Assembly: GCF_011777495.1 (NCBI RefSeq)
Contig: NZ_JAATJS010000004.1
Location: 124,001 to 188,000, forward strand
Direction of reading: 5' to 3'
DNA: 64,000 nucleotides
Origin: Microvirga terricola
GTDB lineage: Bacteria; Pseudomonadota; Alphaproteobacteria; Rhizobiales; Beijerinckiaceae
Below are positions 1 through 64,000 of this stretch, piece by piece. How positions within the stretch are numbered: position 1 is the stretch's first letter; every line of letters starts with the position of its first letter. The position numbers and the translations under genes were made by a program. The notes under the pieces were generated by a model. That model saw only the letters and a program-made list of their open reading frames with translations, did no database searches and was not told the DNA's origin.

Positions 1-244
1 ACAGCCAGAAGCCGGCAACCAGCTCGCGGGTCTCGGCGAAGGGCCCATCGATGACGGAGCGGTTCGGCCCGTCGAAGGCCACGCGCTTGCCCTGCGCCGA
101 GGGCTTCAATCCGTCGCCTGCCAGCATGATGCCGGCTTTGACCAGTTCCTCGTTGAACTTGCCCATGGCTTCGAGGAGCTCGGTCGTGGGCATGACGCCC
201 GCTTCGCTATCCTTCGTCGCCTTCACCATCACCATGACACGCAT
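1..244 (-). CDS. YciI/DGPF-family protein, 3' part cut by window edge
   Basis: The reading frame starts at ATG 244 on the minus strand and runs off the left edge, so only the first 81 codons are visible. It begins MRVMVMVKAT and contains DGPFAETRELVAGFW near the cut, the hallmark of the DGPF/YciI-like ferredoxin-fold family often annotated as PhnB-related. Members are small (about 120-140 residues) and often sit near ECF sigma factors; their biochemical role is mostly unknown. An AAAGGAG ribosome binding site lies just upstream of the ATG (about 250-260). Family assignment is firm, function is not. Confidence 0.8.
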   Translation of the reverse strand, partial: MRVMVMVKATKDSEAGVMPTTELLEAMGKFNEELVKAGIMLAGDGLKPSAQGKRVAFDGPNRSVIDGPFAETRELVAGFWL

Positions 245-682
245 CGTTTAGTCTCCTTTTGACACGGAGGCCGCAGGGTCTCCTTGCTGCTACGACGAAC
301 GGAAGACGGCGGAATCGACAGCTCGTCGAAAATTTTTGGGGTTGGGCGATCCGACAAGCAAGGCCATATGGTCGCAATACTCATCTCGCCAAGGCAGCGG
401 GAGCGCGCCGAATGGTGGGGCTACCGTCAGTCCGAAGGGCATGCCCCTTTCCGAAGGGCGGCCCCGAGGACGTTTCTGTAGCGTCTACGGAATGGCCGCT
501 CGGCGTAAACGGGGTTTGCGAAGCCGCGTCGAAACGCTTAAGTCATAACCGGCGCATGGCTAGGGGAGATCGCCAGCCTCGGCTATGCGACGATGCGGAA
601 AGGAAGCGGGCCGCGCCTCGGCGTGTCGTGCGGCTGGCTTCGGGTGCATAATCCGTTATGCCCGGCTCAAAGGTTTGAATTC
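245..682. other. Intergenic region between yciI-like gene and lipA
   Basis: This 438-bp stretch lies between divergently transcribed genes and should hold both promoters. The ribosome binding site of the minus-strand gene is at its left end. The open frames inside it are arginine-rich and match no family I recognise. No tRNA, repeat or strong terminator was seen. Confidence 0.5.
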
Positions 683-1642
683 ATGGCCGTCGTTCTCGAC
701 CTTCTGAACAAGGACAACCGTCCTCGCCACCCGGAAAAGGCGCATCGGCCCGATCAGCCTGTCCAGCAACGCAAGCCGGACTGGATCCGCGTGAAGGCTC
801 CCGGCTCGCCCAAATGGGCCGAGACCAACCGCATCGTGCGCGAGAACAAACTCGTGACGGTGTGCGAGGAGGCGGGCTGTCCCAATATCGGCGAGTGCTG
901 GGAAAAGAAGCACGCCACCTTCATGATCATGGGCGACACCTGCACGCGGGCCTGCGCCTTCTGCAACGTGAAGACCGGCTTGCCCGAAGCGCTCGATCCG
1001 CATGAGCCGGAGAACGTGGCGAAAGCGGTCGAAAAGCTCGGTCTCGAGCACGTGGTCATCACATCGGTCGACCGCGACGACCTGGCCGATGGTGGCGCGC
1101 AGCACTTTGCCGACGTGATCCACGCCATCCGCGCGCGCTCGCCCAAAACCACTATCGAGATTCTCACCCCCGATTTCCTGCGCAAGCCCGGCGCGCTGGA
1201 AGTCGTCGTCGCGGCGAAGCCCGACGTGTTCAACCACAACCTGGAAACCGTGCCGTCGAGGTACCTCAAGGTCCGTCCCGGCGCGCGCTATTTCCACTCC
1301 ATCCGTCTGCTCCAGCAGGTGAAGGAGATGGACCCCAACATCTTCACCAAATCCGGTATCATGGTGGGCTTGGGCGAAGAGCGGAACGAAGTGCTGCAGC
1401 TCATGGACGATCTGCGCTCGGCGGACGTGGATTTCATGACCATCGGCCAGTATCTCCAGCCGACCAAGAAGCATCATGAGGTGATCCAGTTCGTGACGCC
1501 GGACGAGTTCAAGGCCTATGAGACCACGGCCTACGCCAAGGGCTTCCTGCTCGTGTCCTCGACGCCGCTGACGCGCTCCTCGCATCATGCGGGCGAGGAC
1601 TTCGCGAAGCTCAAGGCCGCGCGTCTCTCCAAGATCGGCTGA
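683..1642 (+). CDS. lipA: Lipoyl synthase
   Basis: This 319-residue radical SAM enzyme inserts two sulfur atoms into octanoyl groups on the E2 and GCV-H proteins, giving lipoyl cofactors for pyruvate and 2-oxoglutarate dehydrogenases. The auxiliary cluster ligands C61, C66 and C72 ([12 protein letters not shown]) precede the radical SAM motif CTRACAFC with C87, C91 and C94. The C-terminal [10 protein letters not shown] carries the serine that ligates the auxiliary cluster. Length is normal for the family. I chose ATG 683 because the frame upstream (from 593) has no LipA-like sequence. A P-loop protein and a Coq10-like protein follow on the same strand. Confidence 0.97.
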
Positions 1643-1662
1643 TCGTTTCTCGTGGACGGGCC

Positions 1663-2193
1663 ATGCGGCGCATTCTGGTCATCGGCAGCCCTGGAGCGGG
1701 CAAGAGCACCCTGGCGCGCCGCCTCGCGCAGCGCCTCGGCCTGCCGCTGATCCATCTCGACCGCGAATACTTTGGGCCCGGCTGGACCATGCCGCCGCGG
1801 GATGAGTGGCGGGAGAAGGTGAAAGGGCTTGCCGCCCGGCCGGAATGGGTCATGGACGGCAACTATGCCAGCACTTTTGACTTGCGCGTGCCGCGGGCGA
1901 CCGTCGTCATCTGGCTCGATGTCGGCCGCTGGCGCTGCCTTGCGAGCGTGACGTGGCGCGTGTTGAAAAACTACGGCCGGGTGCGGGACGATCTCGGCCC
2001 CGACTGCATCGAGAAGTTCGACTGGTCGTTCATGCGCTGGATCTGGAAATACCAAAAGGACATGCGCCCCAAGACCACCCGCATGCTTGCTCGGCTGCGG
2101 CCCGACCAGCAGCTTTTCGTCCTGCGCTCGCGCTCTCAGATTCCCTCGCTTGAGGAGACGCTTCTCTCCTCCGCTCCCGCCAAGGCCGCCTGA
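1663..2193 (+). CDS. P-loop nucleoside/adenylate kinase-like ATPase
   Basis: This 176-residue cytoplasmic protein starts MRRILVIGSPGAGKST, a Walker A motif at residues 8-16, followed by HLDREYF and WVMDGNY as in the FlaR/topology-modulation and adenylate-kinase-like family. The natural substrate of these proteins is unknown. It begins 20 bp after lipA and ends 2 bp before the next gene, so the three are probably cotranscribed. A link to lipoate or quinone metabolism is only suggested by position. Confidence 0.75.
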   Translation: MRRILVIGSPGAGKSTLARRLAQRLGLPLIHLDREYFGPGWTMPPRDEWREKVKGLAARPEWVMDGNYASTFDLRVPRATVVIWLDVGRWRCLASVTWRVLKNYGRVRDDLGPDCIEKFDWSFMRWIWKYQKDMRPKTTRMLARLRPDQQLFVLRSRSQIPSLEETLLSSAPAKAA

Positions 2194-2195
2194 CC

Positions 2196-2663
2196 ATGCC
2201 GTCCTTCCGCTCGTCACGCCCGGTCAAGCACACGCCCGCGCAGATGTTCGCTCTCGTGGCGGATGTGGAGCGCTATCCCGAATTCCTGCCGCTCTGCGAC
2301 GCCTTGCACATCGTCCGCCGCGCCCAGAGCGGAGAGGGCATCGAGACCATCGTCGCCGCCATGACCGTGGGCTACAAGGCGATCCGCGAAAGTTTTACGA
2401 GCCGCGTGACCCTCGACAATCCCCGCCTGCGTATCCAGGTGGAATACATCGACGGGCCGTTCAAATATCTCGAAAACCGCTGGACCTTCCGCGAAACGCC
2501 GACCGGCAGCGACGTGGAGTTCTACATCAACTACGAATTCAAGAGCTTTGCCCTCGGCCTCCTCATGGGCTCGGTCTTCGACAAGGCCTTTCACAAATTC
2601 GCGGAAGCGTTCGAGAAGCGGGCCGATGTCATCTACTCCCGCCCGTCGGAGCCCATCGGCTAA
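2196..2663 (+). CDS. Coq10/RatA-family ubiquinone-binding START protein
   Basis: This 155-residue protein belongs to the polyketide cyclase/START-like family that includes mitochondrial Coq10 and bacterial RatA. The N-terminal VKHTPAQMFALVADVERYPEF and the central YIDGPFKYLENRW are characteristic. Coq10 homologues bind ubiquinone in a hydrophobic pocket and support respiration. The RatA toxin label used in databases is a poor guide outside Escherichia coli. It is the last gene of the lipA group; the next genes are on the opposite strand. Confidence 0.85.
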   Translation: MPSFRSSRPVKHTPAQMFALVADVERYPEFLPLCDALHIVRRAQSGEGIETIVAAMTVGYKAIRESFTSRVTLDNPRLRIQVEYIDGPFKYLENRWTFRETPTGSDVEFYINYEFKSFALGLLMGSVFDKAFHKFAEAFEKRADVIYSRPSEPIG

Positions 2664-2666
2664 GCG

Positions 2667-3011
2667 TCAGAGCAGGAACTCGACGGCGTAAAGCACAAAC
2701 GTTCCCCCGCCCGAGATGCCGAAAAAGGCCGCAAGGCCCTTCAGAGGGGTTGAGGTGAAGAAGGGCGCGATGATCGAGCTCGCAAGAAGGATCATCTGAA
2801 GCGCGCAGGCGAACAGATAAAGTTCTTTCGAACGGTAGAACCAGCTCACGCTCGCCGATCCCCACGGATAGCAACCACGTCCGGCCCGAGGCTCGCCGCA
2901 GATGGAGGCGTCTACGGCGAGAAGAAAAACGTCCAGGGCCACGAGTAAAAGCGCCAACGCCAGCGCTTGAAACGCCAGTTCGGGATAAGACGGAAATCTC
3001 AGCCTCATCAT
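2667..3011 (-). CDS. Hypothetical small membrane protein
   Basis: About 114 residues when started at the ATG at 3011 (MMRLRFPSYPEL). Three hydrophobic stretches can be seen: ALALALLLVALDVFLLAV, LYLFACALQMILLASSII and a C-terminal GISGGGTFVLYAVEFLL. A cysteine pair lies in the first loop (SICGEPRAGRGCYPW). I do not recognise the family. It lies 10 bp downstream of cinA on the same strand and may be cotranscribed. It converges with the Coq10-like gene, the two stops being only 3 bp apart. Confidence 0.6.
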   Translation of the reverse strand: MMRLRFPSYPELAFQALALALLLVALDVFLLAVDASICGEPRAGRGCYPWGSASVSWFYRSKELYLFACALQMILLASSIIAPFFTSTPLKGLAAFFGISGGGTFVLYAVEFLL

Positions 3012-3021
3012 AGCGATACGC

Positions 3022-3519
3022 TCAGTTAAGAGTGATCGCCCCCTCAAGAAGCATCAAGGCATCCGATACGGCGCTGCGGCGGACGCTCTCACGGCCGATA
3101 TCACCATAGTGCCTCATTAAGACTTTAATCTTATCATCCTTCTTGGCCAATGCAAAATGCACCAGCCCGACCGGCTTTGTCGCCGTTCCTCCGGTCGGTC
3201 CTGCAATGCCGGTAATCGCGACCGCCACATCCGCCTTGGAGTGCTTTAGCGCTCCCTCGGCCATCGCCCGCGCCACCGGCTCGCTCACCGCGCCGTGCTG
3301 CGCAATCAGCTCCGCCGGTACGCCGAGCAGTTCCGTCTTCGCCTCGTTGGAATAAGTGACGAAGCCGCGTTCCACCACTTTGGACGAGCCTGCTATCTCG
3401 GTCAGAAGCCCCGCCACCAATCCGCCGGTGCAGGACTCGGCCGTCGCGATCATCAGGCCTTCCTTCTCGTAGGCCTTCAGAAGCGCCGCCGCCCGGTCCT
3501 TCCAATCCAGCGGGATCAT
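3022..3519 (-). CDS. CinA-family nicotinamide-nucleotide amidohydrolase
   Basis: This 165-residue protein matches the stand-alone C-terminal CinA domain (PncC), which deamidates nicotinamide mononucleotide to nicotinic acid mononucleotide in NAD recycling. [21 protein letters not shown] and [10 protein letters not shown] are the signature motifs. The start at 3519 (MIPLDWKD) overlaps the stop of ispDF in an ATGA arrangement, so translation is probably coupled. The frame extends further upstream but lies entirely within ispDF. Confidence 0.93.
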
Positions 3520-4712
3520 TCCACTCTCTCCGGCACACGGATCGTGGCGGCCGCCTGCGCCGCGATCCCTTCGCCACGCCCCGTAAATCCGAGCTTCTCC
3601 GTCGTCGTCGCTTTCAGCGACACCTGATCGAGACGCAAGCCGGTGATCTGCGCAATCCGCTGACGCATCGCTTCCCGGTAAGGGCCGAGACGAGGCCTCT
3701 CGCACAGCAGCGTCGCGTCGAGGTGGTCGACCACTCCGCCACGCTGCCGCACAAGGTCAACGGCATGCGCGAGGAAACGATCCGACGCCGCACCCTTCCA
3801 TTGCGGATCGCTCGGCGGAAAATGCGTGCCGATATCGCCATCGGCCAACGCACCGAGAATGGCGTCGGTGAGGGCGTGCAGGATCACATCGCCATCGGAA
3901 TGCGCCAGCACGCCCCGGTCGTGCGGAACCTTGATGCCGCCGAGCCAGACATGATCGCCATCCGTAAAGGCATGGACGTCGAAGCCGGTGCCAAGGCGGG
4001 TCAGATAAGTCATCGCGTGATCCTTCAAACGCCGCTCCGCCTCTTTGAAGTCGGCGGAATGGGTCAACTTGATATTCGCGGGGTCGCCCTCAAAGACATG
4101 GACGGAAAGCTCCGCCCATTCCGCGAGCGCCCCGTCGTCGGTGAAAGCGTGGAGTCCTGAGATGGCAGCCTTCCGATGGGCTTCCAGCAGATCGCCGAAA
4201 CGGAATGCTTGCGGTGTCTGGATGGCTCGCAGAGTAGCGCGCTCCGGGGTCGACAAAACTTCTCCCTGCTGACCGACCACCTTAATTGTATCGGTCACCG
4301 TCGTGCCAGGGACGGCAGCTCCGGAGCGCCGCGCCGCCGCGATGGCCCGGCCGATGAGGGCGGAGCTGACAAAGGGGCGTGCCGCATCGTGCACCAGAAC
4401 GATCTCGGGCGCGGTTTCGGCGAGCGCTTCGAGCCCTTCGCGGGCCGAATCCTGCCGTGTCTCACCCCCCAGGGCATGAGGGAGAATTGCATCACGAAGA
4501 GAGGGGGGCAGGAGGTCGATGCTGGCCTGGTAGAGGTCCAGGTCATTCGGGTGAATCACGACGATTGTCCGGTCCACCTGCGGATGCGCGAGGAACGCCT
4601 GAAGCGTCCGGGCCAGGACAGGCTGTCCATCCAGGAGCCGATACTGCTTGGGAACACCTTCTCCGGCCCTGGAACCACGTCCTGCGGCAACGATGAGGAC
4701 GGCGACTGACAT
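3516..4712 (-). CDS. ispDF: Bifunctional IspD/IspF of the MEP isoprenoid pathway
   Basis: This 398-residue fusion carries 2-C-methyl-D-erythritol 4-phosphate cytidylyltransferase (residues 1 to about 230, with [12 protein letters not shown] and HDAARPFV) and 2-C-methyl-D-erythritol 2,4-cyclodiphosphate synthase (about 238 to the end, with GFDVHAF metal ligands, HSDGDV and [17 protein letters not shown]). The fused form is common in alphaproteobacteria. The start at 4712 ([11 protein letters not shown]) puts the nucleotide-binding motif at the N-terminus as expected; a longer in-frame start at 4766 adds only non-homologous residues. It is divergent from dusB. Confidence 0.97.
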
Positions 4713-4831
4713 GGGAACGCTCTCTCTAGTTCCAGCCGTCCTAAGCCCCGAACCGGCGGAAGGCAAATGGCAGAGGCGCCGGAAACTGTAGGGCTTGCGT
4801 TGCAGGTCGATTTGGCTATTTGTTGGGCAGA

Positions 4832-5851
4832 ATGAAAGTTGATCATAAAATAGGCGGATCGAGTTTCAAGATCGGCTCGGTCGAGATCGAGACCGGAGCC
4901 GTCCTCGCGCCTTTGTCCGGCGTGACGGATGTTGCTTTTCGGCGCATCGCCAAGCGGCTTGGGGCGAGCCTCGTCGTGTCCGAAATGGTCGCGTCCGATG
5001 AACTCGTTCAGGGTTCGGAGGAAGCGCAGCTTCGGGCGGAGGGGACCGGCATCGAGCCGCATGTCGTCCAGCTCGCGGGCTGTGCGCCGGAGTGGATGGC
5101 CCGCGCCGTCCGCGTTGCCGAGGATGCCGGCGCTCGCATCATCGACATCAATATGGGTTGCCCCGCCAAGCGGGTGATCGGTGGATATGCGGGTTCGGCG
5201 CTGATGCGCGACCTCGATCATGCCTGCCGGCTCATCGAGGCGTCGGTGCAGGCCGCGAGCGTTCCGGTGACCGTCAAGATGCGGTTGGGCTGGGATCATA
5301 CGACGATCAATGCGCCCGAACTTGCGCGGCGGGCGGAAGCTCTCGGCGTCAGCGCCGTGACGGTGCACGGACGCACGCGTCAGCAATTCTACAAGGGCAG
5401 TGCCGATTGGAGCGCTATCGCACCGGTCGTCGAGGCCGTGAAGATCCCGGTGATCGCCAATGGCGATATCGGATCGCTTGACGACGCGCAAAGCTGCCTA
5501 CGGGCGTCGGGGGCTGCCGCCGTTATGATCGGGCGGTCCGCCGTCGGCAGACCCTGGCTCGTCGGGCAGATCGGTGCGGCATTGCAGGGACGTCTGGTTC
5601 CCGATCCCGAGCCTGAAGAGATGATGGCTCTTGCTATTGAGCACTATGAAGGCCTCTTGTCCCTTTACGGCCACCAGGTCGGCGTCCGTCACGCCCGCAA
5701 GCATCTGGCAGCTTATGCCGATGTTGCGATGGCTTCGGGTTTCCAGATCCCGCAAGGCGTCCGGGCCGTGCTCGTGACGTCGGACCAACCTCAAACCGTT
5801 ATCAGCCTCCTGCGCGCTGTCTATGCCGAGCCCGAGAGGAGAGTGGCATGA
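4832..5851 (+). CDS. dusB: tRNA-dihydrouridine synthase B (NifR3)
   Basis: This 339-residue FMN enzyme reduces uridine in the tRNA D-loop. LAPLSGVTD at the N-terminus binds FMN, and [10 protein letters not shown] contains the catalytic cysteine. IANGDI and [11 protein letters not shown] are phosphate-binding loops. I use ATG 4832; an in-frame TTG at 4820 is possible. The gene was first named nifR3 because it precedes ntrB in many alphaproteobacteria, as here: its stop overlaps the ntrB start by 4 bp. Confidence 0.96.
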
Positions 5852-6948
5852 CGGCGGGCATCAACGATCTCATCATGAATGCGCTGCCGCTGCCGGTTCT
5901 GACCATCGGCGAGGGGCATCGCGTGATGCATGCAAACGCCGCGGCCGAGGCTTTCTTCGACATGAGTCTGCGTATGATGCAGCGGCAAAATCTATCTGAT
6001 TTCATTCCATTCGGGTCGCCTGTTATGGCACTGGTTGAGGATGTTCGCCAGCGCGGCGCGAGCGTTAGCGAGCATCGGGTGGATATCGGCGGCCCCCGCA
6101 TCGGCACAGAGCGGATCGTCGATGTGTTCGCGACGCCTCTGGGCGATGACAGCGACGACGTCGTCATCATGCTCCAAGAACGCACCATTGCCGACAAGAT
6201 GGATCGCCAATTGACCCATCGCGGAGCCGCGCGCTCGATCACCGCGCTTGGAGCGATGCTGGCGCATGAGATCAAGAATCCGCTTTCCGGCATTCGCGGC
6301 GCGGCGCAGCTGCTTGAGCAGTCAGCGGATGAGGATGACCGCGTCCTGACGCGTCTTATTTGCGCTGAGACGGACCGCATCGTGAAACTCGTCGAGCGCA
6401 TGGAGCTTTTCGGCGAAGAGCGTCCGGTTGAGAGAGGTCCGGTCAACGTTCACGGCGTGCTCGACCACGTGAAGCGTCTCGCTCAATCAGGCTTCGCGCG
6501 GCATATCCGTTTCGTCGAGAACTACGACCCTTCGCTTCCGCCTGTTCTCGGCAATCGCGATCAGCTGATTCAGGTCATTCTCAATCTGGTCAAGAACGCG
6601 GCCGAAGCCATCGGCATTGACGCGACGGATGGCGAAATCGTCCTGTCGACCGCGTTTCGGACAGGCGTCAGGCTGCAAGTGCCTGGTGCGCGTGAGCGCG
6701 TCAGCCTGCCTATCGAATTGAGCGTCAGCGACAACGGACCCGGCGTGCCGCAAGAGCTGATGAGCGACCTTTTTGACCCCTTCGTCACGACGAAGGTTCA
6801 GGGCAGTGGTCTTGGACTCGCCTTGGTGGCGAAGATCGTAGGCGACCACGGCGGCATTGTCGAATGCGAGCCGGTGCCCAGACGCACGACTTTCCGAATT
6901 CTCCTGCCGATGCATCGCGCCAACGATGGCCGCGAGGCTGATATGTGA
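5848..6948 (+). CDS. ntrB: Nitrogen sensor histidine kinase NtrB
   Basis: This 366-residue soluble kinase phosphorylates or dephosphorylates NtrC in response to PII. An N-terminal PAS domain (to about residue 120) precedes the H box [19 protein letters not shown], the N box [12 protein letters not shown], and G boxes DNGPGVP and GSGLGLALV. No membrane segment is present, as expected. It overlaps dusB (ATGA) and is followed 10 bp later by ntrC. Confidence 0.96.
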
Positions 6949-6958
6949 GGCCGAGCCC

Positions 6959-8413
6959 ATGCCGAGTGGACAGATCCTTCTTGCAGACGACGACGCTGCC
7001 ATCCGGACCGTGCTGAACCAGGCGCTGTCGCGGGCGGGCTATGAGGTCCGCTCGACGAGCAACGCCGCAACGCTGTGGCGGTGGGTTGCTCAAGGGGAGG
7101 GTGATCTCGTCATTACCGACGTGATGATGCCCGACGAGAACGCCTTCGATCTTCTTCCTCGCATCAAGAAGCTGCGGCCCGATCTGCCCATCGTGGTCAT
7201 GAGCGCGCAGAACACCTTCATGACCGCGATCAAGGCCTCTGAGCGCGGGGCTTACGAATACCTGCCGAAGCCCTTTGACCTGAAGGAATTGGTCGCAGTC
7301 GTTGGTCGGGCCCTGTCGCGGCCGCGTGTTCTATCCAACCCCAGCTCCTCCGGCGAGAATGAGGATATCCCGCTCATCGGCCGCTCTCATGCCATGCAGG
7401 AGATCTATCGCGCGCTTGCTCGCCTGATGCCGACGGACCTGACGGTGATGATCACCGGCGAGTCCGGGACCGGCAAGGAGCTCGTGGCCCGCGCACTGCA
7501 CGACTACGGCAAGCGGCGTCAGGGGCCATTCGTGGCAGTCAACATGGCGGCCATTCCGCGGGAGTTGATCGAGTCGGAGCTGTTCGGCCACGAGAAGGGG
7601 GCGTTCACCGGCGCGACAGCGCGCAATACGGGTCGTTTCGAGCAGGCCGAGGGCGGCACTCTGTTTCTCGACGAGATTGGCGACATGCCGATGGAGGCGC
7701 AGACCCGTCTTCTCCGCGTGCTGCAGCAGGGCGAATATACGACCGTCGGCGGACGGGTGCCGATCAAGACCAATGTCCGCATCATCGCAGCGACGAACAA
7801 GGACTTACGGGTCCTGATCCAACAGGGTCTTTTCCGCGAGGACCTCTTTTTCCGCCTCAACGTCGTGCCATTGCGCCTGCCGCCGCTGCGTGAAAGGGTC
7901 GAGGACATTCCCGATCTCGTCCGACACTTCTTCGTGCTGGTTGAGAAGGAAGGGCTGTCCCGCAAGCAGCTTGACGTGGAGGCGATGGATCGCCTGAAGC
8001 GCTATCGCTGGCCCGGAAACGTCCGCGAACTCGAAAATCTGATCCGCCGCCTGGCGGCGCTTTATCCGCAGGACACGATCACGGGAGCGATCGTCGACGC
8101 GGAACTCGATGCGCAGCCGATGCCGGCCGTGCAGCCGGCGGGCAAATCGGTTCAGGCTGCGGCCTCGGAAGGCTTGTCCGACGCGGTCGAGCGCCATCTG
8201 GCGGAATACTTCTCCGGTTACAAGGACTCTCTCCCGCCACCCGGCCTGTACCACCGAATCCTCCGGGAGATTGAGGGGCCCTTGATCGGCGCAGCGCTCG
8301 CGGCCACCCGCGGAAATCAGATCCGTGCCGCAGAACTGCTCGGGGTCAATCGCAACACTTTGAGGAAAAAGGTTCGCAACCTAGAGTTGATGGTCGTCCG
8401 CACGAGCCGGTAG
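6959..8413 (+). CDS. ntrC: Nitrogen response regulator NtrC
   Basis: This 484-residue sigma-54 activator has a receiver domain ([14 protein letters not shown], then [15 protein letters not shown] with the phosphoacceptor Asp), a AAA+ domain with Walker A GESGTGKE and the sigma-54 contact motif GAFTGA, and a C-terminal Fis-type helix-turn-helix ([20 protein letters not shown]). It turns on nitrogen-scavenging genes. ATG 6959 was chosen because the receiver domain begins directly after it; the upstream frame overlaps ntrB and is not homologous. Confidence 0.97.
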
Positions 8414-8464
8414 CTGTAATAATTTGACCACAGTGTTGTGATGGTGCATCACCCGTAACCAAGG

Positions 8465-10741
8465 GTGCCAGCGAGCGCCGCTTTCACGGGGCAGGTCTTG
8501 CTTAATCAAGACAACCAATCACAACGCCAACAGAGCGATGCGGCGCAACGCAGCTTCGGCTGGTTTGGGCCGTTTGCGGTGCTCACGGCGCTTGCCTCGG
8601 CACTGGCGACCTTCCTTGTGCTCGCGGGCGCGACCCCGATTCTGCCGACTCACGACGTGGTTCTGTGGGTCTTCTTCTTCAATGGCGCCCTGATCGTCCT
8701 GCTCCTTGGCATTGTCGCGTGGCAGACGAGAAAGCTGATGCGCGAACGCCGGGCCGGTGCAGCGGGGGCTGGCCTTCATGTGCGGATCGTCGGCCTGTTC
8801 AGCCTGGTCGCGGTCCTTCCCGCCATCCTGGTGGCGGTGGTTGCGACTGTCACCCTGGAACGAGGTCTCGATCCCTGGTTTACCGGGTCCATCAAGGACC
8901 TGATGTTCAACACCGTTGAAATTGCGCGCTCTTACCGGGAACTGCAGTGCCGCACGCTGGCACGCGAAACCCAGCTCATGGCGGCGGATCTCAATCGCGC
9001 CAAGGTGCTCTACGACGCCGACCGCAAGGTCTTTCGCGACTTCATGAACTCGCGCGCGGTCTTTCTGGGATTCCCGCTTGCGATGATCCTCGAGCCCGAT
9101 GGATCGGTCGTCGAGAAACTGGAGGCAAGACCCCTCGAGGGCGTGCCGCAGCCGACGAAGGAAGATCTCGACGAGGCGAGCGACAAGGAGGCTCTTTGCC
9201 TCTTTCCGCGCAGCGGCAATGTTTTCCGGTCTGTCCTGAAGCTTGAGGCGCATGGGGGGCGCATTCTCTATGTCGCCCGCGAGGTCGACCCTCGGGCCGT
9301 CGAATTCCCGCCCGCAGCCGAAGCCGGTGTCGCCTTCTATGAGGCCTTGGAACAAAAGAAGGTAGGCATTCAGGTCGCCTTTGCGTCCATGTTCACGCTG
9401 ATCGCCGTCATTGTGCTTCTGTCGGCGATCTGGTTCGGGCTGAATTTCGCAAATCGGCTCATAGCCCCCATTCGCCGGCTCATCCACGCGACCGATCAGG
9501 TCGCAAGCGGCAATTTCTATGTTCAAGTGCCGGTGCGAAGAGGCGAGGGCGACCTCGCTCACCTGGGCGAAACCTTCAATAAGATGACGTCGGAGTTGCG
9601 CCATCAGCATGATGGACTGACCGCCGCCAGCGATCTCATCGACCGTCGCCGTCGCTTTACCGAGGCGGTCCTCGCCGGTGTGTCCGCGGGTGTGATCGGC
9701 ATCGATGCGCAGGGCATCATTACCATCGCAAACCCGTCCACAGAGGCGCTTCTGGGCACTCCGCTCGACGATCTCTTGGGCCATCCCATCACGACCATCC
9801 TTCCGGAAGTCGCGATGCTCGTCGCCGAAATGGGCGCCAGCCGCCAGCGTCTCGCGCAGCAGCAAATTCAGATCACGCGCAAGGGCAAGGAGCGGACCAT
9901 CAACGTCCGCGTGACCAGCGAGCATTCACGTATGGAAGAGAGGGATCTCGTCATCACGCTCGACGACATCACCGATCTGGTGGCTGCACAGCGCACCTCC
10001 GCCTGGGCCGACGTCGCGCGACGCATCGCGCACGAGATCAAGAATCCGCTGACGCCGATCCAACTCTCGGCCGAGCGCATCCGCCGTAAGTACGGCAAGG
10101 TCATCGTGACGGACCGCGATGTGTTCGATCAATGCACGGACACGATCATTCGGCAGGTCGATGACATCAAGCGTATGGTGGATGAGTTCTCTTCATTCGC
10201 GCGGATGCCGAAACCCACCATCGGGGACGAGGATCTGGTGGAGACGATCCGGCAGGTGGTTTTCATGATGCGGATCGCGCATACCGAGATTCAGTTCGTC
10301 GATCAGCTCCCCTCACGCCCCGTTGTTGCGCCCTTCGACCGACGGCTGTTGTCTCAGGCCGTCACCAATATCGTGAAGAATGCGACCGAGGCGATTGCCG
10401 CTGTTCCCGAGCCGGAGCGGGGCAAGGGTCAAATCTCGGTGCTGCTGGATGACACACATCCCGATTATCTGATTTTGGCCGTGACCGATAACGGCAAAGG
10501 CTTTCCGGTCGAGGGGCGGCAGCGTCTTCTGGAGCCTTACATGACGACCCGCGAGGGCGGCACGGGGCTCGGCCTGCCGATCGTGAGTAAGATTTTGGAA
10601 GAGCATGGTGGGGGCATGGATCTCGTCGACAACCCCGCAGGACGTGGCGGACAAGTCCGCATGTGGATACCGAAGATTAAAACAGTGGCGAATGAAGAAA
10701 CGGTCGGCGCCCGAACCGACACGCAGAGGGCGAGCATATGA
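8465..10741 (+). CDS. ntrY: Membrane nitrogen/redox sensor kinase NtrY
   Basis: This histidine kinase of about 758 residues has four hydrophobic segments in the N-terminal half: ALASALATFLVLAG, WVFFFNGALIVLLLGIVAW, FSLVAVLPAILVAVVATV and MFTLIAVIVLLSAIWFG. A periplasmic loop separates the last two. A HAMP region, a PAS domain, the H box [18 protein letters not shown] and ATPase boxes (DNGKGFP, GGTGLGLPIV) follow. NtrY pairs with NtrX. The GTG at 8465 is one of several possible starts, all before the first membrane segment. The stop overlaps the ntrX start (ATGA). Confidence 0.94.
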   Translation: MPASAAFTGQVLLNQDNQSQRQQSDAAQRSFGWFGPFAVLTALASALATFLVLAGATPILPTHDVVLWVFFFNGALIVLLLGIVAWQTRKLMRERRAGAAGAGLHVRIVGLFSLVAVLPAILVAVVATVTLERGLDPWFTGSIKDLMFNTVEIARSYRELQCRTLARETQLMAADLNRAKVLYDADRKVFRDFMNSRAVFLGFPLAMILEPDGSVVEKLEARPLEGVPQPTKEDLDEASDKEALCLFPRSGNVFRSVLKLEAHGGRILYVAREVDPRAVEFPPAAEAGVAFYEALEQKKVGIQVAFASMFTLIAVIVLLSAIWFGLNFANRLIAPIRRLIHATDQVASGNFYVQVPVRRGEGDLAHLGETFNKMTSELRHQHDGLTAASDLIDRRRRFTEAVLAGVSAGVIGIDAQGIITIANPSTEALLGTPLDDLLGHPITTILPEVAMLVAEMGASRQRLAQQQIQITRKGKERTINVRVTSEHSRMEERDLVITLDDITDLVAAQRTSAWADVARRIAHEIKNPLTPIQLSAERIRRKYGKVIVTDRDVFDQCTDTIIRQVDDIKRMVDEFSSFARMPKPTIGDEDLVETIRQVVFMMRIAHTEIQFVDQLPSRPVVAPFDRRLLSQAVTNIVKNATEAIAAVPEPERGKGQISVLLDDTHPDYLILAVTDNGKGFPVEGRQRLLEPYMTTREGGTGLGLPIVSKILEEHGGGMDLVDNPAGRGGQVRMWIPKIKTVANEETVGARTDTQRASI

Positions 10742-12108
10742 GCGCTGATATCCTGGTCGTCGACGACGAAGTTGACATTCGAGAGCTCGTGGCCGGCATC
10801 CTCGAGGATGAAGGGCACCGGACGCGGACGGCGGGGGGCTCCGATGAGGCGTTGGCGGCTATCGAGGCGCGCCGCCCCCATCTCGTCTTTCTCGACATCT
10901 GGCTGCAGGGAAGCCGGCTCGACGGGCTGCAAGTCCTCGACGTCATCAAGGCGCAGCACCCTGATTTGCCGGTCGTGATGATCTCCGGTCATGGCAACGT
11001 TGAGACGGCTGTGTCGGCCATCAAGGCGGGCGCTTACGATTTCATCGAAAAGCCGTTCAAGGCAGATCGGCTTGTGCTGGTCGCCGAGCGGGCGCTCGAG
11101 GCATCGCGTCTCAAGCGCGAGGTCCGTGATCTGCGGGCCCGCTCTGTGCAGGCGAGCCGCATTGCCGGCAAGTCCATCGTCATCAACCAGCTTCGGCAGG
11201 CGGTCGAACGCGCGGCTCCCACCAATGCCCGCATCATGATCACCGGGGCGCCCGGCTCCGGCAAGGAGCTGACGGCGCGTACCATCCACGGCCTTTCGAC
11301 GCGGGCCAACGGCCCCTTTGTCGTGGTCTCTGCTGCCACCATCACGCCAGAGAATATGGAAGCCGAATTGTTCGGCATGGAGGGCGACGAGGGCAGGGGA
11401 CGTCGCGTCGGCGCGCTGGAAGAAGCCCATGGCGGCACCCTCTATATCGACGAGATCGCCGACATGCCGCGCGAAACGCAGAACCGGATCTTGCGTGTTC
11501 TCGTGGATCAAAACTTCCAGCGCGTCGGCGGCACAACGCGCGTCCATGTCGATGTCCGCATCATCTCGTCCTCGAGCCGGGACTTGTCTGCGGAGATCGC
11601 GGCGGGGCGGTTCAGAGAAGACCTGTTCCATCGCCTCGGCGTCATTCCGATCCGCGTGCCTTCGCTCGCCGAGCGTCGGGAGGATGTGCCGGAGCTGATC
11701 GAGTTCTTCATGGACCAGATTTCGGCCACCACGGGTCTTCCCAAGCGCTGCATCGCCGATGACGCCATGGCCGTCCTGCAATCGCATGACTGGCCCGGGA
11801 ACGTGCGCCAGCTGCGGAACAATGTCGAACGCCTGATGATTCTGACTTCGGGTGACCCGGAAGCCGAAGTCACCGCTGAAATGCTGCCATCCGAGATCGG
11901 AGCGCTTGTCCCGACGACCCCGGGGGGCTCCGGCGGCGAAAAGCTCATGAGCCTGCCGCTACGGGATGCGCGAGAAATCTTCGAACGCGAATATCTTCTG
12001 GCGCAAATCGCCCGCTTCAGCGGAAATATCTCCCGCACCGCGGAATTTATCGGCATGGAGCGCTCGGCCCTCCATCGAAAGTTGAAGTCGCTGGGGATTG
12101 GCAGCTAA
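10738..12108 (+). CDS. ntrX: Response regulator NtrX
   Basis: This 456-residue regulator has a receiver domain (ILVVDDEVDI; LVFLDIWLQGSRLDGL with the phosphoacceptor), a AAA+ domain with Walker A GAPGSGKE and Walker B GGTLYIDEIADM, and a C-terminal helix-turn-helix (SRTAEFIGMERSALHRKL). The region that should hold GAFTGA instead reads MEGDEGRGRRVGALEEA, so contact with sigma-54 is not expected. This loss is reported for NtrX of several alphaproteobacteria. It controls nitrogen and redox genes with NtrY. Confidence 0.95.
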   Translation: MSADILVVDDEVDIRELVAGILEDEGHRTRTAGGSDEALAAIEARRPHLVFLDIWLQGSRLDGLQVLDVIKAQHPDLPVVMISGHGNVETAVSAIKAGAYDFIEKPFKADRLVLVAERALEASRLKREVRDLRARSVQASRIAGKSIVINQLRQAVERAAPTNARIMITGAPGSGKELTARTIHGLSTRANGPFVVVSAATITPENMEAELFGMEGDEGRGRRVGALEEAHGGTLYIDEIADMPRETQNRILRVLVDQNFQRVGGTTRVHVDVRIISSSSRDLSAEIAAGRFREDLFHRLGVIPIRVPSLAERREDVPELIEFFMDQISATTGLPKRCIADDAMAVLQSHDWPGNVRQLRNNVERLMILTSGDPEAEVTAEMLPSEIGALVPTTPGGSGGEKLMSLPLRDAREIFEREYLLAQIARFSGNISRTAEFIGMERSALHRKLKSLGIGS

Positions 12109-12162
12109 GACACGGTCGAGGAGAAAATATGCCAAGGGGGCGACATACCACCATGTTCCCCC

Positions 12163-12191
12163 TTGCGTAACGGTACTCTTCGCCCTGTAAT
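12163..12191 (+). promoter_or_regulatory. Possible sigma-70 promoter of hfq
   Basis: TTGCGT at 12163-12168 and TGTAAT at 12186-12191 are separated by 17 bp and lie about 95 bp before the hfq start, in the 176-bp gap after ntrX. The match is fair only, and alphaproteobacterial -10 boxes are variable, so this is a suggestion from sequence alone. Confidence 0.35.
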
Positions 12192-12284
12192 AAGGGGGCC
12201 GGTCGACGACCGCACGGATGCGGACAACCATATAGGCGGCCCCATAGCCAAGACCGGCGGCGATGGGCTGACGAGGCAACTTCA

Positions 12285-12539
12285 ATGGCGGGCGATCGCG
12301 CGCAGAACCTTCAGGACACTTTCCTCAACTACGTCCGGAAGAACAAGATTCCCTTGACGATCTTTTTAGTGAACGGCGTAAAGCTTCAGGGCGTCGTCAC
12401 CTGGTTCGACAATTTCTGCGTGCTTCTGCGCAGGGACGGACATTCTCAGCTCGTCTACAAGCATGCCATTTCCACGATCATGCCTGGACAGCCCGTTCAG
12501 TTGTTCGATCAGATCGACGAGGTCGGCGAAAAGGCCTGA
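12285..12539 (+). CDS. hfq: RNA chaperone Hfq
   Basis: This 84-residue Sm-like protein forms hexamers that pair small RNAs with mRNAs. Sm1 ([20 protein letters not shown]) and Sm2 ([10 protein letters not shown]) are complete, and the N-terminal [16 protein letters not shown] is typical. In alphaproteobacteria hfq commonly lies after ntrX and before hflX, as here. The hflX start follows its stop by one base. Confidence 0.98.
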
Positions 12540-12540
12540 G

Positions 12541-13935
12541 GTGACGGAACCACGCACGCCGGGTGAACATCGTCTGGGACAACTGGCCGAACCCGAGAAA
12601 GAGGTTGCGGCAGGGACCAGGACGCTTGTCATCGGACCTTACCTGACCCGGAAGCGCCGGATCACCACTGAGGCTGGGGACGAAGCGGTCAATCCCCGGC
12701 CTGCGGACGCTCGCCTAGACGAGGCGACGGGGCTTGCCGGTGCTATCGATCTGGCCATCGTCCGCTCGCTCCTTGCGCCTTTGGCTTCGCCCCGTCCCGC
12801 GACCTATATCGGCAGCGGCAAAGTCGACGAGCTGGCCGCCTTGATTCGGACCGAGGAGATCGGCCTCGTTGTCATGGACTGCGCCTTGAGCCCGGTGCAG
12901 CAGCGGAACCTCGAAAAGGCCTGGGGCGCGAAGGTCATAGACCGGACCGGTCTGATCCTCGAAATCTTCGGCCGTCGGGCGCGCACGAAGGAAGGGACGC
13001 TGCAGGTCGAACTGGCGCACTTGTCCTATCAGAAGGGCCGGCTTGTGCGGTCGTGGACGCACCTCGAACGGCAACGCGGCGGCTTCGGCTTCCTTGGTGG
13101 GCCAGGCGAAACCCAGATCGAGGCCGACCGGCGCATGATTCAGGAGCGCATGACGCGGATCGAGCGGGAGCTTGAGACGGTGATCAAGACGCGCTCGCTG
13201 CACCGCGCCAGCCGCCGCCGCGTGCCGTATCCCATCGTCGCGCTCGTCGGCTATACGAATGCCGGCAAGTCGACCCTGTTCAACCGCATGACGGCGGCCG
13301 AAGTGCTGGCCGAGAACATGCTGTTTGCGACGCTTGATCCGACCTCCCGCGCCATCGATCTGCCTCACGGTGAAAAGGCGATCCTGTCCGATACCGTCGG
13401 CTTCATCTCCGATCTGCCGACCATGCTCGTCGCCGCCTTCCGCGCAACGCTTGAGGACGTGGTCGAAGCGGACCTCCTTCTCCACGTCCGCGACGTCTCC
13501 CATGGCGAGACGGAAGCGCAAGCCGGTGACGTGGCCGTCGTCCTACGGGAACTCGGGATCGATCCTGACGATAACCGCCGCATCATCGAGGTCTGGAACA
13601 AAGCGGATCTTCTTAACGCTGAGGACCGCGAACGGCTGGCGGTCACCTCAAGCCGCGCAGAGAGCGAGCAGCGGCCCATCCTGATTTCGGCGCTGACCGG
13701 AGAAGGAATACCGGAGCTTCTCGCCACCATCGAGCAGCACCTGTCGGCGGGGCGCTTGACCTACGAGGTCAATGTCGCGCCGGAGGACGGGCAAGGTCTC
13801 GCCTGGCTCCATGAGAACACGGAAATCTTGAGCCGCGAGACGCTGGAGGACGGGCGCTCGATGCTCCGCGTGCGGCTGATTGCAGGTAAAGAGCCCCGCT
13901 TCCTAAACCGGTTCCCCACCGCCCGGGTTCTCTGA
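12541..13935 (+). CDS. hflX: Ribosome-associated GTPase HflX
   Basis: This 464-residue GTPase acts on stalled or heat-damaged 50S subunits. It has the N-terminal HflX domain ([45 protein letters not shown]) and a G domain with P-loop [15 protein letters not shown] and NKADLL. I chose GTG 12541 because upstream codons in this frame overlap hfq and are unrelated. The 3' end overlaps the convergent mazG gene by 33 bp. Confidence 0.96.
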
Positions 13936-14775
13936 AGACAGCTCCTCGCGCTCCGCGCGTTTGGCCTCGACCCAGAGTTCCTCCATCTCGTCGAGCGAAG
14001 CCTCGTCCAACGTTCTGTTGCGCTTTTCGAGAGCAGTCTCGATGGCGCGAAAACGGCGCTCGAACTTGGCGTTCGTCCGGCGCAAAGCCGTCTCGGGATC
14101 GATCTCGAAATGACGGGCGAGATTGGTCACGGCAAACAGCAGATCCCCGATCTCGTCCTCGATCTTATCCTTGTTGCCGGTAGAGGCCGCTTCCTTCACC
14201 TCCTCCAGCTCTTCGTGGATCTTGTCGATCACCTGCGCGGCGTCCGGCCAGTCGAAGCCGACCTTCGCGGCCTTGGCGGTGAGTTTCTGGGCACGCGTCA
14301 GGGCCGGCAGGACGGGCGGAATGCCGCCGAGGAAGCCGGTGTCATGCGCTTCCAGAAGCGCGCCCATCCTTTCGCGCTCGACGCGGCGCTCGGCCTTCTC
14401 CTCGCGCTTGATAAAGTCCCAGAGACCCTTGACTTCCTCTGGCGAAAGATCGCGAGCGTTCCCGAACACATGCGGATGCCGACGGATCAGCTTGCGCGTA
14501 ATGGCCTCGACCACATCGGGGAAGGCGAAAACGCCTTGCTCTTCTGCCATGCGGGCATGAAAGACCACTTGAAGCAGCAGGTCGCCGAGTTCTTCCTTCA
14601 GATCCGCGAGATCGCCGCGCTCGATGGCGTCCACGACCTCATAGGCCTCCTCCAAGGTATAGGGGGCAATGGTCGCGAAGTTCTGCTCCAGGTCCCAGGG
14701 GCATCCGGTGACAGGCGTTCTGAGCGCCGCCATGATTTCCAGGAGCCGTGCGATATCGGAGGAAGGTTTCATCAA
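13903..14775 (-). CDS. mazG: Nucleoside triphosphate pyrophosphohydrolase MazG
   Basis: This 290-residue protein has two MazG repeats: one near the N-terminus (CPWDLEQNFATIAPYTLEEA, EELGDLLLQVVFHARMAEE) and one in the second half (EIGDLLFAVTNLARH). MazG hydrolyses non-canonical or stress-related NTPs to NMP and pyrophosphate. The length is typical. The start may be 14775 or the next ATG at 14772. It converges on hflX with overlapping 3' ends. Confidence 0.95.
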   Translation of the reverse strand: MMKPSSDIARLLEIMAALRTPVTGCPWDLEQNFATIAPYTLEEAYEVVDAIERGDLADLKEELGDLLLQVVFHARMAEEQGVFAFPDVVEAITRKLIRRHPHVFGNARDLSPEEVKGLWDFIKREEKAERRVERERMGALLEAHDTGFLGGIPPVLPALTRAQKLTAKAAKVGFDWPDAAQVIDKIHEELEEVKEAASTGNKDKIEDEIGDLLFAVTNLARHFEIDPETALRRTNAKFERRFRAIETALEKRNRTLDEASLDEMEELWVEAKRAEREELSSENPGGGEPV

Positions 14776-14950
14776 AGCGCCTCGGGATCGTCCTGCCGCT
14801 TCATAACGCGAGGACGCTCAGGGGCACAATGTCATTGGGCGTCACGTCGCCGTTTCCAGAGCCTCGGTCGCGATGAGCTTGCGGCTGAATCCTGGCGGAT
14901 TCTGTTTTCGGCAACGCTTCCTGAAACTCGATGAAGCGCGTTGGAAGCCG

Positions 14951-15832
14951 CTATGCCTCGCCGCTTGAGGCGGAAATACGCTCCCGTCCGTGAAAGACGG
15001 TCATCGTATCGCGTCGGGCGATGCCGACGAGAGTCATGTTGTGCAGCCGCGCGCGCTCGAGCGCGAGAGAGGTCGGCGCCGAGATGGCGACAATTGTGCC
15101 GGCGCCGAAGGCCGCAACCTTTTCCACCAGCTCGAACGAGCACCGGCTGGTGACGACGACGAAGCCGTCGTCCGGTGAAATCCCGTTGCGCAAAAGATAG
15201 CCGATCAGTTTGTCGAGGGCGTTGTGGCGGCCGACATCCTCGCGCACCGCAGTGAGACGCCCGTCAAGGTTCGCCCAGGCGGTCGCGTGGACCGCGTGCG
15301 TCTCGTTGTTGAGGGGCTGGGCCTCGTCGAGGGCGGCCAGAGCCCTCCCGATGCTCTCGGCGGAAACCACCGGCGGCGTCCGCGAGGGCGGGTGGGCGCG
15401 GGGCAAGGCGTTGAGATCTTCGATCCCGCACAGCCCGCAGCCCGTGCGCCCCGTCAGCGCCCGTCGCCTGGCCAGATGGGCGTGCAGGCGCTCCGCGATC
15501 AAATCCATGTCGAGCGTGATGCCGCTCTCGTTCTCTGTAATGCGGATGGAGCGCAGATCCGTCGTCTGCTCGATGATGCCCTCAGTGAGGCTGAAGCCGT
15601 AGGCGAAATCCTCCAGGTCCGAGGGCGTCGCCATCATCACGGCAAAGGGGATCGTCGCGTAGACGAGATTGATCGGCGTCTCGACCGGGATGAGCCGGTC
15701 AGCCGCTGAGGGGGGCCGGTCGCCGAAGGGCACGATCAGCGTCGGCACGTCGACCGCGACGGGCGAGTGCAGCTCTGCTGAATCGGACGATTCCGCTGTC
15801 GGTTTCAATGTCTCCGCCGTCGCCATCGGCAC
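14951..15832 (-). CDS. fdhD: Formate dehydrogenase sulfurtransferase FdhD
   Basis: This 293-residue protein passes sulfur from IscS to the molybdenum cofactor of formate dehydrogenase, which is needed for activity. CGLCG (in TGRTGCGLCGIEDL) is the cysteine loop; GRHNALDKLIG and TSRCSFELVEKVAAFG are conserved. It is divergent from fdnG across a 164-bp gap that should carry both promoters. Part of the selenoprotein formate dehydrogenase cassette. Confidence 0.95.
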   Translation of the reverse strand: MPMATAETLKPTAESSDSAELHSPVAVDVPTLIVPFGDRPPSAADRLIPVETPINLVYATIPFAVMMATPSDLEDFAYGFSLTEGIIEQTTDLRSIRITENESGITLDMDLIAERLHAHLARRRALTGRTGCGLCGIEDLNALPRAHPPSRTPPVVSAESIGRALAALDEAQPLNNETHAVHATAWANLDGRLTAVREDVGRHNALDKLIGYLLRNGISPDDGFVVVTSRCSFELVEKVAAFGAGTIVAISAPTSLALERARLHNMTLVGIARRDTMTVFHGRERISASSGEA

Positions 15833-15996
15833 GCGTTCGGATGTGTGGCGTGCGCCGCTTTCGTCAATACGGCGGTCGAGAGGGGAACCTAGGCTGCGCC
15901 AATCGTCTCAGGGGGAGCTTCGCTCTGGAAGTCCTCAAAATTGACCTAGATTCAGCGTGAGATGCGTTCACGGCGTTCAACATAGGGAGGGTTGCC

Positions 15997-18900
15997 ATGA
16001 ATGTGGAACTCTCACGGCGCGGCTTCCTGACGGCGGCCGGCGTGGGTGTTGGAGGGACCGCGCTCGGGGCCTTTGGCTTCGGGGATCTGGAGGTGGCCCA
16101 TGCCGCCGCGATCAGGCCCTTCAAGCTCGTCAACACCATGGAGACGCGCAATACCTGTCCGTATTGCTCCGTCGCCTGCGGCGTCATCCTTTATTCCAAG
16201 GGTGATCTCCGGAAAGGTGAGAACGCCGACATCATCCACATCGAAGGCGATGCCGACCATCCGACCAATCGCGGCACCCTGTGCCCGAAGGGATCGGCGT
16301 TGAAGGATTTCGTCAAATCCGAGACGCGGCTCAGGTATCCGATGCTGCGCAAGCCAGGATCGAGCACTTTCGAGCGGATCTCCTGGGATCAGGCGCTCGA
16401 CCGTGTCGCCCGCCTCATGAAGACTGACCGCGACGCCAACTTCATCTCCGCCAACAAGGATGGCATACCGGTCAATCGCTGGACCACGGTCGGTTTCCTC
16501 GCTGCCTCGGCCACCACGAACGAGACGGCGTATCTGACCTACAAGGTCGTTCGCAGCACAGGGATCGTTTGTTTCGATAATCAGGCGCGCGTTTGACACG
16601 GCCCCACGGTGTCCAGTTTGGGCCCAACATTCGGCCGTGGCGCGATGACCAACTCCTGGACCGATATTCGGAACACGGATCTCGTCATCATCATGGGCGG
16701 CAACGCCGCCGAGGCGCATCCTTGCGGATTCAAGTGGGTCACTGAAGCCAAGGCGACACGCGGCGCCAAGCTGATCGTCGTCGATCCGCGCTTCACCCGC
16801 TCGGCCTCGGTATCCGATTTCTATGCGCCCATCCGGCAGGGAACCGACATCGCGTTCCTGCTCGGCGTCATCAACTACTGCATGCTGAACAACAAGGTGC
16901 AGTGGGAATATCTGAAGGCATTCACCAACGCGGCCTATCTAGTGAACGAGGGCTTCACCTATCAAGACGGGCTTTTTACGGGCTACGATCCCAACAAACG
17001 CGACTATGACCGCTCGACCTGGGAATACCAGATCGGGCTGGACGGCTTTGCGATGGTAGACGAGACGCTGCAAAACCCGCGCTGCGTCTGGAACCTTCTG
17101 AAAGCCCATGTGGCGGCTTACACGCCCGAAATGGTGGAGCGCATCTGCGGCACGCCGAAGGACAAGTTCCTAAAGGTGGCCGAGATGATCTCGGAATGCT
17201 CGACGCCGACCAAAACCATGACGTCGATGTACGCGCTCGGCTGGACCCAGCATTCCAAGGGGTCGCAGAACATCCGCACCATGGCGATGCTTCAACTCAT
17301 CCTGGGTAATATCGGCGTGCGCGGAGGCGGCATGAATGCCCTGCGCGGGCACTCGAATATCCAGGGCCTGACGGATGTCGGCCTCATGTCCAACCTGCTG
17401 CCGGGCTATCTCAACATTCCCGTCGAGAAGGAGAAGGATTTCGGCACATACATGGCGAGCCGTGCTTTCAAACCACTTCGGCCCAACCAGACAAGCTATT
17501 GGCAGAACTACAAGAAGTTCTTCGTCAGCTTCCAAAAGGCCATGTGGGGCGATGCGGCGAACGCGGAGAACGAATTCGCCTATCACTACCTGCCGAAGCT
17601 CGACGTGCCGCAATACGATGTTCTGCGTGTCTTCGAGATGATGCACGACGGCGCCATCAACGGCTATTTCTGCCAGGGCTTCAACGCGCTGCTCGCCTTC
17701 CCCAACCGGAAGAAGGTCACGGAATCCCTCTCCAAGCTAAAATGGCTTGTCGTCATGGATCCGCTCGATACCGAGACGTCCCGTTTCTGGGAAAATCACG
17801 GCCAGTATAACGACGTCGATACGGCCTCCATCCAAACGGAGGTTATTCAGCTTCCGACGACGTGCTTTGCTGAAGAGGACGGCTCCCTCACCAATTCCGG
17901 CCGCTGGCTGCAATGGCATTGGGCGGGCGGCACGCCTCCCGGAGAGGCCAGGCACGACAACTGGATCATGGGGCAGCTCTATCGCCGCCTACGTGCACTC
18001 TACGAGAAGGAGGGCGGTGCCTATCCGGATCCGATCCTCAAGCTGACGTGGAACTACCAGAATCCGGATGAGCCGACGCCGGAGGAATTGGCGAAGGAGA
18101 TCAACGGCTACGCCGTCGAGACGCTTCACGATCCCGCCGACCCGACCAAGGTCGTGCTGGAGAAAGGAAAGCAAGTCGTCAACTTCTCAGTGTTGCGCGA
18201 CGACGGTTCGACCGCCTGCGGCTGCTGGATCTATTCCGGCTGCTTCAACGAGGCGGGCAACAACATGGCCCGCCGCGACAACGCGGACCCGGGCGATACC
18301 GGGGCCTATCCCGGCTGGACATTCGCCTGGCCGCTCAACCGGCGCATTCTCTACAACCGCGCCTCGGCGGATCTCCAGGGCAAGCCTTGGGACCCGAGCC
18401 GCAAACTGTTGGAGTGGGACGGCGAGAAATGGACCGGCTACGACGTGCCGGACATCGCGCCGACTGCCAAGCCCGACGTGGTCGGCCCCTTCATCATGAA
18501 CCAGGAAGGCACGGCGCGCCTGTTCGTCCGCGGGCTGATGCGCGACGGTCCATTCCCGGTGCATTACGAGCCGTTCGAGGCGCCGATTGAAAACGTCATG
18601 GCGCCCAAGATCCGGGGCAATCCGGTCGCCCGGGTCTTCAAGGATGATTTGGCCCAGTTCGCGACCTCGGAGGAGTTCCCCTATGCAGCGACGTCGTATC
18701 GCCTCACCGAGCACTTCCACTACTGGACCAAGCACAACTGGGTGAATTCCGTTCTTCAGCCCGAGTTCTTCGTCGAGCTTTCGGAGCAGCTTGCGGCTGA
18801 GAAGGGCATCGCCGACGGCTCGTGGGTCCGCGTGTGGTCGAAGCGCGGTTCGGTCAAGGCAAAGGCCATGGTGACGAAACGCATCAAGCCGCTCGTCTGC

Positions 18901-19080
18901 AACGGCAAGACCGTGCACGTGATCGGCATTCCGCTGCACTGGGGCTTCATGGGGCGCGCACTGAAGGGCTGGGGACCGAACTCCCTCACGCCTTTCGTCG
19001 GCGACGCCAATATCGAGACGCCTGAATACAAGGCGTTCCTCGTCAACATCGAACCCACGACCGCGCCAGTGACCTCCTGA
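15997..19080 (+). CDS. fdnG: Formate dehydrogenase alpha subunit with selenocysteine (TGA at 16594)
   Basis: This 1027-residue catalytic subunit oxidises formate using a bis-MGD molybdenum (or tungsten) site and one [4Fe-4S] cluster. The N-terminus has a twin-arginine signal ([16 protein letters not shown]) ending near AHA, so the enzyme faces the periplasm. [10 protein letters not shown] starts the cluster site. Codon 200 is TGA, read as Sec: the flanks QARV and [19 protein letters not shown] match the Sec site of FdnG/FdoG exactly, and the frame continues to 19080. A hairpin follows the TGA. A GGGAGG ribosome binding site precedes ATG 15997. The symbol fdnG could equally be fdoG. Gene callers will split it at the TGA. 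Confidence 0.96.
16594..16640 (+). promoter_or_regulatory. Selenocysteine UGA with candidate bacterial SECIS hairpin
   Basis: The TGA at 16594-16596 is followed by a foldable element. CCACGG (16604-16609) pairs perfectly with CCGTGG (16635-16640). Inside it, GTCCA (16611-16615) can pair with TGGGC (16619-16623) with one G-U pair, leaving a GTT apical loop about 20 nt after the TGA. Bacterial SECIS hairpins have an apical loop with G and U at this sort of distance and bind SelB. The fold was drawn by eye. Confidence 0.65.
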
Positions 19081-19091
19081 GGAGAGACGCG

Positions 19092-20039
19092 ATGGCACCG
19101 ATACACACCGCGCAGACAAATCCTCCGGTCCAGAGCGTCCCTCCGCAGTTCTCGGAGAAGGACCTGATCCGCCGCTCCGCCTCTACCGTGCCGCCGCCCG
19201 CGCAGCAGCTCGAAGAGGTGGCGAAGCTGATCGACGTGTCGAAATGCATCGGCTGTAAAGCCTGCCAAGCCGCCTGCATCGAATGGAACGACACCCATCC
19301 GGTGATCGAGACCAATGTCGGGAGTTATGTGAACCCGCATGACCTCACACCCGACATGTTCACGCTCATGCGGTTCACGGAGTGGGACAACCCGAAGACT
19401 GGTAATCTCGAGTGGCTGATCCGCAAGGACGGCTGCATGCATTGCGCCGATCCCGGCTGTCTCAAGGCCTGCCCGGCGCCCGGCGCTATCGTGCAGTACT
19501 CGAACGGCATCGTCGATTTCGTGCACGAGAACTGCATTGGCTGCGGTTATTGCGTGAAGGGCTGCCCCTTCAACATTCCGCGCATCTCGAAGGTCGATCA
19601 CACGGCCTATAAATGCACGCTGTGTTCCGACCGCGTCGCGGTGGGGCAGGGGCCGGCCTGCGCGAAGGCCTGCCCGACACACGCCATTTCCTTCGGCACG
19701 AAGGACGACATGAATAAGTTGGCCGAAAGCCGCATCACCGACCTGAAATCGCGCGGCTACGACAACGCCGGCCTCTACGATCCTCCCGGCGTCGGCGGCA
19801 CGCATGTGATGTATGTCCTGCATCACGCCGACCAGCCGGAGATTTATTCCAATCTGCCGAGGGACCCGAAGATCAGCCCGGTGGTTCAGGCCTGGAAGGG
19901 CCTTGCGAAGTATGTCGGCTTCGCCGCCATCGGGATCGCCGCAGCGGCTGGTCTGCTCCATTCCACGCTCGTCGGCCCCAACCGGGTCACGCGCGAGGAT
20001 GAGGACAATGCCGAACGGCTGGTAAGGGATGAAACGTGA
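19092..20039 (+). CDS. fdnH: Formate dehydrogenase iron-sulfur (beta) subunit
   Basis: This 315-residue subunit carries electrons from the catalytic subunit to the membrane cytochrome. Four ferredoxin-type cysteine sets are visible: [35 protein letters not shown] and CTLCSDRV...CAKAC. A single C-terminal hydrophobic segment ([16 protein letters not shown]) anchors it, as in FdnH/FdoH. It starts 11 bp after fdnG and its stop overlaps the next start by one base. Confidence 0.95.
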
Positions 20040-20716
20040 TGGAACCCGAAGACGTCGAACCAGGAGATGCGATCCATCCCGGACGCCCGGTGGTCGTTGA
20101 CCGGTACCGAGGGGCTGCGCGGATCAACCATTGGGTCACGGCGACGTGCCTGATCCTCCTCGCGATCTCGGGCCTTTCGCTATTTCACCCATCGTTGTTC
20201 TTCCTGACGGCGCTCTTCGGCGGCGGGCAGGTGACGCGTGCCATTCACCCATGGATCGGCGTGGTCCTGTTCTTCAGCTTCGCCGGTCTTTTCTTCCGCT
20301 TCTGGCGCGCCAACCTGCCGACGCGGACGGACGCGGTCTGGCTCTCTCAAGCCAGCGATCTTCTGGCCGGGCACGAGGAGCGGATGCCGGAGGTCGGAAA
20401 ATACAATGCAGGCCAGAAGTTCATCTTCTGGAGCATGACCGTTCTGATCCTGATCCTGATCGCGAGTGGACTACTGATCTGGGAGCAGTATTTCACTTGG
20501 GTGACCACGATCCCGCAAAACCGCGTCCTCGTGCTGACTCATTCGCTCGCCGCCGTGGTCATCATCTGCGTCTGGATCATCCACGTCTATGCCGCCTTCT
20601 GGGTGCGGGGCACGCTGCGTGCCATGGTGAAGGGCAACGTGACTGGCGGTTGGGCGTGGCGTCATCACCGCCGCTGGCTGCGCGAGCTTGTCAGCGTGCG
20701 GAAGGTCAGCCCGTGA
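20039..20716 (+). CDS. fdnI: Formate dehydrogenase cytochrome b556 (gamma) subunit
   Basis: This 225-residue integral membrane protein takes electrons from the beta subunit to quinone. Hydrophobic segments include TATCLILLAISGLSLF, IGVVLFFSFAGLFFRFW, FIFWSMTVLILILIASGLLI and LAAVVIICVWIIHVYAAFW. Histidines in RINHWVT, HPWIG, LTHSLAA and IIHVY are candidate heme ligands. The ATG at 20039 overlaps the fdnH stop; a GTG at 20036 is an alternative. Confidence 0.93.
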   Translation: MEPEDVEPGDAIHPGRPVVVDRYRGAARINHWVTATCLILLAISGLSLFHPSLFFLTALFGGGQVTRAIHPWIGVVLFFSFAGLFFRFWRANLPTRTDAVWLSQASDLLAGHEERMPEVGKYNAGQKFIFWSMTVLILILIASGLLIWEQYFTWVTTIPQNRVLVLTHSLAAVVIICVWIIHVYAAFWVRGTLRAMVKGNVTGGWAWRHHRRWLRELVSVRKVSP

Positions 20717-20812
20717 ACCTTCGTCGCAGCCGGGCCGCACTCGTCGGGTTCGAGCGCTGACCTATATCGGTTTGAAGCTTGACCACGTGGCCCGTGCGGT
20801 TCGTGAGGATTG

Positions 20813-21724
20813 ATGACCAGTTCTCTTCAGCCTGATCCCTCCGCCATCGGCCGCATCCCGGCTCCGCCCTTCGCCCGCTTGCCGGACCCGGAGGTGATGT
20901 TCGCGCAGCGTGCGAAAAGGCTTTTGGCGCTGGCCGAAGTGAGCGATCTGGGGGCGTATCTCAGCTTTGTCGCCGCTCTGGCGCAAGCGCAGCATGACAT
21001 TCAATCGCAATTGCCGGAGCCGTCTTTGCCCGACGAAGACGCGCTCGCCCGCGCCCGCGAATTCGCCATGCCGCCCATCGACCGCAGTGGTCTCTCCCTC
21101 GACCCCGCCGTCGCGCGTACGCTCGACCTGATGTTCGACGCAGCTGCCTCCATCGATAAGCCGAAGGAGGCCGAGGTGGCCTTGGGCGTGGTGAGGCAGG
21201 CCGGGCCGGGGACGGTCACCGCGATGATCCGCAACGTACTTTCGGAAGCCATCCCTGCCGACGCAATTGCCGAACACGCTTATGTCGCTGGCGGGCTGCA
21301 AGCGCATGTCGCGCGGCTCGCGGCGCGTTTGGATGGCGAAAAGCTCGTGCGCGTGAGCGATGGCGTGTGTCCCGCATGCGGTGGGCCGCCGGTGTCCTCG
21401 CTCATCGTGGGCTGGATGGGAGCCGAAGGCGCGCGCTATTGCTGCTGCTCGCTCTGCGGCACGTTCTGGAACGTGGTGCGCATCAAATGCGTGCTGTGTA
21501 GTTCCACGAAGGGCGTCGGATATCGCGAGATCGATGGCGGGCCGGGCACGATCAAGGCCGAGTGCTGCGACACCTGCCACGGCTACGTGAAGGTGTTCTA
21601 CCAGCAAAAAGACGTGTCGCTCGATCCCGTCGCCGACGATATCGCCAGCCTCGGGCTCGACCTTCTCCTGCGCGACAGCGAATACCGGCGCGGCAGCTTC
21701 AACCCGTTCCTGTTGGGGTTTTAG
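20813..21724 (+). CDS. fdhE: Formate dehydrogenase accessory protein FdhE
   Basis: This 303-residue cytoplasmic protein is needed for assembly of respiratory formate dehydrogenases. Its C-terminal half has the rubredoxin-like cysteine pairs CPACGG, CCCSLCGTFW, CVLCSS and CCDTCHGYVKVF. The first ATG at 20813 (MTSSLQPDPS) is preceded by an in-frame TTG. It starts about 100 bp after the gamma subunit and ends 4 bp before selA. Confidence 0.93.
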   Translation: MTSSLQPDPSAIGRIPAPPFARLPDPEVMFAQRAKRLLALAEVSDLGAYLSFVAALAQAQHDIQSQLPEPSLPDEDALARAREFAMPPIDRSGLSLDPAVARTLDLMFDAAASIDKPKEAEVALGVVRQAGPGTVTAMIRNVLSEAIPADAIAEHAYVAGGLQAHVARLAARLDGEKLVRVSDGVCPACGGPPVSSLIVGWMGAEGARYCCCSLCGTFWNVVRIKCVLCSSTKGVGYREIDGGPGTIKAECCDTCHGYVKVFYQQKDVSLDPVADDIASLGLDLLLRDSEYRRGSFNPFLLGF

Positions 21725-21728
21725 ACCC

Positions 21729-23132
21729 ATGATGCAGGTGGCGGGCTCGGCGTTTCGCGATCTCCCTTCCGTCGACCAAATGCTGCGCCAGCCCCTTATC
21801 GCGGCGCTGATCGACGATCACGGCCGCCAGGCCGTGACCGGCGCGGTGCGTGATGCGCTGGCGAACGCGCGCGATGCGCTGCGGAGCGGCGCTTCCATCC
21901 ACGTCGATACCATTATTGCCGATGTGCACGACCTCTTGGCGGATCGCCAGCGCGCCACCTTGCGGCCCGTGTTCAACCTTACCGGCACGGTGCTGCATAC
22001 CAATCTCGGACGCGCAGTTCTGGCCGAAGAGGCCATCGCCGCCGCGCTCGCCGCCATGCGTGATCCGGTCGCCCTCGAATTCGATCTCGAGACCGGCACA
22101 AGGGGGGAGCGCGACGATCACGTGCGGGACCTGATCTGCGAGCTGACCGGCGCGGAAGACGCGACCATCGTCAACAACAACGCGGCGGCGGTGCTGCTGG
22201 TGCTGAACACGCTGGCCCTCGGCAAGGAGGCCGTGGTGTCGCGCGGAGAGCTGATCGAGATCGGCGGCGCATTCCGCATGCCCGAAATCATGGAGCGGGC
22301 CGGCGCGAAGCTGAGAGAGGTCGGTACCACCAACCGCACTCACGCGCGGGATTATACCGGCGCCCTGTCCGCCGAGACGGGCCTCGTGCTCAAGGTCCAT
22401 ACGTCGAACTACCGCATCGAAGGGTTTACCGCCGAGGTCTCGGCTAGGGAGCTTGCCGCCATCGTGCACGACAAGGGTATCCATCTCGTCAACGACCTCG
22501 GCTCCGGCACCCTTGTCGATCTCTCTCACTATGGCCTCGCGAAGGAGCCCACGGTGCGCGAAGCCGTAGCGGACGGCGCCGACCTCGTCACGTTCTCCGG
22601 CGACAAGCTTTTGGGCGGCCCGCAGGCCGGGTTCATCGTGGGCCGGAAGGACCTGATTGCCGCCATCAACCGCAACCCGATGAAGCGCGCGTTACGGGTG
22701 GACAAGATCAGGCTTGCCGCCTGCGAGGCGACGCTGAAACTCTATCGTGACCCTGACCGTCTCGCCGAGCGACTGCCGACGCTGCGGCTTCTGGCACGTT
22801 CTGTGGCCGAGATCGAAGCGCAGGCGCAGCGCCTTGCGCCTCCGTTGCACCGCGCCGTCGCGGGCCATGTGACCGTCGAGATCGTGTCCTGCCAAAGCCA
22901 GATTGGCTCAGGCGCACTGCCGCTTGAAACCCTTCCGAGTGCAGGTCTCGCGCTCACGCCCCCAGGTGGCGGCAAAGCGCTTGAGGCGCTAAGCCGCGCC
23001 TTCCGCGATCTGCCCAAGCCCATCATCGGGCGCGTGGAGCGCGGCGCGTTGATCTTCGATCTGCGCAGCCTTTCCGACGAGGCGGACTTCATCTGCAACC
23101 TCGCGTCCTTCTCCGGCGGAGCCGCGGCATGA
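21729..23132 (+). CDS. selA: L-seryl-tRNA(Sec) selenium transferase SelA
   Basis: This 467-residue PLP enzyme converts seryl-tRNA(Sec) to selenocysteyl-tRNA(Sec) using selenophosphate. NLTGTVLHTNLGRA, TIVNNNAAAVLLVLNTLA and the PLP-lysine motif FSGDKLLGGPQAGFIVGRKDL are present and the length matches the family. The stop overlaps the selB start (ATGA), suggesting coupled translation. Confidence 0.97.
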   Translation: MMQVAGSAFRDLPSVDQMLRQPLIAALIDDHGRQAVTGAVRDALANARDALRSGASIHVDTIIADVHDLLADRQRATLRPVFNLTGTVLHTNLGRAVLAEEAIAAALAAMRDPVALEFDLETGTRGERDDHVRDLICELTGAEDATIVNNNAAAVLLVLNTLALGKEAVVSRGELIEIGGAFRMPEIMERAGAKLREVGTTNRTHARDYTGALSAETGLVLKVHTSNYRIEGFTAEVSARELAAIVHDKGIHLVNDLGSGTLVDLSHYGLAKEPTVREAVADGADLVTFSGDKLLGGPQAGFIVGRKDLIAAINRNPMKRALRVDKIRLAACEATLKLYRDPDRLAERLPTLRLLARSVAEIEAQAQRLAPPLHRAVAGHVTVEIVSCQSQIGSGALPLETLPSAGLALTPPGGGKALEALSRAFRDLPKPIIGRVERGALIFDLRSLSDEADFICNLASFSGGAAA

Positions 23133-25186
23133 TCGTCGGCACCGCTGGCCATATCGATCACGGAAAAACCTCTCTCGTCAAAGCGCTGACGGGCGTCGAT
23201 ACGGACCGGCTGAAGGAGGAGAAGGCGCGCGGCATCACCATCGACCTCGGCTTTGCCTACTGGCCGCTGCCGAATGGCGATGTGATCGGCTTCGTCGATG
23301 TGCCGGGGCACGAGCGCTTCGTCCACACGATGCTGGCCGGCGCGGCGGGGATCGATTTCGCGCTCCTTGTCGTCGCCGCCGACGAAGCCGTGAAGCCGCA
23401 GACCCGCGAGCATCTCGCGATCATGGATCTGCTCGGCGTGAAGCATGGGCTCGTCGCTCTCACCAAAGCGGACCGCGCCGGGAAGGAGCAGCGCGAAAAG
23501 GCGGTCGCGGAAGTCGAAGCTCTTTTGGCGGGCACAAGCCTCGAAGGCGCAAACATCATCCCGGTATCAGTCGTGACGGGCGAGGGCATCGAAGAACTGA
23601 AGGCGCGCTTGCAGGAAGCCGCGGCGAGGTTTGGTCAGAGGGAAGCGCAAGGCCTTTTCCGCCTTGCCGTGGACCGCAGCTTCACCCTCGCAGGCGCAGG
23701 CACTGTCGTAACGGGAACCGTTCTCTCGGGCGTCGCTCGCGTCGGCGATCACGTTACGATTAGCCCCTCCGGTCGTGCCGCCCGCATCCGTTCAATCCAT
23801 GCCCAGAACCTGCCTGCGCAACAGGGCAGGGCCGGGGAGCGCTGTGCGCTCAACCTCGCGGGGGAGGGCATCACGAAAGATGCCATCGCTCGCGGTGACA
23901 TGGTACTCGATCCTGTTCTGCACGCACCGACAGATCGGATCGACGCGATCCTTCGCGTCCTGCCAAGCGAAGCGCGCCCCATCGGCCAATGGTTTCCCGC
24001 GCGCTTCCATCATGCGGCGACGGAGGTCGGCGCGCGGATCGTCCTTCTCGACGACATGCCGATCCCACCTGGCGGCGACGCGATGGTGCAACTCGTTCTC
24101 GATGCACCCATCGCGGCCGCGTCTCAGGATACGTTTGTTCTGCGCGATACGTCAGCGCAGCGCACCATCGGCGGTGGAACGCTTTTGGATTTGCGAGCCC
24201 CCGCCCGGCACCGACGGGGGCCGGAACGGCGTGCACAGCTCACCGCGCTAGCGCATGCCGACCCTGTAATAGCGATGGCCGCGCTTGCCGCAGCACCGCC
24301 GCACTATGTCGACCTGACTCGCTTTGCCCGCGACCGCGCCTTTGCGCTGACGGCGGTGCGAGCGCTTGTGCAGGATCTCGGCCTTGTTTGTCTGGAGGGC
24401 TCTTCTGTCATCGCTCTCGGCGCGACGACATGGGCATCCTTTACGAATGACATCATTGCTGCGCTTGAGACATTTCATGCCCAGAATCCGGACATGCAGG
24501 GCATGGGCTTCGAGCGGTTGCGCCTGCAATCCGATCCGCGTTTCCCAGCGGACATCTTTCGTAACGCGCTCGGCATTCTGGTCGGAGAGAGAAAGCTTGT
24601 GATCGAGGGCTCATGGGTGCGCCTGCCAGGCCATGAGGTGCGTCTGAATGAGAAAGAGGAGCGGCTGTGGGCGCAGATCAGGCCGCTTCTTGGTAAGACC
24701 GAGCGTTTTCGTCCCCCCCGCGTGCGCGACATCGCCGGCATGCTCGATCAGCCGGAAGCGGACATCCGTGCGCTCTGCAAATTGAACAGTCGCTTAGGGC
24801 GTCTCGATGAGATCGCGCACGATCATTTCTTTCTGCGCGAGACGACGGCTGAGATGGTCGGCATCGTCCAGGACCTCGCGACAATCATTCCTTCGGGCCA
24901 GTTCACGGCGGCGCAGTTCCGCGACAGAGTCGAAAACGGGCGCAAAGTCGCCATCCAGATTCTGGAGTTTTTCGACCGTCACGGAGTCACGTTGCGCCGG
25001 GGCGATCTGCGGCGCCTCAACAAGTACAGGATCGATCTGTTTCGCCCCGTGGCGGCGAACGAAGCGAGCCAGGGAGGAGAAGCGTCCCCGGTGGGGCGTC
25101 CGGACTTCAAATCCGGGTGGGGCCGCGAGCCGGTCCTAGGTGGGTTCGACTCCCACTCTCTTCCGCCAGTTTCAACTGGTACGTGA
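23129..25186 (+). CDS. selB: Selenocysteine-specific elongation factor SelB, 3' end containing selC
   Basis: This GTPase brings Sec-tRNA(Sec) to UGA codons followed by a [18 protein letters not shown] is the P-loop, DVPGHE the second G motif and TKAD the third; EF-Tu-like domains II and III and four winged-helix repeats follow. Homology appears to end near KYRIDLFRP, about residue 640. The frame then continues to a TGA at 25184, giving 685 residues, but codons 649-680 are the selenocysteine tRNA gene itself. The tail is rich in Gly and Pro and looks like read-through of tRNA sequence. Whether it is made depends on how the shared transcript is processed. Confidence 0.93.
25073..25168 (+). tRNA. 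selC: Selenocysteine tRNA, anticodon TCA, nested in selB
   Basis: The 96-nt gene folds as a bacterial tRNA(Sec). An 8-bp acceptor stem pairs GGAGGAGA (25073-25080) with TCTCTTCC (25157-25164), one G-U pair included, and joins directly to a 5-bp T stem (GTGGG/CCCAC), the 8+5 arrangement of Sec tRNAs. The anticodon stem CCGGA/TCCGG encloses CTTCAAA with anticodon TCA at 25107-25109. A long variable arm follows (25117-25139). The discriminator G and CCA are encoded. It lies wholly within the selB reading frame on the same strand. Confidence 0.96.
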
Positions 25187-25198
25187 CGAGGTGTTGTT

Positions 25199-26245
25199 TT
25201 ACTGAACCTCCACTACCGACGCGCCACTCTCCACCGCCCCGATGATTTGCGCCGCCGGATACCCCTCATCGCGGATCGATTGCAGAATGTCGTTGGCCCG
25301 TTCTGGCGCGCACGAGACAAGGAGGCCGCCCGATGTCTGGGGATCGGTCAGGAGGTTCTTCTTCCACAACGCGAGGTCGTCCGGCAGGCGAATGCTGTCC
25401 GCATGGCTCGTCCAGTTGCGGTTCGACGCGCCGGTCACGAAGCCGCTCTCCGCCAACGCCCGCGCATCGTGCAGGAGCGGCAGAGCATCGAACGCAAACC
25501 GCAGCGTCAGGCCGGAACCTCGCGCCATTTCCAATCCGTGCCCAAGAATTCCGAAGCCCGTCACATCGGTGATCGCGTGCACGTCGCTGTCGCGGGCGAG
25601 CGACATGCCGACTTTGTTGAGAAGGGTCACGGACGCAATCATCTCGTCATAGGCGCCCTTCGACAAAGCATCCTTCTTGAACGCAGCCGAATAGATGCCG
25701 ACCCCGAGCGCTTTCGTGAGGATCAGCGCATCGCCCGCCCGCGCGCCGCTGTTGCGCTTGATCTCATCGGGGTGGCCGGTGCCGATGACCACCAGCCCAT
25801 AGACCGGCTCGGGACAATCGATAGAGTGCCCGCCAGCAACCGGAATGCCGGCTTCCCCGCAGATCGAAGCACCACCTTTAAGGATCTCGCGCACGACTTC
25901 CGGCGCGATCTTGCCCAAGGGCATTCCGAGGATCGCCAGCGCCATGATCGGGCGTCCGCCCATGGCGTACACATCCGAAATCGCGTTGGTTGCAGCGATG
26001 CGCCCGAAGTCGCACGGGTCGTCCACCATCGGCATGAAGAAATCGGTTGTCGCGATGATGCAGGTGCTTTGGTCGAGCTGCCAGACCGCCGCGTCATCCG
26101 CGGTTTCGGTGCCTACCAACAACTCGCGATAGGGGGTGACGGCGGATGGTTCGGACAGCAATTGCTGCAGCACCGAAGGCGCGAGCTTGCACCCGCAACC
26201 GCCGCCATGGGCGAGGTGAGTGAGCCGGAACCGTTCCATATCCAT
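25199..26245 (-). CDS. selD: Selenophosphate synthetase SelD
   Basis: This 348-residue enzyme makes selenophosphate from selenide and ATP for SelA. The catalytic loop HGGGCGCKL has cysteine, not Sec, at the active position, with the essential lysine. [13 protein letters not shown] and [10 protein letters not shown] are typical metal and ATP sites. It converges on selB/selC with 12 bp between the stops. With selA, selB and selC it completes the Sec pathway in this window. Confidence 0.96.
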
Positions 26246-26272
26246 TCGATATCCTCCGCGCTGCCGAAACAG

Positions 26273-27739
26273 CTATTGCGGGACAACGGGTGGGATATAG
26301 GGCAGCGTTCGGGCGAAGAACCAGAGCAGGAACAAGACTAGAGGCAGGTGGACAATGAGCTGCAGGAAGGTGAAGCCGACCACGTCCCGGGCCCTGATGC
26401 CTAAAACGCCCAGCAGCGGCAGCATCCAGAACGGATTGATGAGATTGGGCAGGGCCTCCGCTGCGTTATAAACCTGCACCGCCCAGCCCAGGTGCACCTT
26501 CAACTCGTTGGCCGCCTGCATGACATACGGGGCCTCGAGTAGCCATTTGCCGCCACCCGAGGGAATGAAGAACCCGAGCACCGCTGAGTAGATCCCCATG
26601 GCGAGTGGGAAGGTGCCGTGGGTGTTGAAGCTCACGAAAAGATTCGCGATCTGGTCGGAGACCGTCACGCCACTGGCGTTCTTAGCCGTCGTGAGAATGG
26701 TGGCGATTGCGCCGTAGAAAGGAAATTGGATCAGCACGCCTGCGGTCGCCGGCACAGCGTTAGCCACGGCCTTCAGGAATTGCTTGGGCCGCCAGTGCAG
26801 GAGTAGGCCCAGCATCAGGAAGAGGAAGTTATAGGTGTTCAGGTTCGAGATCGCGATGATCGCACTCTGGCGCGCAAACTCCTGAATGAGCCAGCCAATC
26901 GCCAAGGCAGCCAGCAGGACGGTCAGCAGCGGCCAATGTTCCAGCCATTCGCCCGGTTGCTCTGGAGCGGGCAGGGGCTCTTCCTTCACCGTCACATCGA
27001 CGCCCATCTCCTCGGCCGTGACAGCGCTCTTGTCGGAGGGGGCGGACATGAGCGCGATGATGATGGAGACGACGATGAGCATGAGTGCGACGACCATCGA
27101 CTGCCAGAGAAAGATCGTCTCAGTGAAGGGAATGACGCCGGTGATGGGCAGCAGCGCCTTCGGCAGACTGCCGGCATTGGCCTGCAACTGCGCGGCGGAC
27201 GAACTCAACCCCAAGGCCCAGGTCGCGCCGAGCCCGAGATAGGCTGCCGCTCCCGCCGCGCGATAATCCATGCGGATATCGCTTCGCTCGGCCAAAGCGC
27301 GAACTAAGAGCCCGCCGAAGATGAGGCTCAGACCCCAGTTGAAGAGAGAGGCGATCATGCTCACGCCGGCGACGAAGCCCACCGCACCGCGACCGGTTGC
27401 CGGAATCCTTGCAAGGCGACGGATGAGCCGCTGCGCCGGCGGCGAACTCGCGACGACGTAGCCGCCGACAGCAACGAAGACCATCTGCATAGTGAAGGTG
27501 ATCAGGCTCCAGAAACCATCACCGAAGGCCTTCGTGACTGCCTGAACAGGAGCGCCATTGAGAAAAGCAGCCCCGGCGACAACCACGACAGCAATCGCGA
27601 CGAAGACGAAGGCGTCGGGAAACCAGCGTTCGGCCCAAGCTGTGAACCGGATCGCGAGACGGGCAAGGGCGCCCTCAGAGGCGGATGATCCGCCACCATC
27701 GTTGTCGTGAGAGCCTGGTCCGACCTTGTCCGCTTTCAT
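26273..27739 (-). CDS. Short-chain fatty acid transporter (AtoE family)
   Basis: This 488-residue protein has about a dozen hydrophobic segments (for example LLAALAIGWLIQEFA, MLPLLGVLGIRARDVVGF, LIVHLPLVLFLLWFFA) and motifs of the short-chain fatty acid uptake family (GDGFWSLITFTMQMVFV, NLINPFWMLPLLGVLGI, FIPSGGGKWLLEAPYVM). Such proteins import butyrate, acetoacetate and similar acids. The ATG at 27739 (MKADKVGPGS) was preferred; the longer frame upstream is not hydrophobic or homologous. It is 27 bp from selD on the same strand but unrelated in function. Confidence 0.88.
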   Translation of the reverse strand: MKADKVGPGSHDNDGGGSSASEGALARLAIRFTAWAERWFPDAFVFVAIAVVVVAGAAFLNGAPVQAVTKAFGDGFWSLITFTMQMVFVAVGGYVVASSPPAQRLIRRLARIPATGRGAVGFVAGVSMIASLFNWGLSLIFGGLLVRALAERSDIRMDYRAAGAAAYLGLGATWALGLSSSAAQLQANAGSLPKALLPITGVIPFTETIFLWQSMVVALMLIVVSIIIALMSAPSDKSAVTAEEMGVDVTVKEEPLPAPEQPGEWLEHWPLLTVLLAALAIGWLIQEFARQSAIIAISNLNTYNFLFLMLGLLLHWRPKQFLKAVANAVPATAGVLIQFPFYGAIATILTTAKNASGVTVSDQIANLFVSFNTHGTFPLAMGIYSAVLGFFIPSGGGKWLLEAPYVMQAANELKVHLGWAVQVYNAAEALPNLINPFWMLPLLGVLGIRARDVVGFTFLQLIVHLPLVLFLLWFFARTLPYIPPVVPQ

Positions 27740-27864
27740 GGCCTTCGCCCCTGAAACGAGTTTCAGCCTGATCCGAATTTTTGCATACGACCGCGTGAGC
27801 CGATGGGAATCTCCGATCAGCGCGTGGAACATCATACACCACACGACGAGCCGGAGACATGAAA

Positions 27865-29184
27865 TCAACATGAGCGGCGAAAGTAGCGGTCCTTCTCAGC
27901 CCGATGCTGCGACTGAGCTTGCGCGGAGAAGGGGCTCTCCGAAATGACGCGGGTCAAGCTTGCCGTCGCCGGGAAGAGCGGGATCAAGCAGGCCTGAAGG
28001 GCGTGGTAGATGTCCGGCTTGCCCTGGAACAGTGCCTCGGCGGGGCGAAGATCGTCCGACAGCTCGGCGTGCCAGCCGCCATTGTCATGGTCGATCAGGC
28101 GGTGCGCAGCGAAGCCCCACAAGTGGCGGTACCACGCCTCATGGAAGTCGCTTGGGCTATGCTTGCACAGGAAGGACGCCGCACCAATCGCTTCGGCGCA
28201 CGGCCACCAGAGCTTGTGGCGCTGTACGGGCCGGTTGTCCCAATCGAGCGTGTAGAAGAACCCGCCCTTGTCCGCGTCCCATCCCAGAGCGACCGATTGC
28301 GCGAAGAGCGACTGCGCCGCCTCGGGCATCCAGCCGTGCGTCATCCCGCCGAGCGACCACAATTGCAGCAGCAGCCGCGCCCATTCGAGCCAATGCCCCG
28401 GCGTGGTGCCATAGGGCCGGAACATGTCGTGGCCGCGATAGTCCTTGTCGAGCGACCAATCCGCGTGGAAATGTTCCGCCACGCGATAATCCAGCCCGGC
28501 GGCGTGACGGCCGATGATGAGCGCAGCGATGCGCTCGGCCTTGTCGAGATAGGCCTTGTCGCCGGTCGCCTCGAACGCGGCCATCAGCGCTTCCGTCAGG
28601 TGCATGTTGGAATTCTGGCCGCGATACTGGCTGATCGGCGACCAATCCTGCGCGAATTCTTCCGTGACGGCGCCGGGACCGTCCTCCCAGAAGCGGCGCT
28701 CAAGAATGTCGCTCACATCTTCAAGGAGACGGTCCGCCAGCGGATGACCGACGATCTTGGCGCTGGAGGCTGCCAGCAGCACAAAGGCGTGGCCATAAGC
28801 TTGCTTAGTGTCGTCACGCGGCCCGTCATTGTCCAACGACCAGACATAACCGCCGTGCTTCGCATCCCGATGGTGGTTCCAGAGATACTCCATCCCGTGG
28901 TCGACCATCACGTCGCCGCCCGGGCGACCCAACAGGATGCCGATGGCGAAGCAATGCACCATGCGGGTTGTGGAGTGAATCTGCCGAACGGGATTGTCAG
29001 GAGAAAGGGCGCGTCCGGCGCGGTCGAGATCGAAAAAGCCTCCCGCCGGATTGATGCTTCGAAATTGGAAAAAGTCGAACAGGCTCCCGGCCTGGTCTTC
29101 AAGCCAGCGACGGTGCATGGGCCGATGACGCCAGGGCGAACCGAGTGCGCAAAGGTTGGGGTTCGCGTAGTGCATCGTTGACAT
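27865..29184 (-). CDS. AGE-family sugar isomerase/epimerase
   Basis: This 439-residue protein is an (alpha/alpha)6 barrel of the N-acylglucosamine 2-epimerase family, which includes mannose isomerases and cellobiose epimerases. RMVHCFAIGILLG, DDTKQAYGHAFVLLAAS, NSNMHLTEALMAAFEATGD and RPYGTTPGHWLEWARLLLQLW contain the usual catalytic histidines. It begins 8 bp after the stop of the PfkB kinase. That pairing suggests mannose to fructose isomerisation followed by phosphorylation, but substrate is inferred from neighbours. I use ATG 29184 (MSTMHYANP). Confidence 0.85.
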   Translation of the reverse strand: MSTMHYANPNLCALGSPWRHRPMHRRWLEDQAGSLFDFFQFRSINPAGGFFDLDRAGRALSPDNPVRQIHSTTRMVHCFAIGILLGRPGGDVMVDHGMEYLWNHHRDAKHGGYVWSLDNDGPRDDTKQAYGHAFVLLAASSAKIVGHPLADRLLEDVSDILERRFWEDGPGAVTEEFAQDWSPISQYRGQNSNMHLTEALMAAFEATGDKAYLDKAERIAALIIGRHAAGLDYRVAEHFHADWSLDKDYRGHDMFRPYGTTPGHWLEWARLLLQLWSLGGMTHGWMPEAAQSLFAQSVALGWDADKGGFFYTLDWDNRPVQRHKLWWPCAEAIGAASFLCKHSPSDFHEAWYRHLWGFAAHRLIDHDNGGWHAELSDDLRPAEALFQGKPDIYHALQACLIPLFPATASLTRVISESPFSAQAQSQHRAEKDRYFRRSC

Positions 29185-29192
29185 TCCAAAGC

Positions 29193-30170
29193 TTAGCGTG
29201 ACGCCCGCATGCAGACCTGCGGCGATCCGGTGACCATGAAATCGACCACCTCGTTCCATACCGGCGGATTGGCCCCGCGCCGCGTGCAGACGATGGCCGC
29301 CGCAGCCGCTGCAAAGTCGAGGGCCGCCGTGACTTGATCCGGCTTCAATTGCTCGATGCCATTAGGCGAAAGCATCCCATTTGCATCGAGCCACGCGAGA
29401 AATGCGGCATGGAAGGTATCTCCCGCTCCAACCGTATCGACCACGTTCACCTGCGGGGCAGGGCGCTCGATGATGGTGTTTCCGAACACGGCCATCGGAC
29501 CATCAGCCCCCCGCGTCACGATGACAATCTTGGCGCCGCGAGCGAGCCAGTCTCGTGCAACGGAGACGGGATCGTGGGAGGTATAGAGCAGCTCGATATC
29601 CTCGTCGCTGGCCTTGACGATCGAAGCATAGGAGAGCAGCCGCTCGAAGCGATCCCGGAAAGCCGCTACATCGCCAACGACGCGCGGCCGTACATTGGGA
29701 TCGAGCGAAATCACCCGCGACCCGGCCTCCCGCCGCAGTAAGGTCTCGATGGCGGTGGCGATAGGTTCAACGCCGAGCGCGTATGACCCCGCGGAGATTG
29801 CTGACACCTCCTCGGGCAAATGCGGGGGGAGGGCATCTGCTGTCAGGGCGCGGTCCGCGCAGTTCTCCGCGTAGAACGAGTATTGCGGCTCGCCGGTCGC
29901 GCTCGTTGCGACGACGCTCAGTGTCGTGCGGTTCGAGCAGCGCCGCACATAGCTGGGACACACCCCAGCCTCTACAAGCTTGCTCGCAAGAAGGCTCCCA
30001 AAAGTGTCGTTTGACAGCGTCGAAAGAAAGCCGGTAGCGCGACCAAGGCGACTCAGTCCGAGGGCGACGTTGAAGGGCGAGCCGCCCGCAACGACCTCTG
30101 AAGGAAGGCCTGCGGGCGATGCTGCCCCTACAAACAAATCAATCAGGGCTTCGCCACAGACAAGGATCAT
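29193..30170 (-). CDS. PfkB-family sugar kinase, probable fructokinase
   Basis: This 325-residue ribokinase-family enzyme starts MILVCGEALIDLF, has the substrate-binding GGSPFNVALGLSRLG and the C-terminal PfkB signature VVDTVGAGDTFHAAFLAWL with the catalytic Asp. Fructokinases have this overall form; other sugars are possible. It is transcribed with the AGE isomerase gene. The start at 30170 was chosen because the frame upstream has no kinase sequence. Confidence 0.88.
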   Translation of the reverse strand: MILVCGEALIDLFVGAASPAGLPSEVVAGGSPFNVALGLSRLGRATGFLSTLSNDTFGSLLASKLVEAGVCPSYVRRCSNRTTLSVVATSATGEPQYSFYAENCADRALTADALPPHLPEEVSAISAGSYALGVEPIATAIETLLRREAGSRVISLDPNVRPRVVGDVAAFRDRFERLLSYASIVKASDEDIELLYTSHDPVSVARDWLARGAKIVIVTRGADGPMAVFGNTIIERPAPQVNVVDTVGAGDTFHAAFLAWLDANGMLSPNGIEQLKPDQVTAALDFAAAAAAIVCTRRGANPPVWNEVVDFMVTGSPQVCMRASR

Positions 30171-30661
30171 GGAACGCCTCGCGAAGACAGGGCGAGAGAG
30201 CCCCAGACCCGTCAGACAGCCTCGGCTCGAGCTGAATCTGCCTCGTCGAACAGGTCGATGCCCTCCGCATCGATGCGGAATTGCTATCACGGAATTACGG
30301 CCTGCCAAAACGTTCCGGCAAGAAGGCGCTCCAGTATCTGCCGAACGGCGCGCCGATCTCAACAACCTGACCTATGCCCAGCCGATCGAGTGGGGCAAGG
30401 TCATGCGTCAGGCGATGAGGTCGCCAAAGACCGGCCTCCCTCGGTCATGACAAAATTCGCATAAGATATATTATGGAACTAAAACATACGAGAATCTTGC
30501 CGGGAATCGGCTCTTTGCCCATCCAGGATTGATGTCGGCATTTTAGAATGGTGCCCGGCTCCAAGCCCTCAGACCAAGACCGCAGACTAAGAAAGCGCTT
30601 CAAAAATTTTGTCTATAATTCTATAAAATATGGCTTATTGCGAATTCATGCTCCCAGGGAC
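30171..30661. other. Intergenic region with a possible coding relic and AT-rich part
   Basis: This 491-bp gap separates the sugar kinase gene from the hydrolase below. At about 30247-30372 one plus-strand frame reads protein-like sequence with no start codon (LVEQVDALRIDAELL, then GLPKRSGKKALQYLP) and ends in a stop; another frame continues with TYAQPIEWGKVMRQAM to about 30450. This may be a frameshifted remnant, which I cannot assign to a family. From 30450 to 30660 the base composition is clearly AT-richer than the neighbours. Confidence 0.35.
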
Positions 30662-31483
30662 TCATGATAAGGCGTAAAAACCATCTGACGGGATCTCCAT
30701 CTGCATCCCGTCGAACGCAGGCTCGACGTTCGGCGGCAGCTCGCCCTGGAGTTTCTCGTAATCCAAGTCCGTATGCAGGTTGGTCAGGATGGCCCGCTTC
30801 GGCTTGACACGGTCGATGAGATCAAGCGCCTCGGCCACCGAAAAATGCGTTGGATGCGGCAGATAGCGCAGCGCGTCCAAGATCAGGATATCAAGCCCTT
30901 CCAACGCAGACATGCTGGCATCCGGCACGTTACTCACGTCGGGAGCGTAGGCCAGATTGCCGATCCGAAACCCGAAGGCATCGATGTCGCCGTGCGCCAA
31001 TCGGAACGGTACGGCCTGGATAGGACCGCCTGGCCCCAGGATGACCGTTTCCACGCTGTGGTTCAGCCTGTGCGCTTCGAGGATGGGCGGATATCCACTT
31101 CCGGCCGGCGTTTCGAAACAATAGCCGAAGCGCATCATCAGAAGCTCGCTCGTCACGCGGTCGGCATAAACCGGGATCTTCCGGCGCATGGCAATCACCA
31201 ATGGACGAAGGTCGTCGATGCCGTGGGTATGGTCAGCGTGCTCATGCGTAAACAGGACCGCATCAAGCCTCGTCACTGCGGCGTCGAGGAGCTGCTCTCG
31301 CAGGTCCGGGGACGTGTCGATCAAGACGCCCGTCGTGGCGTGCCCGCTCGTCCGCTCCAGCAACACCGAGCAGCGGCGGCGGCGGTTTTTCGGATTATCG
31401 GGGTTGCAAGCGCCCCACCCTACGCCGACGCGTGGCACGCCGCCGGAGGAGCCGCAGCCGAGGATCGTCAGCCTCAAGGTCAT
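30662..31483 (-). CDS. PhnP-like metallo-beta-lactamase-fold hydrolase
   Basis: This 273-residue protein starts MTLRLTILGCGSSGGVPRVG and has the metal-binding motif HEHADHTHG, as in PhnP phosphoribosyl cyclic phosphodiesterase and its relatives. There are no other phn genes nearby. In alphaproteobacteria it regularly follows tatD and metG, so its true substrate may not be a phosphonate intermediate. It overlaps tatD by 4 bp. Confidence 0.88.
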   Translation of the reverse strand: MTLRLTILGCGSSGGVPRVGVGWGACNPDNPKNRRRRCSVLLERTSGHATTGVLIDTSPDLREQLLDAAVTRLDAVLFTHEHADHTHGIDDLRPLVIAMRRKIPVYADRVTSELLMMRFGYCFETPAGSGYPPILEAHRLNHSVETVILGPGGPIQAVPFRLAHGDIDAFGFRIGNLAYAPDVSNVPDASMSALEGLDILILDALRYLPHPTHFSVAEALDLIDRVKPKRAILTNLHTDLDYEKLQGELPPNVEPAFDGMQMEIPSDGFYALS

Positions 31484-32280
31484 GGCACAATCGCTATCCC
31501 GTCCACCTGCGCCGCCTTCGAAAACAGGCGGTAAAAATTATCGGTCGTCATCTTCGCGATTTCAGCCTCGCTTACACCGGCAACTTCCGCAAGGGTCCGG
31601 GCCGTATGCGCGGCATAGGCCGGCTCATTGGTCTTCCCGCGATGCGGCACGGGCGCGAGATAGGGCGCATCCGTTTCCACCAGCAGGCGTTCTCGCGGCA
31701 CCAAGGCGGCGATCCTACGGATCTCTTCCGAGTTTCTAAACGTCAGGATGCCGGAAAAGGACACATAGAGCCCGAGTTCGACGCCGACCTCGGCCAGCCT
31801 CTGGCCCGACGAAAAACAATGGAGAACCGCGCCGAACCGCCCTCGCCTCATCTCGTCGGAGAGGATGTCGATCATATCCTCGTCGGCATTCCGAGCGTGG
31901 ACGACGAGAGGCAGACCGCTTTCTCTCGCGGCCTCGATATGAGTGCGAAAGACGCGCTGCTGCACGTCTCGGGGGCTCTTGTCGTAGTGGTAATCGAGTC
32001 CGGCTTCGCCAATGGCGATGCAGCGTGGATGCCCGGACAGGGCAACGATCCGATCCGCCGGCACATCCGGCTCCTCCGCCGCATTGTGCGGATGGGTCCC
32101 AACCGTGAAGAAGACCGATTCATGCGCCTCGGCAATGGCGCGATAGGCATCGAAACGGGCGACGTGCGTCGAGATCGTGACCATGCGCTCGACGCCTGCC
32201 GCTTCCGCGGCGGCCAAGACTTCGGCGAGACGGCTTTGGAAATCTGGAAAATCCAAGTGGCAATGACTGTCGACCAACAT
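31480..32280 (-). CDS. TatD-family metal-dependent hydrolase
   Basis: This 266-residue TIM-barrel enzyme starts MLVDSHCHLDFPDF (the HxH metal site) and contains GEAGLDYHYD, VHARNAD and LVETDAPYLAP. TatD-family proteins are 3'-5' exonucleases or D-aminoacyl-tRNA deacylase-like hydrolases. It ends overlapping the PhnP-like gene, so the two are cotranscribed. Unusually it is separated from metG by a glycosidase gene. Confidence 0.92.
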   Translation of the reverse strand: MLVDSHCHLDFPDFQSRLAEVLAAAEAAGVERMVTISTHVARFDAYRAIAEAHESVFFTVGTHPHNAAEEPDVPADRIVALSGHPRCIAIGEAGLDYHYDKSPRDVQQRVFRTHIEAARESGLPLVVHARNADEDMIDILSDEMRRGRFGAVLHCFSSGQRLAEVGVELGLYVSFSGILTFRNSEEIRRIAALVPRERLLVETDAPYLAPVPHRGKTNEPAYAAHTARTLAEVAGVSEAEIAKMTTDNFYRLFSKAAQVDGIAIVP

Positions 32281-32464
32281 AGCGAAAAGCGCCCTCCTCT
32301 CTCGAGGCCTCCGGAACCTGGCTGATCAGAGAGGCAGGCCGAGTCTTCGAGAGAACATTCAAGTTTTCAATAAGTTAAGAGCCGATCTAGGCTGATCGGC
32401 TCGAACTGCGCATTTCCATAAAGCCGAAGGGCGGCCTTCGTCCACTGTTCTCAGCGAAGACGGG

Positions 32465-33775
32465 TCAGTGAGACGATTGCTGGACATCGTTTTGACGGTT
32501 GGAGAAGAGGCGCCGAGCCTGTTCCCGATGCCGGAGGATCGGGGCCTCCTGGTACTCGTAGGGATAGGCTATGGGCAGCGTCAGGCAGACGCTTTGGGCT
32601 GGCAACACATCGCACCAGTCCTTAATCAGTTGTTTGTAGGCGTCGCCCACGGGGCGAATATTGCGCTGCAGATCATAGAGCCCGACGGGGCACACTGAAT
32701 TGTTTTCTTCGCGCAGGGCGGAATCCCAATCCATTTGATCCGTCAGGGAATACCAGGTGAAGCCGACGACCGGCACGCCTGTGTTGCGGATCCGAAGCAC
32801 GTTCGCCCATTGCTTCCAAAGCCAGTTGACCGCCTCATCGCCGCAGGCACCCTGTGCGAGGTTGGTCTCAGTGTGCATGACCGGCAATCGATAGCGATCG
32901 TAATATTGGCGCGTGATCTCATCATAGCCGAAGACATCGCCCGCTGCCGTGGTCGTGCCGCTGGGCTTCACCCGATGCTCGTTGGTGATGTAATAGTCGT
33001 TGCCCATGATGCAGTGATGGCGCAAAGACGAACGCTCGAGGAAGAAATGATATTCTTCCCGCGTCATCCCGTTGTCCATCACATACTCATACATCTCGGA
33101 ATCCACGCGCCGACCGTAATTGAGATCGAGAGATAGAAAACGTCGCGCATTCATGATTTCGGCGGGCTTGATGGCTGCCGGATTCTCTGCGTGGAAATAC
33201 TCCGATGACTCGCTCTGGATGAAGATGGCATCCGGTCGGCAGGCCAGAATTCGTTCCATTGCCAGCACGTTGGCCTTGGCGATGTGTTTCAGCGCGGTAA
33301 CGAACGCCCGGTCTGTTGTCAACTGCTCGTTCCACCAGCCGTAATAGGCTGAAAATATTGCGCAGACGAACATCTCATTGATTGGCGTGTAGAGCTGCAC
33401 CCAAGGATAGCGGTGCGCAAAGGCCTCGGCATAGGAGGCGAAAAGCTCAGGAAAATCGGGGTTTTGAAAGTTCTCGATCCAGTCCGGGACGCCGAAATGG
33501 CAAAGGTCGACGATGGGGATAATCCCGCACCTCTCCAACTCGGCAAGGGTCGTATCGGCGAAGGCCCAGTCATAGCGGCGGGGGCCGATTAAGGTCGAAT
33601 AGAGCGGAGGGCCGTAGCGCAGAACCTGGACTCCGAGTTCGCACACCCGCTCGAAATCGGTTCGCCAATATTTGTAATGGCCGCACTTTTCCATCTCGTC
33701 GATGCGTGTGCGGCCATTATTGATCGTCGGGATGCTGTTCTCGATCCCGGTTGCGAACATGAAGGTGGTGAACAT
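32465..33775 (-). CDS. GH1-like glycoside hydrolase
   Basis: This 436-residue cytoplasmic protein resembles glycoside hydrolase family 1 but lacks the full family signatures. YTPINEM puts a candidate acid/base Glu at residue 134 and VMHTETN a candidate nucleophile at 303. GFTWYSLTDQMDW and the ending VGLYDLQRNIRPVGDAYKQLI resemble the GH1 C-terminal region. There is no signal peptide. It lies in the middle of an otherwise housekeeping cluster, 49 bp after metG and 184 bp before tatD. Beta-glucosidase activity is inference only. ATG 33775 was chosen; the upstream frame overlaps metG. Confidence 0.75.
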   Translation of the reverse strand: MFTTFMFATGIENSIPTINNGRTRIDEMEKCGHYKYWRTDFERVCELGVQVLRYGPPLYSTLIGPRRYDWAFADTTLAELERCGIIPIVDLCHFGVPDWIENFQNPDFPELFASYAEAFAHRYPWVQLYTPINEMFVCAIFSAYYGWWNEQLTTDRAFVTALKHIAKANVLAMERILACRPDAIFIQSESSEYFHAENPAAIKPAEIMNARRFLSLDLNYGRRVDSEMYEYVMDNGMTREEYHFFLERSSLRHHCIMGNDYYITNEHRVKPSGTTTAAGDVFGYDEITRQYYDRYRLPVMHTETNLAQGACGDEAVNWLWKQWANVLRIRNTGVPVVGFTWYSLTDQMDWDSALREENNSVCPVGLYDLQRNIRPVGDAYKQLIKDWCDVLPAQSVCLTLPIAYPYEYQEAPILRHREQARRLFSNRQNDVQQSSH

Positions 33776-33824
33776 CGCTGCTTCCGCTGAGGGCCCTTGA
33801 GAAGGCCGATCAAAGCGGAAGCGT

Positions 33825-35375
33825 TCAGGATGCCTCCGCTTCCATATAACGCGGGAATATCGGCGCAGGTTGCGGCAGGGCCGTTCCAGCGACGAGGCGG
33901 CGGGACGGGCCAACGGCCGCTAGCACGCGATCCTCCGGCGCAACGGAGAGCAGATCGAGAAGCTTCGCCGCAGCGGTCGGTACGAACGGCTGGGCCAGAA
34001 TGCCGACCGCGCGAAGAACTTCCGCCGTGACATAGAGAACCGCGGCCATTCGAGCCGGATCCTGCTTGCGTAGAACCCAGGGCTCCTGGGAGGCAAAATA
34101 GCGGTTCGCCTCGGCAACCACCGCCCAAATTTCGCTCAGCGCCGTGTGTAGGGCATAGTCGTCGAGAGCCCCCCTCGCCTTTCCAGGCAGCGCATCGGCG
34201 AGCCAGAGCATATCCTGATCGGCCTGCGTGAAGTCTCCGGGCTGCGGAACAGCAGCGTCGCAATTCTTCGCGATCATCGACAAGGAGCGCTGCGCGAGAT
34301 TGCCGAGATCGTTCGCCAGATCCGCGTTGATCCGGTTCACGATAGCCTCGTGCGAATAGTTCCCGTCCTGGCCGAAGGGCACTTCGCGCATGAAGAAATA
34401 GCGAAGTTGGTCGACGCCGTAGGTCTCGGCAAGATCGAACGGATCGATCACATTGCCGACCGATTTGGACATCTTCTCCCCGCGGTTGAACAGGAAGCCG
34501 TGTCCGAAAACCCGCTTGGGCAGCGGAAGTCCGGCGGACATCAGAAAGGCGGGCCAATAGACCGTGTGGAACCGTACGATGTCCTTGCCGATGATATGAA
34601 CATCGGCCGGCCAGTAGTGCCAGCGTGGGTTCTTCTCATCGGGGAACCCGCAGCCCGTCAGATAGTTGTTGAGGGCGTCGACCCACACATACATCACGTG
34701 CTTCGGAGCGCCCGGAACAGGCAGGCCCCAGTTGAAGGTCGTGCGGCTGATCGAGAGATCTTGCAACCCGGAGCGGACGAAGCTGACGATCTCGTTGCGG
34801 CGCGTGTCTGGACTGACGAAATCCGGGTTTGCCTTGTAGTGCTCCAACAGGCGATCCTGATAGGCGGACAGCCGGAAGAAATAGCTTTCTTCCTCGATCC
34901 ATTCGACAGGCGTGCCGGTGGGCGCGCGCCAACTGCCATCAGGCAACTTCGTCATCTCGCTTTCATCATAGTAGGCCTCGTCGCGGACGGAGTACCAGCC
35001 GGCATACTTCGAGAGATAGATGTCTCCCTTCGCCTCCATACGGCGCCAGAGTTCTTGGGTCGAAGGCAGGTGGTCAGCATCGGTCGTGCGGATGAACCTG
35101 TCGTAAGAGCAGTTCAGCCGATCCGCCATGGCGCGGAACTTCCCCGCCATCTCGTCGACGAAAGCCTTGGGAGTCGTGCCATTCCGATCCGCAGTCTGCT
35201 GGATCTTCAGGCCGTGCTCATCGGTTCCGGTCATGAAGAACACATCGTAGCCATCGATGCGCTTGAAGCGCGCAATCGCGTCGGAGGCCACGATCTCGTA
35301 AGCATGTCCGATATGGGGAGCCCCATTCGGATACGAGATGGCCGTGGTGATATAAAATTTCTGCTTATCGGCCAT
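33825..35375 (-). CDS. metG: Methionyl-tRNA synthetase
   Basis: This 516-residue class I synthetase has the HIGH motif in [25 protein letters not shown], and the KMSKS loop in [12 protein letters not shown]. It is the short form without the C-terminal tRNA-binding dimerisation domain, usual in alphaproteobacteria. It follows holB and tmk. ATG 35375 (MADKQKFYI) is preferred to an upstream start. Confidence 0.97.
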
Positions 35376-35418
35376 ACTAAAACCTTGCTGGCCCAACCGT
35401 TTTCGGGTCGACAGGCGC

Positions 35419-36483
35419 TTATGCCGTTTGCCGAACCGCCTCGGAAAGGTCGTCGAACAGCGTCAGGATGAAAGGACGGCGGTCGAGATTGAACACGTCG
35501 ACCTCGCGCGCCGAACGGGCGATCTTGTCACACACCTCCACCAAAGGCGCAAGGCGTGACGCGCCAAGGCTGGCGCGCTGATGAAGCCGCCCCGTGACCC
35601 AGCGCTCCATCGTTTCGAGGGCGAGATCGAAGGTTTCATCGGCATCTCGTTTGGCAAGGGCCTCTGCGAGCGCGAGGATTTGCTTGGTATCCACTCGCGG
35701 TAACCCGTCGAGAAGTCTGGTCACGTGCTCGATGAAGGCGACTTTCTCTTCGTCGAGCAATTCGAGGCAGCGGCGGACCGAGCCTTCGCCGTAACGCAAG
35801 GCCTGCCCGACAACCTCGTCCGGAATCTCGGTCCAAGGCGCGCCCAGCGAAGCGATGACGGACCGGATGTCCGGGTCCGCGAGCGGTCGCAACAACAGAC
35901 GTCGGCAGCGCGAACGAATGGTCGGCAGGACGCGCTGCGGCGCATGGCTGATAATGAGAAATAACGAGCGCGGCGGCGGCTCCTCGATGACCTTGAGGAG
36001 CGCGTTGGCGCTCGAGATCGTCAGATCCTCGGCGCTATCGACGATGCAGATCCGGTAGCCGCCATCCGCTGCCGTTGAACCGAACATGTTCAGCGCCTTG
36101 CGCACCGCATCGACCGGGATCGTTGTCGACGGCCCCTTCTTGTCCGTCGCCGGCGCCCGCCGAAGAACGGCGAGATTGGGGTGGGACAATGCCGCGACCT
36201 GTCGGGCGACCGACGCAGAAGGCGCAACATTCAAATCACTGATGCCGGTGTCGCGGCCTTTCTGCGGGTCCAGGACTGCCCGGGCCACGCGATAGGCAAG
36301 AGAGGCCTTGCCGATGCCCTGAGGCCCGCCGATGAGCCAGGCATGGTGAAGACGCCCGCTGCGCAGGCCCTCGATGAACGCCGCTTCGCCCTCGGCGTGA
36401 CCGAAGAAGGCGAACTGCTCCCGTGGATGCAGGATGCCTTCCATCTGATCCGGCTCGTTCATCTCAGCATCGTCACGCGACAT
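35419..36483 (-). CDS. holB: DNA polymerase III delta' subunit
   Basis: This 354-residue clamp-loader subunit has a P-loop-like [16 protein letters not shown] and the [27 protein letters not shown] box with the sensor region of the DnaX/HolB family. It is part of the complex that loads the sliding clamp. Its start at 36483 overlaps the end of tmk by 11 bp, a typical coupling in this operon. Confidence 0.94.
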
Positions 36484-37147
36484 CGACCGGCCTCTTCGCA
36501 CCTGCTGCTAGAGCCGGGAGTCGCTGCCGAACGGCCGCCCAGATGGTAGCCTCGACTTCGTCGGGCGAGCGATTAGCGTCAATCACGGCGCAGCGCTCAG
36601 GGTCTACTCCGGCAATGGCGAGATAAGCTTCCCGAAGGGTTTGATGGAACGCGTGAGCTTCGTTCTCGAAGCGATCGACACCCTCCCCTTTGCTGAGACG
36701 CCTGGATCCGGCACGAGAAAGGCCGACCTCGGCGGGAAGATCGAGGATTAATGTCAAATCCGGTTTCACACCGCGCAAAGTGACCCTTTCTAGCCCTCCG
36801 ATCAATAGGTTATCGAGGTTTCCTGAAGCGCCCTGGTAGGCTCGCGTCGAGTCAGCGAACCGGTCGCAGAGCACGTGAACGCCCCTTTGAAGGGACGGTT
36901 CTACGGTCTTATCGATATGATCAATGCGAGCGGCCGCGAACAAGACCGCCTCGGCGAACGGCCCGAGATGCTTGGCGCGCCCTTCAAGAATAAAAGCACG
37001 AAGCTCCTCGGCATAGGGTGAACCGCCCGGCTCGCGTGTGACCAGAACGGGCTGTCCCAATTGCTCGAACCGCCTGCGAAGCCGGTCAATTTGGGTCGAC
37101 TTTCCTGCGCCTTCCCCGCCCTCGAAGGTGATGAAGTATCCGGCCAT
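36473..37147 (-). CDS. tmk: Thymidylate kinase
   Basis: This 224-residue enzyme makes dTDP from dTMP. It has the P-loop FEGGEGAGKSTQ, VTREPGGSP, the DRF motif in LCDRFADSTRAYQG, and the lid RRLSKGEGVDRFE. ATG 37147 overlaps the stop of the upstream carboxypeptidase gene by one base; a TTG codon precedes it. Confidence 0.97.
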   Translation of the reverse strand: MAGYFITFEGGEGAGKSTQIDRLRRRFEQLGQPVLVTREPGGSPYAEELRAFILEGRAKHLGPFAEAVLFAAARIDHIDKTVEPSLQRGVHVLCDRFADSTRAYQGASGNLDNLLIGGLERVTLRGVKPDLTLILDLPAEVGLSRAGSRRLSKGEGVDRFENEAHAFHQTLREAYLAIAGVDPERCAVIDANRSPDEVEATIWAAVRQRLPALAAGAKRPVDVA

Positions 37148-38367
37148 CAAAGCTTTTTAGAAATCATGTTGTTAACGCTCGACATGGCGCGCCGAACCCA
37201 TCCTGTGCCGAATTCCAGCAAGCCGTCCATGGCACGCTGAGGCAGATTACCTTCTTTGATGTCGGCGTTGGCGTAGAGGGGCATTTCGAGAGCCTGCATA
37301 TCACCACGGTTGACCCGGAGCCGGGCGACCTCGGCCCCCTTTTGGATGGGCGCCTTGAGCGGGCCGGTATAAACGATGCGAGCGGAGATCCGTTCTCCAT
37401 CGCCACGACGAACAAGTACACGAACGGGCTTCCTGGAGACAAGCGGCAAGGAACGCTGGTCCCCGCCAAAGACCTGCGCCTCGCCGATTACCTGCCCTTC
37501 GGCAAACAGTTGGCGCGGCTCGAAGGCGCGAAAGCCCCAATCCAACAGCTTCCGGGCCTCAAGGGCGCGATCCTTGGCGGTTTTCATGCCGTTGACCACG
37601 ACAATGAGCCTCTGGCCGTTCTGGATGGCCGATCCGACCAGGCCGTAGCCCGATTCTTCGAGGTTGCCGGTTTTCAGCCCGTCGGCGCCAATATCCATCG
37701 CGAGCAGCGGATTGCGGTTCTGTTGGCGGATTTTGTTCCAGGTAAACTCTCGCTCCCCGAACATTTTGTAGAGGTCGGGATAGGTGTCGATGACATAGAG
37801 GGCGAGCTTGGCAAGGTCACGAACCGTCACCTTTTGGTGAGGGTCGCTATACCCCGTCGCGTTACGAAAGGTGGACTTTGTAAGACCGATCTGCGCCGCG
37901 TGTTGGTTCATGATTTGAGCGAAATTCTCCTCCGTGCCCGAAACTCCCTCGGCGATTGCAATGGCCGCATCGTTACCCGACTGAACGACGAGGCCTCGCA
38001 GCAGATCCTCGAGGCGAATGCTCGTGTTCACCTTGGCGAACATCGAGGATCCCCCCGACCCGGCCCCTCCCCTGCGCCATGCGTGTTCCGAGATCGGGAA
38101 CTCCGAATTCAAGGTCAGACGCCCGCTCTTCAATTCACTGAACACCACCTCCGCCGTCATGAGCTTCGCCATGCTTGCGGGCGCCATCAGCTCGTCGGCA
38201 TTTTTCTCGAAGAGAACCGTCTGCGTATCCGCATCGATCAGGATGGCGGTCGGCGCGATCGTCTGGAAATTTTGTGCGAATGCCAGCTGGGGCAGCGCGA
38301 GCAGCCAAAGGGTACAGGAAAGAAGGCCGATAGCCGCGATCTTTCGGGCGTTCGCTCCTACGCGCAT
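37147..38367 (-). CDS. D-alanyl-D-alanine carboxypeptidase (penicillin-binding protein 5/6 type)
   Basis: This 406-residue periplasmic enzyme trims the terminal D-Ala from peptidoglycan stem peptides. It has a signal peptide (GLLSCTLWLLALPQLAFAQ), the SxxK motif SMAK at residues 65-68, SGN and KTG, and a C-terminal beta domain ending in an amphipathic anchor (RRAMSSVNNMISKK). ATG 38367 (MRVGANARK) is used; 38379 is possible. Corresponds to dacA/dacC/dacF-type genes. Confidence 0.94.
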   Translation of the reverse strand: MRVGANARKIAAIGLLSCTLWLLALPQLAFAQNFQTIAPTAILIDADTQTVLFEKNADELMAPASMAKLMTAEVVFSELKSGRLTLNSEFPISEHAWRRGGAGSGGSSMFAKVNTSIRLEDLLRGLVVQSGNDAAIAIAEGVSGTEENFAQIMNQHAAQIGLTKSTFRNATGYSDPHQKVTVRDLAKLALYVIDTYPDLYKMFGEREFTWNKIRQQNRNPLLAMDIGADGLKTGNLEESGYGLVGSAIQNGQRLIVVVNGMKTAKDRALEARKLLDWGFRAFEPRQLFAEGQVIGEAQVFGGDQRSLPLVSRKPVRVLVRRGDGERISARIVYTGPLKAPIQKGAEVARLRVNRGDMQALEMPLYANADIKEGNLPQRAMDGLLEFGTGWVRRAMSSVNNMISKKL

Positions 38368-38521
38368 CACGACACCCACAGACTTCCCTAGGAAAGGTGA
38401 AATCTGTGTCGGCGGGGTCCCAATTCAACGCTTCGCAATTGCCAGCGCGCGCTGGTATGGCCCCATGTACCCAGCCGAGATCAATAAAGGTGCCTCGGTC
38501 AGCTCTCGCCGACCGACGGAC

Positions 38522-39583
38522 TTATCGGAGAACGAACCGCGACTGGTCTAGCGTATTGAAGCCGTTGCCCTTCTGGAAACCGGCCTTCGATTCCTCAGGC
38601 GCCGAATAATACAACCCAGCCAGAACCGGGCGTGACGGCGGAAGGAAGACTGGACCGACCGAGCTGATCTTCGCAACCGGCGTCGCTGCACTTGGGATCG
38701 TTCCGAGATCGAAGGGCCGTTCCGGCGGGAGAGGAACCTTGCTTGCGAAGGACATAGAAACCGGGGCTGCCGGGGCAACAGCCTGCGCCGCGCTCGCCAC
38801 GGCGACCGGGGCATCCTCAGCCTCTTCGCTTGGCTCGAAGGTCCGCAACGCAATCGCATCGCGCGGCGCGTTCGGCCGCGGGGATGCCTGGGCAATCATC
38901 GTCGGCGAAGCGCCGCCCAGGGCTGCCGGCTGGCCATCCGTCCGAAGGCTCGCAAGCAGAATGCGGTCGTCACTGCCGTTGGTTGATGCACGTCCGACAT
39001 ATTCGACCCGGACTCGGGCCGTGCCCTGCCCCTTGAAGCCGAGAGCGGTCGCCGCGCGCTCGGACACGTCGATAATACGGTTGCCGTGGAACGGGCCTCG
39101 GTCATTGACCCGGACGATCATGGAGTGACCGTTCTGCAGGTTCGTGACGCGAGCATAGCTCGGCAGAGGCATCGTCGTATGCGCCGCGGCAATCGAGGCC
39201 CGATCAAAGATCTCCCCGTTTGCCGTCATGCGGCCATGGAAATTCGAGCCGTACCAGGAAGCCAAACCTTCGCCCGCGTAACGATTGTTCTCGCTTGGCT
39301 GATAGGTCCGGCCCGCAACCGTGTAAGCCTTTCCGACCAACTCGCGGCCGCCACCTTTCGGAACGGGCTGACCGTCGGCAATCACTTTCGGGCTCGGCGC
39401 CACCCCATATTTGGGGTCGATGCCGCTGCGATTGGAGCAGTTCGCCGCCATCAAAGCGATGGCGGTCACGCCTGCAATGCGGAGGACGGCCTGATGATTA
39501 AGGAGCGAGAAGCGCCCGCTCAATCCGGTCTTCGACTCAGCGCGATCACAATGCATTTCGGTCTGCATCCCCTTATTTCGCAC
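38522..39583 (-). CDS. rlpA: RlpA-like septal ring lytic protein
   Basis: This protein of up to 353 residues has an N-terminal hydrophobic segment with a lipobox-like LMAANC near residue 49, then a double-psi beta-barrel domain (GLASWYGSNFHGRMTANGE, MIVRVNDRGPF, IIDVSERAA) that contains the catalytic residues of RlpA transglycosylases. The C-terminal half is low-complexity (Ala, Pro) and I see no clear SPOR domain. The start is uncertain; an ATG 15 bp downstream is also possible. It heads the minus-strand cluster. Confidence 0.9.
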   Translation of the reverse strand: MRNKGMQTEMHCDRAESKTGLSGRFSLLNHQAVLRIAGVTAIALMAANCSNRSGIDPKYGVAPSPKVIADGQPVPKGGGRELVGKAYTVAGRTYQPSENNRYAGEGLASWYGSNFHGRMTANGEIFDRASIAAAHTTMPLPSYARVTNLQNGHSMIVRVNDRGPFHGNRIIDVSERAATALGFKGQGTARVRVEYVGRASTNGSDDRILLASLRTDGQPAALGGASPTMIAQASPRPNAPRDAIALRTFEPSEEAEDAPVAVASAAQAVAPAAPVSMSFASKVPLPPERPFDLGTIPSAATPVAKISSVGPVFLPPSRPVLAGLYYSAPEESKAGFQKGNGFNTLDQSRFVLR

Positions 39584-39936
39584 GGCCTGTAGCGCTCAAT
39601 CCTCTTGAGGTAGCCACAAAGGTGCTATTTCGGCCGGTACAAGGGAGGTTAAATAGCCGCGCTTGTCAATGGCAAAGCTGCCTTGAATGGTATTTCGTAC
39701 GATTGATCGATATTTTCATATATAACAAATACTTACCGGCCCCCTATCGGCTCGCAGGAGCGAGTTTGCGGTGCATAAGCCGCCGGGCCCGGGCGGAATC
39801 CGCGGCTTATCTCGCTTCGGACATCGCGCTTTCGATTTGTGCACGATATATGCGTGTTCGAGTTGACGGGATCGGGCTCGCCGCCTTAGACAGCCGAGTG
39901 ATCGCGGGGCAGGTCCGTTCGCCTTGTCGCTAGATC
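39584..39936. other. Intergenic region between rlpA and tRNA-Ser
   Basis: This 353-bp gap between divergent units is partly AT-rich (39710-39745). It should contain the rlpA promoter on the minus strand and the tRNA promoter on the plus strand. A short plus-strand frame (39622-39933) has no recognisable features and is probably not a gene. Confidence 0.5.
39863..39891 (+). promoter_or_regulatory. Likely promoter of tRNA-Ser
   Basis: TTGACG at 39863-39868 and TTAGAC at 39886-39891 are 17 bp apart and end 45 bp before the mature tRNA 5' end. The spacing and the good -35 box fit a sigma-70 promoter. Confidence 0.5.
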
Positions 39937-40026
39937 GGAGGGGTGGCCGAGTGGTTTAAGGCAGCGGTCTTGAAAACCGCCGTGGGTGCAAGCCCACCGT
40001 GGGTTCGAATCCCACCCCCTCCGCCA
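39937..40026 (+). tRNA. tRNA-Ser, anticodon TGA
   Basis: The 90-nt gene has a perfect 7-bp acceptor stem (GGAGGGG with CCCCTCC), D arm TGGCCGAGTGGTTTAAGGC, anticodon loop CTTGAAA with TGA at 39971-39973, a long variable arm (GTGGGTGCAAGCCCAC) as in class II tRNAs, T loop GGTTCGAATC and an encoded CCA. Serine tRNAs are common insertion sites; an integrase remnant starts about 100 bp downstream. Confidence 0.98.
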
Positions 40027-40124
40027 GTTTTCTAATAAGTGCCTCAAGGCACAGCTTAAATCAGCGCTAGCAGTCAGCCGTTTCGTGTCCATTGGTACAG
40101 CAACCTGGGACAAAGAGGCTGATC

Positions 40125-41195
40125 TTGGCGAACTACCGTGTGCCCCATCTCGTACGTCGAGGGCACGTCTTCTGGTTTCGAATGGCTCTACCCCGCTTGC
40201 TAGTCCAACGATTTGGGCGTCGTGAGCTTAAGCTAAGCCTCAAGACGACTCACCCGGATATTGCTAGGCTTAGAACTCGCGCCCTTAGTGCGGCCTCAGT
40301 GCAATTGATTGCAATCGTCCAAGCCATGTCCAACCTATCCCCCAGCAACGTTCAAGAGATCGCTAGGTGGTATCTCCAAGAGCAGCTCGCTAGGACTGAG
40401 GAGCTTGCGCTTAGCGGCTCCCTCACCAAGCAGGGTGTTGGCACGGCAACCCTGTCAGGCACCAACACCTACGCCGGCGGCACCGTCACCAACAACGCCG
40501 CCCTGGTGCTCGATCAGGCGACCAATGGCACGATGGCCAACGCCATCTCCGGCACCGGCTCCCTAACCAAGAAGGGCTCGGGCGCGCTCAGCCTGACCGG
40601 CTCCAGCAGCCTGTCAGGTTCGACGATTGTCGAGGCCGGTCGTCTGGCGGTGATCGGCGGCTCTCTCGGGGGTACCGGCGTGCTCGGCGGGATCGTGGCC
40701 CAGAGCGGCGGCGCGGTGGCGCCAGGCAACTCCATCGGCACGCTGAACGTCGCTGGCAATGTCAGCTTCGGCGCGGGCTCGGTCTACCAGGTGGAGGTGA
40801 ATGCGACGGGACAGTCGGACCGCATCGCCGCCACCGGCACGGCTACTCTGACGGGCGGTACCGTTCAGGTGCTGGCCGAAACCGGCACGTATCGGCCTTC
40901 CACCACCTACACCATCCTGACCGCCGCTGGCGGGGTGAGCGGCACCTTGACCGGCGTCAGCTCCAATTTCGCCTTCCTGACGCCGTCTCTCGGCTATGAT
41001 CCGACGGCGGTCAGCCTAACCCTCAGCCGCACCTCAGCCCTCACGCCTAGCGTGGTCGTGCCGAGATCATTGTCCCGAGCCAGCCCGGTCAGGGCCGCGG
41101 CCCCGCCATTCTCCCGAAAACCATCTGTGTGCAGCCGCAGCACGGAGGCGCCCACGAATGGCTCGATGAAGGCTCCCGTCCCCTCGAAGCGGTAA
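40125..41195 (+). pseudogene. Chimera: integrase N-terminus fused in frame to autotransporter passenger
   Basis: The first ~97 codons (from TTG 40125; the frame opens at 40092) match the N-terminal region of tyrosine integrases (YRVPHLVRRGHVFWFRMALP, LKLSLKTTHPDIARLRTRAL). No catalytic domain follows. At about 40416 the frame passes into an autotransporter passenger with beta-strand repeats (GSLTKQGVGTATLSGTNTY, GSLTKKGSGALSLTGSSSL) and a GDLSLVP-like end region (GAVAPGNSIGTLNVAGNV, YTILTAAGGVSGTLTGVSS). After 41031 the sequence is an inverted part of the beta-barrel read backwards, ending at 41195. It has no signal peptide, so secretion is unlikely. Confidence 0.85.
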
Positions 41196-42009
41196 CCCAA
41201 TTCGCCGAAGGCCTGGGCGGCCCAGCCGTCATAGGAGGCATTGACAGCATCTTGGAAGCCGGGGAAGCGGACTATGCGGCTGACATTGATGTTGTGGGAG
41301 GCATAAGACGTCCCCAACCGGAGGCCGATCGCGCCCCATTGGCCCGCACCGTACAGCGCCCCGAACACGCTCTCGTTCGTGCCCGAGGACAGTCGGCCAT
41401 CGATGTTGAAGGTCGTACGGGTGAAGCCGCCGGCCAAGCCGAGGCGGAAGGTGGAAACAAGCTGGGCGTCAGCGCCGAGAATGAAGCCGCCGGTGGACGC
41501 GTCGATGCGGGCCGTATTGGCATTGCCGTCGACCTTGCCCCAGGCGCCGAAGCCCTCACCCCACAGGGCGAAGCGGCGCTGGTCGAGCGACGGCATGACG
41601 ACGACCGACTGCGGCGTGCTGCCTCCGGCGCGGTCTGCCGCATAGGCGACAGTGTAGGAACCTTGCACAAAGACCGGCAAACCGGAGGCGGCGCTCAACG
41701 GTTGGCGCAGCCGGGTGAAGATCGCCTCGCGTACGAGACCGCTCCCTGCGTAGGCCATGCTCGCAGAAGAGGCATGCGCCTCCCCGGAGAGCGCGTCGAA
41801 GGCCTGCCGGGCGCCGGCCACGCTCTGGCCCATCACCGCATTGAACAGGCGGTGACCTGCACCCAGCGCGTCGACACCGTCAGCGGTGGCGTACTGGTTC
41901 CGCGTCGTGGCTACCGAGTGGAACGCAACGGGAGTGGGCTCACTAGGGTCGGTGGGATCTGTAGGGTCGCTCGGATCCGTAGGGCCTGTGGGATCGGTTG
42001 GCTCGGTCT
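41032..42009 (-). pseudogene. Autotransporter linker and beta-barrel (first part), inverted
   Basis: Read on the minus strand, a proline/threonine linker (about 42007 to 41930) is followed by the start of an autotransporter beta domain: VAFHSVATTRNQYATADGVD, then SGEAHASSASMAY, RFALWGEGFGAWGKVDGNAN, GFILGADAQLVSTFRLGLAGG and GELGYRFEGTGAFIEPFVGAS, ending near LARDNDLGTTTLGVRAE. The final strands expected next are missing here and are found on the plus strand at 42020-42296. No start codon with a signal peptide exists in this orientation, so it is not an independent gene. Confidence 0.85.
41930..42007 (-). repeat. PTDP-type codon repeat (autotransporter linker)
   Basis: The minus strand encodes 26 residues built from repeats of P-T-D-P, P-T-G-P, P-S-D-P and P-S-E-P. 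Short 9-base units (variants of GGATCC/GTAGGG on the plus strand) repeat. Such linkers join passenger and barrel in some autotransporters. Confidence 0.8.
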
Positions 42010-42296
42010 TGCGGGTGAGCGAGGACGTGCCCCTGACGGTGAAAGGCCTGATCGGCTGGCGCCGTGCCTTTGGCGATGTCGCGCCGCAGGCGCTGCTGGC
42101 CTTTACCGGTGGAGCTTCGGCATTCACGGTGACTGGCACTCCGATCGATCGCGCCGCCCTTGTGGCGGAAGCGGGGCTCGACTGGCGGGCGTCGGAGGCG
42201 ATCAGCTTGGGCGTGGCGTACGCGGGGCAGATCGGATCACAAGCGCAAAACCATACCGTCATGGGTAACTTCGTTTGGCGATTTGGCACGCGGTAG
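42010..42296 (+). pseudogene. Autotransporter beta-barrel, last strands
   Basis: About 95 codons in the same frame as the passenger. LTVKGLIGWRRAFGDVAPQA, LLAFTGGASAFTVTGTPIDR, LVAEAGLDWRASEAISLGVA and GQIGSQAQNHTVMGNFVWRF are the usual final strands of the autotransporter domain, which follow GVRAEVRL in family members. The protein would end three residues after the canonical aromatic (WRF-GTR). It is separated from the rest of the barrel by the inverted segment. Confidence 0.85.
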
Positions 42297-42605
42297 GGTG
42301 ATGCGGGGCCTCGCGTGGAGGCTCGGGTCGGCAGAACCGAGGGCCAGCTCCGGGCCAAACTCTGTCCATAGGCACGGGCACGCATAGTTGCGGGTCGATT
42401 ATCCGGTCGCGAAGCTCGTCTGCGAGCTCAATGACGTTGCCTTGCCTCATGCGCAGCAAACTGCGGCCGACCGTCCCGCCTTCGAGGAGTACCAGCCAGG
42501 GCAAAACGAATGCCTCTGGGAATTCATGGCTCTGCTCAACCATCCGCTGGGCGAGCCGTTTGATGCTCGCCGCATCGACGTTTACGAGCCTCTCTCGCAT
42601 ACGTT
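42297..42605. other. Region after the autotransporter, uncertain minus-strand frame
   Basis: A minus-strand frame (42600 down to 42259) encodes up to 113 residues (RERLVNVDAASIKRLAQRMV, EFPEAFVLPWLVLLEGG, GNVIELADELRDRI), with codon use biased to G/C in third positions. It overlaps the autotransporter end by 38 bp. A competing plus-strand frame from 42388 is also open. I recognise neither; this may be island remnant. Confidence 0.3.
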
Positions 42606-43073
42606 CTATCTGCGGTCGGGATTTGAGACTGAGCCAAAAGTGATCGTCACCGGCGAGAAGTTCGGAGCGGCCAAGCCCTCCATGCCCAAGAGGGCGTGCG
42701 CGTTCCCCGGCATCACCGGCACATCGATCAGCACCGACTTGCAGCCGAGCCGGTCTGCCAACTCCTGCACACCGGAAAGCACCGTCGCGTTCACTTCCTC
42801 ACCGGGCAACCGGCTGACGATGAGGTCTGTGACGCGCAGGCACGCGGTCGCGCGGCGGTCCCGGTCGACGGCATAGGCGAACAAGGCGTGCAAGACGCCC
42901 CGTCGGTCGCGCGCGGCCATCAACCCGCCCTGCCCGGGCTTGCGGCGGGCGAGGCGGCGGGCGAAAGTCACCCAGTCCTGCAATGTCACGGCGGGATCGA
43001 ACATCTGGACCAGCGGATAGGCCAAATGAGCCTCTTTCGGTGACAGGGGCGCGACGTGAAACAGATCCTGCAT
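42606..43073 (-). CDS. Probable GNAT-like acetyltransferase
   Basis: About 155 residues from ATG 43073 (MQDLFHVAPLSPKEAHLAYP). The order GGLMAARDRRGVLHALFAYAV, LRVTDLIVSRLPGEEVNATV, LADRLGCKSVLIDVP resembles the core of a GNAT N-acetyltransferase fold, but the acetyl-CoA loop is not clear. The frame extends to 43130, where the start codon would abut the Fnr box; the shorter start seems better. It is divergent from the Fnr-type regulator, so the shared Fnr box may affect both. Confidence 0.6.
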   Translation of the reverse strand: MQDLFHVAPLSPKEAHLAYPLVQMFDPAVTLQDWVTFARRLARRKPGQGGLMAARDRRGVLHALFAYAVDRDRRATACLRVTDLIVSRLPGEEVNATVLSGVQELADRLGCKSVLIDVPVMPGNAHALLGMEGLAAPNFSPVTITFGSVSNPDRR

Positions 43074-43129
43074 GCCGGGACGGTTGTGAAAAAGAAGCAG
43101 CACCATTTCACAGGCCCAGCCCTGCGACA

Positions 43130-43143
43130 TTGATGCAGGTCAA
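43130..43143 (+). promoter_or_regulatory. Fnr/FixK box upstream of the Fnr-type regulator gene
   Basis: TTGATGCAGGTCAA matches the consensus TTGAT-N4-ATCAA at 9 of 10 fixed positions. It lies 72 bp before the regulator start and suggests autoregulation. It could also act on the divergent acetyltransferase-like gene. Confidence 0.7.
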
Positions 43144-43214
43144 GCCTGCGCTCCGGTTGAACCTTGTCCGATAAATTGTGCTAATAGGAATCGGAACAGG
43201 AGAGAGGCCAAACC

Positions 43215-43961
43215 GTGGATCGAATAGAACCGGCACTTCAATGGAACGACTCACCCGCGGCCTGCCTGCACGGCCTCGGTGTGAGCGCCTGTGCCGATTG
43301 CCGGGTCCGCCAGATCAGCGTTTGCGCGGCTTTGGACCCGCACGAGCTGACCGAAATCGACTCCCTGAGCCACCCTACCGCCTTCCCCGCCAAAAGCACG
43401 CTGTTCACGCAGGAGGATCCCGCCAGCGCCGTGTTCAACATCACCGAGGGCATGGTGCGGCTCTACAAGCTCCTGCCAGACGGGCGCCGCCAGATCGTGG
43501 GGTTCGCGCTTGCCGGGGATTTTCTTGGGCTTGCCCTTCTCGACCGTTACGGTGTCTCGGCGGATGCGATCACCGACACAAAAGTCTGCCGGTTTTCCCG
43601 CAGCGCCTTCACGGCCTTTCTCGACAAGAAGCCCCACCTCCTGCGCCGCCTGCATGAATTCGCCAGCCACGAGCTCAGCCTTGCGCAGGATCAGATGGTC
43701 CTGCTTGGCCGCCGCACGGCGGATGAGCGGATCGCTGCGTTCCTGATGAGCCTGAAGGAGCGTTTCGCCCGAATCGGTCACACCTCGATCACCCTGCCTC
43801 TCCCTATGAGCCGCCAGGACATTGCCGATTTCCTCGGGCTGACCATCGAAACCGTGAGCCGGACCTTCTCGAAACTCGCCAAAAGCGGCGTGATCGTTGT
43901 GGTACCGGACGGCGTGCGCCTCACAAACCTCGCGCAAATCAAGGCGTTAGCAACGCGATAG
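43215..43961 (+). CDS. fnrN: Fnr-type oxygen-responsive regulator (FnrN/FixK family)
   Basis: This 248-residue Crp/Fnr protein has N-terminal cysteines C17, C26, C29 and C37 and an internal C125, the arrangement expected for an oxygen-labile [4Fe-4S] cluster. A cyclic-nucleotide-type beta roll follows, then a helix-turn-helix with ETVSR, the Fnr-specific recognition residues. The GTG start at 43215 follows an AGGAGAGAGG ribosome binding site. It sits just before ccoNOQP, which has an Fnr box. FixK proteins usually lack the cysteines, so FnrN is the better name. Confidence 0.93.
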   Translation: MDRIEPALQWNDSPAACLHGLGVSACADCRVRQISVCAALDPHELTEIDSLSHPTAFPAKSTLFTQEDPASAVFNITEGMVRLYKLLPDGRRQIVGFALAGDFLGLALLDRYGVSADAITDTKVCRFSRSAFTAFLDKKPHLLRRLHEFASHELSLAQDQMVLLGRRTADERIAAFLMSLKERFARIGHTSITLPLPMSRQDIADFLGLTIETVSRTFSKLAKSGVIVVVPDGVRLTNLAQIKALATR

Positions 43962-43994
43962 CGCCAGGCGACCCTCGCCCGAAGCGGGACCGTT

Positions 43995-44008
43995 TTGACC
44001 TGAATCAA
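43995..44008 (+). promoter_or_regulatory. Fnr box upstream of ccoN
   Basis: TTGACCTGAATCAA matches TTGAT-N4-ATCAA at 9 of 10 positions and lies about 83 bp before the ccoN ATG. It is the expected control site for low-oxygen induction of the oxidase operon. Confidence 0.8.
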
Positions 44009-44090
44009 TGCTGCGTTCGTATTCTCCCGTTAGAGCCTCGCCCAAAGGGTGAAGCTTCGTGCCTCGCTCTTGGAAGAAAGTTCGAGGCCC

Positions 44091-45749
44091 ATGACGCACG
44101 CGGCAACATCCCCTAAAAGCATGACCTTCGGCGAGGCGGGCTCCGCCCTCGCCTTCGCGGCACTGGCACTTCTGTGCATCATCATCGCAGCGAAGGCTTA
44201 TACGCCGGAATACGCATTCCACGCATACCTGTTCGCCGCGGCCAGCGGCTGGGCGGCGTTCAAGATCGTGGATCGCTTCTACGACCGTCCGGCGCAGTTG
44301 CCGCCGCGCGAGATCAACGGCAAGCCCAACTACAATATGGGGCCGGTGAAATTTGCCACCATCGCTGGCGTGTTCTGGGGCGTGGCGGGCTTCACGATCG
44401 GCCTCCTCATCGCATCGCAGCTCGCCTTTCCCGCGTTGAACTTCGACACGGCGTGGCTCTCTTTCGGGCGCATGCGGCCGCTCCACACCTCGGCGGTCAT
44501 CTTCGCCTTCGGCGGCAACGTCCTGATAGCCACCTCGCTCTATGTGGTGCAGCGCACCTCCCGGGCCCGTCTCGTGGGCGACATCGCGCCGTGGTTCGTG
44601 GTGCTGGGCTACAACTTCTTCATCGTCATCGCCGGCACGGGCTATCTGCTCGGCATCACGCAGGGCAAGGAATATGCCGAGCCCGAGTGGTATGCGGATC
44701 TCTGGCTCACCGTCGTGTGGGTCGCGTATCTTTTGGTTTTCCTCGGCACCGTCATGCGCCGCAAGGAGCCGCATATCTACGTGGCGAACTGGTTCTACCT
44801 CGCCTTCATCCTGACCATTGCCGTTCTGCATCTCGGCAACAACGCCGCGATCCCGGTCTCAATCTTCTCGCCCAAGAGCTACATCGTCTGGGCAGGCGTT
44901 CAGGATGCCATGGTGCAGTGGTGGTATGGGCATAACGCGGTCGGCTTCTTCCTCACCGCCGGCTTCCTCGCCATCATGTACTACTTCATCCCGAAGCGGG
45001 CCGAGCGTCCGGTCTATTCCTACCGGCTGTCGATCATCCACTTCTGGGCGCTGATCTTCCTCTACATCTGGGCCGGCCCGCATCACCTGCATTACACCGC
45101 CCTGCCCGACTGGGCGCAGACGCTCGGCATGACCTTCTCGATCATGCTGTGGATGCCCTCCTGGGGCGGCATGATCAACGGCCTCATGACGCTCTCGGGC
45201 GCATGGGACAAGTTGCGGACCGATCCGGTTCTGCGCCTGATGGTGGTGTCGGTCGCCTTCTACGGCATGGCCACCTTCGAGGGCCCGCTCATGTCGGTGA
45301 AGGCGGTGAACACGCTCTCGCACTATACGGACTGGACCATCGGGCACGTGCATTCCGGTGCACTGGGCTGGGTGGCCTATGTGTCCTTCGGCGCGATCTA
45401 CTGCCTTGTTCCATGGCTATGGAACAAAGAACGCCTGTACTCCTTGAAGGCTGTCAGCTGGCATTTCTGGATCTCGACGCTCGGCATCGTTCTCTACATC
45501 TCGTCGATGTGGGTCGCGGGCATTCTCCAGGGCCTCATGTGGCGTGCCTACACGAGCCTCGGCTTCCTCGAATATTCGTTCATCGAAACGGTCGAGGCCA
45601 TGCACCCCTTCTACGTCATCCGTGCGCTCGGCGGCGTGCTCTTCGTCGGTGGCAGCCTGATCATGGCCTGGAACGTCTGGAAGACGATCACCTCCGCGAA
45701 GGACATCGCCGTCGCCGAGGAACGGCCTCTCCTCGTGGCCGCTGAGTAA
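44091..45749 (+). CDS. ccoN: cbb3-type cytochrome c oxidase subunit I
   Basis: This 552-residue catalytic subunit holds heme b and the heme b3-CuB site. Many membrane segments are visible, and conserved histidines occur in [33 protein letters not shown] and [14 protein letters not shown]. The enzyme reduces oxygen with high affinity under microaerobic conditions and pumps protons. I use ATG 44091 (MTHAATSPK); an in-frame start at 44049 is possible. The order NOQP is intact. Confidence 0.97.
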
Positions 45750-45760
45750 AGGAACCGATC

Positions 45761-46495
45761 ATGTCTCTCTGGTCCCGCCACAAAATCTTCGAGACCAACT
45801 CGATCATTCTCCTCATCGGCGTGCTGCTCGTGATCTCCATCGGCGGTCTCGTGGAAATCGTGCCGCTCTTCTATCTCAAGAGCACCATCGAAAAGGTGGA
45901 GGGCGTACGGCCCTACACCCCGCTCGAACTCGCCGGACGCAACGTCTATGTGCGCGAGGGCTGCTATAACTGCCACAGCCAGATGATCCGCCCCTTGCGT
46001 GACGAAGTGGAGCGCTACGGCCACTATTCGCTCGCGGCGGAAAGCATGTACGACCGCCCCTTCCAGTGGGGTTCCAAGCGCACGGGCCCTGATCTCGCTC
46101 GCGTCGGCAACAAGTATTCCGACGATTGGCACCGGGATCACCTGAAGGATCCCCGCGCGGTCGTGCCGGGCTCCATCATGCCGAGCTATCCTTGGCTGAC
46201 CGAGCGCGAGGTCGATCCGGCCCTCGTCGCCGACGACATGAAGGTGCAGGCCGCGCTCGGTGTTCCTTACACTGCCGAGATGATCGCGAAGGCGGACGCC
46301 GATCTGCGGATTCAGGCGACCACCGACGACCCGGACGCTACGGCTCTCGCCTCCCGCTATCCGAAAGCGCAGTCGCGTGACTTCGACGGCAATGCCCAGC
46401 GCATCTCGGAAGCCGACGCCCTGATCGCGTACCTCCAGATGCTCGGAACGCAGGTCGATTTCAAACTCTACGACAACAAAGCGAACATTCGCTGA
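45761..46495 (+). CDS. ccoO: cbb3 oxidase monoheme cytochrome c subunit
   Basis: This 244-residue subunit has one N-terminal membrane anchor ([20 protein letters not shown]) and one heme c site CYNCH in [24 protein letters not shown] includes a likely methionine ligand region. It passes electrons towards CcoN. It starts 11 bp after ccoN. Confidence 0.97.
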
Positions 46496-46505
46496 GGTGT
46501 GAGAG

Positions 46506-46661
46506 ATGTTCGAAACCTACAAATCCCTCGCGGAATTCGCCCAGACCTGGGGGCTTCTCTACTTCGTCGGCGTCTTCCTCGCGGTCGTCGTCTATGCCCT
46601 CTCTCCTTCGCGCAAGAAGCGTTTCGAAGACGCAGCGCGCATCCCTCTCCAGGAGGATTGA
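46506..46661 (+). CDS. ccoQ: cbb3 oxidase small subunit CcoQ
   Basis: A 51-residue protein too short for many gene callers. It begins MFETYKSLAEFAQTWGLLYF, has one membrane segment (LLYFVGVFLAVVVYAL) and ends in a basic tail followed by acidic residues (SPSRKKRFEDAARIPLQED), as typical CcoQ. It sits between ccoO and ccoP with gaps of 10 and 3 bp and overlaps neither. CcoQ stabilises the complex. Confidence 0.95.
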   Translation: MFETYKSLAEFAQTWGLLYFVGVFLAVVVYALSPSRKKRFEDAARIPLQED

Positions 46662-46664
46662 TCC

Positions 46665-47549
46665 ATGGCCCACGAGACGAAAGAACAGGTCGATGCCGTC
46701 ACCGGCGTCACCACGACCGGGCATAGCTGGGACGGGATCTCGGAACTCAACAACCCGCTCCCGCGCTGGTGGCTGTGGTCCTTCTATCTCACGATCCTCT
46801 GGTCCATCGGATATTGGGTGGTCTATCCCGCATGGCCGCTTGCGACCTCTTACACGAGAGGCCTCTTCAACTGGCAATCGCGCGAGGCCATCGTTGCGGA
46901 TCTTGATGATCTGAAAGCCCAGCGAGCGAGTATGACGGCGCAACTGGCCCGAAGCTCGCTTGACGCGATCAAGCAGACTCCTGAGCTGTTCGCCTTTGCG
47001 CGCGCTCAAGGAAAGGCCGCCTTCGGCGACAACTGTGCTCCGTGCCACGGTGCCGGCGGGGGGGGCGCGAAGAGCTACCCGAACCTCAACGACGACGACT
47101 GGCTGTGGGGTGGGTCGCTGGCGCAGATCGAGCAGACCATCCGCTACGGCGCACGCTCGACGAGCGACAAAGGCCACCAAGGCTCCATGCCGGCCTTCGG
47201 CCGAGACGGAATGCTCAAGCGCAGCGAGCTTTCCAACGTGGCGGACTATGTCCGCTCTCTCTCCGGCCTTGCCACAGAAAAGGGGGCGGATCTTGCGGCG
47301 GGAGCTAAGATCTTCGCGGATAATTGCGCCGCCTGTCATGGCGACAAGGGGCAAGGCAGTCAGGATCTCGGCGCGCCGAACCTCTCCGACAAGATCTGGC
47401 TGTTCGGCTCGGACAAGGCCACCATCATGGAAGGCTTGTGGAACGGGCGTGGCGGCGTGATGCCGGCCTGGGAAGGGCGCCTGGACGACACCACCATCAA
47501 GGCCTTGACCCTCTACGTCCATTCGCTCGGCGGCGATCAGAGGCGCTGA
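46665..47549 (+). CDS. ccoP: cbb3 oxidase diheme cytochrome c subunit
   Basis: This 294-residue subunit has an N-terminal membrane segment (WWLWSFYLTILWSIGYWVVY) and two heme c motifs, CAPCH and CAACH, each followed by a methionine region (GSMPAFG and GVMPAWEG). It accepts electrons from soluble cytochrome c. An AGGAGG ribosome binding site within the end of ccoQ precedes the ATG. Confidence 0.97.
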   Translation: MAHETKEQVDAVTGVTTTGHSWDGISELNNPLPRWWLWSFYLTILWSIGYWVVYPAWPLATSYTRGLFNWQSREAIVADLDDLKAQRASMTAQLARSSLDAIKQTPELFAFARAQGKAAFGDNCAPCHGAGGGGAKSYPNLNDDDWLWGGSLAQIEQTIRYGARSTSDKGHQGSMPAFGRDGMLKRSELSNVADYVRSLSGLATEKGADLAAGAKIFADNCAACHGDKGQGSQDLGAPNLSDKIWLFGSDKATIMEGLWNGRGGVMPAWEGRLDDTTIKALTLYVHSLGGDQRR

Positions 47550-47608
47550 GAACCTCGCGGAATTTCCCAAGAACGGCGGCCCGTGATCACCCACGGGTCG
47601 CTTTGCCG

Positions 47609-47622
47609 TTGATGCAAATCAA
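47609..47622 (+). promoter_or_regulatory. Perfect Fnr box upstream of ccoG
   Basis: TTGATGCAAATCAA matches TTGAT-N4-ATCAA at all ten fixed positions, 60 bp before the ccoG ATG. This implies that ccoGHIS form a second Fnr-controlled unit apart from ccoNOQP. A short stem (CCCGTG/CACGGG) just upstream could end the ccoP transcript, but has no T-run. Confidence 0.88.
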
Positions 47623-47681
47623 GGCGCCTTTTCGTCCATCATCTTATTCGAAAGTCGAAACGAGAAGATTTGGCGGAATCA

Positions 47682-49148
47682 ATGGCTGACGCTCCCCTTG
47701 CCCCCAACCTCGCCACACCGTCGCCGGACGAAGACGAGGGGCCGCTCTACATCGCACGCAAGGCGATCTATCCGCAGGCCGTGAAGGGGCATTTCCGCAC
47801 GATCAAATGGATTGTGCTCGCCGTCACCTTGGGGATCTACTACTTCCTCCCCTTCATCCGCTGGGATCGCGGCCCGAACGCGCCGGGACAGGCGATCCTG
47901 GTCGATTTCACCAACAATCGCTTTTATTTCTTCTTCATCGAGATCTGGCCGCAGGAGGTCTACTACCTCACCGGCCTTCTCATTCTCGCTTCCCTGGCCC
48001 TCTTCCTGATGAATGCGGTCGCGGGACGTCTGTGGTGCGGCTATCTCTGCCCACAGACGGTATGGACGGACCTGTTCTACTCCATCGAACGGTTGATTGA
48101 GGGCGAAAAGCGCGACCGCATCCGCCGGGAAAAGGAAGGCCGTAAACTCGAAATCTTTTCGCTGCGGCTGCTCAAACACGCGATCTGGCTTCTTATCGCC
48201 TGGTGGACCGGCGGCGCGTGGGTGCTCTACTTCGCCGACGCCCCGACTCTGGTCAAGGAGCTGGCGACGTTTCAGGCGCCGATGATCGCTTACATCTGGA
48301 TCGGGATTCTGACTTTCACGACCTACACGTTTGCCGGCTTCATGCGCGAGCAGGTCTGCACCTACATGTGCCCCTGGCCACGCATTCAGGCCGCGTTGAC
48401 CGACGAATACGCGCTCAACGTCACCTATCGCTATGATCGCGGCGAGCCGCGTGGCTCGATGAAGAAGAACCAAGCGCTGCGCGATGCCGGACTTCCGGCC
48501 GGCGACTGCGTGGACTGCAACCAATGCGTCGCCGTCTGCCCGACGGGCGTCGATATCCGCCAGGGCCTGCAGCTCGATTGCATCCAGTGCGGCCTGTGTA
48601 TCGATGCCTGCGACAACGTGATGGCGAAGATCGGCCGTCCGACCCGCCTGATCGCCTATGATACGGAGATGAACGTCCGTGCCCGCATGGAGGGGCGCCC
48701 CGAGGTTCGGCGCATCGTTCGCCCGCGCACCCTGCTCTATCTCGGCCTGATCGCGCTCGTCGGAGCCGTGATGGCCGGGGCGCTGGGGCTGCGCGAGCGG
48801 CTCGATCTCAGCGTGCTGCACGACCGCAATCCGATGTTCGTGAGGCTCTCGGATGGCTCGATCCGCAATGCCTATACGATCCGCGTTGGAAACAAACATC
48901 TCGATGACAGGCGTTTCGCCCTAACCGTTACCGGGGTCGATGTTGCGAAACTCGATATCGTCGGTGGAGAGATCGACGCGCAGGGCCGCGCCATTCTTGT
49001 CGTCAAGCCTGACCAGACCCTCGAAGCACGCGTCCTCGTGAGCGCGAGCGCTGACGGGCTTGCTTCCTCGACGAACCTTCTGTTCACATTGACCGATCTC
49101 GCCGGCGGCGAAACCGCCCATGCGAGCGACCATTTCAAGGCGCCATGA
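47682..49148 (+). CDS. ccoG: Cytochrome oxidase assembly/copper protein CcoG (FixG/RdxA)
   Basis: This 488-residue membrane protein has about five membrane segments and two ferredoxin-type motifs, CVDCNQCVAVC and CIQCGLCIDAC, preceded by GRLWCGYLCPQTVW and VCTYMCPWPRIQ. CcoG reduces copper during biogenesis of cbb3 oxidase. A C-terminal immunoglobulin-like domain (about 370-488) ends the protein. ATG 47682 is chosen; a TTG at 47670 adds four residues. Confidence 0.95.
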   Translation: MADAPLAPNLATPSPDEDEGPLYIARKAIYPQAVKGHFRTIKWIVLAVTLGIYYFLPFIRWDRGPNAPGQAILVDFTNNRFYFFFIEIWPQEVYYLTGLLILASLALFLMNAVAGRLWCGYLCPQTVWTDLFYSIERLIEGEKRDRIRREKEGRKLEIFSLRLLKHAIWLLIAWWTGGAWVLYFADAPTLVKELATFQAPMIAYIWIGILTFTTYTFAGFMREQVCTYMCPWPRIQAALTDEYALNVTYRYDRGEPRGSMKKNQALRDAGLPAGDCVDCNQCVAVCPTGVDIRQGLQLDCIQCGLCIDACDNVMAKIGRPTRLIAYDTEMNVRARMEGRPEVRRIVRPRTLLYLGLIALVGAVMAGALGLRERLDLSVLHDRNPMFVRLSDGSIRNAYTIRVGNKHLDDRRFALTVTGVDVAKLDIVGGEIDAQGRAILVVKPDQTLEARVLVSASADGLASSTNLLFTLTDLAGGETAHASDHFKAP

Positions 49149-49149
49149 C

Positions 49150-49668
49150 GTGAACACGATGCAAAACGCCATCGCCCCGCAACGGGATCCTCGCCCCCTC
49201 ACCGGCCGCATGGTGCTGGTCTGCTTCATCGCTTTCTTCGGCATCGTCTTTGCCATGAACGCGATCATGGTTCGGGCTGCGACCACGACCTTCGGTGGCG
49301 TTGAGACCGAAAGCTCGTACAAGGCCGGCCTCAACTTCAAGAACGATGTCGCCGCCGCCGAAGCCCAGGACGCCCTACATTGGAAAGTTGAGGCGGCCCT
49401 TGTGAAGGATGGCGGGAAAACCCGTGTGAACGTGACGGCGCGTGATGCAGAAAGCCGTCCTCTCGGCGGACTGACCATCGAGGCGCGGCTCTACCATCCG
49501 ACAGACAAGCGCCGCGACGTGGTTCTCGAACTCGCCGACGTCACCCCGGGACAGTTCCAGTTCGCAACGCCGCTTCCGCCCGGCCAATGGGATCTCATGA
49601 TCGGCCTCAAACGCGGAGAGGAAACGGTTTTCCGGTCCAAGAGCCGCATCACGATCAAGAGCCTGTAG
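49150..49668 (+). CDS. ccoH: cbb3 oxidase assembly protein CcoH (FixH)
   Basis: This 172-residue protein has one membrane anchor (MVLVCFIAFFGIVFAMNAIM) followed by VRAATTTFGGVETESSYKAG, the family core, and a periplasmic domain with LPPGQWDLMI. CcoH interacts with CcoN during assembly. GTG 49150 follows the ccoG stop directly; ATG 49159 is a possible alternative. Confidence 0.93.
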   Translation: MNTMQNAIAPQRDPRPLTGRMVLVCFIAFFGIVFAMNAIMVRAATTTFGGVETESSYKAGLNFKNDVAAAEAQDALHWKVEAALVKDGGKTRVNVTARDAESRPLGGLTIEARLYHPTDKRRDVVLELADVTPGQFQFATPLPPGQWDLMIGLKRGEETVFRSKSRITIKSL

Positions 49669-49689
49669 GGACCCCAGGAAGCGAACGCG

Positions 49690-51924
49690 ATGGCCGAAAC
49701 CCTCGATCTCTCGATCTTCGTCAAGCACGAAGACAACGGAACGGCGCATCTCGACCTCGCCATCGAGGGGATCGACTGCGCTGCCTGCATCGACGAGATC
49801 GAAAGCTGTGTCCTACGTCTACCGGGCATGGTGGACGCCCGCCTCAACTACACCAACCATCGCCTCGCGGTGGAATGGAAGGAGGGCGAGATCGCTCCCA
49901 CCGCTGTGGTGGAGGAATTGCAGCGGCTCGGCTATCGCGCTCACCCCTTCCAGTCCCGGCTTGTGGAGGAGGAAGAGACGCGACGCGCGCAGTGGCTTCT
50001 GAAATGCCTGGCCGTGGCGGGCTTCGCCTCCATGAACATCATGTTGCTCGCGGTCTCCGTCTGGTCCGGCAATGTGACGGATATCACACCGGAGACGCGC
50101 GACTTCTTCCACTGGCTCGCTGCTCTCATCGCCCTGCCCGCCGTGGCCTATGCGGGCCAGCCATTTTTCCAAAGCGCCATGAAGGCCCTGCGCAACAAGC
50201 GCACCAATATGGATGTGCCGATCGTCATCGGCATTCTCTTGGCGCTCACCATGTCCGTTTTCGAGACGCTGAACCACGCCGAACACACCTATTTCGACTC
50301 GGTGGTTATGCTGCTCTTCTTCCTGCTTTGCGGGCGCTATCTCGATCAGGCCATGCGCCGCAAAACCCGCGCCGTGGCGGGCAATCTCGCTTCGCTCAGG
50401 GCAGAAGTCGCGCACCGCATCGATTCCAGCGGTGAGATCGTCCTCGTTCCCACTGCCGCCTTGCGGCCGGATGACAGGGTTCTCGTGCGCCCCGGCGAAC
50501 GCATCGCGGTGGACGGCATTGTTATCTCCGGCTCCTCCGAGATCGATGAAAGCCTCGTGACGGGAGAGACGGCCCATCGTCCTACACGAGCGGGCGACCA
50601 GGTCTATGCGGGAAGCCTGAACTACAACGGCACGCTAACCTTACAGGTCACCGCAGCGGGCAAAGGCACCCTGCTCGACGAGGTGTCGCGGCTTCTCGAA
50701 AACGCCGCAGCCGCGAAATCGCGCTATGTGCAACTCGCCGACCGCGTGGCTCGTGCCTATGCCCCTGTAGTGCATACGGCGGCGGCGATCACCGCGCTGA
50801 CATGGATCGCGACCGGCGCGAGCGTGCATGACGCCATTCTCACGGCGGTTGCCGTTCTGATTATCACCTGCCCCTGTGCGCTGGCGCTCGCCGTGCCGGT
50901 GGTTCAGGTCGTGGCATCCGGCGCACTTTTCCGTTCGGGCGTCTTCCTGAATGCGGGCGACGCTCTGGAGCGACTTGCCGCTGTCGACACCGTCGTCTTC
51001 GACAAGACAGGCACCTTGACGCTGCCGGACATGCAGGTGGTGAACCCGGCAAGCATCGCGCCCGATATTCTCGCGGCTGCGGCGCGGATCGCGCGATTGA
51101 GCCATCACCCCCTTGCGGCGGCAGTAGCACGGACGGACGGCAATCGCCGTTCTTTCGAGGGTGTGGTCGAAGAGCCGGGACAGGGCGTCCGCACCATCGT
51201 GGACGAGGTCGAGATGCGGCTCGGGTCTCCGGCCTTCTGCGGCCTTGAGGAAGAGGCGCGGGAGAGTGCCGCCCGCCATCCCGACTGCTCCCTCATCGCG
51301 TTCGCCTGGGGCGAAAAGCGGGCCATCCTGCTCGTCCGTCAGGCGCTGCGGCCAGATGCGGTCTCCGTTGTCGCGGATTTGCGCGCAAAGGGCCTCGATT
51401 GCCGCATCCTCTCCGGCGACCGGCCTGAAGCCGTGGCCCCGATAGCCGATGTACTCGGCATTTCCGCCTGGCGAGGCGGCGCGAAACCCGCCGACAAGAT
51501 CGCCGCGCTCGAAGAGTTGAAGGCTGAAGGCCGCAAGGTGCTGATGGTCGGTGACGGTCTCAATGACGCCCCCGCTCTCGCCGCCGCCCTTGTCTCCCTC
51601 TCTCCGATTTCCGCCGCCGATCTCACCCAGGCCCAGGCTGACGCGGTCTTCCTCGGCGACCGTCTCGCGCCGGTTCTCGCCACGATCGACATTGCGAGAC
51701 GAGCGCACCGCCTCATGCGGCAAAACCTCTTGATTGCGCTCGTTTACAACCTCATCGCCGTGCCGCTCGCCTTTTTGGGGTACGTCACTCCCCTCGTCGC
51801 CGCACTCGCTATGTCGGGATCCTCGACAATCGTGACCCTCAACGCCTTGCGCGCACGCGCCGACACAGGCACCCTGCCCCGGCGCAGCGAAACCACGCCG
51901 GACCTCGTTCTCCAGGAGGCATGA
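49690..51924 (+). CDS. ccoI: Copper-exporting P-type ATPase CcoI (FixI)
   Basis: This 744-residue P1B ATPase supplies copper to the oxidase. It has an N-terminal metal-binding domain with GIDCAACIDEIE, eight predicted membrane segments, the transport motif CPCALALAVPV, the phosphorylation motif FDKTGTLTLP, an HP motif in LSHHPLAAAVA, and GDGLNDAPAL. Its place between ccoH and ccoS identifies it as CcoI and not a CopA detoxification pump. Confidence 0.96.
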   Translation: MAETLDLSIFVKHEDNGTAHLDLAIEGIDCAACIDEIESCVLRLPGMVDARLNYTNHRLAVEWKEGEIAPTAVVEELQRLGYRAHPFQSRLVEEEETRRAQWLLKCLAVAGFASMNIMLLAVSVWSGNVTDITPETRDFFHWLAALIALPAVAYAGQPFFQSAMKALRNKRTNMDVPIVIGILLALTMSVFETLNHAEHTYFDSVVMLLFFLLCGRYLDQAMRRKTRAVAGNLASLRAEVAHRIDSSGEIVLVPTAALRPDDRVLVRPGERIAVDGIVISGSSEIDESLVTGETAHRPTRAGDQVYAGSLNYNGTLTLQVTAAGKGTLLDEVSRLLENAAAAKSRYVQLADRVARAYAPVVHTAAAITALTWIATGASVHDAILTAVAVLIITCPCALALAVPVVQVVASGALFRSGVFLNAGDALERLAAVDTVVFDKTGTLTLPDMQVVNPASIAPDILAAAARIARLSHHPLAAAVARTDGNRRSFEGVVEEPGQGVRTIVDEVEMRLGSPAFCGLEEEARESAARHPDCSLIAFAWGEKRAILLVRQALRPDAVSVVADLRAKGLDCRILSGDRPEAVAPIADVLGISAWRGGAKPADKIAALEELKAEGRKVLMVGDGLNDAPALAAALVSLSPISAADLTQAQADAVFLGDRLAPVLATIDIARRAHRLMRQNLLIALVYNLIAVPLAFLGYVTPLVAALAMSGSSTIVTLNALRARADTGTLPRRSETTPDLVLQEA

Positions 51925-51928
51925 TCTC

Positions 51929-52078
51929 ATGGACGTATTACTCTATCTCGTTCCGATGGCTCTTCTTCTCGGCCTGACGGGGCTCGCGGCCTTCATGTGG
52001 TCTTTGAAAAGCGGCCAATACGACGATGTGGAGGGTGCGGCTTTGCGCGTCCTCTCGGACGATGACATCAAACCATGA
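51929..52078 (+). CDS. ccoS: cbb3 oxidase maturation protein CcoS
   Basis: A 49-residue protein, beginning MDVLLYLVPMALLLGLTGLA, with one membrane segment and the typical W-S-L-K-S-G-Q-Y-D-D motif after it. CcoS is needed for cofactor insertion into the oxidase. It starts 4 bp after ccoI and overlaps the MFS-like gene by 4 bp (ATGA). Confidence 0.95.
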   Translation: MDVLLYLVPMALLLGLTGLAAFMWSLKSGQYDDVEGAALRVLSDDDIKP

Positions 52079-53190
52079 GCACCACCACCTCCATCCCCCG
52101 CGCCGGACAGATTGAATGCGTCTGCGAGCCGGGAGCGCTTGGAGAAACCTCTGAGGGGCGAAGCAGCGTTGCCCTTCTCGCCATCGCCTTCTCGCTCTCG
52201 ATCCTCTCCCAGATCTTCAGCCTGAGCATTCTGCCGTTGGCGGGGCTTGCGCTTGCACCGAGTGACAGCCTCGCAACCCTACCCTATGCGGCCTTCTACG
52301 CGGGCGCGGCTTTGGCGAGCCTCCCCGCCTCGCTCTTGCTCGACGCATTCGGCAGGCGCGCGGCCTTCTCACTCGGTGCAAGTTTGGGTGCTGCGGGCGG
52401 CATGGTGCTCGTCTTCGCTCTCACGACTTTCCGTTTCGGCGCTCTGGTGCTGGGCGCGTTCTGGCTCGGCATCGCCAGCGGCTTCAGCCTGTTCTATCGC
52501 CATGCAGCGGTGCCGGTCGGCGGTAAAGGGACGAGCGCGATCCTCATCGTCTTTGGGGCGGCATCCGTTGCGGGGATTGTTGCGCCGACGCTCGGAGCAA
52601 CGGCGGAAGCGTTTGCCGCCCCGCGCGAATTCGTCGGCCTTGCCGCCGCCGCCGCGCTTGCTCATGTCGGCTCGCTCATTGCCACCGCCGCCTTGCCTTA
52701 TCGACGCATTCGCGAGGAAGTGAATGAGGCGAACAATCCGCAGGGCTGGCGCGCGATAGTCCTCCCCACTGCCATCGGCGCGGCGGCGTGGTTCCTGATG
52801 ACCGGCCTCATGGGTGCGACGCCCATCGCGATGGTCGGCTGCGGCCTCTCCGACGCGGTTTCCGGGACCATCGCCTGGCATGTCATGGCGATGTATACGC
52901 CCTCGCTCGTCCTTCTCGCATTTCGCAACGCGGTGAAACCACCTGTCATCGTCAGCTTTGGCGCACTGCTTCTCGTGGCGGCAGCTGCGATCTTTGCTTT
53001 TTCCAGCAAAGTCGCGGGCTTTTCCGTCTCCGCGACCCTTCTCGGCGCCGGCTGGTCGCTGGCGACCCTCGGTACGACCTTGTGGATCCACAAGGATGGC
53101 CGCCCCTCGCGCCGGCTGTTGGGAGCGCACGACGCAGCCCTGCTAAGCGCGGCCCTTCTCGGCGCGCTCGCGGCGCAGACGTTTGCGTAA
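52075..53190 (+). CDS. MFS-like membrane transporter at the end of the cco operon
   Basis: This 371-residue protein has 10-12 hydrophobic segments (for example ALLAIAFSLSILSQIFSLSI, YAAFYAGAALASLPASLLLD, FGALVLGAFWLGIASGFSLF) and an MFS-like loop LLDAFGRRAAF. Its translational overlap with ccoS suggests a role with the oxidase, perhaps copper uptake like the MFS protein CcoA, but CcoA's motifs (MxxxM and the like) are not clear to me. The N-terminus has a cysteine pair (IECVCEPG). Confidence 0.75.
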   Translation: MSTTTSIPRAGQIECVCEPGALGETSEGRSSVALLAIAFSLSILSQIFSLSILPLAGLALAPSDSLATLPYAAFYAGAALASLPASLLLDAFGRRAAFSLGASLGAAGGMVLVFALTTFRFGALVLGAFWLGIASGFSLFYRHAAVPVGGKGTSAILIVFGAASVAGIVAPTLGATAEAFAAPREFVGLAAAAALAHVGSLIATAALPYRRIREEVNEANNPQGWRAIVLPTAIGAAAWFLMTGLMGATPIAMVGCGLSDAVSGTIAWHVMAMYTPSLVLLAFRNAVKPPVIVSFGALLLVAAAAIFAFSSKVAGFSVSATLLGAGWSLATLGTTLWIHKDGRPSRRLLGAHDAALLSAALLGALAAQTFA

Positions 53191-53367
53191 TACAGACCGC
53201 TCATCAGACCACAAAGAAATATGCGACCATCGCAAGCGACCAATAGCAGCCGAAGGTCCGCTGTGGCTTAGACACGGTCCTTGGCAGCTGCCATCATGCC
53301 CCAGTAGAGACAGAGCATAACAACACTCTCTCTTTGAGAAGTGAGACTGGCCATAGGTGCTCTGTCA

Positions 53368-53781
53368 TCACGCAGCATGTCGCTGAAGACCGGGACCACT
53401 TTCGGCCGCCGGCAGATTGTGGCTCGCATTGACAAGTTGACGAATGGTCTCCAGCACTGCGACCGGGCTCGGTTGACCAAGAATGATATCGCCGCGTGGA
53501 GACGACCGGTTCTCGGAGGCCGCGATGACCGCGGGACGTGTCGAATACATGTCGTGATACTCGTCGGCCAAAATCCAACCGTCGATCAGAAACGGCAGAC
53601 CGGCTCGGGTGTAGAGCCAGCCGATGGGATGCTGCCAATCCCGCAGGACGAGGAATGCTTGCTCGCCTGTGTCCGACGTGGTCACGTCGTACCCTGCGGT
53701 CCTGAGATATCGGGCGACGGCTTCACGGAACAGCGGATTGTTGTCGGCGACGAGAATGCGATCGCGACTGTTCATGTCCAT
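53368..53781 (-). CDS. Receiver-like protein lacking phosphorylation residues
   Basis: This 137-residue protein aligns with response-regulator receiver domains: RILVADNNPLFREAVARYLRTAGYDV, then TGEQAFLVLRD, then IGWLYTRAGLPFLIDGWILAD. The phosphoacceptor Asp normally three residues before the LP is Arg, and the conserved Lys-Pro near the end reads Gln-Pro (ILGQPSP). It therefore looks like a pseudo-receiver with no output domain. The start at 53781 is followed upstream by the duplicated block. Function is unknown. Confidence 0.75.
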   Translation of the reverse strand: MDMNSRDRILVADNNPLFREAVARYLRTAGYDVTTSDTGEQAFLVLRDWQHPIGWLYTRAGLPFLIDGWILADEYHDMYSTRPAVIAASENRSSPRGDIILGQPSPVAVLETIRQLVNASHNLPAAESGPGLQRHAA

Positions 53782-53798
53782 GGTAGCCTCCGGGCATC

Positions 53799-54030
53799 AC
53801 TCCGTCGTTCGGACGGTCTTGTGCCACTCGCTTCGAGGCGCCATTCGGGCGGCCTCATGTTTAAGAGACCTGTCTGACCAGCGTTTTATTCCTGCATGAG
53901 GTCTAGTTCGAGCCGATCCGCATCCTCATTGTGCTCGATCGCACGTGCGAAAAGCCGGGCTGTAAAATTCTCCGATCGGACGGGAATAAACCTGGATCGC
54001 ACGCAGTCTGGATTGGCAGCGTAGCATCAG
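53799..54030. repeat. Diverged duplicated block, copy A, with coding relic
   Basis: This block matches 56269-56503 over its length with scattered changes and small gaps (for example CACTCGCTTCGAGGCG against CACTCAACTCGAGGCG). On the minus strand a frame ends at the TAA at 53886 and shares AIEH...LEL with copy B, but a 1-base loss breaks it. Between here and the sigma gene (54031-54294) I see only the sigma leader region, with no clear promoter. Confidence 0.7.
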
Positions 54031-54294
54031 CACCGTGGTTGCTGTGATGAGCCAGCTATTTGCGGACACTTGGCCATGATTGAGGGGGTGTTGTCGAGGG
54101 AACCATCGTGGGAACTCGAACACCCATGTGTTCGCCTCGCGCGCGCACGGACAGGCCCACGCATGAGTGGCGACACAGCGACTTCGCGCGTCATCCTTCC
54201 CAAGGGCTATTGGACAGTCTACTCGCCGGTCCATCGCAGAGATGTGACAGTCAGGAGGGACGAGGGTACAATTCAGCAACGAGAGGAGGAACCT

Positions 54295-54900
54295 GTGCCG
54301 GTCTCCTTGTCGCCTCCTGCAACGGCCGAGCAAGCCGATCTCGCGCGGCGTTTTCGCGAACTGATGCTCCCGCATTTGGATGCCGCCTACAACCTTGCAC
54401 GCTATCTGTTGCGAGATCCGGTCGCCGCAGAGGATGTCGCCCAGGATGCATTCCTGCGGGCGTTCCGCGCCTTCGAAGGCTATCGAGGCGGCGATCCGAA
54501 AGCCTGGATCCTGGCGATCGTGCGAAACTGCTGCCACACCTCGGCAAAGGCCGCAGCCTCCCATCTGACTGTTCCGCTTGAGGCTGCCGAAGCTTCTGGA
54601 GGTGATCCGGGCGAAGGATCATCTCGCAGCGCCGGCCTGGTTGATCCCGCAGACAGCCCAGAAACAGTCACTGTCCGGTATGACGAGATCGCCACCATGA
54701 GAGAGCTGATCGAAGATCTACCCATCCCATTTCGGGAAACGCTGGTTCTGCGGGAGCTCGAAGAGCTCTCCTATCAGGAGATCGCCGACGCGACCGGAGC
54801 GCCGATCGGCACCGTGATGTCCCGCCTCGCCCGGGCGCGGAATCTGCTGGCCGACGCCTGGCGCCGGCGCACCGCTGGCAGCGAGGAGGAACGGTCATGA
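54295..54900 (+). CDS. ECF-type RNA polymerase sigma factor
   Basis: This 201-residue sigma factor has region 2 (LMLPHLDAAYNLARYLLRDP, VAQDAFLRAFRAFEGYRGGD, AWILAIVRNCCH) and region 4 (LPIPFRETLVLRELEELSYQEIA, GTVMSRLARAR). I chose GTG 54295 since GAGGAGGA stands just upstream and the sigma-2 region begins soon after. Longer in-frame starts exist at 54163 and 54070 but add no homologous sequence. It overlaps the anti-sigma gene by 4 bp. Confidence 0.9.
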   Translation: MPVSLSPPATAEQADLARRFRELMLPHLDAAYNLARYLLRDPVAAEDVAQDAFLRAFRAFEGYRGGDPKAWILAIVRNCCHTSAKAAASHLTVPLEAAEASGGDPGEGSSRSAGLVDPADSPETVTVRYDEIATMRELIEDLPIPFRETLVLRELEELSYQEIADATGAPIGTVMSRLARARNLLADAWRRRTAGSEEERS

Positions 54901-55682
54901 CTCTCTCATGTGCCGACATGAAAGTTCTCTTGCATGGTCATCTGGACGAGGAACTGGATGCAGCTAACACGCTGCAGCTCGAAAACCACCTGAGAACCTG
55001 CGCTGCCTGCGCGGACGAATATCAGCGTCTGAAGAAACTGCAGGCCGCCCTGCGCCAAGACGGGCTGCGGTATCGCGCATCTGATGCGTTGCACGCGCGG
55101 ATCATGGGGGCACTCGACTCCGCTACAGCAGCTCCGGTGACGCCGACAATCTTCCGGTGGTGGCAACACCTATGGCGTGACCGACGCCTTGGCCTCCCCG
55201 CTGCTGCTTTTGCGGCGGGCCTAGCCGTGGCCCTGATCGTGCCGCGTCAGCCGCCGAACCTGGAGCAAGAACTTGTCTCCGAGCATATCCGCTCCTTGCA
55301 GGCGAACCATATCACGGACGTCACGACATCGGACCAGCATACGGTCAAGCCTTGGTTCACCGGTCGGCTCAACTTCTCCCCTCCGGTTGTCGATCTTGCG
55401 AGTGAAGGCTTCGCGCTGACTGGCGGTCGGCTCGACTACATTGCCGGGCGAGCGGTTGCAGCATTGGTGTACAAACGCCGCGAACACCTAGTCAACCTGT
55501 TCATCTGGCCGTCGGAGAAGAGTGAGCTCGGCGCTGAACGGGCGCAATCTACAGTCAACAATGGATACAACACGCTTCACTGGTCCGGTAATGGAATGAC
55601 CTTCTGGGCGATCTCAGACCTCAGCTCGACTGAGTTAGAGGAGTTCATGCATCGTTTCCAAGCGCGTCTCACCCCTCAATGA
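54897..55682 (+). CDS. Anti-sigma factor with zinc-binding N-terminus
   Basis: This 261-residue protein starts with a zf-HC2-type domain (CADMKVLLHGHLDEELDAAN, ENHLRTCAACADEYQRL), has one membrane segment (GLPAAAFAAGLAVALIVP, residues ~100-117) and a periplasmic domain. It most likely holds the preceding sigma factor at the membrane. The ATGA overlap supports coexpression. Confidence 0.88.
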   Translation: MTLSCADMKVLLHGHLDEELDAANTLQLENHLRTCAACADEYQRLKKLQAALRQDGLRYRASDALHARIMGALDSATAAPVTPTIFRWWQHLWRDRRLGLPAAAFAAGLAVALIVPRQPPNLEQELVSEHIRSLQANHITDVTTSDQHTVKPWFTGRLNFSPPVVDLASEGFALTGGRLDYIAGRAVAALVYKRREHLVNLFIWPSEKSELGAERAQSTVNNGYNTLHWSGNGMTFWAISDLSSTELEEFMHRFQARLTPQ

Positions 55683-55740
55683 TGGTCACAGGGGGCGGTT
55701 GAGGGCCGGCGCTGCGCGCGAGAATTGGAGGATCCATCCA

Positions 55741-56064
55741 ATGAATGATTCCCAAGCGTACGGATCATACAGCCATGGCAAGAAGCCGCCGATGCTTGGC
55801 GAACCTGTCCAACGACTGCGCTCCTACTCCCCTCACAGCATTGGCGCGCCGGATAGAATGACACGCTCTTCCCGACGCACTCGCACGGCTCCGACGATGG
55901 CGGGCGCATCGACCGATGCGCCCGTTCGCACTGTGTCGTGTCCCAGAAGACATGCAGTGTGGTTACCCGCCCCGGGTATCGATAACGTGGAAGGGATCAC
56001 CGTTATCATACGGAGTCTGGAAGGGCGGTGGATCATACCGGTACGATGGCTCCCGCGACCGTAA
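55741..56064 (+). CDS. Uncertain short reading frame after the anti-sigma gene
   Basis: A 107-codon frame starting MNDSQAYGSYSHGKKPPML has a good GGAGG ribosome binding site 10 bp before the ATG. The product is basic and Arg/Ser/Thr-rich and I recognise no family. Its 3' third overlaps the minus-strand secreted protein gene, which argues against both being real over that part. Confidence 0.3.
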   Translation: MNDSQAYGSYSHGKKPPMLGEPVQRLRSYSPHSIGAPDRMTRSSRRTRTAPTMAGASTDAPVRTVSCPRRHAVWLPAPGIDNVEGITVIIRSLEGRWIIPVRWLPRP

Positions 56065-56235
56065 GCGTTCGAGCGAAATGAACCCTCTGACTGGGACACT
56101 AAGTCCGTAGCCGTTGTCCCTTCTGATGTGGGCACCTAGACCGCCACCATGGTTGCCGCTGCGTGCGAAAGCGTCACCTGCCCAGAACGTCGCCGACACC
56201 AAGATTGCACTTAGCGCAATGAGAACTTTCTTCAT
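55963..56235 (-). CDS. Small secreted protein
   Basis: This 90-residue protein begins MKKVLIALSAILVSATFWAG with a clear signal peptide ending near AFA, followed by a Gly/Arg-rich mature part of about 65 residues (SGNHGGGLGAH, YRYDPPPFQTPYDNGD). A GCAGG ribosome binding site precedes the ATG. No family recognised. It begins 34 bp from copy B of the duplicated block, as the receiver-like gene begins near copy A. Confidence 0.65.
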   Translation of the reverse strand: MKKVLIALSAILVSATFWAGDAFARSGNHGGGLGAHIRRDNGYGLSVPVRGFISLERLRSREPSYRYDPPPFQTPYDNGDPFHVIDTRGG

Positions 56236-56268
56236 GATCCTGCTCCATCTGCTTTGATCTGGCTCATA

Positions 56269-56503
56269 TTGACTCGTCGCTCGGACGGCCTCAGAGCCAC
56301 TCAACTCGAGGCGACATTCGGTCAGCCTCATTCTTCAGAGACCAGTCGGATCAGCCCGTTATTCCGGTAGGACGCTGAGTTCGAGCAGATTGGCGGGATC
56401 GATGTGTTCAATCGCACTTTGCAAACCAAGAGCCTGCAAAATCATCCGCCTGCATGGGAATAGACTTGGGTTGTATTCAGTCTGGATCAGGAGCGCAGCG
56501 TCA
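56269..56503. repeat. Diverged duplicated block, copy B, with coding relic
   Basis: This is the partner of 53799-54030. Its minus strand encodes an open stretch with no start codon, ending at the TAA at 56359 (TEYNPSLFPCRRMILQALGL, then SAIEHIDPANLLELSVLPE); the frame is open from about 56570. It reads like the 3' end of a gene whose 5' part is lost. From 56504 to 56722 I see nothing else. Confidence 0.7.
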
Positions 56504-56722
56504 GCTGCTGTGGGCGCTATGATGGAGTCAGTGAAAGATCCATTCTGTGTGCCCCCCGTCCACGGTCAAGGGCGGCGCGCCCCACGCGTAGGTGGGTGAG
56601 ATTGATATGCACCCGGCTCAGAGGCGACATGTGCTTGAGCGATGATCCGCACCTGACGGTGGAGATTGTCCGCAGCCCGTTCGAAGGTTATTGCCAAGAG
56701 GACTTCGAGATCACGGCCTTCA

Positions 56723-57289
56723 TCAGCGCAGCCCATGCTTGCCCAGAATTTTGACGGTGCTGGCTTGCGGTCCTTCATCGCCCATCTCCTCGGCAAACGT
56801 CACTCTGACTCCTGGTTTCAGGTGCGTGAAAGCGTCGTCGAGCACGCTGTTCCTGTGGAAGTAAATCTCGCGCCCGTCCTCCGTCTCGAGAAAGCCGTAT
56901 CCCTCCTCTAGCTGCAGGCTCTTCACGGTAGCGATTGGCTGCGGCTCGTGCGCCTTGACCTGACCGCGCATGCGCCTCGCTTCATCCTGGAGACGCCGAC
57001 GGGCCCGATTAAAGGCATCGTTGATCGCAAAAACCGGATCTGAGAACCGCTCGTCCTCAGGCGGAGTGCGTTCTACGGAGACATCCCGTCCATCGGGGAG
57101 AACGAGATGGATGTTGACCTCAAACAGTCCGCCTTTCTGATGATGTTGGCCAGGCGCCTTCATCACGAAGCGGCAGGCGGTGATCCGGCCGTAGAACTCC
57201 TCGAGATCCTCAATCTTCTCTTCGATCAAAGTGCGTAGCCGCTCCGTCGCAGCGAAGCCTTGGAAATCGATCTGAGCCTCTACCTGCAT
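56723..57289 (-). CDS. HPF/RaiA ribosome-hibernation domain fused to cold-shock domain
   Basis: This 188-residue protein has an N-terminal HPF/RaiA-like domain (residues 1 to ~100: IDFQGFAATERLRTLIEEKI, ACRFVMKAPGQHHQKGGLFE) and a C-terminal cold-shock-like domain (ATVKSLQLEEGYGFLETEDG, EIYFHRNSVLDDAFTHLKPG) that carries the RNA-binding GYGFL and YFHRNSV. HPF-like domains bind the 30S subunit; the fusion may target stressed or cold-shocked ribosomes. ATG 57289 (MQVEAQIDF) is preferred. It is divergent from the adenylation fusion gene. Confidence 0.88.
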   Translation of the reverse strand: MQVEAQIDFQGFAATERLRTLIEEKIEDLEEFYGRITACRFVMKAPGQHHQKGGLFEVNIHLVLPDGRDVSVERTPPEDERFSDPVFAINDAFNRARRRLQDEARRMRGQVKAHEPQPIATVKSLQLEEGYGFLETEDGREIYFHRNSVLDDAFTHLKPGVRVTFAEEMGDEGPQASTVKILGKHGLR

Positions 57290-57486
57290 GGCGATAGCTC
57301 CTGCTAGCCGGTGTAACGGCACTGTTCGCAACGGTGGTTGTTCGCGTTAATCACGGCCTAAGGCATCCACCCCAAGAGGTCACAGGGTGGGCCGTGTTCC
57401 TTTCCCTGCATTGGGGAATGTCAAGAATTTCTGGCGCCAGCGCGATACGACGGTCATGCGAACTCGACGGTGGTGGGAGCCTGGCC

Positions 57487-60339
57487 GTGAGCAAGTCCGT
57501 TAGCCAGTCACGGGCGCAAGCTGAAATCGTTCCGCGGGACAATGCGGTCGCCGACCGGGTCATCGACATCGTCAGCCAGCTTGTCAGCGAAGTGCATTCC
57601 TCCCTCGGTTCCGCCCGGATCGTGACGTTGCACAGCAGTCTCGACCGCGACCTCGCGCTGGACAGTCTGGCGAGAACGGAGCTGCTGCTTCGCCTGAACC
57701 GGACCTTCAGAGTCCAGCTACCCGACAAACTCCTTGGCGAGGCAGAAACCCCGGCAGATCTGGTGGCCGCGATCATCCGCACGACCCCACGCACAGAGGT
57801 CGCCTTGGAGCCGACAAGCGGAGCGCCCTCTCCTCGCCCACCCGTCACCGAACCCATCGAGGCCGCCACGTTGACCGAGGCTCTGGCCGCTCATGTCCGT
57901 GCGCACCCGGACCGGGTCCACGTGCGCCTGCGGCACAGCGACGGCTCGGAGGAGCCGCTCACCTATACGGAACTCGACCATGGGGCGAGAGCCGTCGCGG
58001 CCGGTCTCCTGGATCTCGGTCTAAAGTCTGGCGATCGCATCGGGGTCATGCTGCCGACTGAAAGATCTTTCTTCGTCAGCTTCTTCGGCGTTCTCTACGC
58101 AGGAGGGGTTCCAGTCCCTATTTACCCCCCCTTCCGTCGAGCCATGCTGGAGGATCACCTGCGGCGGCAGGCAGGGATTCTTCGCAATGCCGAAGCCTCC
58201 ATTCTCATCACGAATGAGGAAGTCTATGCAGCGGCAAGGCTTCTTCATGGCCTCGTTTCAGGACTCGACCAGGTCGTCACTGCACGCAGCTTCGAAAAGA
58301 CGCCACCGCTTCCGTCCCCGATGCCAACGACGGCGGGCGCGACCGCGCTCATCCAATACACGTCGGGGAGCACCGGCGATCCAAAAGGCGTCGTGCTCTC
58401 GCATGCAAACCTGCTCGCCAACATCCGTGCCATCGGGAGTGGTATGGGAGCTTCGTCTTCGGACGTGGTGGTGAGCTGGCTCCCCCTCTATCACGACATG
58501 GGGCTGATCGGTTGCTGGCTCGGCAGCCTCTATTATGGGGCGCTTGCCATCATCATGCCGCCTCAGTCTTTCCTGGCAGACCCGATGGCGTGGCTGTGGA
58601 CTGTTCACCGGCACCGGGCCACGATCACCGCGGGTCCCAACTTCGCTTTTGAACTGTGCCTCAAGGTCGCCAGGGATAGCCCCCTCGATACCCTGGACCT
58701 CAGCTCGCTTAGAGCTGTCATGAACGGGGCCGAGCCCGTGAGCCCGAGCACGATCCGGCGTTTTCAGGAGCGCTTCGGCCCCTACGGCCTGCGGCCCGAG
58801 GCGATGGGCCCGGTCTATGGACTTGCAGAATGCTCAGTCGGCCTTGCCTTCCCGCCGATGGGGCGCGGGCCGATCGTGGATCGGGTCAGCCGCCATCCCC
58901 TCGCGAGAGACGGTATCGCCCGGCCGGCCGCTCCCGATGATGTGACAGCACTCGAATTCGTCGCCTGCGGGCAGCCACTGCCCGGACATCAGATTCGCGT
59001 CGTCGATGAGGATGGGCGCGAACTCCCGGAGCGACAGGAAGGACGCCTTCAGTTCAGGGGCCCTTCCGCCACATCGGGATATTTCCGGAATCCCGAAAAG
59101 ACACGCGCTCTCTTTGACGGAGAATGGCTCGAAAGCGGCGATCGCGCCTATATCGCGGGCGGAGATATCTTCATCACTGGCCGCATCAAGGACATGATCA
59201 AGCGCGCCGGGCGCAACATCTACCCACAGGAGCTTGAGGATTTTATCGGTGGGCTCGACGGCGTCCGCAAGGGATGCGTCGCAGTCTTCGCAAGCCCCGA
59301 TCCGGGCACAGGCAGCGAGCGCCTCGTCGTCATGGCTGAAACCCGGCTGATCGATCTGAGCCAACTTGATCGCCTCCGCCGCGCCATCATCGACGCCTCG
59401 CAAAGCATCCTCGATATCTCTCCGGATGACATCGTTTTCGTACCGCCGCACACAGTGCCTAAAACCTCAAGCGGAAAAATCCGTCGCTCAGCAGCGCGGG
59501 CGATCTATGAAACCGGCCGGCTGCGCGGTGGACTTCAGCCGCTGTCCTGGCAAGTCGCTCGCCTGGCCTTTGCCGGCGTCCTCCCGAGGCTGCGCCGCGC
59601 GAACAGAAAGCTCGGCGGGTTGGCTTATGCCGCATGGTGGTGGTTTTTGCTGGGTTGCACAGGCCTGACCCTGTGGCCACTTGTGGTTCTGCTGCCGAGG
59701 CGATCATGGCGGCGAAACACCTTGGGCCTCGGCTCGCGCCTATTCTTCCGGTTGGCCGGGAACGCGATTTCGATCGAAGCGTCGGCTCCGCTGCCAAACG
59801 GAGCGTTCGTCCTGATTGCCAATCACTCAAGTTATCTCGACGCCGCCGTGTTGTCGGCGACATACCCAAACGGGTTGACCTTCGTCGCGAAGCACGAACT
59901 TGCAGATCAGGTGGTTGCGGGGCCGTTCCTCCGTCGCCTCGGCGCGGTGTTTGTTCGCCGGACCGATGCGGCGGGAGGCGTGGCCGATACGATGCACGCG
60001 CTCGAAGCAGCCCGCGCGGATGAACGTCTCGGCTGGTTTCCCGAGGGAACATTCACCCGCATGCCGGGACTTCTCCCGTTTTACCTGGGCGCCTTCGAAG
60101 TCGCCTGCCAAGCGGCTATTCCGATCATCCCGGTAACCATTCGTGGGACCCGCTCCATCCTACGCGCTGGCCAGTGGCTTCCGCGACGCAGCGCGATTTC
60201 GGTTCACATCGGCGAGCCGCTTGCCCCGACCGGACGCGACTTCGCTGCCGCACTCCGGCTGCGGGATGCTGCCCGTGCCGAAATCCTCACGCAGCTCGGC
60301 GAGCCTGATCTCGAGCACGAGCACGTCGATCTGCCATAG
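57487..60339 (+). CDS. ACP - fatty acyl-AMP ligase - acyltransferase fusion
   Basis: About 950 residues. Domain 1 is an acyl carrier protein with the phosphopantetheine serine at S60 (DLALDSLARTELL). Domain 2 is an adenylation domain of the FAAL/acyl-CoA synthetase type (YTSGSTGDPKGVVLSHANL near 290, WLPLYHDMGLIG, FITGRIKDMIKRAGRNIYP, KTSSGKIRR). Domain 3, after a hydrophobic segment (AAWWWFLLGCTGLTLWPLVV), is a PlsC-type acyltransferase with NHSSYLD near 778 and FPEGTFTR near 852. It may activate, carry and transfer an acyl group to a lipid. GTG 57487 is chosen; frame opens at 57334. Confidence 0.85.
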   Translation: MSKSVSQSRAQAEIVPRDNAVADRVIDIVSQLVSEVHSSLGSARIVTLHSSLDRDLALDSLARTELLLRLNRTFRVQLPDKLLGEAETPADLVAAIIRTTPRTEVALEPTSGAPSPRPPVTEPIEAATLTEALAAHVRAHPDRVHVRLRHSDGSEEPLTYTELDHGARAVAAGLLDLGLKSGDRIGVMLPTERSFFVSFFGVLYAGGVPVPIYPPFRRAMLEDHLRRQAGILRNAEASILITNEEVYAAARLLHGLVSGLDQVVTARSFEKTPPLPSPMPTTAGATALIQYTSGSTGDPKGVVLSHANLLANIRAIGSGMGASSSDVVVSWLPLYHDMGLIGCWLGSLYYGALAIIMPPQSFLADPMAWLWTVHRHRATITAGPNFAFELCLKVARDSPLDTLDLSSLRAVMNGAEPVSPSTIRRFQERFGPYGLRPEAMGPVYGLAECSVGLAFPPMGRGPIVDRVSRHPLARDGIARPAAPDDVTALEFVACGQPLPGHQIRVVDEDGRELPERQEGRLQFRGPSATSGYFRNPEKTRALFDGEWLESGDRAYIAGGDIFITGRIKDMIKRAGRNIYPQELEDFIGGLDGVRKGCVAVFASPDPGTGSERLVVMAETRLIDLSQLDRLRRAIIDASQSILDISPDDIVFVPPHTVPKTSSGKIRRSAARAIYETGRLRGGLQPLSWQVARLAFAGVLPRLRRANRKLGGLAYAAWWWFLLGCTGLTLWPLVVLLPRRSWRRNTLGLGSRLFFRLAGNAISIEASAPLPNGAFVLIANHSSYLDAAVLSATYPNGLTFVAKHELADQVVAGPFLRRLGAVFVRRTDAAGGVADTMHALEAARADERLGWFPEGTFTRMPGLLPFYLGAFEVACQAAIPIIPVTIRGTRSILRAGQWLPRRSAISVHIGEPLAPTGRDFAAALRLRDAARAEILTQLGEPDLEHEHVDLP

Positions 60340-60443
60340 AGCCTCGTTCTCAGGCGCGGCTTGCCGCCCTATCTTGTTGGGGATCGAGGCGTGAGCCGCG
60401 CATCCGGGATACGGCGGCTCCGCGTTGAGGAGCTGCAGGCACC

Positions 60444-61208
60444 ATGAGCGCGAACGGTCTGTTCGGTATTCCGATGCTCATCCTGTTCGGCTTGTTTCTC
60501 GCGCCGCTAGTGATCGTAACCGAGCTTGGCTTCAGGATAGGTCAGCGGCTCGAGCGCGCGTCGCGCGATCCCGCTAAGCTTGAGATCGGATCTTTCCAGG
60601 CTTCGGTCCTCGGCCTGCTGGCTCTCTTTCTCGGCTTTACCTATTCGGCTGCGATGAGCCGGTACGAGGCGCGGCGTGAACTCGTCGTGAAGGAGGCCAA
60701 TGCCATCGGCACGGTCTTCCTTCGCACGAGCCTGCTACCCGACCCGGCCAGGGCGGAGATTCAAAGCGACTTGCGCAGATATGCGGAATTGCGTGTCTTG
60801 GGCGCGAGAGAGAGCGGCGACATTGACCGGGAGACCGCCCTTCTCACGAAGAGAATATGGGACGAGGCCCTCCAAGGCGCCGCAAAGGATCGCTCCCCAG
60901 CGATGGCGCTGCTTATCGGCTCGATCAACACGCTCATCGACAACTACAGTGAACGACAGGCGGCGCTCGCCAACCGCATCCCCAGACAGGTTTTTACCAT
61001 GCTGGGCCTTCTGACTCTCGTGGCGATGGCCTTGATCGGCTATAGCTGTGGGATAGCCGGTTATCGTGCTCTCGGCGCGACAACGATCATAGCCGTCCTG
61101 GTTTCAGCAGTCGTCATCCTGACGCTCGATCTTCATGAGCCCAGACAGGGTCTCATCCTTGAGAACCAACAACCACTCATCGACGTGCGGGTGTTGATGG
61201 ACCGATAG
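60444..61208 (+). CDS. Bestrophin-like (DUF4239-type) membrane protein
   Basis: This 254-residue protein has membrane segments at the N-terminus (MLILFGLFLAPLVIVTELGF), near residue 55 (ASVLGLLALFLGFTYSAAM) and two near the C-terminus (TMLGLLTLVAMALIGYSCGI, TTIIAVLVSAVVILTLDL), with a helical loop between. RRELVVKEANAIGTVFLRT and the final LHEPRQGLI are typical of the family. Its function is unknown. It follows the fusion gene by about 100 bp and converges on dctA. Confidence 0.82.
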   Translation: MSANGLFGIPMLILFGLFLAPLVIVTELGFRIGQRLERASRDPAKLEIGSFQASVLGLLALFLGFTYSAAMSRYEARRELVVKEANAIGTVFLRTSLLPDPARAEIQSDLRRYAELRVLGARESGDIDRETALLTKRIWDEALQGAAKDRSPAMALLIGSINTLIDNYSERQAALANRIPRQVFTMLGLLTLVAMALIGYSCGIAGYRALGATTIIAVLVSAVVILTLDLHEPRQGLILENQQPLIDVRVLMDR

Positions 61209-61235
61209 CCTCGCAGTTTGTTTCGCTCAACGCGT

Positions 61236-61258
61236 ACGGGCGGCTTTTCGCCGCCCGT
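61236..61258. terminator. Bidirectional hairpin terminator between DUF4239 gene and dctA
   Basis: ACGGGCGGC (61236-61244) pairs perfectly with GCCGCCCGT (61250-61258) around a TTTTC loop, in the gap between two convergent genes. The flanking T or A runs are weak, but position and stem strength fit termination in both directions. Confidence 0.7.
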
Positions 61259-61282
61259 GTCTTAAGAAGCCCGCGTCTGGAA

Positions 61283-62620
61283 TTAGCGGGAGCTCGGAGC
61301 CAAGCTAGGCTCATAGATGCTCTCGACGTCCTTGGCGCCACTCAGGGCGCGGTCGAGCTGAACCTTGTCGAGCTCGCCTTCCCACCGCGCCACCACGATG
61401 GTGGCGACCGCATTGCCCACGAGGTTCGTGAGGGCGCGGCACTCCGACATGAAGCGGTCGACGCCAAGGATCAGAGCCATGCCTGCGACCGGTACCGACG
61501 GAATAACAGAGAGCGTCGCGGCAAGGGTGATGAATCCGGCGCCGGTGATTCCTGCTGCGCCCTTCGAGCTAAGCATGGCAACAAGGAGCAGCAAAATCTG
61601 GTCGGTGAGCGTGAGCGGCGTATCCGTGGCCTGGGCAATGAACAACGCGGCCAAGGTCATATAAATGTTCGTGCCGTCGAGATTGAACGAATAGCCCGTC
61701 GGCACCACAAGGCCGACGACCGACTTCTTGCAACCCGCCAGCTCCATCTTCTCCATCAGGCTCGGCAAGGCGGCCTCGGATGAGCTGGTGCCGAGCACAA
61801 GGAGGAGCTCTTCCTTGATGTATCGGATCAAGGCCAAAATCGAGAAGCCATTGTAGCGGGCGACCGCTCCCAGAACGACAAGGACGAACACGATGGCCGT
61901 CATGTAGAAGGTCGCCACCAGGAAGAAGAGGTTTGCGATCGAGGCGATGCCGTACTTTCCGATGGTGAACGCCATGGCGCCGAAAGCTCCGATTGGAGCT
62001 GCCTTCATCAGAATGCTGACGAGCTTAAACATTGCCTGAGAGAGAGATTGCATCAGAGTCGTCAACGGCGCGGCCTTGTCCCCGATCATCGCGAGCGAGA
62101 TACCGAAGAGGACAGAGAAGAACAGAACCTGCAGGATATCGCCGGAAACGAATGCGCCGACGACGGTCGTCGGAATGATGTTCATCAAGAAGCCGGTGAT
62201 GGTCTGCTCGTGGGCCTTGGCCGCATAGTCGGCAACCGCCTTCTGATCGAGGCTCGCCGCGCTGATATGCAGCCCATGTCCCGGCTGAACGATGTTGCCG
62301 ATCACGAGGCCGACGATGAGGGCGAGGGTCGAGAAGACGAGGAAGTAGATCATCGCCTTTCCGGTGACGCGACCGACTTTCTGCAAATCGCTCATGCCCG
62401 CAATGCCGGTGGTCACAGTCAGGAAAATGACGGGTGCGATGATCATCTTCACGAGTTTGATGAACGCATCGCCAAGCGGCTTCATGTCCGCCGCGAAGGA
62501 CGGGTAGTAATGCCCGAGTAGGATCCCGGCGCTGATCGCAACGAGAACCTGGAAATATAGGTGCTGATAAAGCTTCTTCTTGCGCGGATGGGCCTTCGCA
62601 GTGACTTCGACTGGGCTCAT
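61283..62620 (-). CDS. dctA: C4-dicarboxylate transporter DctA
   Basis: This 445-residue protein imports succinate, fumarate and malate with protons or sodium. The serine-rich [18 protein letters not shown], the substrate motif [20 protein letters not shown] and the C-terminal [20 protein letters not shown] are signatures of the family. Divergent from dctB. A sigma-54 promoter lies upstream (62724-62739). Confidence 0.97.
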
Positions 62621-62723
62621 CGTTTCCTCCGATGTTGCTATGAGGATCCTTACGCCTCGCGAATGTCCGGCTCCTTGGATCTCTTGGCTTATCGGCCGCC
62701 AGAGGCGGCGGCGTTTCGGTCAG

Positions 62724-62739
62724 AGCAAAAATCGTGCCA
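62724..62739 (-). promoter_or_regulatory. Sigma-54 promoter of dctA
   Basis: On the minus strand TGGCACG-ATTT-TTGCT matches the RpoN consensus (GG at -24 and GC at -12 with correct spacing). It lies about 104 bp before the dctA ATG. Rhizobial dctA genes are activated from such promoters by DctD. Confidence 0.88.
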
Positions 62740-62844
62740 GCCCCGTCTTGGGCGAATAAGATATTGATATAGACCGATAATATTTGTTGTGAGGGATATT
62801 CGCCCATGCTGCCGTGCGGCTTTTCGCCTCGTATCTTGAATAGC

Positions 62845-62862
62845 TGTGCGGAAAATTGCACA
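62845..62862. promoter_or_regulatory. Probable DctD upstream activating site
   Basis: TGTGCGGAAAATTGCACA is an imperfect palindrome (TGTGC ... GCACA) about 110 bp upstream of the sigma-54 promoter of dctA and 28 bp before dctB. Position and sequence fit binding of the DctD activator. Confidence 0.6.
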
Positions 62863-62890
62863 AACGGAAATCCTTCAGGGGCGACCTCGC

Positions 62891-64000
62891 ATGCGCACAG
62901 AACCCGTGCCGGCCGACAGAGAAATCGCCATACCGTCGGCTCGGTGGCCGATCTGGGCTATCTTGGCCGCAATCGTCATTGCATTCACGATTTGGTTCGC
63001 CGGAACCCTTGGAGAAACGCGCGCCTATGCAGCGCTCGAGGCTCAGGCCGATACTGCTGCCACGCTGGATATTGCGTTGCTCCGGAGCGAGTTGGACAAG
63101 CAGAGGTCCCTCCCCTTTGTGCTGTCGAAAGACCCGGACGTGCGCGACATTCTGTCGGCCCCCTCGCCTTCCGCGATTGCGTCGTTCAATGCCAAGCTTG
63201 AGGCTCTGCAGGAGGGAACACAGGCTGCCGTCATCTACCTCATCGGCGTCGACGGCATTGCCATTGCCGCTAGCAATTGGCGCGAGCCGACAAGCTTCGT
63301 CGGCAACGACTATCGCTTCCGGCGATATTTTCAGCGAGGCCTCTCAAACGGCGGCGATGAGCACTACGCGCTCGGCAGTGTGAGCCGTCACCCTGGCCTC
63401 TATATTTCCCGCCGCGTCGATGGCTCCTCCGGCCCGCTCGGCGTGATCGTGGTGAAGGTCGAGTTCGACCAAGTGGAGGCGGAGTGGGCTCGTTCCGGAA
63501 ACCCGGCCTATGTGACCGACCAGAGCGGGATTGTCCTAGTGACGAGCGTTCCCGAATGGCGGTTCATGGCGGAGCGAAACATTGCGCCGCAAGACGCCCA
63601 TGCCATTCGCGAGAGCCTGCAGTTCGGAGACGCATCGCTTCAACCCCTTCCACTGAAAGCAGATTCCGCGTCATCGCGATCCAAGACACTCCTTGCCTCT
63701 TTGCCGGGGGGCTCCAACGCAACGCAGGTCTTGGTGACCGAGAACGCTATGCCGACGACGCAATGGACCTTTCACCTGCTCACCCCCTCTGACAAGGAAG
63801 TAAGGTCCGGCATTTTGAACACGCGACTGGCCGCTCTATCTCTCGTGACGCCATTTCTCGCCGGCGCAGCCTTCGTCATCTACCGCCGCAACCGAGCAAT
63901 CGGCCGCGCGGCCATGCAGGAGGCTGCGCGCAGAGAGCTTGAACAGCGGGTGTCAGAAAGAACTGAGGAGTTAAGCGCTGCGAACAACCGTCTCATTGCC
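62891..64000 (+). CDS. dctB: C4-dicarboxylate sensor kinase DctB, 3' end beyond the window
   Basis: The first 370 codons are present. A membrane segment (IWAILAAIVIAFTIWFAG) is followed by a periplasmic double-PDC sensor (residues ~45-305: LLRSELDKQRSLPFVLSKDP, NDYRFRRYFQRGL, SRRVDGSSGPLGVIVVKVEF), a second membrane segment (LAALSLVTPFLAGAAFVIYR) and the start of a coiled coil (LEQRVSERTEELSAANNRL). The kinase domain lies past 64000. DctB senses C4-dicarboxylates and drives DctD. The ATG at 62891 is well placed. Confidence 0.93.
   Translation, partial: MRTEPVPADREIAIPSARWPIWAILAAIVIAFTIWFAGTLGETRAYAALEAQADTAATLDIALLRSELDKQRSLPFVLSKDPDVRDILSAPSPSAIASFNAKLEALQEGTQAAVIYLIGVDGIAIAASNWREPTSFVGNDYRFRRYFQRGLSNGGDEHYALGSVSRHPGLYISRRVDGSSGPLGVIVVKVEFDQVEAEWARSGNPAYVTDQSGIVLVTSVPEWRFMAERNIAPQDAHAIRESLQFGDASLQPLPLKADSASSRSKTLLASLPGGSNATQVLVTENAMPTTQWTFHLLTPSDKEVRSGILNTRLAALSLVTPFLAGAAFVIYRRNRAIGRAAMQEAARRELEQRVSERTEELSAANNRLIA

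Follow-up and report, generated by a model that had tools for sequence, protein, structure and literature searches.

Organization of the locus

The window analyzed here is a stretch of 64,000 nucleotides (G000:C11:124001-188000) from a contig of 523,723 bases, in a host genome of 3.75 Mb assembled into 16 contigs. Downstream of a tRNA-Ser gene it holds the pieces of an autotransporter gene (Table 1), whose C-terminal barrel (PF03797) does not lie in one frame and is split over two strands. In the Pfam search, an open reading frame on the minus strand (42385-40994) matched positions 1-185 of the barrel profile, and one on the plus strand (41886-42296) matched positions 187-254. The plus-strand frame upstream of them (40092-41195) encodes a DUF6538 domain at residues 19-72, followed by PATR repeats. 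These PF03797 and PATR matches agree with the layout described in the earlier note, in which the linker and most of the barrel are on the minus strand and the passenger and last strands on the plus strand.

Table 1. Features of the split autotransporter gene and its upstream flank, in window coordinates
Feature	Position	Strand	Basis
tRNA-Ser (TGA), probable integration site of the integrase-bringing element	39937..40026	+	ARAGORN, Rfam; intact integrase after the same tRNA in G005
Integrase N-terminal remnant (DUF6538), without the catalytic part; end uncertain by about 40 bases	40092..40424	+	PF20172, E 4.9e-14
In-frame fusion zone between integrase remnant and passenger	40379..40424	.	Where matches end and start
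PATR passenger, last part	40413..41021	+	PF12951, 2 stretches; mostly 35-60% identical to the passengers of homologs in the best alignments
Left arm CTCAGCCGCA of the 10-bp near-inverted repeat	41022..41031	+	Repeat comparison
Probable inverted segment: Pro/Thr/Asp-rich linker and PF03797 positions 1-185	41022..42019	-	Pfam; alignments with homologs extend to residue 332
Right arm TGCGGGTGAG of the 10-bp near-inverted repeat	42010..42019	+	Repeat comparison
Last barrel strands (PF03797 187-254), C-terminus and stop	42012..42296	+	Pfam, genus search, stop list

On the upstream side, positions 34000-39680 are collinear with relatives, and the tRNA-Ser gene then follows in seven of nine loci (L028, L032, L033, L034, L036, L037 and L038, the exceptions being L035 and L039). 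On the downstream side, positions 42637-53191 match another contig of the relative G005 at 85%. The split gene thus sits at a rearrangement border relative to G005, at which gene order breaks. Elsewhere in the window, a SECIS_3 element (16591-16649) and a tRNA-Sec gene (25073-25168) mark a selenocysteine system.

Two other autotransporters, encoded on other contigs of the host genome, are open over 1019 and 878 amino acids and match the whole PF03797 profile. Both are Microvirga PATR autotransporters (PF12951 plus PF03797) of the same linker and barrel family, with mid-barrels 61% and 48% identical to that of the window. Relative to them, the N-terminus and the front part of the passenger are absent from the window copy, which has an integrase fragment instead and carries its linker and mid-barrel inverted. 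Capture of sequence from a close paralog in this genome was considered and discarded, as DNA identity to the copies detected there is about 67%. Among the relatives, four autotransporter loci on contig C1 of G054 gave the same score for the C-terminal piece, and two autotransporters of G017:C2 (L030) appear alike by eye from about ALWGEGFG onward. Such paralogs seem to share their 3' barrel ends and to differ in their passengers, which suggests 3'-end homogenization accompanied by passenger change.

Fit of the pieces to an inversion

Scoring of the best 8000 candidates from the protein homolog search yielded 113 homologs, 97 of which have the two barrel pieces contiguous and in order, with an offset of 0 to -4 residues. 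The remaining 16 have a mid-barrel but no C-terminal piece, and in 15 of these the similarity stops before residue 332. The other one, a 586-aa barrel protein of Rhizobium leguminosarum (P0093), is similar up to residue 332, the equivalent of the barrel breakpoint of the window, and terminates 3 residues further on, which may reflect chance or a frameshift.

The pieces of the window, searched apart, meet closely in homologs at both borders. In the homolog L003, the mid-barrel match ends at 2397 and that of the C-terminal piece starts at 2392 (an overlap of about 6 bases), and at the passenger border the linker match begins at 1429, before the passenger match stops at 1437 (9 bases). Larger overlaps of local alignments were observed at the passenger border in L007 (33 bases), L026 (84) and L022 (99), which we take as alignment run-on. 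Most homologs show a VTLTLVR-like motif at the passenger/linker border and many a RAEARLSDEVP-like motif at the barrel border, and the ends of the segment in the window look like the matching halves of these motifs. Pieces that fit one barrel in this way are far from what chance would give, and a clean 998-bp inversion at 41022-42019 appears to be the best reading of the sequence. The domain order and barrel continuity claimed earlier hold as well, with profile positions 1-185 followed by 187-254 and pieces that abut in homologs.

The reading frame would also be retained. Plus-strand frames of the gene are at 0 mod 3, the low coordinate of minus-strand codons is at 2 mod 3, and 41022 plus 42019 gives 1 mod 3, as frame retention requires, so that the two repeats at the segment ends do lie in the same codon phase. 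Furthermore, the plus frame is free of stops over 40068-41193 and 41853-42294, and the minus frame over 40994-42400. From this arithmetic and the stop lists, rather than from a constructed inverted sequence, the prediction that inversion would open one single frame is correct. Retention of the frame at both junctions has a chance expectation of about 1 in 9.

Orientation in relatives

Searches of 48 genomes from the genus, among them that of the host, were run with the mid-barrel (E 1e-20) and, independently, with the C-terminal piece (E 1e-5), and gave matches in 33 and 35 genomes, respectively. Of the 102 C-terminal and 100 mid-barrel matches, those lying within 200 bases of each other formed 91 pairs. 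In 90 of these pairs, from 33 genomes, both pieces are on one strand and in order, the sole exception being the window itself; thus, no inversion was detected in any of the 90 other adjacent pairs. At these thresholds, 11 C-terminal and 9 mid-barrel matches stayed unpaired, with no counterpart on either strand within 200 bases; some of them start where a contig begins. G005 gave no match to the barrel of the window in this search. Named records in which a mid-barrel relative occurs are those of Microvirga alba and M. rosea (5 loci); Microvirga is an environmental group that is not known for pathogens. The top DNA match to the barrel among the relatives, at 73%, is G004:C40:23152-24077, where mid-barrel matches are found in two open frames; this copy may be frameshifted.

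The integrase fusion upstream

The remnant that precedes the passenger is 69% identical over 107 residues to an integrase of G005 (67% over G005 residues 10-121). In G005, whose genome is about as large, this tRNA-Ser has behind it an uninterrupted integrase of 587 aa with both DUF6538 and PF00589 domains; the window, in contrast, retains a fragment with DUF6538 alone, lacking the PF00589 catalytic domain. The DNA match to G005 ends at 40378 and the protein matches end around 40412 or 40424, the passenger matches of several homologs begin around 40413, and the GC content is 0.549 before 40410 and 0.676 after it. The last 12 to 40 bases of the tRNA-Ser gene occur once as exact words in the window, with no second copy of its 3' end.

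In whole homologs, roughly 300 to 1050 residues precede the part kept in the window, as estimated from alignment positions relative to the open reading frames. Judged by homology, an N-terminal secretion signal is missing before the passenger of the window, where the PATR repeats are preceded by the integrase N-terminus. The restorable frame starts with a TTG at 40125, inside this N-terminus and not at that of an autotransporter, and would encode a fusion of about 110 N-terminal integrase residues, passenger and barrel, devoid of an autotransporter start. As the integrase fragment occupies the place of that start, the start is missing in either orientation, and neither orientation provides a complete gene.

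A reciprocal exchange that left the lost parts elsewhere in the genome was considered and rejected. For the integrase beyond about residue 121 of the G005 protein, matches in the genome reach only 21-33%, and when the front of a G017 autotransporter (830 residues) was used as a query, the only matches were the two other copies and the piece in the window. Regarding G005, the stretch behind its tRNA-Ser integrase (L028, G005:C21, 5843-15201) encodes a Cas9-like protein of 1090 aa (HNH_4, RuvC_III and Cas9_a) together with Cas1, and contains a small open reading frame that is Cas2-like by eye. Apparently, a type II CRISPR locus lies inside or beside the integrative element there.

The repeat at the segment ends

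The near-inverse repeats reported to bound the segment were found, with CTCAGCCGCA and TGCGGGTGAG matching as an inverted repeat at 9 of 10 positions. No run of matches extends the repeat outside these 10 bp, and a longer repeat hidden at the segment ends was discarded on these grounds. Taken by itself this repeat is weak. Between 40400-41400 and 41501-42300, 80 of 784,672 position pairs reach 9/10, and the probability of such a match at both breakpoints by chance is 0.1-4%, depending on the freedom allowed to the breakpoint position. The corresponding borders were compared in 26 homolog rows, after dropping 11 further ones (1 without the boundary motif and 10 below 45% identity), and none of the 26 reached 9/10, the best matches being 6, 7 and 8 of 10 in 9, 9 and 8 rows, respectively. 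By comparison, 16 of 520 pairs of random windows from the same homolog genes reach 9/10. As the homolog borders stay at 6-8 of 10 and random windows attain 9, the repeat is at background level in homologs and is not a kept site. It may have guided the inversion, yet it is also compatible with chance.

Origin of the split gene

Taken together, these data make it very probable that the locus is a decaying autotransporter pseudogene that underwent at least two rearrangements, including a separate clean inversion. A mobile element with a DUF6538 tyrosine integrase would have sat at the tRNA-Ser gene, as suggested by the remnant and by the intact integrase that a relative has at this tRNA. A deletion, or some other rearrangement, presumably produced the in-frame fusion of about 110 integrase codons to the last passenger repeats, a step that would have removed the start for secretion along with the first part of the passenger. 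The separate 998-bp inversion, which the fit with homologs shows, has moved the linker and most of the barrel to the other strand, and both events could have occurred in either order. Short-repeat inversion can take place by template switching, and the likely cause here would be a chance 10-bp near-repeat within coding sequence, through illegitimate recombination or template switching; a literature search on RecA-independent inversion at short repeats with template switching returned no paper. A working surface protein is not expected from either orientation.

The present state of the gene argues in part against decay. Its pieces are free of stops, which counts against a pseudogene, as do the frame kept at both junctions and the lack of relaxed constraint on the mid-barrel, the only part to which the following values refer: for the 12 pairs that include the window mean pN/pS was 0.391, compared with 0.399 for 66 homolog pairs (range 0.26-0.53). 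The absence of both stops and relaxed constraint suggests that decay is recent or not yet visible, although the pN/pS test is possibly too weak, as pairwise values average a long shared history.

An error of assembly, with the segment misoriented and the real gene being an integrase-passenger-barrel fusion in normal order, appears improbable. The genome is a draft, and several of the barrel pieces in G052 start at base 2 of a contig, supporting that genes of this kind can break assemblies. Nevertheless, repeats of 10 bp do not normally mislead assemblers, the other copies in the genome are too distant in DNA (see above) to favor such an error, and the gene would still have no start if the segment were turned around.

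A phase-variable intragenic inverton, in which a site-specific recombinase would flip 41022-42019 through the 10-bp repeats and switch the surface protein on and off, with the present state being OFF, is distinctly improbable. The inversion is clean, has a repeat at both ends and keeps the frame; moreover, 10 bp is at the lower limit of the 10-40 nt given for inverton repeats (PMC11892184), and the class of gene fits in view of the Akkermansia inverton mentioned below. The genome also encodes three PF00239 serine recombinases (two on C1 and one on C13). One of these, of 182 aa (L026 10961-11509, G000:C1:234960-235508), lies about 2.5 kb downstream of the open 1019-aa paralog on C1; its five NCBIfam matches are all below cut-off, that to the Mpi invertase family scoring 52 bits against a cut-off of 272. 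In contrast, the Pfam search gave no PF00239, PF00589 or PF01548 match on contig C11 (524 kb), which carries the segment: the four PF00589 tyrosine recombinases all lie on C1, a further weak integrase match lies on C13, and IS110/Piv-type PF01548 gave no match at all. An enzyme of another family, or one with a distant gene, could still act on the segment. The unextended 9/10 repeat, at background level in the 26 homolog rows, and the uniform order of the 90 other adjacent pairs also speak against a switch, as does the restored orientation, which would still have the integrase fragment in place of an autotransporter start. Rescue of the idea as a live intragenic switch, in which that fragment serves as the start of a new protein and a distant serine recombinase flips the barrel through the 10-bp sites, we regard as highly unlikely. 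Thus, the earlier interpretation stands where it invoked a one-off inversion in a decaying gene and is not supported where it invoked a phase-variable switch in the OFF state.

Finally, the view that no inversion took place and that two autotransporter fragments of separate origin came together on opposite strands is barely tenable: the closest relatives in the genus search do differ between the mid-barrel (G017, 70%) and the C-terminal piece (G054, 80%), so that the pieces may have different histories, but they meet at the same two points where homologs are continuous, and the paralogs with shared 3' ends suggest mosaic histories in whole genes too.

Comparison with known invertons

We conclude that the inversion is real and ordinary in kind. 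Intragenic invertons, reportedly described by Chanin et al. in 2024, are said to be inversions inside a coding region with short inverted repeats at their ends. The segment likewise lies within coding sequence, and at its ends it has a 10-bp near-repeat that is also compatible with chance, but nothing indicates that it can flip back, that a recombinase serves it or that its repeat is kept, and it is seen in a single genome. Autotransporter genes have been linked to inversion in other bacteria. In Akkermansia, an inverton is reported near two proteins with autotransporter domains (PMC11892184), and in the ipuS-upaE switch of E. coli a promoter element is inverted by tyrosine recombinases, two of which have their genes next to the switch (PMC6083910). 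The likeness to this latter switch is an inversion tied to an autotransporter gene; there, the inverted part is a promoter element, whereas here it is coding sequence and no such recombinase gene was found near. Papers on Microvirga and autotransporters, judged by title and by the start of the abstract, included none on this topic.

The locus clearly illustrates that a pseudogene can pass for an in-frame invertible segment: considered by itself the segment looks like a switch, and only the upstream fusion reveals that neither orientation is complete. This calls for caution in inverton surveys that rely on short repeats and restored open frames. If it were a switch after all, the barrel of a secreted protein would contain an inverton with very short sites, which would be unusual.
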